DNA of 64,000 nt. Source: Pararhizobium mangrovi. Lineage in GTDB: Bacteria; Pseudomonadota; Alphaproteobacteria; Rhizobiales; Rhizobiaceae. The translations under genes and the position numbers were made by a program. The stretch spans positions 1-64,000 of the forward strand of contig NZ_VHLH01000016.1 of the NCBI RefSeq assembly GCF_006516965.1, written 5' to 3'. Below, in pieces: positions 1 through 64,000 of the stretch. The notes under the pieces were generated by a model, which was given only the letters and a program-made list of their open reading frames with translations, did no database searches and was not told the DNA's origin. Position 1 is the first letter of the stretch. Each line of letters opens with the position of its first letter.

Positions 1-78
1 CATGGCGGGATAAACGACACCGTGCCCATCAGCCGCCTCGGTCTCGATCAGGACAACCTGTTGAGGCTCCACAGCTAG
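1..78 (+). CDS. C-terminal end of an unidentified protein (cut by window start)
   Basis: An open frame runs from the first base to a TAG stop and gives a 25-residue tail ending DNLLRLHS. Third codon positions are mostly G or C, as in neighbouring genes, which is the main reason to think it is coding. The stop codon lies inside the left CTAG arm of a palindromic repeat, and the convergent gene on the other side takes its stop from the right arm. The fragment is too short for me to name a family. Coding status is an inference. Confidence 0.45.
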   Translation, partial: HGGINDTVPISRLGLDQDNLLRLHS

Positions 79-109
79 AGCCTTTCAGGTTCATACGGAA
101 GCGCTCTAG
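75..109. repeat. Palindromic dispersed repeat, copy 1
   Basis: A 35-bp element with perfect 7-bp terminal inverted repeats (CTAGAGC and GCTCTAG) around a core that reads CTTTCAGG, TTCATACGG, AAGC. It sits between two convergent genes. The left CTAG gives the TAG stop of the plus-strand gene and the right CTAG gives the TAG stop of the minus-strand gene. At least five related copies occur in the window (7046, 24833, 25111, 25175, 60914). A bidirectional termination role is inferred from position and hairpin potential; there is no T tract. Confidence 0.85.
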
Positions 110-309
110 TCGGCTTCCTTCGCCGCCACCCGATATTCGCCGGTCACGGGATCGCGGACCAGCGTGCCGATCGCGCCGGTTTCGGTTTCCTTTTCCGCCC
201 GGCGCACCGCACGGCTTACCCGCTCGGCCTCCTTGACGAAGCGCTGATAGCCGTACCAGGCGAGTGCGCCGAAGCCGGCGATGACCAGAAGCTGTGGCAC
301 CGGCGCCAT
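106..309 (-). CDS. Small single-pass membrane protein, unknown function
   Basis: This 67-residue protein has one predicted membrane span near residues 5-22, then a charged helix rich in Arg and Glu, and a short tail containing RDPVTGEYRVA. A GGAGAAGG ribosome site lies just before the ATG. It follows the S49 peptidase gene by 21 bp on the same strand, so the two are probably co-transcribed, which suggests a link to the cell envelope. No family is recognised and no enzymatic motif is visible. Its stop codon comes from the repeat at 75-109. Confidence 0.6.
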   Translation of the reverse strand: MAPVPQLLVIAGFGALAWYGYQRFVKEAERVSRAVRRAEKETETGAIGTLVRDPVTGEYRVAAKEAD

Positions 310-330
310 CCTTCTCCAAAGCCCAGAACG

Positions 331-1194
331 CTACAATCCGTAGCGCGCCCATAATAGGCGCTCCTCGGCATAACCGGCAAGACCGTCCACGGCCCCCGAT
401 GCGATTTCCGCGCCGTTGAGACCGCCGGCGAAGACGCCGGGTGTCGGCCGGCGAAGCAGGCTGCGCTTGCGCGCGACGAGCTTGAGCTCGACGTTTTCCC
501 CGTACCGCTCCTTGAGCACGGTGCGCATGTCGCCGAAACCGTCGACGAGACCGAGGTCCCGGCCCTTCGCGCCAGTCCAGAAGAGCCCGGTGAAGAGCTC
601 GTCGTCATCGACCAGCTTGGCTCCGCGACGCTCCTTCACCATGTCGATGAAAATCGCGTGAATGTCGCCCTGCAACCGCAGCAGGTGGTCCACGTCCTCC
701 TGCCGTTCCGGGCGGAACGGATCGAGCACGGCCTTGTTGCGCCCGGCGGTGTGCACACGGCGCTCGACGCCGATCTTCTCGATGAGGTCCTGGAAGCCAA
801 AGCCGGCAGAGACGACGCCGATCGACCCGACGATCGAGGACGGATCGACGAAGATCTCGTCGCCGGCGATCGCGATCATGTAGCCGCCGGAAGCGGCGAC
901 GTCCTCGACGAACATCAGGACGCGCTTGTTCTTCTCCTTCGCCAGGTCGCGGATCCGCGCGAAGATCAGCCGGGACTGCACCGGCGAACCACCCGGCGAA
1001 TTGACCGAGATCGCCACGGCCGGCGCATGCTTGTCGGCGAAGGCGCGGTTCAGGAGCGGGGCGACCGCGGCAAGGTTCAGGTTCTGCCGGAACTGGCTGC
1101 CACCCGCCATGATCGCGCCATGCAGGCGCACGACCGGAATGGCGACGCCCTCCTTGCGGAAGCGGCGGGGAAGGAGGGACTTGAGGGAGGCCAT
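331..1194 (-). CDS. S49 family serine peptidase (SppA/SohB-like)
   Basis: This is a 287-residue single-domain S49 peptidase. These enzymes use a Ser-Lys dyad to cut membrane-embedded signal peptides or other short hydrophobic substrates. The motif VAASGGY places the nucleophile at about Ser102, and the Lys in GRNKAVLDPF (about Lys154) is the general base. SVNSPGGSP at 63-71 is the conserved oxyanion-side segment. Homology begins at MASLKSLL, so the ATG at 1194 is chosen over a longer upstream frame rich in Arg. No clear N-terminal membrane anchor is present, only a basic start, so it may be cytoplasmic or peripheral. Half the length of E. coli SppA, matching the short alphaproteobacterial form. 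Confidence 0.9.
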   Translation of the reverse strand: MASLKSLLPRRFRKEGVAIPVVRLHGAIMAGGSQFRQNLNLAAVAPLLNRAFADKHAPAVAISVNSPGGSPVQSRLIFARIRDLAKEKNKRVLMFVEDVAASGGYMIAIAGDEIFVDPSSIVGSIGVVSAGFGFQDLIEKIGVERRVHTAGRNKAVLDPFRPERQEDVDHLLRLQGDIHAIFIDMVKERRGAKLVDDDELFTGLFWTGAKGRDLGLVDGFGDMRTVLKERYGENVELKLVARKRSLLRRPTPGVFAGGLNGAEIASGAVDGLAGYAEERLLWARYGL

Positions 1195-1314
1195 GGGCGG
1201 CTTTCGTGGCTGTGTGCGGGACGCGGCGAAGAATGATCTCGCATGTAAGAGGCGCCGGCCCAAACGCAATGGCTGCCGCCGGCGTCGCGATCGGTCATCG
1301 CCCGACGGCACGCC

Positions 1315-2103
1315 TCATCCGCGCCGCGGATAGGCCGCCCGGCCGTTGTTCAGCGCGTCGACGAAGGAGGTGAAGGCATGGTCCTCGCCCTCGTGGAGCA
1401 CCAGCGGCGCGCGCATTCTGAGCCGCGCCCGGCTTCCACGGATGGCCGTGACGAGAATGCGGATCGCATCGGCCCCCTCGCGCGGGTACAGCGCGGTGCA
1501 TTCCAGCCCGCCGAAGCGCCCGCCGCAGGCATCGACGATCGCCGCGATCGATTCCGGCCGTGCGATCAGGGAAAGCTGCGCGCCGGCCCGGGCGACGGCA
1601 CCGGCGGTGCGGATCCACGCCTGGAAGAGGTCGCCGCTCATGGCGTGCGCGCGTGCCTTCAGGGCGTCGGGCGTGGGCCGGTCGAGGGCGTCGTTGAAGG
1701 GCGGGTTCATGATGACGTGATCGTAGGCCGAATCGGCGAGTCCGGCAGCAAGGCGCGCCTGGCCACGCAGGGTGACGTCGGCGCGCAGCACGCTTGCGCG
1801 GGCGGCCAGTTCGCCATTTTCGGCAAGCGCGAGCGTGCGGCGCGCGCATTCGACCATCTCGCTGTCATACTCGACGAGCGTGGCTCGCATATCCGCGAGG
1901 CGCGACACCGCGGCGAGGCCGGCAGCCCCCGTTCCGGCGCCGAAATCGGCGAGCTGCCCCCTCGCGCCGTCGGGCACGAGGGCGGCGAGAAGCATGGCAT
2001 CGATCCCCGCACGATGTCCCCTGCCGCGTGGCTGGACGAGATGGAAGGCGCCGCGATGGAAGGCGTCGACCGTGTAATCGGCCGGCTGCGGCCCGGCGTT
2101 CAC
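1315..2103 (-). CDS. TrmN6-like small-domain SAM methyltransferase
   Basis: A 262-residue Rossmann-type methyltransferase. The SAM-binding motif is ADFGAGTGA at 52-60, and NPPF at 133-136 is the catalytic motif of N6-adenine and related amino methyltransferases. Length and layout match the family that includes tRNA1(Val) adenine-37 N6-methyltransferase (TrmN6/YfiC); the exact substrate cannot be read from sequence. The GTG start overlaps the stop of the DUF2007 gene by four bases (GTGA), which indicates translational coupling. The pair lies divergent to the polyprenyl synthase gene. Confidence 0.8.
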   Translation of the reverse strand: MNAGPQPADYTVDAFHRGAFHLVQPRGRGHRAGIDAMLLAALVPDGARGQLADFGAGTGAAGLAAVSRLADMRATLVEYDSEMVECARRTLALAENGELAARASVLRADVTLRGQARLAAGLADSAYDHVIMNPPFNDALDRPTPDALKARAHAMSGDLFQAWIRTAGAVARAGAQLSLIARPESIAAIVDACGGRFGGLECTALYPREGADAIRILVTAIRGSRARLRMRAPLVLHEGEDHAFTSFVDALNNGRAAYPRRG

Positions 2104-2330
2104 GCGCGGGGCGGGCGCAGCTCGTCGCCGACGCCGGCGTCCTTCAGGATGCGCCGCGCCTGCTGCTCGCCGTCCTCGCTCACCATCACGCGCCGCGGCA
2201 GGACGCCGAGCGAGCCTTCGACGACGCTCGTGTTGCGATCGGCGACGAAGTATTCGATGCCGGCTTCCTTCAGAAGGCTTTCCACGAAGGAGATCAGAAC
2301 GGCGTCGTTGGTGCGGATCAGTTCGTGCAT
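2100..2330 (-). CDS. DUF2007-type small protein
   Basis: A 76-residue protein starting MHELIRTNDAVLISFVESL, with a body containing AGIEYFVADRNTSVVEGSLG and a helix containing EQQARRILKDAGV. This is the compact fold annotated as DUF2007 or putative signal-transducing protein in alphaproteobacteria; function is unknown. The ATG at 2330 is preferred over a frame 18 codons longer, because family homology begins there. It overlaps the methyltransferase gene by four bases and so is the first gene of a two-gene operon. Confidence 0.75.
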   Translation of the reverse strand: MHELIRTNDAVLISFVESLLKEAGIEYFVADRNTSVVEGSLGVLPRRVMVSEDGEQQARRILKDAGVGDELRPPRA

Positions 2331-2461
2331 CGGTCCCGTCGTTCCTCGTTTGACAAGTCGCGTCGCGCCGGTTCGCCGCGCCATGGCGGTCGGATTGCCC
2401 TTGCCGCGCGTCGGAGGCCTATCTATTCTGTTTGCAAGGGTTTGAACAGGAGGTGCCGGGT

Positions 2462-3478
2462 TTGGGTGTCGTCGTCCCGCTAGAGGAAGAAGTGAATCGG
2501 CCCGCCTCGATCGGGCCGCTGGTCGAGCTGACGGGGCCCGACATGGAGCGGGTCAACCGGATGATCCTCGATCGTGCGGGCTCGGACGTCGAGATGATTC
2601 CCGAGGTCGCCAACCATCTGATCTCGTCGGGCGGCAAGCGCCTGCGGCCGATGCTCACCCTCGCCTCGGCCGCCATGTTCGGCTACGGCGGCGAGCATCA
2701 CGTCCGGCTCGCCACCAGCGTCGAGTTCATGCACACCGCGACGCTGCTGCACGACGACGTGGTCGACGAGAGCGATCTGCGGCGCGGCAGGTCGACCGCG
2801 CGCACCGTGTGGGGCAACCAGGCGAGCGTGCTCGTCGGCGACTTCCTGCTCGGCCAGGCCTTTCGCATGATGGTCGACGCCGGTTCGATGGATGCGCTCG
2901 GCGTCCTTTCCAACGCCGCCGCCGTCATCGCCGAGGGCGAAGTGCTGCAACTGTCCGTCGCCAAGAACATGGAGACGACGGAGGACGACTACCTGGCCGT
3001 CATCCGGGCCAAGACGGCCGCACTCTTCTCGGCCGCCGCCGAGGTCGGGCCGATCATCGCCGGTGCCAGCCGTGCCGAACGCAACGCGCTGAAATCCTAC
3101 GGCATCAATCTCGGCCTCGCCTTCCAGCTCGTCGACGACGCGCTCGACTACGGCGGCTCGCAGCAGGACCTCGGCAAGAACACCGGCGACGATTTCCGCG
3201 AGGGCAAGATCACCCTGCCGATCGTGCTCGCCTACCGCCGCGGCAGCGAGGACGAACGCGCCTTCTGGAAGTCGGCGATGGAAGACGGGCTGAACGACGA
3301 GGCAGCGCTCGAAAGGGCAAACGCCCTCATCGCCAGGCACGACAGCCTGGCCGACACGATCGCGCGGGCCCGCCACTACGGCGACATCGCGCGCGATGCG
3401 CTCGCGCCCCTGCCCGGTTCCGACTACAAGTCCGCCATGCTGGAAGTCATCGATTTCTGCATTGCCCGCGTTACCTGA
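2462..3478 (+). CDS. ispB: Trans-polyprenyl (octaprenyl/decaprenyl) diphosphate synthase
   Basis: This enzyme condenses isopentenyl diphosphate units to make the ubiquinone side chain. The first aspartate-rich motif DDVVD starts at about residue 98, within LLHDDVVDESD, and the second is DDALD at 225-229. GGKRLRP at 57-63 binds the growing diphosphate. The chosen start is TTG at 2462, which has an AACAGGAGGT ribosome site seven bases upstream and gives 338 residues; a TTG at 2432 would put that ribosome site inside the coding region. Chain length (C40 or C50) cannot be told from sequence. The ispE gene of the MEP pathway, which feeds its substrate, lies two genes downstream. Confidence 0.92.
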   Translation: MGVVVPLEEEVNRPASIGPLVELTGPDMERVNRMILDRAGSDVEMIPEVANHLISSGGKRLRPMLTLASAAMFGYGGEHHVRLATSVEFMHTATLLHDDVVDESDLRRGRSTARTVWGNQASVLVGDFLLGQAFRMMVDAGSMDALGVLSNAAAVIAEGEVLQLSVAKNMETTEDDYLAVIRAKTAALFSAAAEVGPIIAGASRAERNALKSYGINLGLAFQLVDDALDYGGSQQDLGKNTGDDFREGKITLPIVLAYRRGSEDERAFWKSAMEDGLNDEAALERANALIARHDSLADTIARARHYGDIARDALAPLPGSDYKSAMLEVIDFCIARVT

Positions 3479-3615
3479 TGCCGCGACCGTCTCGCCGGCC
3501 ACTCCGCCGCCTGCAACACCCATATCGGTACGTGCTTAAAAAACGCCATCTTGATGCTGCACACGCGGCACTTCATGCCGACCGCCGAAGCGGCGCGAGA
3601 CGAAAGGCCATCGCC

Positions 3616-5529
3616 ATGACACGAAGCTATCTGCGTCCCGTTCTCGCCCGCGCCTCGCTGATGGCGCTTGCCGGAACGCTGGCATTCTTGCCTGCCGTCG
3701 AGGGCCACGCGAAGGGCGAGAAGGACGCCGGATTTTCCGCCGCGCACGTGGATTCCTTCGCTGGCGCGTTTCTCGCCGGGCGTATCGCCGATGCCGACGA
3801 CGACGCCGATTCGGCGATCGCGTTCTACCGCCGCGCGCTCGATTTCGATCCCGGCGACCGCCAGATCCAGCAGCGCCTGATGATCGCGCTGTTTACCGAC
3901 GGGCGTTTCGCGGACGGCATGAAGCTTGCCGATACGCTCAAGGACGACAGCGACGTCGACCGGGTGACGACCATCGCGCGCGGCGTCGCCGCCATGCGCG
4001 ACAAGCGGTTCGGCGAGGCCGCAAAGATCCTGCAATACAACGGCGACAACGATCTCGACCGGCTGATGAACGGTCTGCTCATCGCCTGGGCTCAGTACGG
4101 CGAGGGCAATACCGACAGCGCCCTGAAGCGGATCGACGCCATCGACGGGCCGGAATGGTTCGCCATCTTCAAGAACTACAGCGCCGGCCTGATGGACGAG
4201 GCCGCGGGCCGCATCGGCGACGCCCGCAAGCGCCTGCGCGCGGCGATCACCGACAAGACCGGCGCGAGCACCGCGCCGGACACCTTCATGCGCGCCGTCA
4301 TCGCGCTTGCCCAGATGGAGGCCCACCAGGGCAACAAGACGGCCGCGCGCGACGCGGTCGCGACAGGCGAGCGGCTTTCGCCCGGCTACCCGCCACTCGA
4401 CGCCGTGCGCCAGGCGATCGACAAGGGCACCGTCGGCGAGCGTTCCGTCAAGACCGCGAACCAGGGTGCGGCGACCGTGCTCTTTTCCGTCGGCAGCGCA
4501 CTGAGCGGCCAGGGCGCAGACGAGGTGGTCGCGCTCTACCTGCGCTTTTCCCAGGCGCTCGACCCCGACAATCCGGCCACCCGCGTCATGCTTGGCGGCC
4601 TTGCAGAGCAGCAGGGCCAGACCGAAAAGGCGATCACCATCTACGAGGGCATTCCCGCCAATTCGCCGATGCGCCGGTTGTCGGAGCTGCAGCGCGGCCT
4701 CGATCTCGCCCGTCTCGATCGCACGCAGGACGCCGTCAAGCAGCTCAAGCAGCTGATCGCCGAGGATCCAAGCGACATGCGCGCCTATCTCGCGCTCGGC
4801 AGCGTCTATTCGAGCGCGGAAAACTATCAGGCGATGGCCGACCTCTACGACCAGGCCGTCAAGGCTCTCGGTTCGGTGCCCGACAAGGCGAACTGGGACA
4901 TCTACTACCAGCGTGGAATCGCCTACGAGCGTCTGAAGCAGTGGGACAAGGCCGAGCCGTCCTTCAAGAAGGCGCTCGACCTTTCGCCGGACCAGCCGCA
5001 GGTGCTGAACTATCTCGGCTATTCCTGGATCGACCGGAACACGCACCTCGAAGACGGGCTCGAGATGGTCAAGAAGGCCGTCTCGCTTCGCCCGAACGAC
5101 GGATACATCGTCGATTCGCTCGGCTGGGCCTATTACAAGCTCGGACGCTTCGACAAGGCGGTGGACGAACTCGAGCACGCGGTCGAGCTCAAGCCGGAGG
5201 ACGCGACGATCAACGCCCATCTCGGCGACGCCTACTGGCAGGCCGGTCGGCGCATCGAGGCGCGCTACCAGTGGCAGCACGCCATCACCTTCGGGGCGGA
5301 GAAGGACGAAGTGGCCGAGCTGAAGGAGAAGCTTCAGAGCGGGCTGCCGGCCCCCGTCGACGGGCGCCCGGTCAGCGCCGAGAGCGAGAAGCCGGCAAAG
5401 ACACCGGACGCGCCGGCCAAGAGCGGCGAGGATCGCAAGAGCGGCCTCCTCCTGCCCGATGCCCGGCACCGGTACGCGGCGGCGCTTTTCGAGCGTCCGG
5501 GCGCATCCGGCCGGCCCGATCGAAGCTGA
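3616..5529 (+). CDS. Exported TPR-repeat protein
   Basis: A 637-residue protein with an N-terminal signal sequence (hydrophobic run LMALAGTLAFLPAVEGHA) followed by tetratricopeptide repeats. Typical TPR helices are clearest from about residue 330 to 590, for example YQRGIAYERLKQWDKAEPSF and LGWAYYKLGRFDKAVDEL. The last 45 residues are a low-complexity tail rich in Lys, Pro and Ala. Long periplasmic or outer-membrane-linked TPR proteins of this kind are usually encoded between polyprenyl synthase and ispE in rhizobia and act as protein-interaction scaffolds; the partner is unknown. The ATG at 3616 is chosen because it starts the signal peptide. Confidence 0.85.
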   Translation: MTRSYLRPVLARASLMALAGTLAFLPAVEGHAKGEKDAGFSAAHVDSFAGAFLAGRIADADDDADSAIAFYRRALDFDPGDRQIQQRLMIALFTDGRFADGMKLADTLKDDSDVDRVTTIARGVAAMRDKRFGEAAKILQYNGDNDLDRLMNGLLIAWAQYGEGNTDSALKRIDAIDGPEWFAIFKNYSAGLMDEAAGRIGDARKRLRAAITDKTGASTAPDTFMRAVIALAQMEAHQGNKTAARDAVATGERLSPGYPPLDAVRQAIDKGTVGERSVKTANQGAATVLFSVGSALSGQGADEVVALYLRFSQALDPDNPATRVMLGGLAEQQGQTEKAITIYEGIPANSPMRRLSELQRGLDLARLDRTQDAVKQLKQLIAEDPSDMRAYLALGSVYSSAENYQAMADLYDQAVKALGSVPDKANWDIYYQRGIAYERLKQWDKAEPSFKKALDLSPDQPQVLNYLGYSWIDRNTHLEDGLEMVKKAVSLRPNDGYIVDSLGWAYYKLGRFDKAVDELEHAVELKPEDATINAHLGDAYWQAGRRIEARYQWQHAITFGAEKDEVAELKEKLQSGLPAPVDGRPVSAESEKPAKTPDAPAKSGEDRKSGLLLPDARHRYAAALFERPGASGRPDRS

Positions 5530-5547
5530 CCCCGGCATGGCGCATGA

Positions 5548-6506
5548 ATGAGCAGGCAGGCGGCGCCAGAAACGAACGCGGGAGCGGGCCGCGCATCGCC
5601 GGCGGGCGTCGATCCGCTCGTTAGGGCCGTCGTCGAGCGGGCGCCGGCAAAGATCAATCTCGCACTCCACGTCACCGGCCGCAGGGCGGATGGGCGGCAT
5701 TCGCTCGAAAGCCTCGTCACCTTCGCCAACGTCGTCGATCGTGTCCACGTCGTCGCGGCCGAGCGCGATCGTTTCGAGCTTTGCGGCCCCTATGCGAGCG
5801 CGCTGGCGAACGATCCAGGCAATCTGGTACTCGCCGCACGGGATCGTTTGCGCGAGGCGCTGCGCACCCTCGACCAGCCGGCGCCGCCGGTCGCGATCAC
5901 GCTCGAAAAGAACCTGCCCGTGGCAAGCGGCATCGGTGGCGGCTCGGCCGATGCGGCCGCCACACTGAGGGCGCTCGCCCGTTCGTGGTCGGTGCACATG
6001 AGCGATGCGGAGATGGCCGACATCGCCGCCGGGCTCGGCGCGGACGTGCCGATGTGCCTGGCGACGCGGCCGCTCGTCGCAACCGGTGTCGGCGAGCGCA
6101 TCCGCATCCTTTCCGAATTTCCCTCCTTCGACATGGTGCTCGTAACCCCCGACCGGCCCGTTTCCACCGCCGAAATCTTCTCGAACCTCGACCGGCGCGA
6201 GAATGCCGGGCTGACGCTGCCGCCGCGTTGGAGCGCATTCACGAACAACTGCGCGATCCTCGCCGCCATGCGCAACGACCTCGAAGCGACGGCGGCCGAC
6301 GCCGAACCGGCGATCGGCGAGGCGCGCAGCGACCTGACCGACGCCGGCGCGCGGCTTGCGCGCATGTCGGGGTCCGGCGCGACGTGTTTCGGCCTCTTCA
6401 CGGATGCGGCAACGGCACAGGCCGCCGCCCTTTCCATTCGCAGGCGCCGCCCGGGCTGGTTCGTGGCCGACTGCCGCAGCGTCTACGCCAACGCCAGAGG
6501 ATTGCC

Positions 6507-6510
<4 letters not shown>
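5548..6510 (+). CDS. ispE: 4-diphosphocytidyl-2-C-methyl-D-erythritol kinase
   Basis: A GHMP-family kinase that phosphorylates CDP-methylerythritol in the MEP isoprenoid pathway. APAKINLAL at 32-40 is the substrate-binding start of the domain, and PVASGIGGGSADAA at 124-137 is the glycine-rich ATP loop. A third GHMP motif, RMSGSGATCFGLF, lies near the C-terminus. At 320 residues it carries roughly 28 extra N-terminal residues rich in Ala and Pro, so the true start could be slightly downstream, but no better in-frame start with a ribosome site is visible. It overlaps moaB by four bases (ATGA). Confidence 0.93.
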
Positions 6511-7045
<535 letters not shown>

Positions 7046-7049
<4 letters not shown>

Positions 7050-7080
7050 GGCCTTTCAGGTTTGTACGGGAGCGCTCTAA
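7046..7080. repeat. Palindromic dispersed repeat, copy 2
   Basis: This copy has the same core as copy 1 (GCCTTTCAGG then TACGG, here with GGAGCGCTCTA on the right). The left CTAG supplies the moaB stop codon. It lies between the convergent moaB and glycosyltransferase-like genes. The right end reads GCTCTAA rather than GCTCTAG. Confidence 0.85.
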
Positions 7081-7090
7081 CCGGTGCGCT

Positions 7091-7576
7091 TCAAGCGGCC
7101 GGATGCATGCCCGCAGCAAGGGTGATCGGTCTTACGCCGCGCACTGCACGCTTAAGGCCATCGGATCCCGGCCGCACGGCGCTCTTCGGGATCAGCATGC
7201 CGCCGCGCAACGGTCTCGATCGCAAACGCAGCTTCGCAAACGGGCCGCGTTCGTCGGACGGTTTCAGCCGCGCCGGGCGCGTGCTCGACGCCATATGCGC
7301 ATCGAAAGCCTCGATCCAGCCCGCCAACGGGCAGGCACCCGTTTCCAGGATGAACAGCCAATCGGAACGTGCCGCCGCGATCGTACCGGCCATCGCGACT
7401 GCGGGTATGAAGCGGCAGCCCGCCGCATCCGCCACCTTCGCGGATCCGTCGCCCGAACCGTGATCGAAGACGATCGCTTCGCGAACCAGCCCCTCCACGG
7501 CACCGGGCACGAGTGCGCCAAGCGATCGTGCGAGCGCCGCCTCCTGATCGCGGCATTCCATGAGTACGGTAATCAT
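7091..7576 (-). CDS. Small glycosyltransferase-2-like protein
   Basis: A 161-residue protein that resembles the N-terminal nucleotide-binding half of GT-A family 2 transferases. It opens ITVLMECRDQEAALARSLGAL, continues with VFDHGSGDGSAKVADAAG, and then SDWLFILETGACPL where a normal enzyme has its DXD region. The metal-binding DXD is replaced here (ETG), so activity is doubtful. It is much shorter than functional GT2 enzymes (over 230 residues). It overlaps the longest version of the divergent radical SAM frame, which is one reason to start that gene at 7701. Confidence 0.65.
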   Translation of the reverse strand: MITVLMECRDQEAALARSLGALVPGAVEGLVREAIVFDHGSGDGSAKVADAAGCRFIPAVAMAGTIAAARSDWLFILETGACPLAGWIEAFDAHMASSTRPARLKPSDERGPFAKLRLRSRPLRGGMLIPKSAVRPGSDGLKRAVRGVRPITLAAGMHPAA

Positions 7577-7700
7577 GGCCGACGCCTACCGTATCGCCCG
7601 CCTACGCGCCAGCCGTCAATTGTTCTTGCTTTGTTCTCATCGCCGTTCTATGTCTTCGGTATCGATGATCTCGTTCGAACACTGGCGAGGGAACGCTGGC

Positions 7701-8858
7701 ATGGCCGACCATATGGATATCGCGCGCGGTCCGCTTTCGCCGGACCATCGCCACGACATGGCCGATGCGCTCATGGAGAGCGGCGGTCTTCGCGTACGGC
7801 AAGGGCGCCGACGTGGACGCGGGGCCGGTATCAATCCGACCGGACGCTTCGAAAGGCAGGTCCGGCACGTCTTCGACGACGGCTGGGCGTCGATCGAGGA
7901 ATTGCCGCCGTTCAAGACCGAGGTGCAGGTCGAGAAGCCGCGCGCCATCATCACCCGCAACGCTTCGCCGGACATTTCCTTCGATCGCTCGATCAATCCG
8001 TATCGCGGCTGCGAGCATGGCTGCGTCTACTGCTTCGCGCGGCCGACCCACAGCTATATGGGCCTTTCCGCCGGGCTCGATTTCGAGGCGAAGCTCTTCG
8101 CCAAGCCGGACGCGGCGAGGCTTCTCGAGCGCGAGCTTGCCAAACCCGGCTACCAGCCACGTTCGATCGCCATCGGAACGAACACCGACCCCTATCAGCC
8201 GATCGAGAAGGAATGGCGCATCATGCGCTCCGTTCTCGAAGTGCTCGACAAGGCGAATCATCCCGTCGGCATCGTCACGAAATCCGCGCTCGTCATGCGC
8301 GACATCGACATCCTCGCCTCGATGGCCGAACGCGGCCTTGCCCGTGTCGCGCTGTCGGTGACGACGCTCGATCGCAAGCTCGCCCGCTCCATGGAACCGC
8401 GCGCTGCCACACCGTCGCGCAGGCTGGAAGCGATCCGGGCACTCAGCGATGCGGGCATTCCGACCGGCGTCATGGCGGCTCCCGTCATTCCCGGCCTGAA
8501 CGATCACGAGATCGAGCGCATCCTCGATTCGGCAGCCGCCGCCGGGGCGGAGCAGGCCGGCTACGTGCTCCTGCGCCTGCCGCACGAAGTCAGCCCGCTC
8601 TTTCGCGACTGGCTGCTGCGCGACCATCCCGACCGCTACCGCCACGTCATGTCGCTGGTGCGCTCCATGCGCGACGGCAAGGACTACGACGCGGAGTTCG
8701 GCAAGCGCATGCGCGGCGCCGGCCCCTATGCCTGGCAGATCGGCCGTCGTTTCCAGATGGCCGCCAAGCGGCTTGGCCTCGACGGAAAGCTGATGCCGCT
8801 TCGCACCGACCTCTTCACTCCGCCGACGGTCGGCGGCACGCAACTCAGCCTGCTTTGA
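7701..8858 (+). CDS. PA0069-type radical SAM protein
   Basis: A 385-residue radical SAM enzyme. The CxxxCxxC cluster motif that binds the 4Fe-4S cluster lies in RGCEHGCVYCFARP (Cys104, Cys108, Cys111). IGTNTDPYQPIEK and the C-terminal end are typical of the SplB-related PA0069 family, whose substrate is unknown. Start ATG 7701 (MADHMDIARG) is chosen because the 47 codons upstream look non-coding and overlap the divergent gene. No partner gene is obvious; the next gene is a small basic protein on the same strand. Confidence 0.88.
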   Translation: MADHMDIARGPLSPDHRHDMADALMESGGLRVRQGRRRGRGAGINPTGRFERQVRHVFDDGWASIEELPPFKTEVQVEKPRAIITRNASPDISFDRSINPYRGCEHGCVYCFARPTHSYMGLSAGLDFEAKLFAKPDAARLLERELAKPGYQPRSIAIGTNTDPYQPIEKEWRIMRSVLEVLDKANHPVGIVTKSALVMRDIDILASMAERGLARVALSVTTLDRKLARSMEPRAATPSRRLEAIRALSDAGIPTGVMAAPVIPGLNDHEIERILDSAAAAGAEQAGYVLLRLPHEVSPLFRDWLLRDHPDRYRHVMSLVRSMRDGKDYDAEFGKRMRGAGPYAWQIGRRFQMAAKRLGLDGKLMPLRTDLFTPPTVGGTQLSLL

Positions 8859-8968
8859 GACATGCATGCTCGAAGGATACGGGACGCATGGCCGCGCATC
8901 CTCTCGAACCGGAGATGGACGGAACTACCCCCGCGCAGGATCGTTTGCCTTGAGTAAAGGGAGTCCAG

Positions 8969-9193
8969 ATGATCAATCGCTCGTATCTGCTTCATCTTCG
9001 TCGCCGCCTATCCACTTTCGTCACACGCCAGCAAGCCGCTCGTTCCTCGGCGGCGATCGATGGTGGAATTACGCGTCAAAACGGCATGTCTCGTCAGAAC
9101 GGCATCGGCTACGCCCGGCAGTCCGTCAATCGGCGCAGGGCGCACCGTCAGGCGGTCGACGTCGGCAGCATGTTCAAGACGATGTTCCGCTAG
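8969..9193 (+). CDS. Small basic protein of unknown function
   Basis: This 74-residue protein has many Arg residues, an imperfect internal repeat (TRQNGM, SRQNGI) and ends DVGSMFKTMFR. An AAGGGAG ribosome site sits about seven bases before the ATG, the best evidence that it is real. No domain is recognised. It is flanked by the radical SAM gene and an SDR gene on the same strand, each separated by more than 100 bp. Confidence 0.45.
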   Translation: MINRSYLLHLRRRLSTFVTRQQAARSSAAIDGGITRQNGMSRQNGIGYARQSVNRRRAHRQAVDVGSMFKTMFR

Positions 9194-9304
9194 GCATCGC
9201 CTCGGCAGAATTCCCGGGTGGACACACCCACGCATTGATCGTCGCCTGCCGACCTTCATCGGCCGATCGACGGCGATTTCCATTTGACGCCGCCGGAGGA
9301 CCCG

Positions 9305-10078
9305 ATGCCATCACTCGCCATTCCCGATCTTGCCGGCAAGACCGTGCTCATTACCGGTGCCTCGACGGGTATCGGTGCAGCGCTCGCGCGTGCATTCGCA
9401 GCTCAAGGCGCGCGCGTCGGCCTGCATTACAATGCAAGCGTCGATGAAGCGCGCAAACTGGCCGAGGAGATCGAGGCCGACGGTGGCACGGTCAAGCTCG
9501 TCCAGGGCGACGTCACGTCGTCTGAAACCCTGAAGGGGATCGTCGACGAGATAGCGGATCATTTCGGCGGCCTGGACGGGCTGATCAACAATGCCGGCGG
9601 CATGGTCGATCGTGTCGATTACGCCGACATGACCGACGCATTCTACGACAAGGTCATGGACCTGAACGCGCGTTCGGTCGTTACCGCCTCCAATGCGGCG
9701 ATCCCGTATCTGAAGAAGAACGGCGGCTTCATCGTCAACACGACGTCGATCGCCGCGCGCAACGGCGCCAGCGGCGGTTCCGGGCTCTACGGATCGTCGA
9801 AGGCCTTCGTCTCGAACGTGACGCGCGGAATGGCGAAGGAACTCATTCCCTTCGGCATTCGCGTGAACGGCGTGGCGCCCGGCGTCATCCTGACGCCCTT
9901 CCACGAGCGGTATTCCACTGAACAGCAGCTCAAGACGGCGCTCGCCGGCATACCGCAGGGGCGCTGGGGAACGGCGGAGGACTGTGTCGGCGCCTACCTC
10001 TTTCTCGCCTCCGAAGCCCTTTCCGGCTACGTGATCGGCCAGATCCTCGAGGTGAACGGCGGCCAGCTGATGCCGTAG
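9305..10078 (+). CDS. SDR family oxidoreductase (3-oxoacyl-ACP reductase-like)
   Basis: A 257-residue classical short-chain dehydrogenase. TGASTGIG at 17-24 is the cofactor loop, NNAG lies at 95-98, and the catalytic residues are Ser148, Tyr162 and Lys166 (LYGSSK). Absence of an acidic residue at the end of the second strand (LHYN) favours NADP(H). GGAGG stands six bases before the ATG at 9305, which decides that start over one seven codons upstream. The substrate cannot be told; its nearest annotation class is FabG-like or glucose-dehydrogenase-like. Confidence 0.88.
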   Translation: MPSLAIPDLAGKTVLITGASTGIGAALARAFAAQGARVGLHYNASVDEARKLAEEIEADGGTVKLVQGDVTSSETLKGIVDEIADHFGGLDGLINNAGGMVDRVDYADMTDAFYDKVMDLNARSVVTASNAAIPYLKKNGGFIVNTTSIAARNGASGGSGLYGSSKAFVSNVTRGMAKELIPFGIRVNGVAPGVILTPFHERYSTEQQLKTALAGIPQGRWGTAEDCVGAYLFLASEALSGYVIGQILEVNGGQLMP

Positions 10079-10096
10079 GCCGATCGTCCCATCCCG

Positions 10097-10663
10097 CTAC
10101 TCGACGCTCGGCCGGCCGATTCCCTCGTCGTAATTGCGCACATCGCGCAGGATCCACGCATTCTCGAGCGAACCCCCGCCGTGACCATGCAGGACGTTGA
10201 TCTCGCCGGTGCCTTCCATGACGACTGCCTCGACCCTCTTCGGATCGACGACGTTCGCCTTTCGCAGATGGGTCCTCAGATCGTCCTCGGTGACCCGGGC
10301 GAGATCCATGTTGACGTGATAGACGACGCCTCCGCGTCCCATGAGCTGGATCGGCGCGTTGTCGGTGATGTGCGAAACGCCGCGATAGTGCCGGCGCAGG
10401 CGCGAGAGCACGAGTTGAAGGCCGTAGAGCGAGACCATCGCGACGACGCCCTGCAGGAGCGGCGGATTGCGCGTGGCGATGCTCGTTGCCAGCAGCGAGC
10501 CGACCGCGATGGTTACGGCGACGTCGAACGCGGACATTTCCGCAAAGCTGCGCACGCCGGAAAGCCGCGCCAGCGCAAGGATGGTGCAGTACATGCCGAC
10601 CGTGGAGATCACGACCCATGCGAGGTCCGACCATGCGGCGGGAAGAAACCACTCGGTTGCCAT
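10097..10663 (-). CDS. DUF421 (YetF-like) membrane protein
   Basis: A 188-residue protein with three N-terminal membrane spans (residues about 10-30, 40-58 and 66-85) and a cytoplasmic DUF421 domain containing GRGGVVYHVNMDLARVTEDDL and RKANVVDPKRVEAVVMEGTGEINV. This matches the YetF/YcaP/YkjA family, whose role is unknown. Start ATG 10663 begins the first hydrophobic segment. It converges with the SDR gene upstream and diverges from the zinc-ribbon gene. Confidence 0.85.
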   Translation of the reverse strand: MATEWFLPAAWSDLAWVVISTVGMYCTILALARLSGVRSFAEMSAFDVAVTIAVGSLLATSIATRNPPLLQGVVAMVSLYGLQLVLSRLRRHYRGVSHITDNAPIQLMGRGGVVYHVNMDLARVTEDDLRTHLRKANVVDPKRVEAVVMEGTGEINVLHGHGGGSLENAWILRDVRNYDEGIGRPSVE

Positions 10664-10759
10664 TCGGTCTCCGCGAGAGCGAGGGGAAAGACGATGCGCG
10701 AACGCTCTAACGGTCCGAGGACGGCACGTCGATGCCGCACCCATATTTAACAAAATTGT

Positions 10760-10788
10760 AAGACACGCTCGATCGGCCGACGTATAAA
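10760..10788 (+). promoter_or_regulatory. Probable sigma-70 promoter of the zinc-ribbon gene
   Basis: A TATAAA -10 hexamer at 10783-10788 lies 17 bp after AAGACA, which matches the TTGACA -35 consensus at four positions. The stretch is AT-rich against its surroundings and ends about 28 bp before the start codon. Assignment is by consensus only. Confidence 0.5.
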
Positions 10789-10816
10789 ATTGGCGCGAAT
10801 ACGAAGGGAGTACGTC

Positions 10817-11023
10817 ATGGAAACCGCCCAAATGAAAATGCTCTGCAACCGATGCGATGTCGCGTTGCAGATCGACCACCAGGAAAAGGACGACACGATG
10901 CGCGTCCACTGTCCGGTCTGCGGCGCCGATTTCGGTCCTTGGCAGAACGTGCGCCACCGCATGGCGACAAAGGTCGACGAGCCCTATCGCGACCGGGATA
11001 GCTGGCGGTCCGTTCCGGAATAA
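10817..11023 (+). CDS. Small zinc-ribbon protein
   Basis: A 68-residue protein with two CxxC pairs (Cys10/Cys13 and Cys32/Cys35, in CNRC and CPVC), the spacing of a zinc ribbon. The segment between holds IDHQEKDDTMRVH. An AAGGGAG ribosome site lies about six bases before the ATG. Such proteins may bind nucleic acid or protein, but no specific family is recognised. It stands alone between DUF421 and the ABC exporter genes. Confidence 0.65.
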   Translation: METAQMKMLCNRCDVALQIDHQEKDDTMRVHCPVCGADFGPWQNVRHRMATKVDEPYRDRDSWRSVPE

Positions 11024-11195
11024 CGACCGGCAAGAACGACCCGAAGGCCCCGGCGAGCGAGGCCTTCGCCGATCCATGCATCCCCGCTGGATCCATACGG
11101 AACGAGATGGTAAGTCCGGCGGATATCACTTCGCCCCGGCGCCGACTTCCGCTTTCGCGAAAATTTTCCGCGACGAAATAAGGGCTTCGCCCGCC

Positions 11196-13091
11196 CTACG
11201 TTCCCGACATTGCCGCCAGTTCGCGCGCCGCGTCGTCGAACGACGCATAGTTCAGGCTGTAGAGCTTGGCGTACATGCCGTTAAGCCGCATCAGTTCGCC
11301 ATGCGTGCCCGTCTCGACCACCTCGCCCTCGCGCAGCACGATGATGCGATCGGCACCGCGGATCGTCGCCAGCCGGTGGGCGATGACGAGACCCGTCCGG
11401 CCTTCGAGGAGCCGTTCGAGCGCCTTCTGGATCTGCAGTTCGGTGTAACTGTCGATGTTCGCCGTCGCCTCGTCGAGCACGAGCAGTTTCGAATCGGCGA
11501 TCAGGGCTCGCGCGAAGCTCAGAAGCTGGCGCTGTCCGAGCGAAAGCGAGCCGCCGCCCTGCGAAAGCTGCGTGTCGTACCCGTCCGGAAGCGCCATGAC
11601 GAAATCGTGCGCGCCGACGGCCTCGCAGGCGCGCCGCACCTCTTCGCGTGTCGCGGCATCGTTGTTGTAGCGCACGTTTTCGAAGACCGTTCCGGTGAAG
11701 AGGAACGGCTCCTGCAGCACCATCGCCACCTGCCGGCCGAGCGATTCCTGCGTGAGGTCGCGAACGTCGTGGCCGCCAACGCGCACCGTGCCGTGCTGCA
11801 CATCGTAAAAGCGGTGGACGAGCGCCATGGCGGACGACTTGCCCGAGCCCGTCGGGCCGACGAGGGCGACCGTTTCCCCAGGGTTCACGCGGAAGCTGAC
11901 GTTCTTCAGGACCGGCCGCTTCGGATCGTAGCCGAAGGTGACGTTCTCGAAATCGACCGAGCCGTCGTTGTCAGCCGGCAGCACCTTCGCGTCCGGCTTG
12001 TCAGTGACGCTCACCGGCACATCCATGACCTCGAGGATGCGCTGGCCGGAAGCCATGGCGCGCTGCATGACGGAATATTGCAGCGTCAGCGAGCGGATGG
12101 GATCGAAGAAGCGCTGGATGTAGAAGATGAACGCGACCATCACGCCGACGTCGAGCGTGCCGGTGGTGATCATCGTGCCGCCGCCGACGATGACGACGGC
12201 CATGGCGATGCCCGTCAGCGTGTCGACGACCGGCACCATGAGCTGGGCGTAGCGCGCCGACTTCAGGTGCGTTTCGAGATTGTAGCGTGCCTTGTCGTCG
12301 TAGAGCGTGGCGTTGACGCGCTGGCGGTCCATGCCCTGCACCGCCCGGACGCCGTTGATCGCCTCGGCGAGCGCGCCGTTGGTGATCGAGTTCGCCTCGT
12401 GCGCGGCCATGAAGGCGACCCGCGCGCGCGGCAGCCAGACGATGCGCACGACGAAGAGAACGGGGATGACGACGAGCGTCAGAAGGCCGAGCCATACGTT
12501 CAGCGCGAGCATGACGCAGACGATGCCGATCAGAAGCACGATGTCGCCGATCGAAAGCACCGAGTTTTCCAGGAACTCCTGCATGGAGGAGACATCGCCC
12601 TGCAGGCGCGACATCAGCCGGCCGACCTCGGTCTTGTCCATGAACGAAAGCGAGATGTGCTGCAGATGCTCGAACATCGCCCGGCGCAGGTCGAACAGCA
12701 TGTTCTCCGCCGCGCGCCCGACGACGTTTTCCTGCACGTAGCTGGCGGCGAAATTGATCAGGATGACGATCGCGAACGCGACACCGGCCCAGGCGAGCGC
12801 GCCGGGATGGGGATCGCCTGCGGCCATGCCGGTGTCGATCGCATAGCGGATGACGAGCGGCAGGGCGAGCTGCGTCGCGGTGAAGACGAGCACGGCGGCA
12901 ATGGAGATGAAGACCAGCTTCCGGTAGGGGCTGACATAGCTCCACAGCCGCTTGACCACGTTGCCGTCGAACATGCGGCCGAAGACTTCTTCCCGGTCGA
13001 CATGGGAACCGACGGTCGCTCGCGGCGGTCGCTTGCCGGCCGCGCGCAGCGCCTCAGCCCTGTCGAACGGCGTGTCGCTCGTTCTCGACAT
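11196..13091 (-). CDS. ABC exporter half-transporter, second gene of a pair
   Basis: A 631-residue fusion of a six-helix exporter membrane domain (about 50-340) and an ATPase domain. Walker A is GPTGSGKSS at 412-420, the signature is LSLGQ at 516-520, and Walker B LLVLDE at 536-541 keeps the catalytic glutamate. It starts inside the end of the partner ABC gene (38-bp overlap), so the two are translated together and probably form a heterodimer of the MsbA/LmrA class. The substrate, likely a lipid or drug, is not evident. This subunit contributes the intact Walker B glutamate. Confidence 0.9.
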   Translation of the reverse strand: MSRTSDTPFDRAEALRAAGKRPPRATVGSHVDREEVFGRMFDGNVVKRLWSYVSPYRKLVFISIAAVLVFTATQLALPLVIRYAIDTGMAAGDPHPGALAWAGVAFAIVILINFAASYVQENVVGRAAENMLFDLRRAMFEHLQHISLSFMDKTEVGRLMSRLQGDVSSMQEFLENSVLSIGDIVLLIGIVCVMLALNVWLGLLTLVVIPVLFVVRIVWLPRARVAFMAAHEANSITNGALAEAINGVRAVQGMDRQRVNATLYDDKARYNLETHLKSARYAQLMVPVVDTLTGIAMAVVIVGGGTMITTGTLDVGVMVAFIFYIQRFFDPIRSLTLQYSVMQRAMASGQRILEVMDVPVSVTDKPDAKVLPADNDGSVDFENVTFGYDPKRPVLKNVSFRVNPGETVALVGPTGSGKSSAMALVHRFYDVQHGTVRVGGHDVRDLTQESLGRQVAMVLQEPFLFTGTVFENVRYNNDAATREEVRRACEAVGAHDFVMALPDGYDTQLSQGGGSLSLGQRQLLSFARALIADSKLLVLDEATANIDSYTELQIQKALERLLEGRTGLVIAHRLATIRGADRIIVLREGEVVETGTHGELMRLNGMYAKLYSLNYASFDDAARELAAMSGT

Positions 13092-14946
13092 CCCTATCGT
13101 CCTTCGTGTCTTCCAGATCGGCGTCGTCGGGCTGTCCCTGCAGGTCGCTCAGCGCCTTGTAGCGCCCGCCAAGTGCGATCAGTTCGTCATGCGTGCCGCG
13201 CTCGACGACTTCGCCATCCTCAAGGAAGAGGATCTCGTCGGCATGCTTCAGCGAGGAAAGGCGATGGGCGATGATCAGCGTCACGCTGTCCCCGGCCACT
13301 TCGCGCATTTCGGCGCGGATGCGCTGTTCGGTCGCCGCGTCGATGGCCGCCGTCGAATCGTCGAAGACGATGAAGGGCGGCTTCAGCATCAGGATGCGGG
13401 CGATCGAGAGGCGCTGGCGCTGACCGCCGGAAAGCGAGACGCCGCGCTCGCCGACGAGGGTCGAATAGCCCTGCGGCAGATTCTTGATATAGGTGTGGAG
13501 CTGTGCGGACTCGCTCGCCCGCTCGATCGTCGCACCTTCGGCCCACGGGTCACCATAGGCGATGTTGTTCTCGATCGTCGTGGTGAAGAGGAAGGAATCC
13601 TGCTGGACCACGCCGACGGCCCGGCGCAGCGAAGCGAGCGCGACGGAGCGGATATCCCGTCCGTCGATGCGGATCGAGCCGCCGGTCACGTCGTAGAAGC
13701 GCGGCAGGAGGCTCGCGACCGAAGTCTTGCCGCTGCCCGGCGGGCCGACGATGCCGATCGTCTGGCCGCGGTGCGCGGTGAAGCTGATGCCTTTCAGCAC
13801 CGGCTTGTCGGGTGCTGCGGGATAGGCGAAATCGACGGCCTCGAACTCAAGCGTACCGTCACCGACGGCAAGCTCCGGCGCATCCCCGGCCTCGCCGATC
13901 TCGTCGTTCAGGTCGAGCACCTCGAAGAGGCGCGCACCGCAGGTCGAGGCGCGGGCGAAGGAGTTCACCATCATGCCGAGCTGACGCACGGGCAGCTGCA
14001 GAATGGTCATGAACGCCAGGAACGACGTCAGCGTGCCGACCGTGATCTCGCCGGCGATTACCTTCTGCCCGCCGACCAGAAGCACGAGCCCCATGGCGAT
14101 GAAGAACGAGAAGGTCATCATGCTCGTATTGCGCACGCGGATGCCGATGCGCTCGTATTGCAGGCCGAGCGTATGCTGCGAGAGCTTGTCGAACTTCGCC
14201 ATCTCGTGGCGCTGCGCGGCGAAGGCACGCACGACGCGGATGCCGCTCAGATTCTCGTCCATTGCCCGGGTAAGCACGCCGAGCCATTCCTGCAGCGTAA
14301 GCCAGGCGGCGCGCAGCTTCAGCCGCGCAGCGGAGGAGCGCCACGCGACGAAGGGCACGAAGCTCAGCGCCAGGAGCCCGAGCACGAAATTCGTGGTGAG
14401 CAGCAGAAAGGCGCCGATGCCGATCATCATCGCCAGGAAGGCCGCACGCACGAAGCCGGTCGAGAAGAACATGCGCACGCCTTCCAGATCGAGCATGCCG
14501 ACGGTAATGAGGTCGCCGGAATGCACCTGATCGTGGAAGGAGAAGCTCAGACGCTGGATCTTCTCGTAATAGGAAAGCCGCAGGCGATAGGCCACATGGT
14601 GGCCGACGGCCTCGGCGAAATAGTTCTGCACCATGGTGAAGCCGCCGCGCAGCACGCTGACGACGAGAAGCAGCGCCGCCGTCACCCAGAGCGAGGCACG
14701 CGTGACCCCGCCCCCGTCGACGATCGCCTGCGTCTGGTCCACGGCGTGACCGAGCAGCTTCGGGATCATCAGCTGCAGGATCGCGGCGACCATGGCGCCA
14801 CCGATCGCAAAGGTGACCTGCCACGGATGCTCGAAGGTCAGCCGTAGGATGCGTGCGATGACGCCGAACCCTTCGCGCCAGCTGTCGGGCGTCGCCGCGC
14901 GAGGCGAGTTGAGTTTCAGCGCGTCGCTTCGAGCTTCGCCGCTCAC
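13054..14946 (-). CDS. ABC exporter half-transporter, first gene of a pair
   Basis: A 630-residue exporter with a membrane domain (about 40-340) fused to an ATPase domain. Walker A is GPPGSGKTS at 401-409 and the signature LSGGQ at 505-509 is canonical. Walker B reads FIVFDDSTAAID, with Asp530 where most ABC proteins have the catalytic Glu. Heterodimeric exporters often carry one such degenerate site, so this and the overlapping downstream gene probably make one asymmetric transporter. The start is a GTG. The membrane fusion gene further upstream belongs to a different operon. Confidence 0.9.
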   Translation of the reverse strand: MSGEARSDALKLNSPRAATPDSWREGFGVIARILRLTFEHPWQVTFAIGGAMVAAILQLMIPKLLGHAVDQTQAIVDGGGVTRASLWVTAALLLVVSVLRGGFTMVQNYFAEAVGHHVAYRLRLSYYEKIQRLSFSFHDQVHSGDLITVGMLDLEGVRMFFSTGFVRAAFLAMMIGIGAFLLLTTNFVLGLLALSFVPFVAWRSSAARLKLRAAWLTLQEWLGVLTRAMDENLSGIRVVRAFAAQRHEMAKFDKLSQHTLGLQYERIGIRVRNTSMMTFSFFIAMGLVLLVGGQKVIAGEITVGTLTSFLAFMTILQLPVRQLGMMVNSFARASTCGARLFEVLDLNDEIGEAGDAPELAVGDGTLEFEAVDFAYPAAPDKPVLKGISFTAHRGQTIGIVGPPGSGKTSVASLLPRFYDVTGGSIRIDGRDIRSVALASLRRAVGVVQQDSFLFTTTIENNIAYGDPWAEGATIERASESAQLHTYIKNLPQGYSTLVGERGVSLSGGQRQRLSIARILMLKPPFIVFDDSTAAIDAATEQRIRAEMREVAGDSVTLIIAHRLSSLKHADEILFLEDGEVVERGTHDELIALGGRYKALSDLQGQPDDADLEDTKDDRDVENERHAVRQG

Positions 14947-15070
14947 CGGAATGATCCTGTCGCTGGAAATGCCGAACGCCGCCTGAAACGACAGGCGCGA
15001 CTCGAACGTGAAGATGACGTGATGCTCATGGCTTAAAGGACCCGGCCGCTCGCGGCAAGGTCTCCTGCGT

Positions 15071-15973
15071 CTATTTGCGGTCCGATGTGGCTGTCACGGC
15101 ACCGTCCTTCGCCGACGGGGTGATATCGACGGACGCCGTGCGCCCGGCGACGAGGCGTCCGTCCTTCGGCGCGTCGTCGAGGGCAATGCGGACGGGAATA
15201 CGCTGCGCGAGGCGCACCCAGGTAAAGCTCGGATCGACGTTCGGCAGGAGATCGGCGTTGGTGGTCCGGTTGGAATCGGTGATGGCTGCCGAAACCCCTG
15301 CGACATGCCCCTTCAACACCGTATCGTCCCCCATCATCGTGATGGTCGCCGGATCGCCGACGTCGATCTTGGCGAGCTTCGTTTCCTCGAAATAGCCCAT
15401 CACGTAAAAGGAATCGGCGTCGACGACCGCCATGGAAGGCTTGCCGGCGGTAACGTAGTCGCCCGTCTTCAGGGAGAGGTTCGTCACCCTTCCGTTGACC
15501 GGCGAATGAACCGTCGTGCGGTGCAGGTTGAGTTCGGCGAGGTCGAGGGCGGCCTTCGCCTGCTCGTAGGCGGCTTCCGCCTTGGTTTCGTCGGTCGCCG
15601 CCTGCTCGTGCTGCTGGATCGACGCGACGTTGTCGCCGAGCTTGTCGAAGCGGTCGGCGTCGCGTCTCGCCTGGTCGAGCGTCGCCTTCGCGGTCTTCAG
15701 GGCGGCCTTCGCCTGATCGACGGCGATCGAATAGCGCGCGGGATCGAGCTTGAAGAGCGTCTGGCCCTTCTTCACCGTCGCATCGTCCGAAACGGCGACG
15801 TTCACGACATGGCCGGCGACGTCCGGCGCGATAGCGACGACGTCGGCGCTGACGCGCGCGTCCCGGGTGCGCGGCTCCTCCTCGTAGTAGATCCACAGGT
15901 TCCATACGACGAGGCCGGCCACCACGACGACGACCGCCGTCACGAGAAAGCGTACGATGGTCTTGAAGATCAT
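15071..15973 (-). CDS. HlyD/EmrA-type membrane fusion protein (AaeA-like)
   Basis: A 300-residue periplasmic adaptor with one N-terminal membrane span (about 7-28), a lipoyl-like half motif (VSADVVAIAPDVAGHV), a helical hairpin (about 75-150) and a second lipoyl half motif (TVHSPVNGRVTNLSLKTGDYV). It bridges an inner-membrane pump to the outer membrane. It follows a DUF1656 gene by 3 bp and a FUSC gene before that, which is the gene order of aromatic-acid efflux (AaeXAB-like) systems. Confidence 0.9.
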   Translation of the reverse strand: MIFKTIVRFLVTAVVVVVAGLVVWNLWIYYEEEPRTRDARVSADVVAIAPDVAGHVVNVAVSDDATVKKGQTLFKLDPARYSIAVDQAKAALKTAKATLDQARRDADRFDKLGDNVASIQQHEQAATDETKAEAAYEQAKAALDLAELNLHRTTVHSPVNGRVTNLSLKTGDYVTAGKPSMAVVDADSFYVMGYFEETKLAKIDVGDPATITMMGDDTVLKGHVAGVSAAITDSNRTTNADLLPNVDPSFTWVRLAQRIPVRIALDDAPKDGRLVAGRTASVDITPSAKDGAVTATSDRK

Positions 15974-15976
15974 GAT

Positions 15977-16225
15977 TCAGATTCCGGTTTTCGCGTGGAG
16001 CGCCCGAATGACGGGCAGCGCCTGCGCGCCGTTGTTGACGATGAGAAAGACCACGCCGATGGCGACGACGAAGAGCGCCACGTCGAAGAGCGACGGATGC
16101 CAGACGAGCCGGTAGAAGCCGACAGCCACGAGCACGCGGCGCACGACCATGGTGAGCGCGGCCGCACAGACCGCGAAGACGAGAAGCGCCGGCACGAAGA
16201 CGCCGTAGATATCGAACTCGGCCAT
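15977..16225 (-). CDS. DUF1656 (AaeX-like) small membrane protein
   Basis: An 82-residue protein that opens MAEFDIYGVFVPALLVFAV and has two membrane spans (about 8-32 and 48-65). The size, start and position match the AaeX/DUF1656 family found between FUSC pumps and HlyD adaptors. Its gene lies 4 bp from the FUSC stop and 3 bp from the adaptor start, so the three form a tight operon. The role of AaeX-type proteins is unknown. Confidence 0.85.
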   Translation of the reverse strand: MAEFDIYGVFVPALLVFAVCAAALTMVVRRVLVAVGFYRLVWHPSLFDVALFVVAIGVVFLIVNNGAQALPVIRALHAKTGI

Positions 16226-16229
16226 GATC

Positions 16230-18305
16230 CTACTCCGCCGCCACGACGAGCGGCGGCGCGACATCCGGCTCGCGCGCTTCGGGCTCGTCGGGTCTTTCTT
16301 CCGGCATTGCCGGCGGGGCACCCTGGAACAGGGCCCTGCGCACGCCGGCGAGCGCCAGCACGGCCGGGCGGCGATGCTCGCCTTCCGGCCCGTCGAGAAC
16401 TTCGCCGAGCGCCTGGTCCAGCGCTTCGAGAAGCGTTGCGTGCGGCAAGCAATGGGGATTGCGGCGACGGTCGCGGTAGTGGCTCGCGACGCCTGAGAGA
16501 ACCGCACCGACCGCCGCTTGGCCGCCGGCCGCAAGATGGCGTCGATGATGCTGGAGTTCGATCAGGGCGAGGCCGAGGCGCGTTTCGGAAAGCGCGTCAT
16601 TCGCCACGAGGCCGCTTTCGGCCGAAAGTGCTGCCAGGCGGGGTGCGAGAAGCGCAAGCCGGTCCAGCATGCGCGCGACGAAGCGGTGGCGTTCCTCGCG
16701 CGTGCCGCGTGCCGAGGCGATGCGTTCGAGATCCCGCCAGCCCGCATGGACGACGCGCCGGACGCTCGTCTCGGCACTGACGGCCTTGACCACGCCCGAG
16801 ACGAGAAGGACGATCACCACCCCGAAGATCATGCCGATCATGCCGTTCAGGAACGGCGCGAAGCCGATGAATGCCGTACTGCGCATGGTCATCATGGCGA
16901 TCGGCATGAGCGCGATGATGAAGGTCGCCGGGTTGCTGGCGACGATCCCGAGCGGAATGAGCGCCGGCGCCAGCGCGATCACGAGCGTGGGAAAGGAATG
17001 CGTCGACGGCATGATGACGAAGAGATAGAGCGAATCCAGCGCCACCGCGAAGAGCAGCACCTTGAAGAGCAGCTTCAGCATCGGCATCGGGTTGTCCATC
17101 GAGCCGAAGAAGAGCGACATGAGAAGCGAGAACATCGCCGCCGTCGCGCCGCCCGACCAGCCGGTGAAGTACCAGAACGCCGCCGCCACCGAGAAGGAAA
17201 GCATCGACGTCGCGATCGCCCAGACGATCATCCCGTGGTCGCGGTGCGGTTCGGAACTCGTGTTGCGCGCGATCTCCGCGACGCGCGCGCTCGGCGCCTT
17301 ACGGGGATCCCCGGCCAGCGCGCTCAGTTCGCGGCAGTCGCCGACGATGCGGACGAAATCCGCGAGGCGCTCGCACAGGCTGACGAGAAGCACGCGGTTC
17401 CAGCGCGAGGTCGCCACGTCCTTCGGGCTGAAGGCGGCGAGCCGTTCTTCGAGCCGGCGCCCCTCTTCGGCCGGCGCCTTGGCCTCGATCCATACCTGAA
17501 GGTCCGCGACGATCGCGTCCAGACGCGACGGCAGGCCGTCCTTTCCCGCACGCAATTGCGAAAGCCGGTCGTCGATCGAGGAAAGGACGGGCAGGATGAA
17601 GAGCATGCGCCGCTGGAGCACGCGGATCCAGCGGGCGCGCTGGGGCTCGTCGGCCATCTCGTAGTCGAGATGGACCGTCATCGGTGCGATCTGCGCGGCG
17701 TCGGCGGCCAGCTTCGCCCGGTCGGCATCGGCCTTCTCGCGCTTGCCGGAAAGCACGTCGAGGCTCCACTGCCTGGCATCGTCGAACCATGTGCGAAGCT
17801 GCGTGTCGATCACCGGCGCGATCCGGCGCGGAAAGAAGACGCTGTCGACGAAGACCGCGCACAGGATGCCGAGGCCGATCTCCTCCACGCGGGCAACCGC
17901 GGTCGGGAAGATCGGTCCGGAGGAAAGGCTCGATCCCGGCCAGGCGACGAGCAGGCCGGTCAGGGCGGCGAGCAGGAAGAAGTAGCCGCGCGGACTGCGG
18001 TCGGAAAGCGCTAGGTAGCCGCAGGCATAGACCCAGCATGCGAGACCGGCGATCAGGCCGGGCTGCCAAGCGCCGAAGATCGCCGTCATCGCGATACCGG
18101 CCGAGGCGCCGGCGATCGTTCCGCCGATACGGAAGACACCCTTGGAGCGGATGGCGCCGGCAAAGGGCTGCGAGACGACATAGACGGTCGTCAACGCCCA
18201 GTAGGGGCGCGTGAGATCGAGCGAAAAGGCGATGTAGAGCGCGAGCATGGCTGCCGCGAACGCCTTCAGCGCGAAAAGGATCTGCCATGGAGCCGGGCGT
18301 TGCAT
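16230..18305 (-). CDS. FUSC-family inner-membrane efflux protein
   Basis: A 691-residue pump-like protein with two blocks of membrane spans (about 10-170 and 360-520), each followed by a cytoplasmic segment. This is the FUSC/AaeB layout, used for export of aromatic acids and other toxic compounds. The start is the ATG at 18305, with GAGGAG five bases upstream; a GTG two codons earlier would overlap that site. The MarR gene lies 49 bp upstream on the same strand and is likely the first gene and regulator of this operon. Confidence 0.88.
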   Translation of the reverse strand: MQRPAPWQILFALKAFAAAMLALYIAFSLDLTRPYWALTTVYVVSQPFAGAIRSKGVFRIGGTIAGASAGIAMTAIFGAWQPGLIAGLACWVYACGYLALSDRSPRGYFFLLAALTGLLVAWPGSSLSSGPIFPTAVARVEEIGLGILCAVFVDSVFFPRRIAPVIDTQLRTWFDDARQWSLDVLSGKREKADADRAKLAADAAQIAPMTVHLDYEMADEPQRARWIRVLQRRMLFILPVLSSIDDRLSQLRAGKDGLPSRLDAIVADLQVWIEAKAPAEEGRRLEERLAAFSPKDVATSRWNRVLLVSLCERLADFVRIVGDCRELSALAGDPRKAPSARVAEIARNTSSEPHRDHGMIVWAIATSMLSFSVAAAFWYFTGWSGGATAAMFSLLMSLFFGSMDNPMPMLKLLFKVLLFAVALDSLYLFVIMPSTHSFPTLVIALAPALIPLGIVASNPATFIIALMPIAMMTMRSTAFIGFAPFLNGMIGMIFGVVIVLLVSGVVKAVSAETSVRRVVHAGWRDLERIASARGTREERHRFVARMLDRLALLAPRLAALSAESGLVANDALSETRLGLALIELQHHRRHLAAGGQAAVGAVLSGVASHYRDRRRNPHCLPHATLLEALDQALGEVLDGPEGEHRRPAVLALAGVRRALFQGAPPAMPEERPDEPEAREPDVAPPLVVAAE

Positions 18306-18354
18306 CGCCACTCCTCAAACTTTCGTTGTCCGCGCAGCGCGCGAAGGGTTCGGT

Positions 18355-18828
18355 CTATCCGGCTGGCGCGGAGGCGGCGTGTCCGGCCTCGCCTACGCGA
18401 TCCTCGAGCGCGGTGAAGAAGGCGACGGCGCCGGCCACCGCCTCGTCGTCCATGCCGGCGAAGATCTCGGCGCGGATTTCCTCGCCGATGCGCGCTACGA
18501 GGGCGGCCTGCTCGCGACCGTACGGCGTCAGCACCACCTTCTTCGCGCGGCGATCGCCCGGGTCGAGCACGCGTTCGATGAGATCCAGTCGTTCCATGCG
18601 GTCGAGAAGCTGGCCGGTCGTCGCCGGCTCCAGTTCGAGAAGGCAGGCAAGCTCCTTCTGGCCGAGTTTGTCACCCTCCGAAAGACGCAGGAGTGCGCGT
18701 GCCCGGGCATAGGTCAGGCCGTGCGCCGTCACCCGCGCGTTGAACAGCGTCCGCAGCTTGCGGCTGACCCGCGTCAGCGCGTCAAGGCATTCGCGCAGCA
18801 TGACGGGGCGATCTTCTTGTGCACCCAT
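18355..18828 (-). CDS. MarR-family transcriptional regulator
   Basis: A 157-residue winged-helix regulator. The DNA-binding region contains QKELACLLELEPATTGQLLDRMERL, followed by the wing VLDPGDRRAKKVVLTPYGRE, where DxRAK is the MarR signature. Members of the family release DNA on binding phenolic ligands, which fits control of the downstream FUSC/DUF1656/HlyD efflux operon. Start ATG 18828 has AGGAAGGA about ten bases upstream. It is divergent from the hydrolase gene at 19006. Confidence 0.9.
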   Translation of the reverse strand: MGAQEDRPVMLRECLDALTRVSRKLRTLFNARVTAHGLTYARARALLRLSEGDKLGQKELACLLELEPATTGQLLDRMERLDLIERVLDPGDRRAKKVVLTPYGREQAALVARIGEEIRAEIFAGMDDEAVAGAVAFFTALEDRVGEAGHAASAPAG

Positions 18829-19005
18829 ATAGTATGCGTCCTTCCTATCAGGGCACATAGCAATACGAGGTTGCCGCGTCAACGAGGGTGCGACGGGTAG
18901 GTACCGGTAAGATTCCGGTCGATTACGCTCTTTCCCGCAGCCTTGTCGCGCGGCAGGATGCTTCCGTTCGCCGATGCGGCGAGAACGAGGACGAAAGCGA
19001 AACCG

Positions 19006-19842
19006 ATGCAGCCACGTTCGACCTATACGGAAGCGGCCGGCTACGAGATCCACGTCACCGAATGGGGCGAACTGGATCGTCCGGCCCTCCTCCTGTGGCA
19101 CGGGCTGGCGCGTACCGGACGCGATTTCGACGAAACGGCATCGGCACTCGCCGAAACGCATTTCGTGCTTTGCCCGGACACGATCGGCCGTGGGCTTTCC
19201 TCCTGGGCAAAGCCGGAGGAGTACAACCCGGCGGTCTACGTGCAGATCGCGCTCGCCCTCCTCGACGCCTACGCCGTCACCCGCTTTTCCTTCGTCGGCA
19301 CCTCGATGGGCGGCATCATCGGCATGCTGCTTGCCAGCGGACCGGCGAAGGGACGCATAAACCGCCTCGTGCTGAACGACATCGCGCCGGTGCTCGACCC
19401 GAAGGCGTTGAAGCGCATCGGCACCTATGTCGCCGCCCCGCCGGCCTTCGACCGGGTAAGCGCGTTCGAAGCATGGCTGCGCGAGACCTATGCGCCGTTC
19501 GGGCCCAATACCGACGCCTTCTGGCGCCGTATGGCGGAGACTTCCGTCCGGCGCCTGCCCGACGGGCGACTGACCGTCCATTACGACCCGGCGATCGCCG
19601 AAGGCTTTGCGGCGCTCGACGACGATGCCGAAGGCGATCTTTGGGCCCAATACGATGCGATCACGGCGCCGACCCTCGTCTTCAGGGGCGCGGACTCGGA
19701 TCTTCTGCCCGCAGGCGTCGCCGACGAGATGCGCGTTCGCGGACCGAGGCCACGGATCCACACCCTGCCCGGCATCGGCCATGCGCCGACGCTCGCGAAC
19801 GACGAACAGATCGGCCTGCTGAAAGACTTCCTCGTCTCGTGA
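19006..19842 (+). CDS. Alpha/beta-fold hydrolase
   Basis: A 278-residue alpha/beta hydrolase. The nucleophile elbow is GTSMGG with Ser100, the catalytic His lies near residue 259 in GIGHAP, and the acid is probably in GADSDLL. LLWHGLARTGRDFD forms the oxyanion-side loop. The substrate is unknown; the cap region between the elbow and the acid contains several Trp and Phe residues. Start 19006 begins the family homology, although an ATG at 18943 is in frame. It shares a promoter region with the marR gene, so joint control is possible. Confidence 0.85.
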   Translation: MQPRSTYTEAAGYEIHVTEWGELDRPALLLWHGLARTGRDFDETASALAETHFVLCPDTIGRGLSSWAKPEEYNPAVYVQIALALLDAYAVTRFSFVGTSMGGIIGMLLASGPAKGRINRLVLNDIAPVLDPKALKRIGTYVAAPPAFDRVSAFEAWLRETYAPFGPNTDAFWRRMAETSVRRLPDGRLTVHYDPAIAEGFAALDDDAEGDLWAQYDAITAPTLVFRGADSDLLPAGVADEMRVRGPRPRIHTLPGIGHAPTLANDEQIGLLKDFLVS

Positions 19843-19849
19843 GCGACGA

Positions 19850-20647
19850 TCAGCCGAGATAGCGGTCGAGTGGCGCGCGCGCGACGTCGCCAAGCAGCCG
19901 CACGAATCCGTCGGCCTGGTGCTTGGCCGTCGCGCGGCCGGCGGCCTCGCTCGCCGCGGCTGCATTGCCGACAACGCCGGCCGGGTTGAGATCACGGGCG
20001 ATCCACGCGAACCCGTGCGGGCTCTGTGCGCTCAGGAAAGCGTTCTCGGCCTCGATCGCCGGGGTGGCGGAAGCGAAGTCGCGCGCTTCGTCCATGCGAA
20101 CGAGATCCGGCCGGAAGTGCAGCATCAACGACGTTTCCCAATGGCCGCCATGGATATCGAAGCGCTTCTCGGCTTCCGGGTAGAGGCCGGGCGGCGTGCC
20201 GAAGCGATCCCAGCTCGTGCGCACGGCCAGCATGGCATGGCGCACCCGCATCTCGCGCGCGACGATGCCGACGACCTCCTCGTTGCCGCCATGCGCGGTC
20301 ACGATGACGAGCCGGCGGATCTGCGCCCGCGCGACGCTGTCGCCGAGCGCGCTCCAATGGTCGATCAGCGTCGTCGCCGGCACGCTCAGCGTCCCCGGCG
20401 CATAGACGTGTTCGTCCGACTTGCCGACCTTGTGGACCGGCAGGATGCGCACGTCGAGATCGGTCGGCAGAAGCTCAATCGCCGTTTCGAGCATGCCGTC
20501 CATGATCGCACTGTCGGTAGAGAGCGGCAGGTGCGGACCATGTTGCTCGATCGCGGCAACCGGCAGCACGGCAACCGCTTCGCTCGCTTTGCCGTCGGCG
20601 AAATCGGCAGCGGTGAAATCCCCCCACCAGACCTTTCTTTCCGTCAT
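19850..20647 (-). CDS. Creatininase-family amidohydrolase
   Basis: A 265-residue metal-dependent amidohydrolase of the creatininase fold. Conserved ligand motifs are present: EQHGPHLPLSTD near residue 33, TAHGGNEE near 119 and GGHWETS near 170. Family members cleave creatinine, formamide intermediates or peptide-cofactor precursors (MftE, ArfB); none of those contexts is present here. Start ATG 20647 is chosen; an ATG four codons upstream has AAGGA directly adjacent, too close for ideal spacing. It converges on the hydrolase gene with an 8-bp gap. Confidence 0.85.
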   Translation of the reverse strand: MTERKVWWGDFTAADFADGKASEAVAVLPVAAIEQHGPHLPLSTDSAIMDGMLETAIELLPTDLDVRILPVHKVGKSDEHVYAPGTLSVPATTLIDHWSALGDSVARAQIRRLVIVTAHGGNEEVVGIVAREMRVRHAMLAVRTSWDRFGTPPGLYPEAEKRFDIHGGHWETSLMLHFRPDLVRMDEARDFASATPAIEAENAFLSAQSPHGFAWIARDLNPAGVVGNAAAASEAAGRATAKHQADGFVRLLGDVARAPLDRYLG

Positions 20648-20995
20648 CTCGGGTACCATTCCTTCTTCTTTCGTGCGCCGGTTTCGATCGCGCGGGGCGT
20701 CTCGCAGCCCGGCTCGACCCGTCCCGGCAAACCCGTACCGGTCGGCGAAGCACGGCATCGGAGGCGAATTGCACGCAGCGGGCGAACGATCGCGGGGCTT
20801 TCGCATTATCTTCATCGGAGCAGTCTGCGAAACTGCCGAAATCGCGATTTTCGGCACGACGAAGGCGAAAAGTGCGCTGCGAAGGCCATGAAACGGACTT
20901 CGGGGTGCTTCAGGCTCGTCAACATCGATTGTGCGGACACGTGATACGGTTCGGCGACCTTTCCGCGTGTTCTGGCCGCAAATGCCGGAGGGCCC
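20648..20995. other. Divergent intergenic region with a 23-bp palindrome
   Basis: This 348-bp region lies between the divergent creatininase and phosphatase genes. It must hold both promoters. The only clear structure is an inverted repeat at 20834-20856 with 8-bp arms TGCCGAAA and TTTCGGCA around TCGCGAT. No coding frame with a convincing start was found. Confidence 0.6.
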
Positions 20996-21775
20996 ATGAT
21001 ACGCAATCTCTTCCGTGCCAACGCGGAAGCGCCGGTACAAGAAGAGCGTGCCGGCCGGCGCCGCATCCAGATCGAGGGCGCCGACACGATCGCGCTCTAC
21101 GCGGTCGGCGACGTGCACGGGTGCCTGGACGCGCTGAAGCGGCTCGAGGAGCGCATCATCGCCGACGCGCGGAAGTTCAAGGGCCGCAAGATGATCGTCA
21201 TGCTCGGCGACTACGTCGATCGCGGCCCGGACCCGGCCGGCGTCATCGAGCATCTGCTGCAGCCACCGCCCGAAGGCTTCGAGCGTATCTGCCTGGCCGG
21301 CAATCACGAAGTCTGCCTGCTCGGCTTTCTTGACGGCGAACTCGATCTCGGATCGTGGCTCGAACTCGGATCCGGCTCGACCCTTTCGTCCTACGGCGTC
21401 GACCCGCGCGGCCTGCCCACCAGCGAGCGCAAGGCGCGCACCGAGGTGGAAGCCGCACTGCCGAAGGCGCATCTTTCCTTCATGCGCAAGCTGCCCGTTC
21501 TCGCCGAGACGGACCGTATCGTCTGCGTCCATGCCGGGCTCCAGCCCGGAATGCCGATCGAGGACCACAGCGACGAGGACCTCGTGTGGCTTCGTCCGGA
21601 AGGCGGCGACGATTTCGCCTTCGAGAAGTGGGTGGTCCACGGCCACACGCCGATCGACAGCGTGCGCCGGGAAGGCCGGCGCATCAACATCGACACGGCC
21701 GCCTTCTATACCGGACGCCTCACGGCCCTGCGCGTATGGAACCGCAAGGTGCGCATTCTTTCCAACCTCGATTGA
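20996..21775 (+). CDS. PrpA-like serine/threonine protein phosphatase (calcineurin-like)
   Basis: A 259-residue metallophosphatase with all PPP motifs in order: GDVHG at 38-42, GDYVDRG at 71-77, GNHE at 102-105, then VHAGLQP and VHGHTP. These residues bind two metal ions that activate water to remove phosphate from proteins or small molecules. Proteins of this size in alphaproteobacteria are annotated as PrpA/bis-tetraphosphatase-like; the true substrate is not known. It is monocistronic and converges on gluconokinase. Confidence 0.88.
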   Translation: MIRNLFRANAEAPVQEERAGRRRIQIEGADTIALYAVGDVHGCLDALKRLEERIIADARKFKGRKMIVMLGDYVDRGPDPAGVIEHLLQPPPEGFERICLAGNHEVCLLGFLDGELDLGSWLELGSGSTLSSYGVDPRGLPTSERKARTEVEAALPKAHLSFMRKLPVLAETDRIVCVHAGLQPGMPIEDHSDEDLVWLRPEGGDDFAFEKWVVHGHTPIDSVRREGRRINIDTAAFYTGRLTALRVWNRKVRILSNLD

Positions 21776-21807
21776 GGTTCGGGCCGTCCGGTTCGCCGGT
21801 GCCGTCT

Positions 21808-22323
21808 TCAGAGACCGCGCAACCCCTGGATCGCGTCGACGACGATCTGCTCGACCGTCTGGTCGACGGAAACCGTGATCGTGCGGGGCTCGTCGTGCGG
21901 CACCTCCAGCGTCGCGAGCTGGCTATCGAGCAGCTTGGTCGGCATGAAATGTCCGCTTCGCCCGCTCATGCGTCGGGCGAGCAGCGCCCGGTCGCCTTCG
22001 AGATAGACGAAGGCGACGCCCTCGCCGCCGGCGGCCTCGCGCAGCGTGTCGCGATAGCTGCGCTTGAGCGCCGAGCACGCGACCACCGCGGCGTCGTGCG
22101 CGTCGATCGCCTGCCGCAGGCAGGTGCCGACCCTTTCCAGCCAAGGCGAACGGTCCGCGTCGTCGAGCGGCGTGCCGCTTTCCATCTTGCGCACGTTTTC
22201 GGGCGGGTGCAGCTCGTCGCCCTCCACGAAGCGAGCGCCGATCTGGCTCGCCAGACGGCTGCCGACACTGGACTTTCCCGAACCGCTGACGCCCATGACG
22301 ACGATCGCACGCGGCACCGTCAC
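21808..22323 (-). CDS. gntK: Gluconokinase
   Basis: A 171-residue P-loop kinase that phosphorylates gluconate to 6-phosphogluconate. The Walker A motif is GVSGSGKS at 11-18, EGDELHPPENVRKM is the gluconate-binding segment, and GHFMPTKLLDSQLATLE closes the active site. The GTG at 22323 gives the usual family length; a frame 35 codons longer would overlap the next gene. It lies just downstream of a galactose-dehydrogenase-like gene on the same strand, so both may act on free sugars oxidised to aldonic acids. Confidence 0.88.
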   Translation of the reverse strand: MTVPRAIVVMGVSGSGKSSVGSRLASQIGARFVEGDELHPPENVRKMESGTPLDDADRSPWLERVGTCLRQAIDAHDAAVVACSALKRSYRDTLREAAGGEGVAFVYLEGDRALLARRMSGRSGHFMPTKLLDSQLATLEVPHDEPRTITVSVDQTVEQIVVDAIQGLRGL

Positions 22324-22402
22324 GCGAAACACCCCGCCGGCACGCCCGACCTCGAACCGGCCCGCGAAGCCGTTCGGATGCGATCCCGTTTGATCATCGC
22401 GC

Positions 22403-23356
22403 TCACTCCGTAAACGGCGCGACGGCAATGCGCCGGCCCATCATGAAGGCGTCGGCGACGTGGCGCTGGGGCGAGACGTCGACATCGCTGGTTCCGCTGC
22501 GGACGAGGTCGGCGAAGCGGCGGTAGATCCCCGGATATTCGCCGGCGGCCGAAAGCGGAACGGCTTCGCCGTCGATGGCGAGGCGGCTGCCGCCCTCGGC
22601 GAGTTCAAGCGTCCCCTCTTCGGTCTCGACCGTGATGGTCCACAGCTGTGGGCCTTCCTGGCGCCAGTCGAACTCGGCACGGATATCGGCGCCGCGCCGA
22701 TCGGTGAAGGCGAGGTTCGCGGCGATGGGCGCCTGCCGGTTTTCCGGCACTTCGAGCTCGGCCTCGGTGAGGAAGACGGCGTGCGGCATGATCCGCGTGA
22801 GGATGGACAGCGCATTGATGCCGGGATCGAAGACCCCGAGCCCGCCGGGCTCCCAGATCCATTCCTGGCCAGGATGCCATACGCGCACGTCCTCCTTCCA
22901 TAGGATCCGCACGGTGCGCACGCGCCGCTCGGCGAGCCACTGCCGCGCCGGCTCGACACCGGCGGCAAAGCGCGAATGCCAGGTCGCAAACAGCGAGCAG
23001 CCGCTTCCGGCCGCCATGTCGCGAAGATCGACCACCTCGCTCAGCGTCATGCCGGGCGGCTTTTCCAGAAGCACATGCTTGCCTGCCGTCAGCGCACGAG
23101 CCGCTAGCGCGTAGCGCACCTGCGGCGGCGTGCACAGGGCGACGGCGTCGACATCCGCCGCCTCGGCGAGCATCGCCTCGAGGGTCTCGTAGCACTCGAC
23201 GTCCGGCAGGGTGGTGCTACGACTGGCAAGCGCCCTCAACTGGAACGCCGCTTCGCCGGCGATCGCCGGTATGTGTTCGTCGCGGGCGATCTTACCGAGG
23301 CCGACGATGCCGATGCCGATGCCGATCGTTGTCGTTGGGTCCGTGCTCATGGTCAC
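22403..23356 (-). CDS. Gfo/Idh/MocA oxidoreductase, D-galactose 1-dehydrogenase-like
   Basis: A 317-residue NAD(P)-dependent sugar dehydrogenase. The Rossmann loop is IVGLGKIARDEH, and EKPPG near residue 98 contains the conserved Lys of the family. WHSRFAAGVEPARQWLA and the long beta-sheet domain match the galactose 1-dehydrogenase subgroup (Rhizobium Gal), which makes galactonolactone; this subgroup call is by resemblance. GGGAGG lies nine bases before the GTG at 23356, which decides that start over the ATG two codons in. Gluconokinase follows on the same strand. Confidence 0.78.
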   Translation of the reverse strand: MTMSTDPTTTIGIGIGIVGLGKIARDEHIPAIAGEAAFQLRALASRSTTLPDVECYETLEAMLAEAADVDAVALCTPPQVRYALAARALTAGKHVLLEKPPGMTLSEVVDLRDMAAGSGCSLFATWHSRFAAGVEPARQWLAERRVRTVRILWKEDVRVWHPGQEWIWEPGGLGVFDPGINALSILTRIMPHAVFLTEAELEVPENRQAPIAANLAFTDRRGADIRAEFDWRQEGPQLWTITVETEEGTLELAEGGSRLAIDGEAVPLSAAGEYPGIYRRFADLVRSGTSDVDVSPQRHVADAFMMGRRIAVAPFTE

Positions 23357-23593
23357 GCGTGCCTGCCTCCCGTTTCATGCAATCGCAGTCGTGCGGAACC
23401 TAATGGGTTTGCACGTCGTACGGAAGCGCATCGCGGCACACGAAGTGCCCTGCTGCGCGTAACCTCGCGTAACACGGGAGGCTGCAAATTGATGGCCGCC
23501 CCCGGCCGGGTTCATAGCTACGCAGGGTCTTCGAAGTTATCTATGCGCCGAAGGTGACGGTCGCCTTCCCCGTATGGAAAGATATGCACGCGC

Positions 23594-24802
23594 ATGCGCC
23601 GGATCGAAACGCTCGATGGCCTCCGAGGCTATTTTCTCGTCTTCATGTTCATCAACCACGTCACCTTCACCGGCGGGTTGTTCATGCGCTATCTCAACCA
23701 CGCGCAACTCGGATTCGTCGAGGATGCACAGGGCTTCGTGTTCCTGTCGGGCCTGCTCGCCGGCATGGTCTACACGCGGCGCATGAACCGCGGCGGCTTC
23801 TCCGCCGGCGCACGCGCGCTCTGGCGTCGCGCCGCCGAACTCTACGGCTATACGATCGGCTGCATCATCGTGGTGCTCGTCCTGCGCGAGATCCTGCCCG
23901 GCGCGCCGCGCATCTGGCAGGGCTGGCTCGGCGAGATCGGCCATGGCGGCTTCGGCGCGCACGTCGCCGCGGCTGCGCTCCTTTACCAGGCGACCTTCCT
24001 CGACATCCTGCCGCAATACATCGTCTACATGCTGGCCGCACCGATGCTGATCTGGCTCGTCGTGCGCGGTCGCGCTGCGGCCGTCGTCACCGGCTCGCTC
24101 GTGCTCTGGCTCGCCGTCCAGACCGGCCTTCACCTGCCGCTCATCGACGCGATCAACGTTGGGCTGAAGCATCTCTCGTCGAAGCTCTTCCTGCGCGTTC
24201 CCTTCAACGTGCTCGCCTGGCAGGCGCTGTTCATGATCGCCATGGTCATCGGCTCGCTGATGGCGCTCGACCGGCTGGACATCCGCCGCTACTTCGACGT
24301 CCGGCACGCGCCGATCGTCAAGATGATGGCGATATCGCTGCTCTTCTTCACCGCGTTGAGGCTCGGCTTCACCTTCGGTCTGATCCCCGGCGACGTGACC
24401 GCGCGGTTCCGGATGCTCGAAAACCGCGCCGCCTTCAGCCCGATCTTCATGATCAACTTCGTGATCGCCGCCTATGTGTTCACATGGGTGATGACGGCCG
24501 GCAAGGAAGTCGCCGACGCCCGCGTGCGCAGGCTCTCGCAGTTCTTCACCTGGCTCTTCAACCTGTCGTTCCTGCGCCTGCTCGGCCGGCACTCGCTCCA
24601 GATCTACGCCTGGCACGTCGTGCTGATCTACCTGGTCTTCTGGGTGGACAAGCAGGTGGGGCCGTTCACGCAGTTCGAAAAGACGCTGATCACGCTTTTC
24701 GGCATCGCCCTTCTGGCCCTGCCGGCGGTCTATCGCGAGCGCCGTGCGGCCAAAACCCGCCTGCCGGGCGGCGAGACGACGCGCTCCTCGACAGCGGGCT
24801 GA
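23594..24802 (+). CDS. opgC: OpgC-family membrane acyltransferase
   Basis: A 402-residue integral membrane protein with about ten spans. It opens RRIETLDGLRGYFLVFMFINH, where the RxxxLDGLRG-H pattern is typical of OpgC and related acyltransferase-3 proteins, and FVFLSGLLAGMVYTRR follows. OpgC succinylates osmoregulated periplasmic glucans in proteobacteria. No opgG or opgH gene is nearby, so the acceptor polymer is not certain. The C-terminal 25 residues are basic and cytoplasmic. The inverted-repeat element at 24833 begins about 30 bp after its stop. Confidence 0.82.
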   Translation: MRRIETLDGLRGYFLVFMFINHVTFTGGLFMRYLNHAQLGFVEDAQGFVFLSGLLAGMVYTRRMNRGGFSAGARALWRRAAELYGYTIGCIIVVLVLREILPGAPRIWQGWLGEIGHGGFGAHVAAAALLYQATFLDILPQYIVYMLAAPMLIWLVVRGRAAAVVTGSLVLWLAVQTGLHLPLIDAINVGLKHLSSKLFLRVPFNVLAWQALFMIAMVIGSLMALDRLDIRRYFDVRHAPIVKMMAISLLFFTALRLGFTFGLIPGDVTARFRMLENRAAFSPIFMINFVIAAYVFTWVMTAGKEVADARVRRLSQFFTWLFNLSFLRLLGRHSLQIYAWHVVLIYLVFWVDKQVGPFTQFEKTLITLFGIALLALPAVYRERRAAKTRLPGGETTRSSTAG

Positions 24803-24832
24803 CGCGCCTCACCTCGGCCGGATGCGTGCTTC

Positions 24833-24865
24833 TAGAGCCTTTCAGGATTATACGGAAGCGTTCTG
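24833..24865 (+). repeat. Palindromic dispersed repeat, copy 3 (left end of composite element)
   Basis: A 33-bp copy reading TAGAGCCTTTCAGG, then ATTATACGG, then AAGCGTTCTG. It matches the reverse complement of copy 4 (25111-25143) at all but two positions. It lies just after the opgC stop. Confidence 0.85.
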
Positions 24866-25110
24866 CCGACCCTGTTTGCGTCAGGACCGAGACGGATGGC
24901 GACGAGTGTACTGGTGGTACGGTCGAGCCATCCGTCGAAGCGTCACGGCGCAAACAGGGCCGGCCCGAAGGGTTCGATCGTGCCGTCCTCCCGTTCGGCG
25001 GGCAAACGAGTCACTGGCTCGTTTGCTTCTCCGCCTCACTGTCGGCGATCTTGCCCGATGAACCACATCGCGCTGCGATCACCTTCGCGTGGAAAACCGG
25101 CACGATCGAA

Positions 25111-25143
25111 CAGAGCGCTTCCGTATAAACCTGAAAGGCTCTA
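25111..25143 (-). repeat. Palindromic dispersed repeat, copy 4 (right end of composite element)
   Basis: Inverted copy reading CAGAGCGCTTCCGTATAAAC then CTGAAAGGCTCTA on the plus strand. It pairs with copy 3 to close the 311-bp element. Confidence 0.85.
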
Positions 25144-25174
25144 AATTTTGGAAGGCATGCGGAAGCCGTCGCCA

Positions 25175-25201
25175 CTTCCGTATGAACCCGAAGGGCTTTA
25201 G
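25175..25201 (-). repeat. Palindromic dispersed repeat, copy 5 (degenerate)
   Basis: A weaker inverted copy that reads CTTCCGTATGAACCCG then AAGGGCTTTAG on the plus strand, 31 bp from copy 4. Its terminal TTA is the reverse complement of the stop codon of the minus-strand gene that ends at 25198. Confidence 0.7.
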
Positions 25202-25473
25202 CCGCGCGTCCAGTCGAGCGCGCGGCGGTCGCCGATCCAGGTACGGTCGTCGTCCGTCGTGCCGAAATTCCGCCGGCTTTCGATCTGAAGGCGTACGGTG
25301 GGCTTCGCCTCGTCGGTGTTATCCCCGTCGGTGGCGAAGGGGGTCTGGTTCCAGATGACCTGATACTGCGAAGGCAGGACGACGTTGATCGCTTCGCTGT
25401 CGTTGACCGAAGCCATGCCGGCGAGCGAAAAGAAGGCTGCAGCTGCGAGGACGGCGAAATCCCGGATCTTCAT
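25198..25473 (-). CDS. Small secreted protein of unknown function
   Basis: This 91-residue protein has a signal peptide (MKIRDFAVLAAAAFFSLAGM, with likely cleavage near residue 25) and a mature part of about 65 residues with IWNQTPFATDGDNTDEAKPT and many charged residues. A GAAGAAG ribosome site is near the ATG at 25473; an upstream frame of 38 codons lacks coding character. The stop codon is provided by repeat copy 5. No family is recognised. Confidence 0.6.
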   Translation of the reverse strand: MKIRDFAVLAAAAFFSLAGMASVNDSEAINVVLPSQYQVIWNQTPFATDGDNTDEAKPTVRLQIESRRNFGTTDDDRTWIGDRRALDWTRG

Positions 25474-25951
25474 GGCTTCTTCAACTCCGCAGCCGGAACG
25501 CATCGACGCTCGGCAAAGTGGTATCGGGCGGAGCTTGCCGACCGAAACGGGTACTTGACCACAGTTACGCCACAGCACGGTTACCAAATTGCTAACATCT
25601 TCTTTAAAAAATCACAAACTTTCGGATTGGCACTCGATCGACACGGTTACGGGTCACCGAGCGTCTCGCGAAATGCCTTTTCCGAACGCGGGCTTTAATT
25701 TTCGATTGCAAAATCCTATATCTCGTGGTCGATACGGCGCACGTTTGCCGGAACGGGCGGCGATGGCTTGGCATGCCACCACCGTAATCGGCGACCGACG
25801 CCATGGCGACCGCTGCCGCGGGCCCGTTTTCGAACGAGGCGCCGATCGCGCTCTTTAAACGACTGCATCGCGGCTTTCGGGCAGGGAAGGCCGCACCATC
25901 ACCATTGCCGGCGCGGTGCGTCGCTGCCGGCGAACGAGACAAGGAGTGTCC
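25474..25951. other. Intergenic region upstream of rpsU
   Basis: This 478-bp gap lies between the divergent secreted-protein gene and rpsU. It contains an AT-rich patch near 25584-25625 (with CTTCTTTAAAAAATCACAAA) that could hold the minus-strand promoter, and a second AT-rich patch near 25695-25735. Short frames exist on both strands but none has a ribosome site and codon bias together. Confidence 0.55.
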
Positions 25952-26182
25952 ATGCAGGTACTGGTTCGTGACAACAACGTCGATCAGGCGCTTCGCGTCC
26001 TGAAGAAGAAGCTTCAGCGCGAAGGCGTCTTCCGCGAAATGAAGGCACGCCGCGCCTACGAAAAGCCTTCCGAGCGCCGCTCGCGCGAAAAGGCCGAGGC
26101 CGTGCGCCGCAGCCGCAAGGCGGCCCGCAAGCAGGCACAGCGCGAAGGCCTGATCGCCAAGCGCAAGCGTCCGGCGCGCTAA
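25952..26182 (+). CDS. rpsU: 30S ribosomal protein S21
   Basis: A 76-residue basic protein with the S21 signature [20 protein letters not shown] and a long Arg/Lys-rich helix that ends RKRPAR. S21 helps the 30S subunit base-pair with mRNA ribosome sites during initiation. An AAGGAG ribosome site lies six bases before the ATG. Transcribed alone. Confidence 0.97.
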
Positions 26183-26194
26183 GGTTTGTCCCGG

Positions 26195-26211
26195 CCGGTC
26201 CCCTGGACCGG
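26195..26211 (+). terminator. Short hairpin after rpsU
   Basis: A perfect 7-bp stem CCGGTCC / GGACCGG with a 3-base loop starts 13 bases after the rpsU stop. It lacks a T tract, so it may stabilise the 3' end rather than terminate. Confidence 0.45.
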
Positions 26212-26296
26212 TATCGTCGAGGACAGCTTCAACGGTGTACCGTGTCCGGTCGGTTCTGGTCGCGACACTCGCGTTGTGGACAGGGTAATTCGTTCG

Positions 26297-26328
26297 GGGC
26301 AGGTGGAGTGATCTCCGCCTGCCCTTTT
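26297..26328 (+). terminator. Rho-independent terminator between rpsU and the HAD gene
   Basis: A 12-bp stem (GGGCAGGTGGAG with CTCCGCCTGCCC, one G-U type pair) closes a TGAT loop and is followed by TTTT. It lies between convergent genes, 115 bases past rpsU, and could stop transcription from that side. It is the clearest intrinsic terminator in the window. Confidence 0.85.
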
Positions 26329-26380
26329 CGCGTTCTCCCTCATTCGCAGCGTCCAGATGCAGGACCGCACCCGACCTTCG

Positions 26381-27055
26381 TCAAACCATACCCTGAGCGG
26401 CGATCAGTTCGGGGAGCGTTTGCATGTCGTCGAAGATCGCGTCGGGATCGAGCGCGGCGAGCGATTTTCGATAGTCTTCGCCCGAGGCGTGCGCGCCGCC
26501 GGTAAACGCGAAGACGCGCATGCCGGCAGCCTTCGCCGCGGCGATGCCGGCGACGCTGTCCTCGATCACGAGGCACTGCGCGGGTGCCGCGTTCATGCTT
26601 GCGGCCGCGTACAGGAAGAGGTCGGGCGCGGGCTTGCCCTCGGCGACCATGGTCGCGCTGAAGATCGCATCGCCGAAAAAGACATCGAGCCCGGTGATCG
26701 CAAGCGTAAGGCGGATGCGTTCGGGCTGGCTCGACGAAGCCACGCAGCGCCGGCAGTCGAGCCGGGCGAGCGCTGCCTCGACCCCCGGCACCGGTTTCAA
26801 CTCGCGCTCGAAGCGGGCATGAAGACGCGTCCGCATTGCCGCCAGTTCCGCCTCGTCGATGACGAGGCCGTCCTCGCGTTCGAGCAGGTCGCGTATGGTC
26901 TTCAGGCTCTTGCCGAGGAACCGGCGATGCGCATCGGCCTCGTTGATCCGGCCGCCGGCCTTTTCGATCGTCTCGACGAGAACGGCAATGGAGATCGGCT
27001 CGCTGTCGACCAGTACGCCGTCGCAGTCGAAGATGACGAGATCGAAAGGGGTCAT
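26381..27055 (-). CDS. HAD-family phosphatase (polyol operon)
   Basis: A 224-residue HAD phosphatase of the beta-phosphoglucomutase-like subfamily. DCDGVLVDSE carries the nucleophile Asp10 and acid Asp12; ASSSQPERI gives the second motif Ser/Thr, and EGKPAPDLF plus IEDSVAGIAAAKAAG give the Lys and metal Asp residues. It is the last gene of the polyol operon, 75 bp after mtlK, and may dephosphorylate a sugar or polyol phosphate. The exact substrate is not evident. Confidence 0.85.
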   Translation of the reverse strand: MTPFDLVIFDCDGVLVDSEPISIAVLVETIEKAGGRINEADAHRRFLGKSLKTIRDLLEREDGLVIDEAELAAMRTRLHARFERELKPVPGVEAALARLDCRRCVASSSQPERIRLTLAITGLDVFFGDAIFSATMVAEGKPAPDLFLYAAASMNAAPAQCLVIEDSVAGIAAAKAAGMRVFAFTGGAHASGEDYRKSLAALDPDAIFDDMQTLPELIAAQGMV

Positions 27056-27129
27056 CGCTCCGCCTCGCCCCCCGTTCGGCTTTCTTCCCTTAGCCGTTCG
27101 GCGGTCCTGCGCACCGAACGGCCTGATCC

Positions 27130-28608
27130 TTAGAGCGAGTCCGAAAGGTACCGCTTCAACGTCTCCGCCGTACCGACTTCCCACAACGTCGAAAGCGCAT
27201 GCTCGAAGGCGGTGCGGAAGGCTTCGGATTCGCCGACCTCGCCGAAGATGTCCGTCATTTCGAGGAAGGCCAGCGGCTCATTCCGGGCGCGGCGCGCATG
27301 CGCCTGCAGGCGTTCCCAGTTCGGGTCGTTCGGTGCGATCTCGGCACCGGACTCGCTCTCGCCGTAGCAATACCGGCACCACAGCGCCGATTCGAGCGCG
27401 AGGCCGGTCACGGAAAGCCCCTCCTTCAAACGCGCTGCCGTCGACGGAAGGATGAACTTCGGCTGCCGGTTCGAACCGTCGAGGCACAGCCGGCGCACCG
27501 TGTCGCCGATCTTCGGATTGGCGAAGCGATGCTTGATGGTGCCGAAATAATCCCGAAGGTCGGTATCGGGCACCGGCGGGACCATCGGGATGATCTCCTC
27601 GGTCTCGATCTTTTCGAGAAACCGCGCGACGAGCTCGTTTTCCATCGCCTCGTGGACGAAATGGATGTCCATCAGTCCGGCCGGATAGGCGATGACCGCA
27701 TGACCGCCGTTCAGGATGCGGATCTTCATGCGCTCATAGGGCGCGACGTCCTCGACGATCGTCACGCCCGCCTTTTCGAAGGCCGGTCGGCCCGCGGGGA
27801 AATGATCCTCGAGCACCCATTGCCGGAATTCCTCGCAGAAGACCGGAAACGCGTCGTCGATGCCGAAATCCTCGCGTGCGATGGAGATCTCGCGATCCCC
27901 CGTCGCCGGCGTGATGCGATCGACCATGGCGTTCGGAAAGGCGACGTTCTCGCGGATCCACGTGCCGAGTTCGGCATCGGAAAGTTCGGCAAGCCCCGCC
28001 ACGGCGTCGCGGGCGACCTCGCCGTTTCCCGGAATGTTGTCGCAGGACATGACGGTGAACGGCCGGGTGCCGGCATCGCGGCGCGCCTTGAGCCCCGCGA
28101 CGATCAGGCCGAAGACGGTCTGCGGTTCGTCGGGGTTGGCCCCGTCGGCGGCGATCGCGTCATAGGTCGGATCGAAGACGCCGGTCGACGGATTGACGTA
28201 GTAGCCGCCTTCGGTGATCGTCAGCGAGACGATGCGGATCGTCGGATCGGCGAGCTTTTCGACGATTGCCGGCTTGTCGTTCGGCGTCATCATGCCGATC
28301 ATGGATCCGGTCACGCGTGCGTCGGAGCGGTTGTTGTCCTGCTCGACGACGGTGCTCAGCCAGTCCTGGCCTTCCAGGCGCTTCCGCATGGCTTCGTCGG
28401 AGGGCAGCACGCCCGCACCGATCAGCGCCCAGTCGTGGTCCGCGCCGGTATTGAAAAGGTCGTCCAGATAGACCGCCTGGTGGGCGCGGTGGAAGTTTCC
28501 GACGCCGAAATGGACGATGCCGGCGCTGAGATCGTCCCGGGCGTATTGCGGGACCGCAACCGTTTCGGCGATCTGCGGAAGGTTGGCAAGCGAGAGCTTG
28601 GTGCTCAT
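27130..28608 (-). CDS. mtlK: Mannitol 2-dehydrogenase
   Basis: A 492-residue long-chain polyol dehydrogenase that oxidises mannitol (and often arabitol or sorbitol) to the ketose with NAD+. IVHFGVGNFHRAHQAVYLDD is the N-terminal cofactor domain signature and KIRILNGGHAVIAYPAG contains the catalytic Lys region (KxxxxNxxH). The second ATG (28608) is chosen because GGGAG lies eight bases upstream of it and only two before the first ATG. It follows smoS by 54 bp in the polyol operon and gives fructose. Confidence 0.92.
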   Translation of the reverse strand: MSTKLSLANLPQIAETVAVPQYARDDLSAGIVHFGVGNFHRAHQAVYLDDLFNTGADHDWALIGAGVLPSDEAMRKRLEGQDWLSTVVEQDNNRSDARVTGSMIGMMTPNDKPAIVEKLADPTIRIVSLTITEGGYYVNPSTGVFDPTYDAIAADGANPDEPQTVFGLIVAGLKARRDAGTRPFTVMSCDNIPGNGEVARDAVAGLAELSDAELGTWIRENVAFPNAMVDRITPATGDREISIAREDFGIDDAFPVFCEEFRQWVLEDHFPAGRPAFEKAGVTIVEDVAPYERMKIRILNGGHAVIAYPAGLMDIHFVHEAMENELVARFLEKIETEEIIPMVPPVPDTDLRDYFGTIKHRFANPKIGDTVRRLCLDGSNRQPKFILPSTAARLKEGLSVTGLALESALWCRYCYGESESGAEIAPNDPNWERLQAHARRARNEPLAFLEMTDIFGEVGESEAFRTAFEHALSTLWEVGTAETLKRYLSDSL

Positions 28609-28662
28609 GGTCATGACTCCCTGAAAGGGTCTTGTCGGTACCGGCGACGCCTGCGGGCGCGG

Positions 28663-29436
28663 TCAGCTCATCCAGTTGCCGCCGTCGACGTTGTAGGTCT
28701 GGGCGACGATGTAGTCGGCTTCGTGCGAGGCGAGGAAGATCGCCATGCCGGTCAGGTCTTCGGCCGTGCCCATGCGGCCATAGGGCACCGCCTCGCCGAC
28801 GAGGCGCTTCTTCTCGCCGGGCGGGCGGCCTTCGTAGGCGGCGAACTTGGCATCGACCCCGTCCCAATGCTCGCCGTCGACGACGCCGGGCGCGATGGCG
28901 TTCACGTTGATGCCGTGGCGGATGAGGTTCAGCCCCGCAGACTGGGTGAGGCTGATGACGGCGGCTTTCGACGCGCAGTAGACGGCGACGAGCGGCTCGC
29001 CGCGCCGGCCCGCCTGGCTCGCCATGTTGATGATCTTGCCACCCTTGCCGCGCGCGATCATGGAGCGCGCGACGGCCTGCATGGTGAAGAGCGTGCCGGA
29101 GACGTTGATCGAAAAGACGCGCTCGTAGCTCTCCCGCGTGATGTCGGCGATCGGCGCGAGATCGAAAAGCCCGGCATTGTTGACGAGGATGTCGATGCCG
29201 CCGGTGCGTTCGTCGACGGTCGCGACGGCCGCATCGATCGAGGCCTGGTCGGTGACGTCCATTTCGATGGCGAAGCAGGAAGAGCCGATCGCACGCGCGC
29301 TTTCCTCCGCACGTCCGCGATCGATATCGGCGATGGCGACCGTCGCGCCCTCGCGCACATAGGCCTCGGCGAACGACCGGCCGATGCCGCGGGCTGCACC
29401 CGTGATCAGCGCCGTTCTGCCGGCAAGGCGTTTCAC
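28663..29436 (-). CDS. smoS: Sorbitol (L-iditol) 2-dehydrogenase, SDR type
   Basis: A 257-residue short-chain dehydrogenase closely resembling Rhodobacter sphaeroides SmoS, which oxidises sorbitol to fructose and galactitol to tagatose. TGAARGIG is the cofactor loop, NNAG lies at 86-89, and the catalytic set is Ser140, Tyr153 and Lys157. The C-terminus [15 protein letters not shown] matches SmoS from memory. Its ATG overlaps the smoK stop by four bases, so it is coupled to the transporter genes. Confidence 0.93.
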
Positions 29437-30434
29437 CGGATCGCCTTTCCGTTCTCGTCGAAGCGGTGGATGCGCCCTTCTTCCGGCGTCAGCCAGACCT
29501 CGCTTCCGTGTCTGAGGACCCGTTCACCGTCTGCCCGGGCCGTGACCTGGCCGATCTCCGGCACGTCGACGTGGATGAAGGTGTCGGAGCCCAGATGCTC
29601 GGAAACGCCGACCTTGCCCTTCCACGTACCTTCCGTTTCGGAAATGTGCACATGCTCGGGCCGAAAGCCGATCGTCGTCGCATCGTGACGCCTGGCGATG
29701 TCGCCTCCGACGAGGTTCATCTTCGGCGAGCCGATGAAGCCGGCGACGAAGAGGTTCTCCGGCTGGCGATAGAGGTCGAGCGGCGAGCCGACCTGCTCGA
29801 TATTGCCCCTGTTGAGCACGACGATCTTGTCGGCCATCGTCATGGCCTCGATCTGGTCGTGGGTGACGTAGATCATCGTCGTGTCGAGCTCCTGGTGGAG
29901 CTCGGAGATCTCGAGCCGCATGTTCACGCGCAGGGCGGCGTCGAGGTTCGACAGCGGCTCGTCGAAGAGGAAGGCGGTCGGGTCGCGCACGATCGCCCGG
30001 CCGATCGCCACGCGCTGGCGCTGGCCGCCGGAAAGCATGCGCGGCTTGCGGTCGAGATAGTCGGTGAGGTTGAGGACGTCGGCCGCTTCCTTCACCTTGC
30101 GGTCGATGACCTCCTTCTTCTCGCCCACCATCTTCAGCGGAAAGGCGATGTTGCCGCGCACGCTCATATGCGGATAGAGCGCGTAGGACTGGAAGACCAT
30201 GGAGAGGCCGCGCTTGGCCGGCGGCAGCTCGGTCGCATCGCGTCCGTCGATGCGGATCTCGCCGCCCGACACGTCCTCGAGCCCGGCGATGAGGCGAAGC
30301 AGCGTGGACTTGCCGCAGCCCGAAGGCCCGACGAAGACCACGAACTCGCCGTCTTCGATCTCGAGGCTGAGCGAGGGGATCACCTTGTGCTCGCCGAAGA
30401 CCTTCGAAACGTTCTTGAGTGAGATGCTTCCCAT
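29433..30434 (-). CDS. smoK: Polyol ABC transporter ATPase
   Basis: A 333-residue MalK/UgpC-type ATPase. Walker A is GPSGCGKST at 36-44, LSGGQRQR is the signature, [11 protein letters not shown] holds Walker B, and [12 protein letters not shown] is the switch region. The C-terminal 100 residues form the OB-fold regulatory domain (FRPEHVHI). It powers uptake of sorbitol and mannitol with SmoE, SmoF and SmoG, whose genes lie immediately upstream. Confidence 0.92.
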
Positions 30435-30445
30435 CCCGGATCTCC

Positions 30446-31276
30446 CTATTTCACCGCGCCGAAGGTGAGGCCGCGGACAAGCTGTTTCTGCGAGAACCAG
30501 CCGAGAATGAGGATCGGCGCGATCGCCATGGTCGATGCCGCCGAAAGCTTGGCGTAGAAAAGCCCCTCGGGCGCCGAGAACGAGGCGATGAAGGCCGTCA
30601 GCGGCGCCGCGTTCGAGGCCGTCAGGTTGATCGTCCAGAACGCCTCGTTCCAGGCGAGGATGACGTTCAGGAGCAGCGTCGAGGCAATGCCCGGGATCGC
30701 CATCGGCGTCAGGATGTAGACGATCTCCTTGCCGAGCGTCGCCCCGTCCATGCGCGCCGCCTCCAGGATGTCGCCCGGGATCTCCTTGAAGTAGGTGAAG
30801 AGCATCCACACGATGATCGGCAGATTGATCAGCATCATGATGACGACGAGCGCGATGCGGGTATCGAGCAGGCCGACATTGCGCAGGAACAGGTAGATTG
30901 GCACCAGCACGCCGACGGCCGGAAGCATCTTCGTGGACAGCATCCACATCAGGACGTCCTTGGTGTGCTTCGTCGGCGAGAACGCCATCGCCCAGGCGGC
31001 GGGAATGGCGACGACCAGGCCGAGCACCGTCGAGCCGATGGAGATGACGACCGAGTTCAGGAAGAACAGCGGATAGTTCGAGCGGTCCCAGACCTGCTCG
31101 TAGTTCACGCTCGTCCAGTCGAAGAAGAGGAAGTGCGGCGGGACCGCCACGGCCTCGCCTTCCGTCTTGAAGCTCGTCAGGAACGTCCACAGGATCGGGA
31201 AGAAGATGAGAAGCGCGACCAGCCAGGCGATGATGGTGAAGGTGATCTTGCGGCTTTGCGGAACCGAGCGGGCCAT
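30446..31276 (-). CDS. smoG: Polyol ABC transporter permease, second subunit
   Basis: A 276-residue permease with six membrane spans. The EAA loop that contacts the ATPase reads [20 protein letters not shown]. It begins 4 bp after smoF and ends 11 bp before smoK. Family resemblance is to the MalG-type permeases of sugar alcohol transporters. Confidence 0.9.
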
Positions 31277-31280
31277 CGCC

Positions 31281-32153
31281 TCAGGTCTCCAGATTCTTGC
31301 CGACGAGGCGGATGAGGAAGATCGCCACGATGTTGGCGAGGATGACGGCGACGATGCCGCCGGCCGAGGCGCTGCCGACATCGAACTGCAGGAGCGCCTG
31401 GGTGTAGACGAGATAGGTGAGGTTCGTGGAAAGGTTGCCCGGTCCGCCATTCGTGGTGACGAGGATCTCGGCGAAGATCGCCAGCAGGAAGATCGTCTGG
31501 ATGAGGATGACGACGGTCAGCGCGCGCGAAAGGTGCGGCAGGGTGATGTACCAGAAGCGCGAGAACGCGCTGGCCCCGTCCATCTCGGCGGCTTCCTTCT
31601 GCTCCTCGTCGAGCGACTGAAGCGCCGTCAGGATGATCAGCGTGGCGAACGGCAGCCATCCCCATGCGACGATGATGATGATCGAGAGAAGGGGCGCCTG
31701 CGCCAGCCAGTCGACCGGCTGCAACCCGACGAGGTGCCACAACCAGGCGAAGAGCCCGTTCACCGGGTTCATGAACATGTTCTTCCACACGAGCGCGGAG
31801 ACGGTCGGCATGACGAAGAACGGTGCGATCACCAGAATGCGCACGATGTTCTGGCCGTAGATCGGTTGGTCGATCAGAAGCGCGAGCCCAATACCGCCGA
31901 CGACGGTGATGAGAAGCACGCCGACGACGAGGACGAGCGTGTTCCAGATCGAGGTCAGGAAGGCCGGATCGGTCAGGAAGTACTTGTAGTTCTGGAACCC
32001 GATGAAATTATGCACACCGGGCATCAGCAGATTGTAGTTCAGGGTCGAGAAGTAGATCGTCGTGGCCAGCGGCACGGCCATCCAGATCAGCAACAGGATG
32101 ACCGACGGCGACATCATCAGACGGGCAGCCGTCTTGGTGTGCGTCGTTGCCAT
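31281..32153 (-). CDS. smoF: Polyol ABC transporter permease, first subunit
   Basis: A 290-residue MalF-type permease with six membrane spans and an EAA loop EAAEMDGASAFSRFWYITLP. It follows the binding-protein gene after a 198-bp gap that contains a strong hairpin, which suggests lower expression of the permease and downstream genes than of the binding protein. Confidence 0.9.
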   Translation of the reverse strand: MATTHTKTAARLMMSPSVILLLIWMAVPLATTIYFSTLNYNLLMPGVHNFIGFQNYKYFLTDPAFLTSIWNTLVLVVGVLLITVVGGIGLALLIDQPIYGQNIVRILVIAPFFVMPTVSALVWKNMFMNPVNGLFAWLWHLVGLQPVDWLAQAPLLSIIIIVAWGWLPFATLIILTALQSLDEEQKEAAEMDGASAFSRFWYITLPHLSRALTVVILIQTIFLLAIFAEILVTTNGGPGNLSTNLTYLVYTQALLQFDVGSASAGGIVAVILANIVAIFLIRLVGKNLET

Positions 32154-32281
32154 GCCGGTGCTCTCCTCGCCTTGGTCGTCCCATCCGGACGGTACGGTGA
32201 CACAGGAAAAAGATCGGTCAAGGAGGATGACGCGCCTACCTGCGCGATCCGGCCACTTGAACCATCTCTTGCCTGAAAGAG

Positions 32282-32314
32282 GGGCCGCCGCCCGTTGCTT
32301 CGAGGCGGCGACCC
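32282..32314 (-). terminator. Hairpin between smoE and smoF (attenuator-like)
   Basis: An 11-bp stem (GGGTCGCCGCC with GGCGGCGGCCC on the minus strand, one G-U pair) closes an 11-base loop, then the minus strand reads CTCTTTC. Such hairpins after binding-protein genes often limit read-through or protect the 3' end of the upstream message. The T tract is short, so partial termination is inferred. Confidence 0.65.
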
Positions 32315-32351
32315 TTCGGACTTCTTCGCGTTTTCGAGACGCGTGGCGCGA

Positions 32352-33665
32352 CTACTTGATGTAGCCGGCCTTTGTCATCTCGCGCGTCGTCAGCTGCTGC
32401 GAGTTCTGCAGCGCCTGGTCGACCGAGGTCTGTCCGGCGACGGCCGCCGAGAACTGCTGGCCGACGGCGGTACCGATCGCCTGGAACTCCGGAATGGAGA
32501 CGAACTGGGAACCCTTGTAGGGCACCTTGTCCACGGTCGGCTGGTTCGGGTTGACCGCCTGCATGGCCTGCAGCGTCAGCTTGGCGAACGGCGCCTTGTC
32601 GAGATAGTCCTTGTTGGCGTAGAGCGACTGGCGCGTGCCGGGAGGCACGTTGGACCAGCCGTCCTTCTGCGCGACGAGATCGGTGTAGTGCTTGCTCGTC
32701 GCCCAGGCGATGAACTTCTTCGCCGCGTCCTCATGCTTGGTACCGGCCGGAATGGCGAGGTTCCACGACCACAGCCAGTTACCGTGGTTGTCGTATTTCG
32801 CATGGGTCGGGAAAAGCGCGTAGCCGACGCTGTCGGCGACCTTCGATTCCTTCGGGTCCGAGATGAAGGAAGCCGCGACCGTCGCGTCCATCCACATGCC
32901 GCACTTGCCGGACTGGAAGAGCGCGAGGTTCTCGTTGAAGCCGTTCGACGATGCCCCGGGAGGTCCGTCCTGCTTCAGGAGGTCGACGTAGAACTTCGCC
33001 GCACCCTTCCAGGCATCGCTGTCGAACTGCGGCTTCCAGTCCATGTCGAACCAGCGCGCGCCCCAGGAGTTGGCGAGCGCCGTGACGAAGGCCATGTTCT
33101 CGCCCCAGCCGGCCTTGCCGCGCAGGCAGATGCCGTAGATCCCCTTGTCCTTGTCGGTGATCTTGTCGGCGGCCTTCTTGATGAACTCCCAGGTCGGCTT
33201 CTCGGGCATCTCCAGCCCGGCCTTCTTGAAGAGATCCGTACGGTACATGGTGAAGGCGCTCTCGCCGTAGAACGGCGCGGCGTACAGCTTGTCCTTGACG
33301 GAGATCGACTTCTTCACCGAAGGCAGGATGTCGTCGGCATCGTAGTTGTCGCCGAGATCGTCGAGCTGGACGAGCCAGTCCTGCTTGGCCCAGATCGGCA
33401 CTTCGTAGTTGCCGATCGTCATGATGTCGTACTGGCCGCCATGCGTGGCGATATCGGTCGTGACGCGCTGGCGAAGGACGTTTTCTTCCAGCGTGACCCA
33501 CTTCAGGTCGATGTCCGGATTCTGTTTCTTGAAGTCGTCCGTCAGCTTCTGCATCCGGATCATGTCGCCGTTGTTCACGGTGGCAATGGTCAGCGTGACC
33601 GCCTGTGCCGAGGCCACCATCGCGACCGACGCACACGCGCCCAGCAAGAGCGATTTGAATTTCAT
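32352..33665 (-). CDS. smoE: Polyol ABC transporter substrate-binding protein
   Basis: A 437-residue periplasmic binding protein with a signal peptide cut after VASAQA (about residue 22). The mature protein begins VTLTIATVNNGDM. YAAPFYGESAFTMYRTDLF is typical of family 1 sugar-binding proteins, and the overall sequence resembles sorbitol/mannitol-binding SmoE. It is the first gene of the transport operon and has a GGGAGG ribosome site about seven bases before the start. Confidence 0.92.
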   Translation of the reverse strand: MKFKSLLLGACASVAMVASAQAVTLTIATVNNGDMIRMQKLTDDFKKQNPDIDLKWVTLEENVLRQRVTTDIATHGGQYDIMTIGNYEVPIWAKQDWLVQLDDLGDNYDADDILPSVKKSISVKDKLYAAPFYGESAFTMYRTDLFKKAGLEMPEKPTWEFIKKAADKITDKDKGIYGICLRGKAGWGENMAFVTALANSWGARWFDMDWKPQFDSDAWKGAAKFYVDLLKQDGPPGASSNGFNENLALFQSGKCGMWMDATVAASFISDPKESKVADSVGYALFPTHAKYDNHGNWLWSWNLAIPAGTKHEDAAKKFIAWATSKHYTDLVAQKDGWSNVPPGTRQSLYANKDYLDKAPFAKLTLQAMQAVNPNQPTVDKVPYKGSQFVSIPEFQAIGTAVGQQFSAAVAGQTSVDQALQNSQQLTTREMTKAGYIK

Positions 33666-33701
33666 CGAAAGCCTCCCGAAAGAAGAATGGTACCAAAACG
33701 A

Positions 33702-33736
33702 GCAATTGCCTTGGTTATGGGCAATTACCCATCTTA
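33702..33736. promoter_or_regulatory. Two operator-like GCAATT sites upstream of smoE
   Basis: A perfect 8-bp palindrome GCAATTGC (33702-33709) and a near-perfect 16-bp palindrome ATGGGCAATTACCCAT (33717-33732) have centres 19 bp apart. They lie about 37-67 bp before the smoE start and just after the regulator gene. The shared GCAATT core suggests binding of the SorC-type regulator encoded next door. This is an inference from symmetry and position. Confidence 0.55.
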
Positions 33737-33844
33737 CCCCGGGCCTCGTCAAGGCGGATTCGATGCTGCAACGCACCATTCCAACGCGATCGAAGCCGCC
33801 TCCCGGTTGTGGAACGACACGGTATCGGCGGTGGTCCGGGGGCG

Positions 33845-34813
33845 TCAAGCGACGCGCAGCAGATGGCGTGCCGTTTCCTCGTCCGTGACCAGCCCGTTGA
33901 CGAGGCGACCCTTCAGGGCGCCGGCGATCGCGGCGCGCTTCCGTTCGCCCATGGCGAGCGCCATGACCAGGCTTTCTTCGCGCGGCGGCAACGGCGCGCT
34001 CGCGACGCTCTTCTCGATGACACCGTCGAGCAGCCTGCCCTCGGCGTCGAAGACCCAACCGCAGATTTCTCCCACGGCACCCGCCCGTTCGGCGGCGGCG
34101 ATCTCGTCTTCGTCGAGGAACCCGTCCATGCGCAGGGGGGCATTCGGCCCGAGTTCGCCGATGCCGACGAAGGTCACGTTCGCCTGGCGGGCGAGCGAAA
34201 GGGTCGACTGCACCATGGCCTGCTGGTGAAGCAGTGCGCGTTCTTCGGGCGAGGAGACGAAGATCGGCAGCGGCATTGGGAAATGCCGCGCCTTCACCGC
34301 GTCGGCCATCGAGAAGATCACGTTGTAGTACGACGCCGAGCCGTCCGGGCCGATATTGCCCGTCAGCGAGACGATGCGGTGCTGCGGGCATTCCATCGCG
34401 GGGAGCTGGTCGATCGCCGCCTTGAGCGTCCGGCCGGTGCCGACCGCCATGACGATCGGCGTTTCGGAGCGCAGCCAACGCTCGACTTCCGCCGCCCCCG
34501 TTTCGGCAAGCCCCACCGTGCGCGACGTGCCCGCCGGATCGCTCGGCACCACCTCGATGCGCGTGAGGTCGAAGGCTCGCTTCAGCGCTTCGGCAAGTTC
34601 GAGGCATGCGGCGATCGGGTGGTCGAGGCGCACCTTGATCAGCTTTTCGGAAACCGCCAGCGAAACGAGCCGCTGCGCACTCTGGCGCGAGATCCCCATG
34701 GCGCCGGCGATCTCGTCCTGCGTCCGGCCGGCCACGTAGTAGAGCCAGCCGGCGCGCGCGGCATCGTCCAGGCGGTTGCCCGATCGCGCGGTCTTCTCGC
34801 CGCTTTTCGTCAT
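33845..34813 (-). CDS. SorC-family (sugar-binding) transcriptional regulator
   Basis: A 322-residue regulator with an N-terminal HTH (DEIAGAMGISRQSAQRLVSLA, around residues 30-50) and a C-terminal effector domain. IVMAVGTGRTLKAAIDQLP and the SLTGNIG segment form the sugar-phosphate site of SorC/DeoR proteins. It lies directly upstream of smoE on the same strand, which marks it as the polyol operon regulator. The start is set at 34813; the GAGGAG there is very close to the ATG, and a GGGAG eight bases before it may serve instead. Confidence 0.88.
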   Translation of the reverse strand: MTKSGEKTARSGNRLDDAARAGWLYYVAGRTQDEIAGAMGISRQSAQRLVSLAVSEKLIKVRLDHPIAACLELAEALKRAFDLTRIEVVPSDPAGTSRTVGLAETGAAEVERWLRSETPIVMAVGTGRTLKAAIDQLPAMECPQHRIVSLTGNIGPDGSASYYNVIFSMADAVKARHFPMPLPIFVSSPEERALLHQQAMVQSTLSLARQANVTFVGIGELGPNAPLRMDGFLDEDEIAAAERAGAVGEICGWVFDAEGRLLDGVIEKSVASAPLPPREESLVMALAMGERKRAAIAGALKGRLVNGLVTDEETARHLLRVA

Positions 34814-35068
34814 CTCCTCGCGCTCCCGATATTCTCGCTCCACCGCACCATGGCGCGGCCTCCCCTCGCCCATAGGCGACGCGACGCCCGGAGGAAAGCG
34901 TTTCGTCGTTTCGAGGGCGCGCCCGACAACCGCGGCGGCTTGCCCGGCTCACAACGATCGCCGCAGCCGCACATGGGCCTTGTCGCAGGCGATGGAATAT
35001 GGTTCGACGCTGAAAGCGGTGCCGCTTGCGGCGGCGGCGCCATCCGAAAGACGGCCTGGGAACGCGCC

Positions 35069-35305
35069 ATGCAGTGCTTCTTCATCGAGTTCAAGTGCCG
35101 GCTCGGCCAGGCCTACGCGGTCGCCGACGATCTTGCCGAGTGCGAGATCGCCTCCGAGATCTATTCGGTGAGCGGCGATTTCGACCTTCTGGCGAAGTTC
35201 TACGTCGAGGACACCGTCGACATCGGCCGCTTCGTGGCCGACAACGTGCACACGATCCCCGGCATCGAACGCACGCACACGATCCTCACCTTCAAGGCAT
35301 TCTAG
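35069..35305 (+). CDS. Stand-alone Lrp/AsnC ligand-binding (RAM) domain protein
   Basis: A 78-residue protein made only of the RAM domain: MQCFFIEFKCRLGQAYAVAD, then IYSVSGDFDLLAKFYVED, then VHTIPGIERTHTILTFKAF. There is no DNA-binding domain. Such small proteins assemble into ring-like oligomers and bind amino acids; their role is uncertain. It is divergent from the SorC-type gene. The ribosome site is weak. Confidence 0.85.
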   Translation: MQCFFIEFKCRLGQAYAVADDLAECEIASEIYSVSGDFDLLAKFYVEDTVDIGRFVADNVHTIPGIERTHTILTFKAF

Positions 35306-35742
35306 CGCACTTTCGGGCCGGACCGATCCAGTCCGGCGCGCCCGATCCGAGGCGATCGTCACCGATGCCTCGTAAATGGGCACACTCTGCTTCGCCGTGC
35401 GGCAATCGTTCGCACCGCTTCCTCGCGATCGCGTGAATCCGGGACGCTCGCACCGGAAAACGCCTCTGGCACGCATCTTGCTCCGTCGAGGACAGTTCCG
35501 AAGAGGGGAACGTGACGCGTCGGCGAACGGCGCGCATCGGCCGTCGGTCGTAAAGCGTATCGAAGGCGCGCTTTGCGGCCGACGGCCCTATCGTTCGCGT
35601 CTTCAGGCTCTACCACTCACCCTGGACTTTACGACGAAGCGCTTGCGCGCGCACTATGGTGCGCGAACCCGCAGACGAGGACGGACGGCGCATGCGTGCG
35701 CCACGGCTTCCGCTCCACCCTTCACAGCGTGACGGTGACGCC
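35306..35742. other. Intergenic region before the dihydroxyacetone kinase gene
   Basis: A 437-bp gap with no supported gene. Several overlapping short frames exist on both strands but lack ribosome sites and known domains. The region close to 35640-35742 probably holds the promoter of the kinase gene; no clear hexamers stand out. Confidence 0.5.
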
Positions 35743-37455
35743 ATGACCCGCATCCACGACGACCCCGAAGATTTCGCGATTCGTGCCCTCGAAGGCTTCG
35801 CCGCGTTGCATCCGCGCATCGTGCGGCCGGTGCCGAACGGCGTGCTGCGTGCGACGGCGACGCCGAAGGGCAAGGTGGCGCTCGTCATCGGCGGGGGCTC
35901 GGGGCACTACCCGGCCTTTCTCGGCTATGTCGGGCCCGGCATCGCCGACGCCGCGGTCGCCGGCGATGTCTTCGCCTCGCCCTCGACGGCGGCGATCGCA
36001 CGTGTTGGCCGGCTTTCCGATCGCGGCGGCGGAGTGGTCTTCGCCTTCGGCAACTATGCCGGCGACGTCCTCAATTTCGGTGCGGCGGCCGAGCTCTCCG
36101 CCGAGGGCATCGACGCGCGCACCTTCGCCGTCACCGACGACGTCGCGAGCGCCGAACTCGGCGAACGGCACAAGCGCCGCGGCGTCGCCGGCGACGTGCC
36201 GGTCTTCAAGATCGCCGGCGCTGCGGCCGAGGAAGGCCGCGACATCGACGCGGTCATGGCCGTCATGGAAAAGACGAACGCGCGCACCGTCTCGATCGGC
36301 GTCGCCTTCGAAGGCTGCACGCTTCCCGGTGCCGGCGAACCGCTCTTCCACGTCAAAAAAGGGCGCATGGGCGTCGGCCTCGGCATCCATGGCGAGCCCG
36401 GCATCGGCGAGATCGATGCGCCCGACGCGGCCGGACTTGCCGATCTTCTCGTCGAGAAGCTCCTCCCCGAACGCCCGGAAGGTTGGAACGGGCGGGCGGC
36501 CGTGATCCTCAACGGGCTCGGCGCGACGAAATACGAGGAGCTGTTCGTGCTGTGGACCCACATCGCGAAACGGCTCGGGAGCGAAGGCATGACGCTCGTC
36601 GAGCCGGAATGCGGCGAGCTCGTCACCAGCCTCGACATGGCCGGCTGTTCGCTGACGATCACCTTCCTCGACGACGAACTCGAAACGCTCTGGCGGGCGC
36701 CGGCCGATACGGCCGCCTGCCGCAAGGGCCATGTCGGCGACCGGGCGCCGGCCGAACCGCTGGCCGAAACCGTCGAGGCGGAACACGGCTTTCCGAAGGG
36801 AAACCAGGATTCGCGCAAATCCGGCGAACTGATCCTCCTCGTCCTTCGCGACTTGCGGGAAGCTCTGGAGGCGGCCGAAGACGAGCTGGGCCGGATCGAC
36901 GCGGTCGCCGGCGACGGCGACCATGGCGCCGGCATGCGCCGGGGTGCGAGTGCCGCCGCCTCGCGGGCCGAGCAGGCGGTGTCGGCCGGCGCAGGGGCAC
37001 GGAGCGTGCTTGCCGCTGCCGGCGAAGCCTGGGCGGATCGCGCCGGGGGTACCTCGGGCGCGATCTGGGGCCTCATCCTCGGCGGTTTCGCGAGCGCGCT
37101 TTCCGATACGCAGCGGATGAGCCGTGGCCAGGTCGCCGCCGGCGCGGAAGCCGCTCGCGAGCGCGTCATGCGTCTCGGCGGGGCGAAACCCGGCGACAAG
37201 ACGCTGGTCGACGCGCTCGTCCCCATGGTCGAGGCGATCCGGCGGGCAAGTGCCGCCGATGCCGACGCGGCGACGATCTGGCGCGAAGCCGCCGACGCGG
37301 CGGAAAAGGCGGCCGAAGAGACCAAAGCGCTGACGCCGAAGCTCGGACGCGCCCGCCCGCTCGCAGAACGCAGCAAGGGCCACCCCGATGCCGGCGCCGT
37401 CTCGCTGGCGCTTGCCGCCCGAACGATCGCCAGGCGGCTCGCCGACGCGGACTGA
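35743..37455 (+). CDS. ATP-dependent dihydroxyacetone kinase, DhaK-DhaL fusion
   Basis: A 570-residue kinase with an N-terminal DhaK substrate domain (1-330) and a C-terminal DhaL nucleotide domain (360-570). GGGSGHYPAF at 50-59 and the covalent-binding His216 in GIHGEPG are intact, and DAVAGDGDHGAGM at 386-398 holds the Asp residues that bind Mg-ATP. The fused form uses ATP directly, unlike the PTS-linked DhaKLM. It may act on dihydroxyacetone or on tetruloses such as erythrulose. The start is ATG 35743; an upstream in-frame start lacks homology. Confidence 0.9.
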   Translation: MTRIHDDPEDFAIRALEGFAALHPRIVRPVPNGVLRATATPKGKVALVIGGGSGHYPAFLGYVGPGIADAAVAGDVFASPSTAAIARVGRLSDRGGGVVFAFGNYAGDVLNFGAAAELSAEGIDARTFAVTDDVASAELGERHKRRGVAGDVPVFKIAGAAAEEGRDIDAVMAVMEKTNARTVSIGVAFEGCTLPGAGEPLFHVKKGRMGVGLGIHGEPGIGEIDAPDAAGLADLLVEKLLPERPEGWNGRAAVILNGLGATKYEELFVLWTHIAKRLGSEGMTLVEPECGELVTSLDMAGCSLTITFLDDELETLWRAPADTAACRKGHVGDRAPAEPLAETVEAEHGFPKGNQDSRKSGELILLVLRDLREALEAAEDELGRIDAVAGDGDHGAGMRRGASAAASRAEQAVSAGAGARSVLAAAGEAWADRAGGTSGAIWGLILGGFASALSDTQRMSRGQVAAGAEAARERVMRLGGAKPGDKTLVDALVPMVEAIRRASAADADAATIWREAADAAEKAAEETKALTPKLGRARPLAERSKGHPDAGAVSLALAARTIARRLADAD

Positions 37456-37707
37456 ATGCGCCCGCAGGTACGAGGCGTGGGCTACGCCGGGACGCGGCTG
37501 ATCGAACGCCTCTCTTCCGGTATGCAGGCTGCCGCTGTTGACATGCGCGATCGAACCGCCGCCCGCGCCGACCGTATGGATGTCGAGCATCGGCGTCTTG
37601 ATCGGGTGGCCGTGCGCTTCCGCCTCGCCGGTCGGCGAGCATACGCCGTTCTTAAGCGGCGCCACATCGGTAAACGTGCCGCCGCTGTCCACACCGATAC
37701 GCCAGCT
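37456..37707 (-). pseudogene. Remnant of a hydantoinase/oxoprolinase (HyuA) gene
   Basis: On the minus strand the frame reads RIGVDSGGTFTDVAPLKNG, the N-terminal start of HyuA, and 25 residues later TPMLDIHTVGAGGGSIAHVN, a motif that normally lies about 280 residues into the protein. The middle is deleted and the frame then degrades into the 3' end of the kinase gene. A complete HyuA is near 690 residues. It follows the flavoprotein gene by five bases, which suggests they were once one operon. Confidence 0.75.
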
Positions 37708-37710
37708 ATA

Positions 37711-39087
37711 TCAGTCTGCTTCGTTGTCCTGTCGGGCGCGCTTTGCGCCGGTTGCGCTCGCCCGGATGAACCGGGATGGAGAGAAAGGCGCGGGGTCGAC
37801 GCATGGCGTGCCGCCCGTCACGAGATCGGCGGCGAGACGGCCGGCGCCCGGTCCGATGCCGAAGCCGTGCCCGGAAAATCCGCTCGCGACGAAGAGGCCC
37901 TCGCGTCCGGGAACGGGGCCGATCGCCGGAACGGCGTCCGGCGAAGCGTCGATGACGCCTGCCCAGGCGTGCGTCAGCCGCACCATGCCCGCGCCGGGGA
38001 ACGCGCGTTCCACTCTCTTGCGCGCTTCCTCCACGCAGGAAAGATCCGGATCGGGATCGAGCACGCGGCATGCTTCGAAGGGCGAAGGCTCGTCGGCGTG
38101 CCATCGGCGCCGCCCGCGCAGCTCGTCCAGCGAATGCCGGTTGACGCGGACCGAAAGCTCGCGCCACGTCTTGAGGTAGGTCGGCAGGAAATCGGCCAGG
38201 AAGGCGAAGCTGTCCGGGGTGATCGGCGCGATGTTGGCGTTCCGCCGGGCGATCGTGTAGCCGCCGTCCAGCCGTTGGCGCACGGCGAAATCGCCTCCGC
38301 CCACCGGCATTTCGGGAAGGGCGTGCTCGGTCTCGATGCGCGCCACCGACCCGATGACGCGAAGCTGGGGAAAGCGCACGCCGAGATTGCCGAGGAACCG
38401 GCGCGTCCATGCGCCGCCGGCGACGAGCACTTGCGCGCATGCGACGCGCCCGTGTTCCGTGACGACGCCGCTGACCCTGCCACCGCTCGTCTCAACATCG
38501 CGCACGGCGCAGTCCGTCATGATCCGGGCACCGTGCCCACGGGCTGCCTCGGCAAGGGCCGGAACCGCCATCGCCGGTTCGGCGCGTCCGTCGTTGCCGG
38601 TATGCAGTGCGGTGCGGAAGGTGTCCGTGATCTGCGGCAGATGCCGGCGGACCTCGCGCGCCGAAAGCAGCCGGATCGGCACGCCGTGCGCCGTGCCATC
38701 GCGCTTCCACCCCTCGAAATCGGCGCTTTCGCGTGCGGTACGGGCGACGTAGGTGATGCCGGTTTCGCGGAATCCGGTCTCGACTCCCATCTCGTGCAGG
38801 CCACGCCAGATCCTCAGGCTTTCGATGGTCAGCGGCAGTTCCGCCGCGTCGCGCCCCATCTGGCGCACCCAGCCCCAGTTGCGGCTGGACTGTTCGCCGG
38901 CAATGCGCCCCTTCTCGCAAACGAGGACGGAAACGCCCGCGCGGGCGAGGAAGAACGCGGTCGCCACGCCGGCGATACCGCCGCCGATGACGACGACGTC
39001 GACCTTTTCGGGAAGCGCCGCGTCGGAAGAGACCGACACGAGTGCCGGCACGCCGCGGGCGATCGGTTGCGCACCCTTTTCCCTCAA
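37711..39087 (-). CDS. FAD-dependent oxidoreductase (DadA/glycine-oxidase type)
   Basis: A 458-residue flavoprotein. VDVVVIGGGIAGVATAFFLARAG gives the GxGxxG dinucleotide loop (shown split as VVVIGGGIAG), and SRNWGWVRQMGRD resembles D-amino-acid or opine dehydrogenase active sites. The C-terminal flavin motif is GLFVASGFSGHGFGIGPG. The long frame begins with a TTG at 39087 that overlaps the SDR remnant stop; a start a few codons in is possible. Its operon partners on both sides are pseudogenes, so it may be in decline itself. Confidence 0.8.
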   Translation of the reverse strand: MREKGAQPIARGVPALVSVSSDAALPEKVDVVVIGGGIAGVATAFFLARAGVSVLVCEKGRIAGEQSSRNWGWVRQMGRDAAELPLTIESLRIWRGLHEMGVETGFRETGITYVARTARESADFEGWKRDGTAHGVPIRLLSAREVRRHLPQITDTFRTALHTGNDGRAEPAMAVPALAEAARGHGARIMTDCAVRDVETSGGRVSGVVTEHGRVACAQVLVAGGAWTRRFLGNLGVRFPQLRVIGSVARIETEHALPEMPVGGGDFAVRQRLDGGYTIARRNANIAPITPDSFAFLADFLPTYLKTWRELSVRVNRHSLDELRGRRRWHADEPSPFEACRVLDPDPDLSCVEEARKRVERAFPGAGMVRLTHAWAGVIDASPDAVPAIGPVPGREGLFVASGFSGHGFGIGPGAGRLAADLVTGGTPCVDPAPFSPSRFIRASATGAKRARQDNEAD

Positions 39088-39420
39088 AGCGTGTCCTCGA
39101 GCCGGCAGTTGACGAGGAGCCCGGCAACGGCGGCGGTGTTCGGAAGTTCGACGGTGTTGCGGATCATCGTTACGAGCGTTTCCGGCCGGACCATCTTGGC
39201 CGGCGTCACCTTGTCGGTATAGCTCAACATCTCCGTACGGCCAAAACCTGGGCAGACGACCGTGCAGCGAACGTCCATGTCCCGGGTTTCATGCCCGGCA
39301 GTGCGCGTCAGGCGCAGCGTCGCCTTCACGTTAATCGCCCAGAGCCGGTCGAGTGATTCGTCGTCCATCGGGCGAACCCCTCGCCGGAGCCGGCATCGTT
39401 GATCAATGCGTCGATCCGGG
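39084..39420 (-). pseudogene. Remnant of a short-chain dehydrogenase gene
   Basis: Minus-strand translation gives LINDAGSGEGF (the NNAG region) in one frame, then MDDESLDRLWAINVKATLRL in another, then jumps to VVCPGFGRTEMLSYTDKVTP and the intact-looking end LLVNCRLEDTL. The segment with the catalytic Ser, Tyr and Lys is missing. So there is at least one frameshift and one internal deletion. The nucleotide-binding N-terminus is also absent. It ends with a four-base overlap with the flavoprotein gene. Confidence 0.8.
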
Positions 39421-39437
39421 CCCATGCGAGCGACGGT

Positions 39438-39647
39438 TTGCGCTACCCGGGCACCTGCCTGCTTGCCGACAGCAGCCGCTTCGGCGCGCGCGCTATCTAC
39501 CGGATCGGGGCGCTGGAGCGTGTCCGCCAGATCATCACCGACGAGGGCCTGCCGGCGGACGAATGCGAACGGATCCGCGCCATGGGCATCGCGCTGACGC
39601 CTGCCCGAACGGACCTTTCGAAGCGGCCCGCCCTGTCCGAGCGCTGA
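39438..39647 (+). pseudogene. C-terminal remnant of a DeoR-family regulator
   Basis: The plus strand encodes CLLADSSRFGARAIYRIGAL followed by VRQIITDEGLPADECERIRA, which is the C-terminal end of the DeoR effector domain (normally ADSSKFG...ITD...). The DNA-binding half and most of the effector domain are missing. It lies directly against the SDR remnant on the opposite strand, so the junction near 39420-39440 is probably a deletion breakpoint. Confidence 0.7.
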
Positions 39648-39720
39648 ACGGTCTCGCCATGGACGATCCGGTGCCCGACCGATACGTTCGCCGAACACAT
39701 CGGTGGCAAGGGTATCGAAC

Positions 39721-40356
39721 GTGACGAACGACGCGCCGCAAGACGGCATCTGCCTCGTCGGCAACGCACCGACGACGGGCAACGAGGCCGCGAGGATCGA
39801 TGCGATGAAACGTGTCGTCCGGTTCAACAACGCCCATGGCTTCGGCGACGTCAACGGCAGCCGCGTGACCGATCTCTTCCTCGTCAACTGCGGCGGCCAG
39901 ATGCGCGAATGGCTGGATGATCCCGCGTTCGCCACACGTAAGCCCATGCGCGAGACCCGACGCATCCTCCTGCCGATCCATCCGGACAAGGACGAGCGCA
40001 TCGCACCACCGCTTTCGGCAGCCGAACGCGCTGACCCGGACGGGGCGAACCATGCGGACGAGGCACGGATGCGCTTTTCGGCGGCCGGCAAGGAGGTGAT
40101 CGTCGTCGACGAAGCCGTCTTCCTCGCCGCCTGCGCGGTGATCGGTCATCCGCGGATCGAACGTGCCATGCCCGCGCCCTCCACCGGCCTGATCGCACTG
40201 ATCTGGGCGCTTTCGACCTTCGACGAGCCGATCGACGTCTTCGGTTTCGGCTTCGATGGCTGGCAGGGGCATCGATGGGCGATGGAACGCGCCTTCTTCC
40301 ACGCGAAGGAGAACGAAGGCCGCGTTCGCATCCATCCGCCGGTTTCGCCCGTTTGA
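39721..40356 (+). CDS. GT29/sialyltransferase-like protein
   Basis: A 211-residue protein opening ICLVGNAPTTGNEAARIDAM, then VVRFNNAHGFGDVNGSRVTD, and later STGLIALIWAL and DVFGFGFDGWQGHRW. This pattern of GN, RFN and terminal GF motifs is that of a GT29-like group often labelled glycosyltransferase family 29 or urease operon accessory protein. AAGGG lies eight bases before the GTG at 39721, which decides the start over an ATG six codons earlier. It opens the glycosyltransferase cluster. Donor and acceptor are unknown. Confidence 0.65.
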   Translation: MTNDAPQDGICLVGNAPTTGNEAARIDAMKRVVRFNNAHGFGDVNGSRVTDLFLVNCGGQMREWLDDPAFATRKPMRETRRILLPIHPDKDERIAPPLSAAERADPDGANHADEARMRFSAAGKEVIVVDEAVFLAACAVIGHPRIERAMPAPSTGLIALIWALSTFDEPIDVFGFGFDGWQGHRWAMERAFFHAKENEGRVRIHPPVSPV

Positions 40357-40494
40357 TCGTCGACGCGTCGCTGTGGAAGCCTAGATAACGAACGCACCCG
40401 CAAAATATTTACCGCTTTCCCATAAGCAAATGTAAATGATCGGGCGTGGCGTTCGGCGTCTATCGGCTTTCCGACCAACGGCGTTTCTTCGATA

Positions 40495-41589
40495 ATGCTC
40501 AAACCGATCACGTTTTTCGTTCACCACCAGGGCCGCGGCCACGCCAACCGGACGATGGCGCTCGTCGAAGCCTTTTCGCGCGAACGACCGGTATCGGTGC
40601 TGACGGCCGGTCCGCATCTCTTCGACGGCTTCGAACGCGACATCGAACTGGTGGCGCTGCCGAACATGATCGGCGCGGCCGTCCCGACCGCACGGCTCTA
40701 TGCCGAGCCGACGCCTTCGGTGCTGCACTGCGTGCCGCTCGGCCTTAAGGAGATGCGGGCGACCATGCGCACGATCCTCGACCATCTGGACGCGCGCGAC
40801 GTCGGGCTCTTCGTCGTCGACGTCTCCTCGGAGATCGCGCTCCTTTCGCGCATCGCCTCCGTGCCGGCGGTGCAGATCCGCATGCATGGCGACCGTTCCG
40901 ACGTCGGCCATATCGGCAGCTACGAGGCGAGCGTCGGCATGCTCGCGCCCTTCGACGAACGGCTGGAACAGGCGGACTATCCGGATCATCTGAAGGCGAA
41001 GACGTTTTATTCCGGGGGCCTGTGCACCACGCGCGATCCCGTGCCGGAAAAGGCGGCCGCCCGCCGGAAGCTCGGCCTCGACCCCGAACGCGAGACGATC
41101 GTCGTGCTGACCGGCGGCGGCGGGGCCGGAACGCCCTACGCGCCGCTCACCGTCGCCGCGCGCGCCCTGCCGGATGCCGACTGGCTCGTCCTCGGCCCGA
41201 CGCTGAAGGAGGGCCACGAGACGAACTTCTCCAACCTTTACGAACTCGGTTGGGTGAAGAACGTCACGGATTATCTGGCGGCCTGCGACATGGTCGTCGC
41301 GTCGGCCGGCGACAACACGATCACGGAGATCGCCCGCGTCGGCCGGCCGCTGGTCGTCATGCCGGAATGGCGCTATTTCGCCGAGCAGGCCCGCAAGGCA
41401 GAGGCGCTCGCCACCCTCGGCGCGGCCGTCCACGCACCACGCTGGCCGGGCGATCTCGCCAAATGGCGCGAGCTGATGAACGAGGCTCGCCGCCTTGACC
41501 CCGCCATCCTCGCCGATCTCTACGAACCGGAAGCGGCACCACGCGCGGCGAACTGGCTCGAGACGACGACGGACACGCTGTGGGCCTGA
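40495..41589 (+). CDS. GT28/MurG-like glycosyltransferase
   Basis: A 364-residue GT-B enzyme. The acceptor-side loop is HHQGRGHANRTMALVEAF and the donor-side motif is AACDMVVASAGDNTITEIAR, in which AGDNT resembles the sugar-nucleotide segment of MurG and UDP-glucuronosyl transferases. LTGGGGAGTPY starts the second Rossmann domain. The region 40357-40494 upstream is AT-rich and probably carries its promoter. The last bases converge on the GT2 gene with a 34-bp gap. Confidence 0.8.
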   Translation: MLKPITFFVHHQGRGHANRTMALVEAFSRERPVSVLTAGPHLFDGFERDIELVALPNMIGAAVPTARLYAEPTPSVLHCVPLGLKEMRATMRTILDHLDARDVGLFVVDVSSEIALLSRIASVPAVQIRMHGDRSDVGHIGSYEASVGMLAPFDERLEQADYPDHLKAKTFYSGGLCTTRDPVPEKAAARRKLGLDPERETIVVLTGGGGAGTPYAPLTVAARALPDADWLVLGPTLKEGHETNFSNLYELGWVKNVTDYLAACDMVVASAGDNTITEIARVGRPLVVMPEWRYFAEQARKAEALATLGAAVHAPRWPGDLAKWRELMNEARRLDPAILADLYEPEAAPRAANWLETTTDTLWA

Positions 41590-41623
41590 AAACCGCCAGA
41601 TGATTTCCGTCCCGGCGGGCGTG

Positions 41624-42487
41624 TCAGCTGAAGCGCACGTCGTCCGGTTGGCGCGCGGCTTCGATCTCCTCGCGCGTCGGGCGGCGGAGAACTTCGACAT
41701 CCTCACAGGACCGATCCCACGCGATCCATCCGCCTTCGGCGAACTGGCCGAGCCAGTAGTCCATGCACCAGCGCCCGTGACGGTGCTTGAACCGACGCGC
41801 ATTCGTGAGGATGGCGTCGAAATGGTGAAGCGGCGGACTGTAGACGGTGTGGTGCTGATGGTAGGCGCGCGCGCCGGCGACCCACCATAGGGGCACGCCC
41901 TTTTCGTCGAGCCGGGCGGCGAGTTCGGTCTCCTCGCCGCCATAACCGGTGAACGCCTCGTCCATACCGCCGAGCGCCGTCCATGTCGCTTTCGCCAGCG
42001 CGAAGGAAAGGCCCCAGAACTCGCCGGTTTCCGGTTCCGGGCGCATGCCTTCGGCAGGTATTGCCGGCTTGGAAGGGTGGGGCACGCCGAGCGCGTCGAG
42101 CTTTGCGGTGTCGAGCGGTCTCGTCACGGCACCGGCCGGCAGATAGAGGACTTCGCCGAGGAAGAGGCCGCGTTCCGTCTCGCAGGCCTCTTCGAACCTT
42201 TCGACGAGCGTCGGCGACGCGATGCAGTCGACATCCAGGAAGACGAGCGTGTCGCCGCTCGCGGTTCCGGCGGCGCGATTGCGGGCGCGGGCGAGCGGCA
42301 GGGCATCGCCGCCGACGGTGAACTGGCGGACGGAAAAGGGTAGCTCCGGCAGGTCGGGTTCGACGGCATCCTGCATGCAGGCAATGACGAGTTCGTCGGG
42401 AAGCCGCGTCTGTGCGCGCAGGCTTTCCATCAGGTTTTCCAGATGCGCGCGGCGGTTTCGCACGAGCGTCAGGACGCTGAGGCTCAC
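41624..42487 (-). CDS. Family 2 glycosyltransferase
   Basis: A 287-residue GT-A transferase. SLSVLTLVRNRRAHLENLM is the nucleotide-binding strand, FLDVDCIAS carries the metal-binding DVD, and EFWGLSFALAKATWTALGGM plus GYGGEETELAARL (an ED-like base region) match the galactosyltransferase-type C-terminal half. The GTG start overlaps the stop of the SPS gene by four bases, so it is translated with it. Product is unknown. Confidence 0.85.
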   Translation of the reverse strand: MSLSVLTLVRNRRAHLENLMESLRAQTRLPDELVIACMQDAVEPDLPELPFSVRQFTVGGDALPLARARNRAAGTASGDTLVFLDVDCIASPTLVERFEEACETERGLFLGEVLYLPAGAVTRPLDTAKLDALGVPHPSKPAIPAEGMRPEPETGEFWGLSFALAKATWTALGGMDEAFTGYGGEETELAARLDEKGVPLWWVAGARAYHQHHTVYSPPLHHFDAILTNARRFKHRHGRWCMDYWLGQFAEGGWIAWDRSCEDVEVLRRPTREEIEAARQPDDVRFS

Positions 42488-44550
42488 CGGGCGCGCTCGC
42501 GGAAGTGGCGTACCCCCTCGATGATGCCGAGCGCATGGCTCTTGCGGGCGATGTAGGAATGGGCCAGCGTCCGGTTGCTGGCAAGACTGTCGGAATAGTT
42601 CGCGACGATGATCGCCTGGGGTACGGATTGCAGCATCTCGATGTCGTTGCCGCTGTCGCCGGCGACGAAGACCGCGTTTTCGGCGAGATCGAATTGTTTG
42701 CGCAGATAGGCGATCGCCGCACCCTTGGAGGCGCGCACCGGCAGGATGTCGAGATAGCGCGCATGGCTGTAGATGACCGAGGCCGCCAGCCCCGCCTCGC
42801 CAAGCCGGCCACGGATGCGCTCGACGATCCCCGGATCGTCCTCGGCGAGATAGCTGAGCTTGAAGCGCCGCTGTTCGAGCGGCCCCTGCGGCGCGAGGTT
42901 GGCGACGCACGCAAGCCTTTCGGCGATGTCGCGCGGATGCCAGTCCCTGTCGATATGGCGCTCCCACGCGCGGTCGGCGTGATAGGTGACGCCGTTTTCG
43001 TCGAGCAGGTGGATTTCCGAGCCGACCGAAGAGATGACGATTTCCGGCGTCGGCGCCTCGTGCTGTTCGAGGATGGCGAGCGCGCTGTGGAAGGAACGGC
43101 CCGTCGCGACGGCGAAGGTCAGGCCGGTTTCGCCGGCGTACCACTTCACGAAGGCCGCCATGTAGGGATCGGAGCCGGTCAGCGTGTTGTCAATGTCGCT
43201 GACGAGGAGCTGCTTGATCCTGCCCGTTCGCCGACCGTCACCCTTCGCAAGAAGGCGGCGCATCGCGGCGAGGCAGCGTTCGGTATGGCGGTCCCAGTCA
43301 TACGCGGCGACCGCCTTCGCACCGTTCGCCGAATAATGCCGCCATGCTTCATGGTCGGCGAGGATCGTCCGGCAGGCCGTGGCGATCGCGTCCTTGCGCT
43401 GCGGGCTGACGAGCAGGCCGTTTCGGCAACGCTCGACGATGTCGTTCGGCCCGCCGCTGTCGGTCGCGACCACGGGCAGGCCGCTTGCGGCGGCTTCGAG
43501 CAGCGTCAGGCCGAAGGGCTCGTTCAGCGCCGGATTGACGAACACCCCGCCGGTCTCGTGTGCCAGCGCGTAAAGCGCGGGAATATCCGCGGCGCCATGG
43601 TGCTTCGGAAGCGCGACGCGCCCGTAGAGATCGTGCCGATCGATCGCCTCGAGGATCGCACGCATCTCCTCGCGGCATTCCGGCTCGAGATCGGCGATGT
43701 CGTCGCGCACGCCGGCGACGAGGACGAGGTTGGCGTTTTCGTAAAGCCACGGGTCGCTGCCGAAGGCCTCGACGAGGGCCGGCAGGTTCTTCTTCGCCAT
43801 CGGCCGCGCGATCGCAAGCACCATCGGCCGGTCGGGCTCACGCAGGAAGGGGGCGAGCATGGCGCGCACGGCCGGCGTCGGACGGGCCGCGCGATAGGCT
43901 TCGAGGTTGCTGCCCGGCTCGATGATGCGGATGCGGCCGGCCTCGTAGCGATCGTAGGTCGCGTATTGCACCTCGGCCTCGTCGCGCGAGGAGGCGACGA
44001 CGAGGTCGGCGGCCGAAATCGCGTTCTCCTCGGTGACGACGCGGCGTTCGAGGCCGGCCTTCGCCTGAAGCGGTGCGTTCGCCGTATCGAACGCAGCGAG
44101 CTTCACGCGGCCGAGCGAGTGGGCGGTGAAGACGAAGGGCATCGCGAAGCGTTCGCGCATTCTCGCCGCGACCGTCGCCGCATCGGCGTAATGGGCGTGC
44201 AGATAGTCCGGACGTTTCGGCTCGGCTTCGAGCCACGCGGCAAGCGCTTCGCTGAACGCGTCCGTCTCGCGCCAGAGATCTTCCTTCGACAGATAGCCCG
44301 AATGGCTCGTCGGCAAACGCAGGATCTCGAAGCCGGCTTCCGTCCGCTCGTGACCGGCGTGGTAGTCGGCCCCGTAGCGGCTTTCGAAGGCGCGCGTGAC
44401 GATGACGACCCGGTCGATCGCCGGATGCCGGATCTGCGCGGTTGCCAGTTCCAGAAGGTAGCGTATGTGTCCACCGGTATCCGGCGTCAGCCCGTAGGCG
44501 ACGTCTTCGGCGCGCAGGCAACCCTGAAGGGCAAGGTGAACGATGAACAT
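42484..44550 (-). CDS. Sucrose-phosphate synthase with C-terminal HAD phosphatase
   Basis: A 688-residue protein with a GT4 synthase part (about 1-440) and a HAD phosphatase part (about 450-688). The synthase starts MFIVHLALQGCLRAEDVAYG with PDTGGHIRYLLELA, and NEPFGLTLLEAAASGLPVVA is the UDP-glucose site. The phosphatase has SDIDNTLTG (nucleophile Asp), ATGRS and GDSGNDIEML. The fusion could make sucrose from UDP-glucose and fructose 6-phosphate. Such proteins provide compatible solute in cyanobacteria and proteobacteria, but a related glycoside is possible. It is divergent from a GT4 gene. Confidence 0.85.
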   Translation of the reverse strand: MFIVHLALQGCLRAEDVAYGLTPDTGGHIRYLLELATAQIRHPAIDRVVIVTRAFESRYGADYHAGHERTEAGFEILRLPTSHSGYLSKEDLWRETDAFSEALAAWLEAEPKRPDYLHAHYADAATVAARMRERFAMPFVFTAHSLGRVKLAAFDTANAPLQAKAGLERRVVTEENAISAADLVVASSRDEAEVQYATYDRYEAGRIRIIEPGSNLEAYRAARPTPAVRAMLAPFLREPDRPMVLAIARPMAKKNLPALVEAFGSDPWLYENANLVLVAGVRDDIADLEPECREEMRAILEAIDRHDLYGRVALPKHHGAADIPALYALAHETGGVFVNPALNEPFGLTLLEAAASGLPVVATDSGGPNDIVERCRNGLLVSPQRKDAIATACRTILADHEAWRHYSANGAKAVAAYDWDRHTERCLAAMRRLLAKGDGRRTGRIKQLLVSDIDNTLTGSDPYMAAFVKWYAGETGLTFAVATGRSFHSALAILEQHEAPTPEIVISSVGSEIHLLDENGVTYHADRAWERHIDRDWHPRDIAERLACVANLAPQGPLEQRRFKLSYLAEDDPGIVERIRGRLGEAGLAASVIYSHARYLDILPVRASKGAAIAYLRKQFDLAENAVFVAGDSGNDIEMLQSVPQAIIVANYSDSLASNRTLAHSYIARKSHALGIIEGVRHFRERAR

Positions 44551-44610
44551 GTCTCTCCCTCGGGCGAGTAGCGCCTACGTGCAATCGGCTACGGGGCTAT
44601 ATGTTCCGCA

Positions 44611-45663
44611 ATGAAGCCGCTGCAAGTTGCCCAGATCGCTCCGAACATCGCACCCACACCTCCGGAACACGCCGGCGGGACCGAGCGCGTGGTGCACGAC
44701 CTTAGCATCGAACTCGAAGCGCTCGGTCATGCCGTCACGCTTTTCGCGCCGAACGACAGCACGAGCGAGGTGCCGCGAATCGGCGATCTGCCGAGCCTGA
44801 AGGCGCTCGAAACGCGTCACGGTACGGTGCCGCCTTCCATCCCGCAGGTGCTCGAGGCCGTACAGATGGAGGCGCTCCGCCAGCGGCTTTCCGATTTCGA
44901 CATCGTTCACTGCCACGGCGAATTTTTTCACGCCGCGTTGCTCGGCGAACGGCGCGGGCGCTCGTTGACGACGATCCACTGGCGGGTCGACGAACTGGAC
45001 CGGCAGCTCTTCTTCGCGGCCTTTCCCGACCTGCCGGTCGCCGGTATCTCGCAGAGCCAGCTCGACGGTATCCCGCATCAAAACCGCGCCGGTGTCGTCC
45101 ATCACGGCATTGCGGTAGATCGCTATTCGCTCGGCGATGGTGGTGGTTACGCGGCCTTCATCGGGCGCATGACGGACCAGAAGCGCCCGGATGCGGCGAT
45201 CCGCATCGCGCGCGCGGCCGGCATGCCGATCCGGCTCGCCGGCGCCATCGACAACGGCAATCCGACCTATTTCGACGAATGCGTCCGGCCGCTTCTCGGC
45301 GACGACGCGGTTTTCGTGGGCGCGCTCGACGATCGCGGCAAGCAGGACCTCCTCGGCAACGCGGCGGCGCTCGTCTTTCCGATCGACTGGCCGGAGCCCT
45401 TTGGCCTCGTCATGATCGAGGCGATGGCCTGCGGCACGCCGGTCGTCGCCTTCGATCGCGGTGCGGTCGGGGAGGTCGTCGAAGACGGCGTGACGGGCTA
45501 CGTCGTCGAGAACGAGACGGAAGCGGCCGAAGCGCTCGCCCGCGCTGCCACGCTCGATCGCAGACGGGTACGCGAGCGCTTCGAGGCGCGCTTCACGGCA
45601 CGGAGGATGGCCGAGGACTACGTTGCCATCTATCGCCGGCTTCTCGATGGGGCGCGCGCATGA
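44611..45663 (+). CDS. Family 4 glycosyltransferase
   Basis: A 350-residue GT-B retaining transferase. AGGTERVVHDLSIELEALGH is the N-terminal acceptor loop and WPEPFGLVMIEAMACGTPVV is the donor site, with the conserved EPFG-E pair (EX7E). The next gene starts within its stop (ATGA), so the two GT4 enzymes are coupled and may act in sequence. It starts 60 bp from the divergent SPS gene. Confidence 0.88.
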   Translation: MKPLQVAQIAPNIAPTPPEHAGGTERVVHDLSIELEALGHAVTLFAPNDSTSEVPRIGDLPSLKALETRHGTVPPSIPQVLEAVQMEALRQRLSDFDIVHCHGEFFHAALLGERRGRSLTTIHWRVDELDRQLFFAAFPDLPVAGISQSQLDGIPHQNRAGVVHHGIAVDRYSLGDGGGYAAFIGRMTDQKRPDAAIRIARAAGMPIRLAGAIDNGNPTYFDECVRPLLGDDAVFVGALDDRGKQDLLGNAAALVFPIDWPEPFGLVMIEAMACGTPVVAFDRGAVGEVVEDGVTGYVVENETEAAEALARAATLDRRRVRERFEARFTARRMAEDYVAIYRRLLDGARA

Positions 45664-46913
45664 GCGGGCTTTCGACGGCGCTCATCGCATGGGACTACCC
45701 GCCGAGCCCGAGCGGGCTTTCGGTCGCCGCGCGCGAGATCGCCGAAAGTCTCGTCGGCGCCGGCACGGACGTCACCGTCTATACGCTCGACCGTGCCCGC
45801 AGCGAACGCGTCAACGGTGTGCATGTCGTCGGCTGCCTGCCGGAACGGTCCGGCGTCGACGGCTGGCTGCGCAAGCGCATGGCGCTCGGTCACCTGATCG
45901 GGCCGCGATGGTTCGCTCGCCGCATCGCAGCCGACCATCGCAAGCGGCCCTACGCGTGCCTCGAGGCGACGAACTGGTACGCGCCGGCGGCCCTTGCCAG
46001 CCGGATCGACGGCCTGCCCTTCGTCACGCGCCATTCGACGCCGGGTGCCTTTACCGGCGCGGTCGGAGCGACCTTGCGCGACGCGCTCGACGGGCGCTTC
46101 GCCTGCCGCATCGAGGCGGCCACGGCGCGGCGATCGAACGGGCACATCTTCAATACGGAAAGCCACGGCGAGAAGGTGAGCCGGCTCTACCATCTCGATC
46201 CGACAACGCCGTCGGCCGTCGTCGGCCTCTCGCTGCCGCCGGAGCGGCTTTCGCTTGCCGAAGACGCGCCCTATCCGCCGCCGGGCGACACGGTGACGAT
46301 GCTCTTCGTCGGCCGGGCGGAACGGCGCAAGGGCTTCGACTGCCTGATGGAGGCGATGCGCATCCTCGCTCCTGAGGCGGAGAACGGTACGCTCCCCGCC
46401 TTCAAGCTGAAGCTCGTCGGCGTCGAGACTGGCGAATTGCCTGCGCTTCCAGAAAATGCCGCGCAACGGATCGAGGCGATCGGCCGGGTCGGCGAGGCGG
46501 CGCTCTGCAAACTCTACCGCTCCGCGCATCTGGTCGTCGCGCCGTCGCGCTACGAATCCTTCGGCCTCGTCTACCAGGAAGCGCTCGCCTTCGGCCGGCC
46601 GCTCGTCGCCTGCGCGAGCGATGCGAGTGCGCGCACCGTCGTCGGCGACGACGAGGCCGGACGCCTTGCCGCGAACGACACGGGCGAAGCGCTGGCCGAC
46701 GCCCTTCGGCCCGTGCTGAAGGATGCGGGCCTGCGCGAGACGATGCACGCCCAGGCGCTCGCTGCCGCCGGACGCTTCGGCCGGGCGGGGCTGGCACGCG
46801 AGACACTGGCGCTCTACGCCGCGGCCCGCGCGAATTTCGATCAGGGCCGGAAAGGGCGGAGCAGCGCCTCGGCTTCGAAAAGCCGGCCTTCACCGGGCGA
46901 GAGTGCCTCGTAA
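45660..46913 (+). CDS. Family 4 glycosyltransferase
   Basis: A 417-residue GT-B transferase with an acceptor loop PPSPSGLSVAAREIAESLVG, the middle strand TMLFVGRAERRKGFDCLMEA, and donor site RYESFGLVYQEALAFGRPLV. The last ~35 residues are Ser/Lys-rich and overlap (73 bp) the convergent GT2 gene. It overlaps the previous GT4 gene by four bases. No signal peptide; it likely works at the inner face of the membrane. Confidence 0.85.
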   Translation: MSGLSTALIAWDYPPSPSGLSVAAREIAESLVGAGTDVTVYTLDRARSERVNGVHVVGCLPERSGVDGWLRKRMALGHLIGPRWFARRIAADHRKRPYACLEATNWYAPAALASRIDGLPFVTRHSTPGAFTGAVGATLRDALDGRFACRIEAATARRSNGHIFNTESHGEKVSRLYHLDPTTPSAVVGLSLPPERLSLAEDAPYPPPGDTVTMLFVGRAERRKGFDCLMEAMRILAPEAENGTLPAFKLKLVGVETGELPALPENAAQRIEAIGRVGEAALCKLYRSAHLVVAPSRYESFGLVYQEALAFGRPLVACASDASARTVVGDDEAGRLAANDTGEALADALRPVLKDAGLRETMHAQALAAAGRFGRAGLARETLALYAAARANFDQGRKGRSSASASKSRPSPGESAS

Positions 46914-47809
46914 CGCGTGGAACGAGACCGGACGCGCTCCGCGCTCAGGCTGTGATGAAGCACGAGGTTCGGCGCGATGAAGCCGTCGCGCCATCCGCGC
47001 GGCAAGGCCGGACGCTCGTGGACCCGGCCGACGTAGCGCACTTGCCTGCGGTTCAAGCGGTACTGCACGTCCGGGAAAAGGTCGGAAAGAACGCCGTCGA
47101 CGACGTTCCGTCTGGGGAGGCCGACAGAAATGCTTCCCGAACGCTCCGCGACTGCCGCGACACGCGCAAGGTCGCCGAGCGCGGTGGGGTCAAGGGTCTC
47201 GTCGCTGTCGAGCTGGAGCACCCATGCATGACGGGCGGCCTTCTGCGCATGGTTGCGCTGCGCGGCGAAATCGCCGTCGAGGGATCGTTCGACGACACGC
47301 ACGCCCGGCACGGCGATGCGTTCTGGCTTCGGGCCGGAATCATCGACGAGGAGAAGGATGTCGTCGAACGCCTCGGCGAGTTCCGCAAGGGTTTCCCGCA
47401 GCGCCTTGATCTCATCGTTCCGGCAGAGGATGGTAAGAGACACAGGGACGGGCTGGATCGACGCGAGATCGTGGAGCGCGGCCGCGGCGCCGACCGGCGC
47501 ATAGGGTTCGTGCAACGCAGCTCGCTGCCGGTTATCCGTCGGAACGGCGACCTTGCGATGGCGAAGGGCGACCGTGCGCAGCGCATAAGCTTCGACGAAG
47601 AGCGGATCGTCGTCTGCAAGCTGGAAGACGGCAGCACGCATGCGTTCCGCGAGATGCTTCTCGAGCGTGTCGGCTTCGATCGCCGTTTCGCAGGCGACGA
47701 GGCCGCAGTGGCCGCATTCCCACCAGTTTCCGCCCCGTGAGCGCGAAAGTGCGTCCGCGCGCGGCGAACGCAGCCAGTTTCGCGCCATGCAACTCGGACA
47801 TCGGGTCAT
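46841..47809 (-). CDS. Glycosyltransferase 2 with N-terminal zinc ribbon
   Basis: A 322-residue protein. The first 40 residues hold two CxxC pairs (Cys4/Cys7 and Cys32/Cys35: CPSC and CGHC), a likely zinc ribbon. The GT2 domain begins near residue 130 (VSLTILCRNDEIKALRETLA), with LQLDSDETLDPTAL as the DXD-type metal site. The start at 47809 places the CPSC motif at the very N-terminus. The tail overlaps the convergent GT4 gene by 73 bp. Zinc ribbons on GT2 enzymes are unusual; it might mediate a protein contact. Confidence 0.8.
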   Translation of the reverse strand: MTRCPSCMARNWLRSPRADALSRSRGGNWWECGHCGLVACETAIEADTLEKHLAERMRAAVFQLADDDPLFVEAYALRTVALRHRKVAVPTDNRQRAALHEPYAPVGAAAALHDLASIQPVPVSLTILCRNDEIKALRETLAELAEAFDDILLLVDDSGPKPERIAVPGVRVVERSLDGDFAAQRNHAQKAARHAWVLQLDSDETLDPTALGDLARVAAVAERSGSISVGLPRRNVVDGVLSDLFPDVQYRLNRRQVRYVGRVHERPALPRGWRDGFIAPNLVLHHSLSAERVRSRSTRYEALSPGEGRLFEAEALLRPFRP

Positions 47810-47960
47810 CCCGCCTTGTCCGGAAGAGGCGGGAGCTTCGAAAAGAGATACATCGGCTGCCGCCCGAAAAGACGATTTTTGTTGTCGGCTGAACCGAACG
47901 GGCGTGCCATCCGTTCCATCTCCAGCGCTTGGTCCCCTTCTCGCAAAGCGCATTCCCTTC

Positions 47961-49028
47961 ATGGAGCGAACGCGCATGCCCCTTACCGCGGCGACAGGGA
48001 ATCGCTTTGCCTACATGCCGTTCGATACCGCCTTCGACGCGGCGCATCGAGACGGGCTCTTTCGCGAGGTCGGACGGCTCTACCGGGAAGACGGCCGGCT
48101 CGGCGAAGACTGGCGGACGATGCTCGAACGCCTGCGGTCCGCGGGTGCGGCGAACCTCAATCTCGGCCGGCTTCTCGAAGGGCACGCCAACGCCGTGCAG
48201 CTTCTCAGGCTCTACGGTTCGCGACGGCAGCACGCACGGCTCGAAGCGATGCTGGAGAAGGATGCGATCCTCGGCGTGTGGGGCGCGGACGCCGACCCGC
48301 CGTTGACGGTGGCAGCGGACGGGCGAGGCATCGTCCTGCACGGCGGCAAGCGCTACGCCTCGGGGCTCGGCATCGTCTCCCACGCCATCGTGCCGATCAA
48401 GCGCGAGGACGGCAGCCAGCAGCTTTACTGCGTGCCGGCCGACGATCCGGCCCGGCAGAACGGCGAAGGCTGGCGCATGAGCGGCATGCAGGCTTCGGCG
48501 TCCGGCACCTACGATTTCGAAGGCCTGCGGCTCGATGCCGACGCCATGCTCGGCGAACCCGGCGACTATGCGATCGAGCCGTTCCTGCAGGGCGGGATCT
48601 GGCGTTGCGCCGCCGTCCATCTCGGCGGCATCGAGGCGATCATGATGCTGATGGCACGCCATCTCGAAGCGACCGGGCGGATCGAGCATCCGTTGCAGAC
48701 CGAGCGTCTGGGACAGGCGATCCTGCATGCGCGCACGGCAGCGCTTTGGGTCGAGGATGCGGCTCGGACCGTCGAGACGGTGGATTCAGACGATCATGCG
48801 GCCATCGCGCTCGCCGTCGCCGGTGCGTCCTATACGCGTCTGCAGGTGGAGGCGGACGGGCTCGCCGTCAGCGAGATCGCGCGGCGTGCTGTCGGGCTTT
48901 CCTCCTTCGAAGCCGGCAACCCGCTCGACAGCGCAGTGCGCGACCTTGCAGTCTACATGCGCCAGGCGAACCCGGATGCGCTTCTGCTGCACAAATGCCG
49001 CGTGCTCGCCGAGACCTATCTGAAATGA
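47961..49028 (+). CDS. Acyl-CoA dehydrogenase-like protein
   Basis: A 355-residue protein with the acyl-CoA dehydrogenase layout: an N-terminal helical part, a central beta region (ILGVWGADADPPLTVAADG, YASGLGIVSHAIVP, WRMSGMQASASGTYDFEG) and a C-terminal helical part with LGQAILHARTAALWVEDAA. The glycine-rich FAD loop is weak and a catalytic Glu is not evident from reading alone. It overlaps the deacetylase-methyltransferase gene by four bases. It could oxidise or help transfer an acyl chain; assignment of substrate is inference. Confidence 0.75.
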   Translation: MERTRMPLTAATGNRFAYMPFDTAFDAAHRDGLFREVGRLYREDGRLGEDWRTMLERLRSAGAANLNLGRLLEGHANAVQLLRLYGSRRQHARLEAMLEKDAILGVWGADADPPLTVAADGRGIVLHGGKRYASGLGIVSHAIVPIKREDGSQQLYCVPADDPARQNGEGWRMSGMQASASGTYDFEGLRLDADAMLGEPGDYAIEPFLQGGIWRCAAVHLGGIEAIMMLMARHLEATGRIEHPLQTERLGQAILHARTAALWVEDAARTVETVDSDDHAAIALAVAGASYTRLQVEADGLAVSEIARRAVGLSSFEAGNPLDSAVRDLAVYMRQANPDALLLHKCRVLAETYLK

Positions 49029-50380
49029 CGACGATTTGGGGCCCATGGCGCGAACGCATGGCCGACGCGCCGGTCACGGAAGCGGGCCGCCTCGTCGGCG
49101 ACGGCGCGCTCGTGGTTCTTTCGCCGCATCCCGACGACGAGACGTTCGGGACGTCCGCGCTGATTTCGGGTTCCGCGCGTGCTGGAAGAACGATGGGCAT
49201 CGTCGCCGTGACCGATGGGGAAGCGTCGCACCGTTCACCTTCGATCCCACGGGAGCGCCTTGCCGAAATCCGCACGGCCGAGCAGCAGGCGGCCGTCGAA
49301 AGCCTCGGTGTTGCCGATGCGCGATGGCTCCGGCTGCATCTCGCCGACAGCGGCGCGGGCCGCGATCCGCGCATGGCCGAAGCGGCCGGCCGAGTCGCGA
49401 CCTTTCTCGACGAGATCGGGGCTACTGCGCTTTGCGCTCCGCATCCGGACGATCCGCACCCGGATCACCACGCGACGGCCGCACTTGCCGAGGCGGTTCG
49501 CGCCCTTCGCCCCCGTATCCGGCTCCTCCATTACTATGTCTGGTCGATGCGGCTAGGCGACGACGAGCCGTGCCGTACGGAAGGCCTGACGCCGTTCAGG
49601 CTGGCGACGGACATCGAAGCCAAGGGCCGCGCCATCGCCTGCCACCGTTCGCAGCTCGGCGCGCTCGTGACCGACGATCCGGAGGGTTTCGTGCTGCCGG
49701 AGTGGTTTCTCGAAGCGCAGCGCGCGCCGTTCGAGCGCTACGCCTGGGCGGCGATGCCGGGCGCACTGCCGGGTGCCGACCATTTCGCCGATCTCTACGC
49801 CAACGATGGCGACCCGTGGCACGTGCGGTCCTCGCGATACGAAGCGGACAAGCGCGCCGACAACATCGACCAGCTTTCCGGCACGCACCATACGCGCGGG
49901 CTCGACGTCGCCTGCGGGGAAGGTCATCTCGCTGCCGCCCTTGTCGAGGCCGGCGTCGTCCCGGCACTCACGGGTATCGACCGCGATCCCGGTATTGTAG
50001 CCCGTGCCCGCACGGTTCATGCCGGAATCTCCGGTCTCGATTTTGTCGAGGGCGCGCTGCCGGAAGGCCTGCCGGACGGGCCTTTCGATCTCGCGATCGT
50101 GTCGGAGATCCTCTATTTCCTCGACGAGGAAGGCTCGCGCATTCTTGCCGAAGGCCTGATCGAACGGCTCCAGCCGGGCGGCGACATTCTCGTGGTCGAC
50201 TATCTTGGCGATACCGGCACGCCGCTTTCCGGCCGCGACGCCCACGATTTCTTCCTCGCCGTGCTCGGCAATCGCTTCGTCACGGTCAGCGAGCGCGGGC
50301 GGGAGGCCTATCGCGCGACGCTTCTTCGATACGCCGGTGAAGGCGTTCCAGACCTGGCAGGTAGCGCTTCATCGCGCTGA
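49025..50380 (+). CDS. PIG-L deacetylase fused to a NodS-like methyltransferase
   Basis: A 451-residue two-domain protein. Residues about 25-240 are a PIG-L/LmbE de-N-acetylase: HPDDE at 35-39 is the zinc-binding catalytic motif, and HPDDPHPDHH at 140-149 is a second His-rich ligand segment. Residues about 250-440 are a SAM methyltransferase with LDVACGEGHL at 293-302, preceded by NDGDPWHVRSSRYEADKR, the NodS-type N-terminus. Together they could remove an N-acetyl group from a sugar and methylate the amine. It is coupled to the acyl-CoA dehydrogenase gene by an ATGA overlap and its last 95 bp overlap the convergent GT2 gene. Confidence 0.85.
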   Translation: MTTIWGPWRERMADAPVTEAGRLVGDGALVVLSPHPDDETFGTSALISGSARAGRTMGIVAVTDGEASHRSPSIPRERLAEIRTAEQQAAVESLGVADARWLRLHLADSGAGRDPRMAEAAGRVATFLDEIGATALCAPHPDDPHPDHHATAALAEAVRALRPRIRLLHYYVWSMRLGDDEPCRTEGLTPFRLATDIEAKGRAIACHRSQLGALVTDDPEGFVLPEWFLEAQRAPFERYAWAAMPGALPGADHFADLYANDGDPWHVRSSRYEADKRADNIDQLSGTHHTRGLDVACGEGHLAAALVEAGVVPALTGIDRDPGIVARARTVHAGISGLDFVEGALPEGLPDGPFDLAIVSEILYFLDEEGSRILAEGLIERLQPGGDILVVDYLGDTGTPLSGRDAHDFFLAVLGNRFVTVSERGREAYRATLLRYAGEGVPDLAGSASSR

Positions 50381-51425
50381 AGCGAAGCCGCTCGCGACGA
50401 AGGCAGGCAAGTTCGTTCTCGACGCGCAACCAGGCGAGCGTCCGCGGTTCGAGATCGGCGAGCCGGGCCGCGTGCTCGGGCGTCATGCCACGTGCGGCGA
50501 GGCACTTTGCGACCCGTTGCCGATCGTTCTCGTGTTCCATGAGATATCGCAGGCGCAGGCGTCGCAGCAGCTCCGAGGGCCGCTCCAGCATCTCGTCGAC
50601 TTCCGGGTCGGCCTCGTGGCGGTTGCGCGTCAGTTCCGCGGATAGGCCGCCTTGCGTGAAGCCGTCGAGCCGGCAGGAGGTCTCGACGCGAAGCGCGTTG
50701 CTGTAGGTGATGCGCATGCCGTGCGCCTCGCAATGGCGCCGCAATAGCCGATCCTCGCCGGAAGCGACGACGGGCAGCGGTGCGATGCGCCGATAGGCAT
50801 CTGCCGTAATAGCGAAGTTCGCCCCGCCGATATTGCCGTGATGCGGCCAGGGATTGTCCGGATCCGGAAAGAGAAGTGCTGCGATGTGGCGCGTGGTCTC
50901 GCGATAGGCGCGGATCGCCGCATCCCGCGCCGGATCGACGGCTTCGAGAAGGGCGGCCTCTTCGGCGATGAAGCCGATCCGGCCGCAGACGAGATCGAAG
51001 CCTTCGGCGAAATGCCCGTCGAGCACCGTCATCGTGTCCGGCGCGACCAGCGTGTCGGCATCCGTCGAATAGAGGATCGCGCCCGGCGCGAGGCGGTGCG
51101 CGATCGCCATCGCGAGAAGGCGTGCACGGCCCGCCGAACCGCAGCCGTTTCGCCACCCGACATCGACGACGGTGATCCCGCAGGCAAGCCTCGACGAAGC
51201 CGCTTCGATCGCCGCCTGCGTTCCGTCGTCGGTATCGTTGACGAGGAGAAGGACGTGCGCTTCGGCCCCGAAGGCTTCGCTAAGGCTTTTGAGGCATCGC
51301 CCGACCCGGTCCGCCTCGTTTCGAACCGGCACGCAGACGATGATGCGGGCGCTGCCGGGGCTTTTGCCAGGCGTCGGCGCCAGAAGGTGCCCGCCATACG
51401 CCGCCACGCATTCTCGTATCGACAC
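50286..51425 (-). CDS. Family 2 glycosyltransferase
   Basis: A 379-residue GT-A transferase. The opening is RIIVCVPVRNEADRVGRCLK, with STDADTLV as the DXD motif and GGANFAITADAYRRIAPLP as the acceptor helix. The C-terminal 130 residues are helical and Arg-rich, with many Leu-Arg repeats. The 3' end lies inside the convergent deacetylase-methyltransferase gene. Belongs to the same cluster; donor unknown. Confidence 0.82.
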   Translation of the reverse strand: MSIRECVAAYGGHLLAPTPGKSPGSARIIVCVPVRNEADRVGRCLKSLSEAFGAEAHVLLLVNDTDDGTQAAIEAASSRLACGITVVDVGWRNGCGSAGRARLLAMAIAHRLAPGAILYSTDADTLVAPDTMTVLDGHFAEGFDLVCGRIGFIAEEAALLEAVDPARDAAIRAYRETTRHIAALLFPDPDNPWPHHGNIGGANFAITADAYRRIAPLPVVASGEDRLLRRHCEAHGMRITYSNALRVETSCRLDGFTQGGLSAELTRNRHEADPEVDEMLERPSELLRRLRLRYLMEHENDRQRVAKCLAARGMTPEHAARLADLEPRTLAWLRVENELACLRRERLRFSAMKRYLPGLERLHRRIEEASRDRPPARAR

Positions 51426-51548
51426 CGTCTCTCGTCTCCTTCACCTGCGGAGGGCGAAAGATCGCGGCCGCGAGAGCGTTCCCCAAGCCGCACCGAAATT
51501 CGCTCGCCGTGCTCCGGCTGCCGCAGTCGATCGACGCGGCGAACGATT

Positions 51549-52322
51549 TCAGCGCGAACGGAAGCGGCGAACGAGCATTGGAATCAGAGCCACCACGGCG
51601 AGCGCGACGAAGGCAATGGTGATCTCGGGCGTGACGATGTCGGAAAGCGTCACGCTGCGCCCGGCCTTCGCGGCGGAAACGAGGACGCTGTCCAGACCTT
51701 CGCCGAGATAGGCGTAGGCGAAGGTTCCGGGCAGGATGCCGAGATAGGTCGCCACGACGTAGTCGAAAAGACTGACGCGAAAGAATGCCGGGGCGACATT
51801 GATGACGAAGAAGGGGAAGATCGGCGCCAGCCGCAGAGCCAGCAGATAGGAAAACGCATCGCGCTCGAAGCCGCCGGCAAGGCGATGGATGGCGCCGCCG
51901 GCGCGCCGGCGCAGTACGCTCGAAAATGCGGTTCGGGCGGCGAGGAAGATGATCGTCGCTCCGATCGTCGCCGAAACGCTGGTGACCAGCCCACCGCCGA
52001 GCCAGCCGAAGAGGAAGCCGCCGGTGATCGTGAACAGCGAAGCGGCCGGAAACGACGCCGCGACGGCCAGAACGTAGATTCCGGCGAAGATCGCCCCGGA
52101 AAGCAGCGTATGCGCCGCGACATAGGCCTGAAGGCCGGCACGGCGATCGGCGAGCGCATCGAGCGAGACATAGCGTTGCAGACCGGCCGCATAGCCCGCG
52201 GCAAGCAGCGCCAGCAGGACGGCGAGCGGTAGGAAGCGCGTCCATCGGTTCCGGCTCCCGGCGGAGGGTCCGGTCGTCTCTTCGCCCGGCGCGGTGTCGG
52301 TCCGTCCCTCGCCTTCCCGCAT
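51549..52322 (-). CDS. TVP38/TMEM64 (VTT-domain) membrane protein
   Basis: A 257-residue membrane protein of the DedA-like VTT family. The core has FPAASLFTITGGFLFGWLGG and LLALRLAPIFPFFVINVAPA, with about six membrane spans. Relatives act in lipid movement across membranes. Start ATG 52322 begins after a ~29-codon upstream extension without hydrophobic features. It ends the glycoconjugate cluster and lies opposite the rpmH promoter region. Confidence 0.82.
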   Translation of the reverse strand: MREGEGRTDTAPGEETTGPSAGSRNRWTRFLPLAVLLALLAAGYAAGLQRYVSLDALADRRAGLQAYVAAHTLLSGAIFAGIYVLAVAASFPAASLFTITGGFLFGWLGGGLVTSVSATIGATIIFLAARTAFSSVLRRRAGGAIHRLAGGFERDAFSYLLALRLAPIFPFFVINVAPAFFRVSLFDYVVATYLGILPGTFAYAYLGEGLDSVLVSAAKAGRSVTLSDIVTPEITIAFVALAVVALIPMLVRRFRSR

Positions 52323-52648
52323 TCTCGCCCGCCCCTGTCGCGATAGTTCGGAAGAGCGCCCTTCGCCCGTCCCGTCGAACGCTCTAAGCCATCGCCGCCG
52401 AGGCCTCAACTAACGCCTGTTCGCATTCGTTGAAGCCTTCGTGAAGGCGGGGCCGGCCCGAACGGCCATCGTGCGACGACCTCGAAGCGGCACGCGACGG
52501 CCGCGCGCGGATTGACTTTTCGTCACTTGCGTGCCTATACGTCGCCCGTTCGTCTTTGCGCCTGCCCTGCGGGCGCGTCTGTGCGAGCGCAATCCACGCA
52601 TCGAAACACGCCATTCCAAGAAGGGCCGCACACCGCGGTATTCAAATA
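52323..52648. other. Intergenic region before rpmH
   Basis: A 326-bp gap that carries the rpmH promoter (52512-52541) and, near 52376, a fragment GAACGCTCTAA that matches the right end of the palindromic repeat family. An identical CGAACGCTCTAA occurs near 10699. No gene is supported. Confidence 0.6.
52512..52541 (+). promoter_or_regulatory. Strong sigma-70-type promoter of rpmH-rnpA-yidC
   Basis: TTGACT at 52512-52517 and TATACG at 52536-52541 are separated by 18 bp and sit about 107 bp before rpmH. Both hexamers are near the consensus, as expected for a ribosomal protein operon. Confidence 0.8.
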
Positions 52649-52786
52649 ATGTCGAAGCGTACCTTTCAGCCTTCCAAGCTCGTGCGCAAGCGCCGCCACG
52701 GCTTCCGCGCACGCCTTGCGACCAAGGGCGGACGCAAGGTTCTTTCCGCCCGCCGCGCCCGCGGGCGCAAGCGTCTGTCGGCGTAA
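52649..52786 (+). CDS. rpmH: 50S ribosomal protein L34
   Basis: A 45-residue, strongly basic protein with the L34 signature [19 protein letters not shown] and [20 protein letters not shown]. One residue longer than the usual 44 because of an extra Ser after the initiator Met. It starts the rpmH-rnpA-yidC run. Confidence 0.98.
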
Positions 52787-52813
52787 AGCCGGCTCACGCG
52801 GCGCGTTCGCGCC

Positions 52814-53218
52814 ATGGACGCGGCTCTTCCCGTCGGCGATGCCGCGCGGCATCCCGGCCGGCTCAAGAAGCGCTCGTCGTTCCTTGCGGTCCGCGAGGGC
52901 GAACGCCGTCGCGGACCGTTCTTCGTGCTCGAGGTGCGCGATCGCGGCGATGGCGAAGCCCCACGCATCGGCTTCACCGTCACCAAGCGCCAGGGCAATG
53001 CCTGCGAGCGCAATCGCATCCGTCGCCGGCTCAAGGAAGCGGTGCGTCTGGAAGGCCGGTTCGCCATGGCCGAAGGGCACGATTACGTGCTCGTCGGGCG
53101 GCGCGAGGTGCTTCATGCGTCGTTTTCACGCTTGACCTCGGCGCTCAAAGACCGCATCGAGGGCCGGCGCGAGCGGGCCGCCCGGCGTGGCGATGGCGCT
53201 CGCACCGTGAAACGCTAG
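52814..53218 (+). CDS. rnpA: Ribonuclease P protein component
   Basis: A 134-residue basic protein with [13 protein letters not shown] near residues 17-29 and the RNR motif [16 protein letters not shown] near 63-78, which contacts the RNase P RNA and pre-tRNA leader. It lies 27 bp after rpmH. It supports 5' processing of tRNAs by the catalytic RNA, whose gene is not in this window. Confidence 0.95.
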
Positions 53219-53330
53219 AGATTTCAGGCGCCGCGCCCCGCCGTGGCGGACATGCCGGAAATCAGGTCCGCAATGCGGACGTCGTCGAGCACCTTCGACC
53301 AGCAGAAACTGGGGCCATCAAGGATCTGGG

Positions 53331-55190
53331 ATGGACAACAACCGCAATTACATCGTCGCGATTGCGCTTTCGGTGCTCGTACTCATCGGCTGGCAATATT
53401 TCTACGTGAGCCCGCGCATGGACAGCCAGCGCACCGCTCAAAACACGGCCGGCGAAGGAAAGCAGGCCGCGACGACGCAGGCGCCCGCATCGCAGCCATC
53501 CGGCTCGAACGCCGGCACGGCACCGGCGAACGGAAGCACCGACGACGGGGCGCCTCCGCCGAACGAGGCCAGCGGCACCCTTCCCGCCGGCAACGGCGAT
53601 ACCGGCAAGCAGACCACGACCGCCCGCAGCGTGCTCATCGGCGAGACGCCGCGCATCGCGATCGAGACGCCCGCCGTCATCGGCTCGCTCAACCTCAAGG
53701 GCGCGCGCCTCGACGACCTGAAGCTCAAGAACTACCATGAGACCGTCGACGAGAGCAGCCCGCTCATCACGCTCCTGAGCCCGGCCCAGTCGCAGAACGG
53801 CTATTTCGCCGAGCTCGGCTATATCGGCAACGACGCGGTCGGCAAGGTGCCCGGCCCCGACACGGTCTGGAAGGAGAGCGAGGGCGGCAAGCTGACGCCT
53901 TCGAACCCCGTTACGCTGACCTGGACGAACGACAAGGGCGTCACCTTCAACCGGCACATCGCCGTCGACGACCAGTACATGTTCACGATCAAGGACACGA
54001 TCGCCAACAAAACCGGCGCGGCGATCTCGCTGACGCCCTACGGTCGCGTCACGCGCTTCAACCGTCCGCACGACCGCTCCTCCTACGTGCTTCAGGAAGG
54101 TCCGATCGGCGTCTTCGGCAATGCCGGCCTCGAAGAGACGAGCTATTCCTCGATCAAGGACGACGGCATCGTCGACCAGCCGAGCGCCAAGAACGGCTGG
54201 CTCGGCCTGACCGACAAGTACTGGGCGACGACGCTCATTCCGCGCAGCGGCTCCTTCGACGGGCGGTACGCCTATTTCAAGGACGGAAGGCCGCACTGGC
54301 AGACGGACTTCAAGTCGACCCCGGTGCGCGTCGCTGCGGGTCAATCCGCCTCAATCGAGAACCTCGTCTTCGCCGGCGCCAAGCGCGTGCCCCTCGTCAA
54401 CGCCTATCGCGACAACCTGAACATCAAGCAGTTCGACCTGCTCATCGACTGGGGATGGTTCTACTTCATCACCAAGCCGATGTTCCACCTGATGGACTTC
54501 TTCTACAACCTCGTCGGCAATTTCGGCGTAGCGATCATCCTGACGGTGATCATCATCAAGCTCATCTTCTTCCCGCTTGCCAACAAGTCCTACTCCTCCA
54601 TGGCCAAGATGAAGGCCATTCAGCCCAAGATGCAGGAGCTGAAGGAGAAATACGGCGACGACCGTATGGGCATGCAGCAGGAAATGATGAAGATGTACAA
54701 GGAGGAGAAGATCAACCCGATCGCGGGTTGCTGGCCGATGCTCCTCCAGATTCCCGTCTTCTTCGCGCTCTACAAGGTGCTCTACACGACGATCGAGATG
54801 CGGCATGCGCCGTTCTTCGGCTGGATCCAGGACCTTTCGGCACCCGATCCGACCTCGATCTTCAACCTGTTCGGCCTGTTGCCTTTCACGCCGCCGGACG
54901 CCTTCATGATCGGCATCTGGCCGCTGATCATGGGCTTCACGATGTTCATGCAGATGCGCATGAACCCGACGCCGCCCGACAAGACCCAGGCGATGGTCTT
55001 CACCTGGATGCCGGTGGTGTTCACCTTCATGCTGGCGCACTTCCCGGCCGGTCTCGTGATCTACTACTCGGTCAACAACTCGCTCTCGGTGCTTCAGCAG
55101 AGCATCATCATGAAGCGCCAGGGCGTGAAGAACGAGCTGTGGAACAACCTCTCCGGCCTGTTCCGACGCAAGCCGAAACCGGCGGAATGA
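53331..55190 (+). CDS. yidC: Membrane protein insertase YidC
   Basis: A 619-residue insertase with an N-terminal membrane span (about 6-22), a large periplasmic domain (about 60-370; the low-complexity Ala/Gly/Thr linker lies at 38-90) and the conserved C-terminal five-span core. FYNLVGNFGVAIILTVIIIK, the cytoplasmic coiled loop MAKMKAIQPKMQELKEKYGD, and CWPMLLQIPVFFALYKVLYT are all hallmark segments. Typical length for alphaproteobacteria is 590-620. The gene commonly found next, engB, is absent here; a GN-repeat gene lies downstream on the opposite strand. Confidence 0.97.
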   Translation: MDNNRNYIVAIALSVLVLIGWQYFYVSPRMDSQRTAQNTAGEGKQAATTQAPASQPSGSNAGTAPANGSTDDGAPPPNEASGTLPAGNGDTGKQTTTARSVLIGETPRIAIETPAVIGSLNLKGARLDDLKLKNYHETVDESSPLITLLSPAQSQNGYFAELGYIGNDAVGKVPGPDTVWKESEGGKLTPSNPVTLTWTNDKGVTFNRHIAVDDQYMFTIKDTIANKTGAAISLTPYGRVTRFNRPHDRSSYVLQEGPIGVFGNAGLEETSYSSIKDDGIVDQPSAKNGWLGLTDKYWATTLIPRSGSFDGRYAYFKDGRPHWQTDFKSTPVRVAAGQSASIENLVFAGAKRVPLVNAYRDNLNIKQFDLLIDWGWFYFITKPMFHLMDFFYNLVGNFGVAIILTVIIIKLIFFPLANKSYSSMAKMKAIQPKMQELKEKYGDDRMGMQQEMMKMYKEEKINPIAGCWPMLLQIPVFFALYKVLYTTIEMRHAPFFGWIQDLSAPDPTSIFNLFGLLPFTPPDAFMIGIWPLIMGFTMFMQMRMNPTPPDKTQAMVFTWMPVVFTFMLAHFPAGLVIYYSVNNSLSVLQQSIIMKRQGVKNELWNNLSGLFRRKPKPAE

Positions 55191-55250
55191 CGGCGTTCGG
55201 CAAACTGGTTCCGGTTAATGCCACAATACGTCATCTCGGTACGGGAACGA

Positions 55251-55273
55251 CCCGCCGACGGGTGATCGGCGGG
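55251..55273. terminator. Hairpin between convergent yidC and GN-repeat genes
   Basis: A perfect 8-bp stem CCCGCCGA / TCGGCGGG with a 7-base loop lies between the two convergent stops. No T tract is visible, so factor-independent termination is uncertain; position favours a 3'-end role. Confidence 0.5.
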
Positions 55274-55284
55274 CCGTGACAAGG

Positions 55285-55791
55285 TCAGCGGGAGTGGTTG
55301 CCGTTCATGTTGCCGTTGCCGAAGCCCGAGTTGTGGTTGCCGTTCATGTTGCCGTTGTAGCTGCCGTAGTTGCCGTTGCCGTTCTGGTTGCCGTTGGCAC
55401 GGCCGCCGTTGTAATTGCCGTTGTAGTTGCCGTTCTGCAAACCTGAGTTGTGATTGCCGTTCATGTTGCCGTTGCTGCGGCCGGAGTTTCCGTTGCCGTT
55501 GTAGTTGCCGCTGCTGAAGCCCCAGTTGCCGTTGCCGTTCACGCTGCCGTTTCCGGTACCGTAGTTTCCGTTACCGTTGTAGTTGCCGTTGTTGATGCCG
55601 TTGTTATGGTTGCCGTTGTCGTTGCCGTTGAAATCGCCCGTATTGTGATTGCCGTTATTGTTGCCGTTGAGGGCACCGGTGTTGCCATTGCCGTTACCGT
55701 TGCCGCTTCCATAAGAGAACGCCTGAGCACCGGCAATCATCGAGATCGAGAACAGGGCTGCGCCAGCCGCCAGAAGAATCCGCGATTTCAT
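55285..55791 (-). CDS. Secreted asparagine/glycine-repeat protein (GN-repeat)
   Basis: A 168-residue protein with a signal peptide (MKSRILLAAGAALFSISMIA, cleavage after AGAQA near residue 25) and a mature part almost wholly of NGN repeats, for example NGNYNGNYNGGRANGNQNGN. Aromatic residues (mostly Tyr, a few Phe, one Trp) recur at intervals. The start ATG 55791 has GGGAG eight bases upstream. No domain outside the repeats. It is the only member of its locus on this strand and shares repeat units with the proteins at 57411, 59692 and 60436. Confidence 0.88.
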   Translation of the reverse strand: MKSRILLAAGAALFSISMIAGAQAFSYGSGNGNGNGNTGALNGNNNGNHNTGDFNGNDNGNHNNGINNGNYNGNGNYGTGNGSVNGNGNWGFSSGNYNGNGNSGRSNGNMNGNHNSGLQNGNYNGNYNGGRANGNQNGNGNYGSYNGNMNGNHNSGFGNGNMNGNHSR

Positions 55792-56271
55792 GCTATCCAC
55801 TCCCTAGTGAGGGGCGCCTCGATAACGGGGAGGGCCTCGCGTCCCTGCCCTTGGTGATCCCGGCTTGCTGCTGCCCGTTCCGACACGATACCGGGACGTT
55901 GCCCTTACCGTTTCGCCTTTCACAGTCGGCTTTGAGGATTACCCCCGCAGAGCCGTATCGGTCTTTGGAGGTACGCCGTGCGGAGCCGGAGGATGGCGCC
56001 GCGACGTCGAACCGTCCCACGGCGGGGCGGGATCAAGGAAAGGCGAGGATCGGTTGAAGGCTTCGTGCGGCGCATCGGCCCCCGGGGCCGGCGGTCCGGC
56101 ACCGAACCCGACCGGTGCCTGTTGACATCGCTCCTGCCGGCTGGCCGTCCGAACGAGAGTTGCGGGAACGCACATTCGCGGCATTCGGCCATGAGATCGC
56201 AGCCGGTTTGCGACGCTGCGGCGAAGATCCAGCCGATTGCGTGCGGAAGACGGCGCGACCGAGCGGAGATC
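55792..56271. other. Intergenic region between the GN-repeat gene and the LuxR regulator
   Basis: A 480-bp gap. It must contain the promoter of the GN-repeat gene (minus strand). A frame starting near 56115 gives MPVDIAPAGWPSERELRERT but overlaps the regulator's 3' end and lacks a ribosome site, so it is not called. No other structure was recognised. Confidence 0.5.
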
Positions 56272-57063
56272 CTATCGCAATGCGAACGAGCCGAAATTCT
56301 GCCGATCGACGGGGCCGAATGTGGCCGGGACCTGCAGTGCGACCTGCATGCGGTTGGTGACCTTCATCTTGCGCATGACGTTGCGCAGGTGAACCTTGAC
56401 GGTCGAAAGCGACATGCCGAGTTCGTAGGCGATGATCTTGTTCGACTTTCCCTGGCAGACGCACTCGACGACGTCGCGCTCCCGTCGTGTCAGAAAGACG
56501 TCGGTTCCGCTACGCGACGAAGTGTTCGGCGTTTGGCGCATCCCGCCGGACGCACCGGAACGGCTCATGAGCCTTTCGAGCGAGTGCGGCGGTGTCGGGC
56601 ACGCATGCGCAAGATCGAACGCTACGGCCCGTGGCCTTTCCGTCACGAAGATCGGGCGTTCCGGACGCGTGTGTTGTGCAGTTTCGCACGGGTAGTACGA
56701 TACATGGCAAAGGACGAGGCGCAAGACCGCGATCGCCGCTTCGATGCTGAGGGTTTCCGGCAGGCACCCGGCGATCCCGAGACTGCCGCATTCGCTCGCG
56801 AGCCCCGGACGCGCCGCCCTGCATTTGAGGATGATGTCGCTTTCGGGATGGACGAAGCGAACGCGCGAAAGCCTCTCCGTCACCCGCGTATCCGATGGCG
56901 CCATCGTCCTGATATCCATGACCACGATATCGGGTGAAAATCCCGGCTCTCTCTCGATGTCCGCTCTGCAGCGAACTTCGAAGTCACGACAGTGCGCATG
57001 GAGGATCTGGGCGAACGCCTGAAGGGAAAGCGCATCCGTCCCTACCAGCAAAATCCTGAACAT
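56272..57063 (-). CDS. LuxR/NarL-type response regulator
   Basis: A 263-residue regulator with an N-terminal receiver-like domain (1-120) and a C-terminal LuxR HTH. The phospho-acceptor candidate is Asp50 (DIVVMDIRTM), while the acidic pocket has Asp10 only (LVGTDA) and the usual Lys is not obvious (DIILKCRAA), so phosphorylation may be lost. The HTH reads LTRRERDVVECVCQGKSNKI then VHLRNVMRKMKVTNRMQVAL. ATG 57063 starts the family homology. It is divergent from the autotransporter gene and probably controls the locus. Partner kinase is not present. Confidence 0.88.
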   Translation of the reverse strand: MFRILLVGTDALSLQAFAQILHAHCRDFEVRCRADIEREPGFSPDIVVMDIRTMAPSDTRVTERLSRVRFVHPESDIILKCRAARPGLASECGSLGIAGCLPETLSIEAAIAVLRLVLCHVSYYPCETAQHTRPERPIFVTERPRAVAFDLAHACPTPPHSLERLMSRSGASGGMRQTPNTSSRSGTDVFLTRRERDVVECVCQGKSNKIIAYELGMSLSTVKVHLRNVMRKMKVTNRMQVALQVPATFGPVDRQNFGSFALR

Positions 57064-57410
57064 GCGAAGATCTTCTCGATCGTCCGCATGTCTATCCGTA
57101 TCGGAATCACCCTTCGTTTCGCACGAAAACGCATCGTAGTCTGGAACGATAGATACGCGCATGTGCCCTAACCCTCGCGCTGGAGCATCCGGGATTTCAT
57201 CTGTACGCTCTGTCGGTGATTTGCGAGCTATTATTCTACGGAAATTCGACGTTTCTTCCCTGGAATTTTGCGAAACAAAATAGTAAATAATTTTTTAAAT
57301 GACAAGTTGATTGAATGCGCATCCGTCGCGGAATTTATGCGATTGAGGTAGAAATGCATCGGCTCTTCCGACAGCCAATAGGGGATTGCGGGATGCAAGG
57401 GGGCACTTTC
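57064..57410. promoter_or_regulatory. AT-rich divergent control region of the GN-repeat locus
   Basis: A 347-bp region between the regulator and the autotransporter-like gene. Bases 57221-57316 are strongly AT-rich (for example TAGTAAATAATTTTTTAAAT at 57281-57300), against a GC-rich neighbourhood. This is a typical target for MucR-like or H-NS-like silencing and should hold promoters for both genes. Exact hexamers were not assigned. Confidence 0.6.
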
Positions 57411-58931
57411 ATGCGGGTCGTTCGAAAGCTGTCGTATCTGGTATCGGGCGTTAGTTGCGTAACTTTTCTCTCATCGTTCGTCCCGGCGCACGGGGCGAGC
57501 ATCGTCGACGACATCCCGGTTCCCGATCTTGCGGCTCTCGATCCGGCGTTGGCGGACAGCGGCTTCAATTCCGGCAGTGGCAATACCGGCCTCTTCAATG
57601 GCGGCAGCGACAATACGGGCTACTTCAATGCCGGCTCGGGCAATACGGGCGCCTTCAACGGCCTTGAGAACACGGGCGCCGACGACGGCAACGACAATAC
57701 CGGCGTCTTCAACGGCAATCGCAACGCCGGCGACGCCAACGGTTCGCGAAACGTCGGCGCGTTCAACGGCAATCTGAACGCCGGCAGCGGCAACGGCTCG
57801 GGCAATAATGGCGACCTGAACGGGAACCAGAACGATTTTGCCAGCGCCGGGGCGAACAACGGGAACGCCAACGGCAACGCCAATGACGGCGCGCTGAACG
57901 GCAATGCGAACGGCGCGTTCGTCACCGGTTCGGACAATGGTAACGGTAACGGCAACGCCAACGCCGGAGCGCTCAACGGAAACCGCAACGGCAGCGGCGT
58001 CGCGTCGCCCGCCTCGACGTCCGGTCCGGTTACCGTCGAAGGCACGGCAACGTCCGTCGGCGAAGACGCATCGGCGTCCGGCTTCGCCGCGACGGCAGTC
58101 GGCCAGTTTTCCGCGAGCTCCGGCTTTGCGGCGACCGCGATCGGCCAGTTCGGTTCGGCCACCGGTTTCGCATCGACCAGTGTCGGTCAGTTCGCCGTCG
58201 CCTCCGGCTTCGCGTCGACGAGCGTCGGCCAGTTTTCCACCTCGTCCGATTTCGCTTCGACCGCGACGGGACAGTTTTCGAGCGCTTCGGGCTTCGCTTC
58301 GACGGCCAACGGCCAGTTCTCGAGCGCGTCCGGCGCGCTCAGCACGAGCGTCGGCCAGTTCTCGCAGGCATCGGCGACGGGCGCCACCGCGGTCGGTCAG
58401 AACGCCCGGGCGAACGCGCGGGCGAGCACCGCCATCGGGCAAGGCGCGACCGCCCGCAACGCCAATTCCGTCGCGATCGGGGCCGGGGTGGCGACGACGC
58501 GGGAAAACCAGGTCGTGCTCGGCACCGCCTCGCAGAGCGTCGCCATTCCGGGCGTGCGCTCTTCGCTGGCAAGGCGCCGCCAGTCCGGCGACACCTATTT
58601 CGTCACGTCCGACGACGGCGGCAACCTCGCGACTTCGACTTTCAGTCTCGATGATCTCGACCATCGCCTTTCGGATATCCGCCGCGATGCACGCGAGGGT
58701 TCGGCGGTGGCGATCGCGATCGGAGACGTGAGCTTTCTGCCCGAGGGGCGCAATTTCGGGCTCAAGGGCAATGTCGCCGTTTTCGGTGGCGAGGGGGCGG
58801 CCGGCGTCTCCTTCGCCGGTCGCCTGCCCGAAGCGCCGCACGGGACCGACATGTTTCTGACCGGCGGCCTCGGCGTCGGTATGGGGAGCGGGCTCGTCGG
58901 CGGGCGCGCCGGGCTTTCCATTGCCTGGTAG
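57411..58931 (+). CDS. Trimeric-autotransporter-like adhesin with GN-repeat N-terminus
   Basis: A 506-residue secreted protein. Signal peptide 1-28 (ends FVPAHGA). Residues 51-195 are N/G repeats such as NTGAFNG and NVGAFNGN. Residues 213-360 are nine 14-residue YadA head repeats (GFAATAVGQFSASS type), ending NANSVAIGAGVATTRENQVV, the usual head terminus. Residues 416-506 look like a beta-strand anchor with aromatic C-terminus (GLSIAW). A coiled-coil stalk is nearly absent. The ATG 57411 has AAGGGGG seven bases upstream; an in-frame ATG at 57315 gives a non-homologous extension. It likely sits in the outer membrane as a trimer. Confidence 0.82.
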   Translation: MRVVRKLSYLVSGVSCVTFLSSFVPAHGASIVDDIPVPDLAALDPALADSGFNSGSGNTGLFNGGSDNTGYFNAGSGNTGAFNGLENTGADDGNDNTGVFNGNRNAGDANGSRNVGAFNGNLNAGSGNGSGNNGDLNGNQNDFASAGANNGNANGNANDGALNGNANGAFVTGSDNGNGNGNANAGALNGNRNGSGVASPASTSGPVTVEGTATSVGEDASASGFAATAVGQFSASSGFAATAIGQFGSATGFASTSVGQFAVASGFASTSVGQFSTSSDFASTATGQFSSASGFASTANGQFSSASGALSTSVGQFSQASATGATAVGQNARANARASTAIGQGATARNANSVAIGAGVATTRENQVVLGTASQSVAIPGVRSSLARRRQSGDTYFVTSDDGGNLATSTFSLDDLDHRLSDIRRDAREGSAVAIAIGDVSFLPEGRNFGLKGNVAVFGGEGAAGVSFAGRLPEAPHGTDMFLTGGLGVGMGSGLVGGRAGLSIAW

Positions 58932-59496
58932 TCCGTCCGTTTTCGCGATCCTGCAGGTCTGCGTGCTCGCCCTGTCTTCCCTCGCATGCTGCTTCGAGGC
59001 GGCGACCGCACGGGACGAGAAGCCGCCGAGAACGCCGACGCCGAGCGCCCGTCCGCAAGCCGATGCGTCCGATGCGAGGCTCGTGCTCGTCCTCGTGCGC
59101 AACGTGTTCGTCGCGGTCGGGCAGGCGATCGCGGCCGGCAACTATTCCGTGCTTCGCGATCTCGCAGCGCCCGGCTTCCGGCGATCCTTTCCCGAAAGCC
59201 GGCTTGCCACCGTGTTCGAGCCGCTTGCCGAGGCGCGCATCGATTTTTCGACAAGCGTTCTGCTCGTTCCGAAGATCGCCCGCGCCGGCTTTCGCGACGA
59301 CGGAACCCTCATCGTCGAAGGCGTCATGCCGACGAGCCCGGACGGCGTGCGGTTTCGCCTCCTGTTCCAACGGATCGATGGTGGCTGGCAGTTGCTCGGC
59401 ATCTCGATGGACGCCGTCGCCGATCGTCAGGCGCCCGCATCCACCGGTGGGGCGGAAAGTGCGAAGCCCTCGCGATCGCCTTCTCCCCATCCGTGA
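58921..59496 (+). CDS. Secreted NTF2-like protein of unknown function
   Basis: A 191-residue protein whose start overlaps the autotransporter gene by 11 bp with a TTG. A hydrophobic N-terminus (VFAILQVCVLALSSLACC) is a likely signal peptide. The rest contains AIAAGNYSVLRDLAAPGFRR, LLVPKIARAGFRDDGTLIVE and LFQRIDGGWQLLGISMDAVA, which is the helix-plus-curved-sheet pattern of NTF2/SnoaL folds. No active-site residues are evident. It belongs to the adhesin operon and may bind or process a small molecule or the adhesin itself. Confidence 0.65.
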   Translation: MPGSPSVFAILQVCVLALSSLACCFEAATARDEKPPRTPTPSARPQADASDARLVLVLVRNVFVAVGQAIAAGNYSVLRDLAAPGFRRSFPESRLATVFEPLAEARIDFSTSVLLVPKIARAGFRDDGTLIVEGVMPTSPDGVRFRLLFQRIDGGWQLLGISMDAVADRQAPASTGGAESAKPSRSPSPHP

Positions 59497-59691
59497 AGCG
59501 GTTGCCAAGGCTCCATCGGCGAGCGGACGGGCACGGATCGGCTGCCGCGAGCATGGGCCGAAAGGGGTACGCCTGTTGGTCGAATGGATCGAATGCCGCG
59601 GACAACCCAGAATGGGCTCGTCTTTACATTGCCTTACCGGGCTTTACCGGGCGGCGGTTCAGCGAAACCGGCCGCGGAGGAGGAAACCTTG

Positions 59692-60327
59692 ATGCATCGT
59701 ACCACTCTGGCCGGGATGGCCATTGCCGTCATCGTCTTCACCGGTGTTCACGGGAACCGAATCACGGCCCCGCAGTCGGCCCATATCCTGAAGGCCGGCT
59801 GGTCCATCGGCAATGGCAACGGAAACGGAAACGGCAATTCCGGCTTCGGTAACGGAAATTACAACGGCAACGGCAATGCCGGCTACGGCAACGGGAATGG
59901 CAACGGAAACGGGAACTCCGGCAAAGGCAACGGCAATGCCAATGGCGGCCACAATACCGGGATCGCCAACGGTAACGGGAACGGAAACGGCAATGTCGGC
60001 TTCGGCAACGGAAACCGGAACGGCGGCTACAACGCCGGCACCATGAACGGCAACGCAAACGGCAATGGCGCGCCGGACTCCCATGGCAATATCGGCTTCA
60101 GTAATGGCGGCAGCGGCAACATCGGTGCCTTCAACGGGCGCGGCAACGCGTCTTCCTCCTCCGGCAACGGCAATATCGGCGCGTATAACGGCAATGCGAA
60201 CATGGGGCGGAACGACGGAAACGGCAATGTCGGCGCGTTCAACGGAAACTTCAACGGCGGCTCGCGCAACGGCAACGGCAATGTCGGGGCGTTCAACGGA
60301 AACCACAACGGGAACGGCAACCGCTGA
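59692..60327 (+). CDS. Secreted GN-repeat protein
   Basis: A 211-residue protein with a signal-like N-terminus (LAGMAIAVIVFTGVHGNR) and a long repeat region (35-211): NGNGNGNGNSGFGNGN at the start and NIGAFNGR and NVGAFNGN toward the end. The latter units match those in the adhesin at 57411. GGAGGAGG sits eight bases before the ATG, a very strong ribosome site. No other domain. It follows the NTF2-like gene by 195 bp. Confidence 0.85.
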   Translation: MHRTTLAGMAIAVIVFTGVHGNRITAPQSAHILKAGWSIGNGNGNGNGNSGFGNGNYNGNGNAGYGNGNGNGNGNSGKGNGNANGGHNTGIANGNGNGNGNVGFGNGNRNGGYNAGTMNGNANGNGAPDSHGNIGFSNGGSGNIGAFNGRGNASSSSGNGNIGAYNGNANMGRNDGNGNVGAFNGNFNGGSRNGNGNVGAFNGNHNGNGNR

Positions 60328-60435
60328 TGCAGGGTCGTACACCGTTCGATACGACCTGCTCTTAAACTCCGCCGACACGACCCGGCAGATGGCGTCCGCG
60401 TGCTGAAGCGGCGAACCCGCGAGCGGGAGGAAACG

Positions 60436-60957
60436 ATGAAGAGATCAGTCGTCCTGTCCATACTTCTTTGCGCGACCTTCGTGCCCTTCGCCACCCGCAT
60501 CGCGGCGGGCATGGCTGCGGATCGGCATTTCGCCCAGAGCTTCGGCACCGGGAACGGAAATGGCAACGGCAACGTCGGCAACGGCAATGGGAACGGCAAT
60601 GCCGGAAATGGCAACGGCAACGGCAACACCGGCGACGACAACGGCAACGGCAACGCCGGGAGCGACAACGGCAACGACGATACCGGAAGCGGTTTCGGAA
60701 ACGGGTTTTCGACCGACGGCAACGAGAACGGCCTCCCTTTCCGCAAGGATCGCCTCGGCGCTCCCCTGAAGGATCCGCTCCGGGCAACGGACGACGATCG
60801 CCTCCCGCGCATGCAGGCGGGCACGGACCGCAGTACCGAATCCACGGCCGATGCCTTCGCCATGAGCGCTCGGACGGGGAAGATACGCGTGCATGAACGC
60901 GTCGCGATGTCCGGGGCCTTTCAGGGTCGTACGGAAGGACCCTGTTCGCTCGTCTGA
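60436..60957 (+). CDS. GN-repeat protein with charged C-terminus
   Basis: A 173-residue protein with a signal-like start (MKRSVVLSILLCATFVPFAT) and repeats from about residue 36 to 90 (NGNGNAGNGNGNGNTGDDNG). The last 80 residues are charged and unlike the repeats. The terminal ~15 residues (GAFQGRTEGPCSLV) are encoded by a copy of the palindromic repeat and adjoining DNA, so the original stop may have been lost. GGGAGG is a good ribosome site before the ATG. Confidence 0.75.
   Translation: MKRSVVLSILLCATFVPFATRIAAGMAADRHFAQSFGTGNGNGNGNVGNGNGNGNAGNGNGNGNTGDDNGNGNAGSDNGNDDTGSGFGNGFSTDGNENGLPFRKDRLGAPLKDPLRATDDDRLPRMQAGTDRSTESTADAFAMSARTGKIRVHERVAMSGAFQGRTEGPCSLV
60914..60937 (+). repeat. Palindromic dispersed repeat, copy 6 (partial, inside a coding end)
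   Basis: The core GGGCCTTTCAGG then GTCGTACGGAAG matches the family, and the DNA after it (GACCCTGTTCGC) resembles the sequence after copy 3 (GACCCTGTTTGC). The right arm is not conserved. It is read through as the C-terminus of the GN-repeat protein. Confidence 0.65.
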
Positions 60958-60965
60958 GGCGATGA

Positions 60966-61004
60966 CGGTCGGTCCTTGCGCGCTGAAAGCGCATGGGCCG
61001 ACCG
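60966..61004 (+). promoter_or_regulatory. Hairpin in the leader of the receiver-only gene
   Basis: A 10-bp outer stem (CGGTCGGTCC with GGGCCGACCG, one G-U pair) and a 5-bp inner stem (TGCGC with GCGCA) form one extended hairpin. It lies 29 bases before the next start codon and nine bases after the GN-repeat stop. It could act as a 3' end stabiliser, terminator or leader control. Confidence 0.55.
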
Positions 61005-61009
61005 ATCTC

Positions 61010-61027
61010 GGCGAAGGAGGTTTCGCC
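61010..61027 (+). promoter_or_regulatory. Ribosome site displayed in a hairpin loop
   Basis: The stem GGCGAA / TTCGCC encloses GGAGGT, the ribosome site of the receiver-only gene starting at 61033. The site is in the loop rather than the stem, so initiation is probably not blocked but could be modulated. Confidence 0.5.
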
Positions 61028-61032
61028 TTTCC

Positions 61033-61536
61033 ATGCGCACGGTCCGGACTGAACGGCTTTCCACGCCCGCCCGGGCGACGCCCGGGGCAGCAGGGCCGCC
61101 GAACGCAAAGGGCGAGCCGAAAGGACGCGTGCTCATCGCCATGGACCGGCGCCTCATCCGCGAGGCGCTGGCATACGAGTTGCGCAAACGCTTCGGCGAA
61201 AGCTGCGTTCTCGCCGTGCAGGACGATCAGGCGCGCGAGCCGACCGGAGGCGACGAGCCCTCCGTCATCATTCTCGACTGCTGCGACGGCGATGGCGATG
61301 CCGATGCACAGGCCACCATCCAGCGCACCGCCCACGACTTTCCGACGGCTCGCATCCTCGTCCTGTGCGAACCCGAAACCCTGGCCTCCCTTCCCGTCTG
61401 GTTGAGCGGAGAGATCGGCGGCTGCTTCACGAGCAACGATCCGCTCGAACTGCTGATGGCCGCCGTCGGCGTGCTGATGGCCGGCGGCGTCTTCTTCCCG
61501 GCCCCGCTCGTGCGGCGTCTGCTCACGCCGCGTTGA
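61033..61536 (+). CDS. Receiver-like protein without output domain
   Basis: A 167-residue protein with a ~30-residue basic N-terminus and a receiver-like fold: RVLIAMDRRLIREALAYEL, VIILDCCDGDGDA (Asp acceptor region) and ARILVLCEPETLASLPVWLS. It ends soon after GGVFFPAPLVRRLLTPR, where the paralogue at 56272 continues into its LuxR HTH. The shared pattern G-C/G-hydrophobic, then EL/EA-AAV, then FFP/YYP suggests both come from one ancestor. It may act as a phosphate sink, a dimer partner or an inhibitor of the full regulator. Confidence 0.75.
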   Translation: MRTVRTERLSTPARATPGAAGPPNAKGEPKGRVLIAMDRRLIREALAYELRKRFGESCVLAVQDDQAREPTGGDEPSVIILDCCDGDGDADAQATIQRTAHDFPTARILVLCEPETLASLPVWLSGEIGGCFTSNDPLELLMAAVGVLMAGGVFFPAPLVRRLLTPR

Positions 61537-61587
61537 ACCGGCGCGCTGGTTCGAGACGGCAAAAGCGACGCGGATTGCGCCCGTCTT

Positions 61588-61641
61588 CGGCCTATGGGGC
61601 TCGATCCGGTACCGCGGCCTATGGGGCTTGATCCGGTACCG
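61588..61641 (+). repeat. 27-bp tandem duplication
   Basis: Two adjacent units beginning CGGCCTATGGGGCT and ending GATCCGGTACCG are identical but for one base. They lie between the receiver gene and the DMT transporter. Could be a recent slippage product or paired protein sites. Confidence 0.8.
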
Positions 61642-61668
61642 CCATCTCGTGATCTCGAAACCGCGACG

Positions 61669-62577
61669 TCAGCCGCGCTCGCGCTTCGATGGCCAGACCT
61701 CCAGCACACCGGCGAGGAGGACCAGCGCGCCGCCCGCGAGTTCCAGCGGCGAGAGCAGCTCGCCGGCGAGGAGAGCCGCGGAAAGCGCGCCGACGATCAC
61801 TTCCGTCATCAGGAGAATGCCGACGCGCACCGGTTCCAGTCGCACGGTCGCCCACATCAGGCTGGCAATCGACAGGCCCCACCATACCCCGCCGGCGACG
61901 AAGGCGAGCCCGACGGGTTCGATCAGGCGGCTCGAACCGAGTCCGACCGGCAGCGGTTCGAAGAACGGCGCCAGCACCAGCGACGTGATCGCCGCCCCCA
62001 TGGAGAAGACGAAGGTGGCCGGAGCGGGCGCAAGCGGCGAACGGCTCCGCATTCCCGTCGTGGCGACGGACCAGCACAGGCCCGCGGCGAGCGCCATCCA
62101 TTCGCCCGCGCCGCGCGGCAGAGGCATTTCACCGCCGGCGCCGAGCATAACGACGAGGCCGGCAAGGCCGACGAGGATCGCGAGCAATCGAAGGCGCCGC
62201 ACCGGCCAGCCCATGACGAAGCGCCCGATCAACGTGCTCCAGACGGGCGTCAGGAAATAAAGCAGGATGACGATCGCTACCCGCCCGTAGACGAAGCCGA
62301 CGGAGTAAAGCGCGAAGGCCGCGCCGCCGACGGCGATCGACACGAGGGCAAGACGATCGGCCCGGACGAGCCGATCGCGTTGGCCGATTGCCACCGGAAG
62401 GACGAGCAGCGAAGCGGCAAGCGTGATCGCGACCGTTCCCCAGGCGCCCGGCAACCCGGCATCGGCGATCGAGCGCACGGGCAGCCAGTAGAACCCCCAG
62501 AGAACGCCCGTGAAAACGACGATCGCCGTCGCCAACGACGTTGTCCCCATCGCCGGCGCGCTGCGTTCCTGCGTCAT
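61669..62577 (-). CDS. DMT-superfamily (EamA) transporter
   Basis: A 302-residue protein with ten predicted membrane spans in two EamA halves (about 12-140 and 155-295). Each half has the typical pattern of five spans; LLYFLTPVWSTLIGRFVMGW lies in the first half and LMTEVIVGALSAALLAGELL in the second. Substrate is unknown; relatives export amino acids, purines or metabolites. An in-frame ATG nine codons later (MGTTSLATAI) is an alternative start. Confidence 0.85.
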   Translation of the reverse strand: MTQERSAPAMGTTSLATAIVVFTGVLWGFYWLPVRSIADAGLPGAWGTVAITLAASLLVLPVAIGQRDRLVRADRLALVSIAVGGAAFALYSVGFVYGRVAIVILLYFLTPVWSTLIGRFVMGWPVRRLRLLAILVGLAGLVVMLGAGGEMPLPRGAGEWMALAAGLCWSVATTGMRSRSPLAPAPATFVFSMGAAITSLVLAPFFEPLPVGLGSSRLIEPVGLAFVAGGVWWGLSIASLMWATVRLEPVRVGILLMTEVIVGALSAALLAGELLSPLELAGGALVLLAGVLEVWPSKRERG

Positions 62578-62832
62578 GCATATCCTTCAAATGATCGCCG
62601 GCGGATCGGCCCGAAGCCGGCATTCGACATGTTCGATCGGCGCCGAGGACCATTTCGACGCGGGCGTCGCATATGGCGATACGCGAGCCGCACGGGATTT
62701 GCTACCGGCCGCTTTTGCGTTCTTTCAACCCCGTTCGGAAGGCTAAACGTCAATGCTCCAGAAAGATGACGCCGTTAGCGGGCCATCCATCTTCGGCAAG
62801 ACGATGGATGTCGGCGCGACCTCTCCATCCGA
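62578..62832. other. Divergent intergenic region before the M24-like gene
   Basis: The gap between the DMT gene and the next supported frames. No clear promoter hexamers were assigned and no coding frame with a ribosome site was found. Confidence 0.45.
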
Positions 62833-62973
62833 ATGGCAACCCGCCTTTCGCAGCTTGACGCCGAGCACCGGCACGACGAAAAGCTCGCCATGCCGTCCTA
62901 CCCCAACGACCCTGAAGCGACGTGGGACGCGTCCGAACGGTTTCTCGCAACCTCGCAAAGGAGCGCCCGCTGA
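62833..62973 (+). CDS. Possible small upstream ORF coupled to the M24-like gene
   Basis: A 46-residue frame: MATRLSQLDAEHRHDEKLAM followed by PSYPNDPEATWDASERFLAT. Codon use is GC-biased at the third position and its TGA stop overlaps the next ATG by one base (TGATG), which suggests coupling. A ribosome site is not clear and no family is recognised. It could be a small protein or the 3' remnant of a longer one. Confidence 0.35.
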   Translation: MATRLSQLDAEHRHDEKLAMPSYPNDPEATWDASERFLATSQRSAR

Positions 62974-64000
62974 TGGCCATCGTTCTCAAACCCGTCGCCC
63001 TGCCCCATTTCGGTGTGCCGATCCGGGCGCCCGAAATCCCGCAGGAAATCTACGCCGAGCGTTGCGACACGCTCTATGCGCGGTCCGGTGCGGACTGGGT
63101 CGTTGTCTATGCCGACCGCGAGCATCTTGCGAACATCGCCTTCCTGAGCGCCTTCGAGCCGCGCTTCGAGGAGGCGCTGCTTCTTCTCGGGCCGGACGGA
63201 AGGCGCATCCTCGTATGCGGCAACGAAAGCAGCAGCTACGCGCCGCTCGCGCGTCTTCCGGAGACGGAGATCGTGCTTTGCCAGTCCCTGAGCCTGATGG
63301 GGCAGACGCGCGAGAGCGCCCCGGCGCTCGAAATCGTCCTCGAGGAGGTCGGTCTGAAGGCCGGCGATACGTTCGGCGTGGTCGGCTGGAAGTATCTCGG
63401 CCGGACGGAATGGAGTGGTGAAGCGCCGAGCTTCCAGGTTTCGGCCCATCTGATCGACGTCCTGCGCAAGATCGCCGGCAAGGACGGCTCGCTTGTCGAA
63501 GCGACGCCGATCCTCATGGATCCGGAAAAGGGCCTGCGCGCCGTCGTCGACGTCCATCAGATCGCCGCCGGCGAATGGGGAGCCGCCCGTGCGTCCGAGG
63601 CCGTCTGGCGGATCGTCACCGGCATTTCGCCCGGCGAGGACGAGTTCACTGCTGCCGCGCGCATGGGCTACGCCGGCGAGGAACTTTCGGCGCACGTCAT
63701 GTTCGCGACGGCGGCGAAGGGCGAGCCGGTCGTCGGCCTTCGCAGTCCGCGCGGACGGATCCTTTCGGAAGGCGAAGGGGTTTCGACCGCCGTCAGCTAC
63801 TGGGGCGGGCTTTCCTCGCGCGCCGGCATGATCGCGCGCGAGGACGATGATTTCGTCGAGATCGCCAAGTCCTATTTTGGGGCTTTGCTCACCTGGTACG
63901 AAACCGTCGACCTCGGCTGCGAGGGCGGCGAAGTCGATGCCGCGGTGCGCGCGAAGCTCGCCGAGGCGAAGCTGGAGCCGGCCCTCAATCCGGGCCATCT
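62973..64000 (+). CDS. M24-family (Xaa-Pro peptidase-like) protein, cut by window end
   Basis: At least 342 residues, open at the right edge. The N-terminal domain (1-160) resembles creatinase/prolidase N-domains (LYARSGADWVVVYADREHLA, LVCGNESSSYAPLARLPETE). The start of the pita-bread domain is visible near residue 200 (WRIVTGISPGEDEF). Where M24 enzymes have their first two metal-binding Asp residues, this protein reads GVSTAVSYWGGLSSRAGM with none, so it may lack the metal centre. AAGGAG stands nine bases before the ATG. The final His/Glu ligands would lie beyond the window. Confidence 0.75.
   Translation, partial: MAIVLKPVALPHFGVPIRAPEIPQEIYAERCDTLYARSGADWVVVYADREHLANIAFLSAFEPRFEEALLLLGPDGRRILVCGNESSSYAPLARLPETEIVLCQSLSLMGQTRESAPALEIVLEEVGLKAGDTFGVVGWKYLGRTEWSGEAPSFQVSAHLIDVLRKIAGKDGSLVEATPILMDPEKGLRAVVDVHQIAAGEWGAARASEAVWRIVTGISPGEDEFTAAARMGYAGEELSAHVMFATAAKGEPVVGLRSPRGRILSEGEGVSTAVSYWGGLSSRAGMIAREDDDFVEIAKSYFGALLTWYETVDLGCEGGEVDAAVRAKLAEAKLEPALNPGH

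Follow-up and report, generated by a model that had tools for sequence, protein, structure and literature searches.

Asn/Gly-repeat proteins, a YadA-type autotransporter and paired atypical receivers in a putative cell-surface or matrix locus of Pararhizobium mangrovi

Several described systems invite comparison with the locus presented here. In enterobacteria, curli are controlled by CsgD, a LuxR-type regulator with an atypical receiver. Trimeric autotransporters have known helpers, SadB and TpgA, and the mycobacterial PPE proteins use type VII secretion. Outside the enterobacteria, many alphaproteobacteria are described as having curlin subunits only, with no csgC or csgD (PMC3521004). The orphan atypical response regulators BldM and WhiI form a heterodimer in which the WhiI pocket is degenerate (PMC4125116). 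For export, MacB takes proteins such as the enterotoxin STII from the periplasm (PMC5985334), and a MacB-like Aat system secretes Aap/CexE (PMC7943197).

The locus, whose Asn/Gly repeats we call NGN repeats, resembles each of these systems in part. With curli it shares secreted repeat subunits, a variable repeat number and, as regards curli of enterobacteria, a LuxR-type regulator, together with a matrix role that is proposed here; it differs in its repeat, in having no curlin or CsgG in the locus, in its proposed trimeric-autotransporter anchor and, in some relatives, in a MacAB-type exporter. Protein C has the head repeats and anchor of YadA-type adhesins (AtaA, BpaC, YadA), but it also bears an N-terminal NGN repeat domain and is accompanied by a D-type partner instead of SadB or TpgA. 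Regulators B and G are a recurring gene pair of atypical receivers that may work like BldM and WhiI, except that G lacks a DNA-binding domain. A route through Sec to the periplasm and then outward by an ABC pump would follow MacAB-TolC and Aat, for which STII and Aap/CexE are precedents (PMC5985334, PMC7943197); in contrast to these, the NGN substrates would be repeat proteins, and the link is one of gene neighbourhood in relatives only. Mycobacterial PPE-MPTR (Pentapeptide_2) proteins have NxGxx-like repeats, and three Mycobacterium loci stand among the matches listed; A differs in its 13-residue unit and in a signal-peptide-like start (by eye). None of the seven locus proteins matched Pentapeptide_2 in Pfam at an E limit of 1, although few matches weaker than about 0.1 pass the HMMER filters, and we ruled out membership of that family on this absence. 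A literature search found no paper describing an NGN locus, in agreement with the first-pass annotation, which knew of no described system with such content.

The window is a 64,000-nt stretch of Pararhizobium mangrovi contig NZ_VHLH01000016.1 (GCF_006516965.1), and all coordinates are positions in it. All seven genes, A to G, were found at roughly the coordinates first given (Table 1).

Table 1. Genes and intergenic region of the NGN locus.
Feature	Positions	Strand	Description
A (NGN1)	55285..55791	-	Signal-peptide-like start, then tandem 13-residue GxxNGNxNGNxNx units; 168 aa
B	56272..57162	-	LuxR-type regulator: degenerate receiver and GerE HTH
B/C divergent intergenic region	57163..57410		AT-rich
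C	57411..58931	+	Trimeric autotransporter (trimer putative), 506 aa: NGN/NxGxx repeats at the N terminus, YadA head repeats and, at the C terminus, a YadA-type anchor
D	58921..59496	+	Secreted (by eye), possibly NTF2-like; putative partner of YadA-type autotransporters
E (NGN2)	59692..60327	+	Secreted (by eye), 211 aa; NVGAFNG/NIGAFNG units mixed with 13-residue NGN units
F (NGN3)	60436..60957	+	Secreted (by eye), 173 aa; short NGN stretch of period 9 and a C-terminal part without repeats
G	60976..61536	+	Receiver-only, without DNA-binding domain

Better starts were assigned to A (an ATG at 55791), C (57411), E (59692) and F (60436), and AG-rich sites precede those of E and F. If D is taken to begin at its TTG, it shares 11 bases with the end of C. 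A start for G at 61033 or 61129 seems likelier than the one tabulated. Third codon positions at the locus are GC-rich, as in genes. The locus is flanked upstream by rnpA and yidC and downstream by an EamA-type transporter. The B/C intergenic region has a GC content of 0.46, against 0.64-0.71 in the four other upstream stretches measured, and is likely regulatory. The best 14-base motif common to the sequences upstream of A, B/C and E had 7 mismatches in total, where 25 shuffled sets gave 6-8, and Rfam returned no match on 52000-64000.

Repeats in A, E and C far exceed what chance would give. A consists almost entirely of its 13-residue unit after the signal-peptide-like start, with nine matches to the pattern (mean 0.02 and maximum 1 in 1000 shuffles); E has six (maximum 1 in 1000 shuffles), and C has 14 NxGxxN matches (maximum 4 in 1000 shuffles). 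For these three, the shuffle tests and gene-model checks ruled out chance repeats or spurious ORFs. F has four NxGxxN matches, equal to its maximum in 1000 shuffles, and no 13-mer; its Asn pattern has a period of 9 and, judged by eye, is confined to one part of the sequence. The initial description of four signal-peptide proteins with NGN-type repeats thus stands for A, C, E and F, all of which carry Asn/Gly repeats behind signal-peptide-like starts (by eye), with F the weaker case. Units had also been described as common to several of these proteins, and the NVGAFNGN pattern, searched at the DNA level, does match in both C (once) and E (twice), these being its only three matches in the genome. 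By homology search, NGN proteins in this genome are confined to this locus, and a search of the plasmid collection with E gave zero matches.

The 13-residue repeats are kept across 25 aligned NGN1 proteins, namely A of the window and 24 of 43 candidates. A structural model built from these 25 sequences is a solenoid with one coil per 13 residues and two short strands in each, at a middling pLDDT of 66.7. Foldseek with this model gave a best E of 1.3, polysaccharide lyases and an ice-binding protein being among its weak structural neighbours, and a search of solved structures for NGN1 gave one chance-like match. In a second structural comparison, against 38 chains, beta-helices were ranked (TibA at Z 8.8, rmsd 3.9 over 152 residues; Ag43 among others), polysaccharide lyases again appeared and pentapeptide proteins came only low; at Z 8.8, this ranking of the predicted model may reflect a common arrangement only.

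By its sequence, C is a YadA-type trimeric autotransporter carrying NGN repeats, its trimeric state being putative. The NxGxx/NGN repeats come first and are followed by YadA head repeats (Pfam PF05658, E 2.1e-6, 28.4 bits against a cut-off of 25), and the head is confidently modelled over residues of about 212-340. Among solved structures, a profile of C and two homologues matches BpaC at 9.5e-36. A direct Pfam scan of C found no anchor match; a profile of the C-termini of five relatives, four of which pass the PF03895 cut-off with the fifth (L206) 0.1 bit under it, matches C at 8.9e-9, and the profile reported no match when the last 100 residues of C were shuffled 2000 times. The best solved match of the anchor is that of AtaA (E 0.0081 and 0.02), and the anchor part of the model, a monomer prediction, is of low confidence. 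The trimeric-autotransporter-like module noticed at first is therefore a real one, with both head repeats and anchor. The same plan of NGN repeats, head and anchor is found in Aureimonas (L122, L128) and in L071 (G405). C-like proteins are rare, with five among 61 relatives, including its own, at E <=0.001, and foreign matches to C span mostly the YadA part. In the plasmid collection, C matched 43 records, none covering 80% of it, and the best 20 of the 43 were annotated as YadA-like family or hypothetical protein.

Homologues of D are present in 10 of 394 family genomes, its own included. Outside its own genome, a D-type gene lies beside a YadA-type gene in eight of ten loci, and D thus looks like a partner of autotransporters and not of the NGN proteins. 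The exceptions, with no adjoining YadA-type gene, are L203/G158 and L209/G131, only 2,234 bases being read for the latter. D-type genes also adjoin ordinary YadA-type genes without NGN repeats, and they occur in just three of 48 NGN loci among the matches listed. The initial reading of D as an NTF2-like secreted protein fared unevenly: D does appear secreted by eye, but its NTF2-like nature is a weak lead that comes from a DUF4440 match at E 0.089 (Pfam), and Pfam gave no match for three D homologues from autotransporter loci or for the L071 homologue.

The two regulators are both atypical. B has a GerE/LuxR HTH (Pfam, 4.2e-20), which bears out its first description as a LuxR regulator, and its receiver, read by eye from the alignment, keeps an Asp and lacks the conserved Lys; most B-type relatives are without the receiver Asp (also from the alignment, by eye). 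G had been called receiver-only and had no match in Pfam; its family aligns to canonical receivers with 96.9% probability, in keeping with that description, and the conserved Lys is absent (by eye). G-type and B-type genes occur together in five other loci (L095, L117, L130, L197 and L198, the last two lying outside the set of 48), and B-type genes were found in eight and G-type receivers in three of the 48 NGN loci among the matches listed. B-type genes also occur in stretches with no NGN genes nearby (L063-L070), which rules out B as an NGN-only regulator. In six of seven such loci (L063-L069, two of them from one genome), polysaccharide genes lie near the B-type gene, read by eye from translations as sugar transferases, glycosyltransferases, and sugar-nucleotide or chain-length genes. 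This neighbourhood hints that B-type regulators may control the matrix.

NGN1 homologues are sparsely distributed. At E 1e-6 they were found in eight of 394 family genomes, its own included (seven of 393 others); a profile search of the order found them in eight of 397 genomes and a phylum scan in five of 398, the latter including one weak match, in G803, which has four stops inside and is the sole match outside the order. Across a collection of 84,980 species genomes, there are at least 51 loci, of which 48 remain after the Mycobacterium loci L129, L135 and L138 were left out before counting. The loci listed fall in Mesorhizobium, Methylobacterium, Kaistia, Aureimonas, Roseiarcus, Aestuariivirga, Afipia, Bradyrhizobium, Amaricoccus, Pseudaminobacter and a Paracoccaceae MAG; because 23 of the 48 among the matches listed are from Mesorhizobium, they are not independent. 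Duplicate stretches were counted once (L090/L073, L109/L075, L113/L076, L123/L080, L137/L072, L100/L196), and gene calls in relatives are simple in-house calls. NGN ORFs were taken from stop to stop and identified by a density rule, which finds none in L092, L122 or L134.

Groups of NGN genes accompanied by regulators are seen repeatedly in these loci. Two or more NGN ORFs were counted in 43, and three or more in 38, of the 48 loci among the matches listed, and a B-type gene or a response regulator is present in 40 of them. In the same 48 listed loci, a histidine kinase like that of L071 was found in 30 and a response regulator scoring >150 bits with the L071 profile in 32; 28 of these regulators score 229-315 bits, and four from Methylobacterium, at 178-184 bits, were read as FixJ-like. 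In Mesorhizobium-type loci, a kinase and a LuxR-type response regulator stand in place of B and G of the window (by Pfam for L071). By the thresholds used, eight of the 48 listed loci have neither a response regulator nor a B-type gene; two of the eight, L108 and L122, are on short contigs and do have the kinase. Repeat genes scattered without regulators would speak against a regulated system, and they do occur: a lone NGN gene with no searched regulator nearby was found in nine stretches from three genomes (L077, L079, L081-L087), as against the 40 listed loci that have a regulator, and a tenth such stretch (L074) has only a response regulator read as OmpR-like. The full order A-B/C-D-E-F-G was found in no other locus examined. 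The closest in content is L071, where the autotransporter and NGN modules lie together with regulators between them.

In some relatives, the NGN genes are accompanied by an exporter. MacA and MacB genes lie no more than about 2.5 kb from NGN genes in seven of the 48 loci among the matches listed, the other 41 having none in the stretch examined. In three of the seven (L120, L126, L133), co-oriented genes for an HlyD-type adaptor, an ABC ATPase and a MacB permease come after the NGN genes (by Pfam for L120). In four from Methylobacterium (L093, L097, L124, L131), the exporter genes are divergent, again at most about 2.5 kb away; a response regulator lies between in three of these, and L124 also has a PAS-like gene. 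In other genomes, 44 MacB_PCD matches in 14 genomes of about 77 Mb (hand-summed) give a background of about 1% per 20 kb, and the seven of 25 non-Mesorhizobium loci are far above this rate, four of the seven being of one genus. The L120 MacB shares 54-62% identity with the six other NGN-linked MacBs and about 37-42% with MacBs not beside NGN genes, bar a 64-residue fragment at 44%. All seven fall on one side of a branch with support 89/91, found in 90% of bootstrap trees, which is under the tool's 95/80 mark and came with a warning of long branches. A different, more distant MacB lies upstream of the C homologue in L071; a search of that genome with the L120 MacB was negative at E 1e-10. No MacAB genes were found in the window at 45001-64000, and the P. 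mangrovi genome has MacB-type genes outside the NGN locus; the missing exporter of the locus may be a MacAB-type pump, as in relatives.

Searches for known curli parts separate the locus from curli proper. None of the seven proteins matched the curlin repeat (PF07012), which had zero matches in the whole genome, and none matched CsgG. B scored 41.9 bits against the NCBIfam CsgD model, whose cut-off is 250, and is therefore ruled out as CsgD; with no curlin, CsgG or CsgD match among its proteins, the locus was ruled out as a member of the curli family. The earlier statement that curlin secretion genes are absent holds for the seven locus proteins but not for the genome, which has a CsgG-family gene on contig C27 in a locus read as holdfast-type. 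Likewise, the likeness to a matrix or functional-amyloid locus is supported in part, by the recurring NGN groups with regulators and by a real autotransporter, but not by a CsgD or a curlin.

Taken as a whole, the locus is probably a cell-surface or matrix protein system, one that likely works like curli without the curli parts tested. The curlin-type ORFs of two other NGN loci (L117 and L198, with the limits given below) and the polysaccharide genes near B-type regulators, read by eye, also speak for this. A, E and F would pass into the periplasm and from there out of the cell. Their Asn-Gly repeats would then make rigid beta-solenoid rods, which would assemble or bind to matrix. C, in the outer membrane, would display a repeat of the NGN kind and anchor or seed the free subunits, with D helping to fold or export it. 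B would switch the locus on, with G as a receiver-only partner, and in some relatives a dedicated ABC pump of the MacAB type probably carries out the last export step. Rather more speculatively, the NGN proteins could make up a new Hyphomicrobiales class of extracellular fibre or matrix, in which beta-solenoids, exported by MacAB where it is present, polymerise from C as nucleator under paired atypical receivers.

Other readings must be weighed against this surface or matrix system. In one less likely reading, the NGN proteins would be genuine functional amyloids: the NGN domain of C would nucleate Asn/Gly-rich cross-beta subunits, much as CsgB does for CsgA. Repeats rich in Asn and Gly, with a copy number that varies among NGN proteins, are what such subunits would have, and curlin-type ORFs lie beside NGN genes in two loci. 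That of L117 is above the curlin cut-off (22.4 bits against 20.7), with no curlin match reported at E 0.001 in its whole-genome search; L198/G536 has one match above the cut-off at 7.4e-4, its annotated ORF alone scoring below it at 18.3 bits. The second ORFs of the two pairs are linked to each other by in-house profiles. FapD is the peptidase counterpart in Fap systems, and in L095 a C39 peptidase adjoins the receiver-only gene. Against cross-beta subunits, Gln is scarce in NGN proteins (0-3%), the NGN1 model is a solenoid that may be a stable monomer, and the seven locus proteins have no curlin or Csg match.

It is unlikely that the NGN proteins are instead monomeric solenoids that bind exopolysaccharide, water or ice, or metal at the surface without self-assembly. 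The polysaccharide genes seen by eye beside B-type regulators where NGN genes are lacking, the lyases and ice-binding protein among the weak neighbours of the NGN1 model, and the His-rich stretches of some NGN paralogues would fit such binding; those structural neighbours, however, have at most a beta-helix fold in common with it, and a unit of the NGN kind is also displayed on autotransporter C. Less likely still, the autotransporter pair of C and D would be a module unrelated to the neighbouring NGN operon of A, E and F. The rarity of D-type genes in listed NGN loci, and their place beside ordinary YadA-type genes, are in line with such a juxtaposition, but C has NGN repeats of its own that resemble those of E, and in L071 both modules lie in one locus.

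If the surface or matrix reading is true, the locus would be a matrix-building system without curli parts, with an autotransporter as its surface anchor and D as a new autotransporter partner family, and it would point to a MacAB-type pump that may be devoted to structural proteins. Many NGN members are from Mesorhizobium and Methylobacterium, genera with cultured strains, and the system would have a bearing on how rhizobia and leaf bacteria coat their surfaces.

At two loci of other genomes (L117 and L198), the open reading frames adjoining the genes for putatively exported proteins with Asn/Gly (NGN) repeats read, marginally, as curlin-type, one CsgA-like and one CsgB-like, and a C39 peptidase directly follows the receiver-only gene at a third. 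NGN genes also neighbour an additional secreted family of about 200 aa, which combines a short NGN stretch with a conserved RRQAP...APGLAAAGIEaCLGS part; among the four members scanned, no Pfam family reached the cut-off. Elsewhere in the genome of P. mangrovi, three consecutive genes on contig C27 form what we take to be a set resembling the HfaA-HfaB-HfaD holdfast anchor.

Features at and beyond the NGN loci
Feature	Coordinates
CsgA-like and CsgB-like ORFs (marginal)	L117:11279-12540
CsgA-like and CsgB-like ORFs (marginal)	L198:6054-7343
C39 peptidase	L095:12989-13510
~200-aa secreted family	L097:15909-16502
~200-aa secreted family	L093:10322-10957
~200-aa secreted family (L131, L126, L130, L133, L193-L195)	
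Secreted 170-aa protein, CsgG-family lipoprotein, secreted 367-aa protein	C27:13369-16015 (L240:5370-8016)
NDNST/TDNSTT-repeat protein	L070:3243-4457
rnpA-yidC	window 52814-55190

Lone NGN genes in two relatives (L077, L081, L085 and L087; genomes G313 and G131) end in His-rich tails that are perhaps metal-binding. Another Asn-rich repeat type, in L070, adjoins a LuxR-type regulator with a degenerate receiver. In the window, rnpA-yidC precede the NGN locus, and the Mesorhizobium NGN loci (L089/L101) lie close to genes reading as argB, dapD and dapE; these two sides may perhaps derive from a single old neighbourhood.
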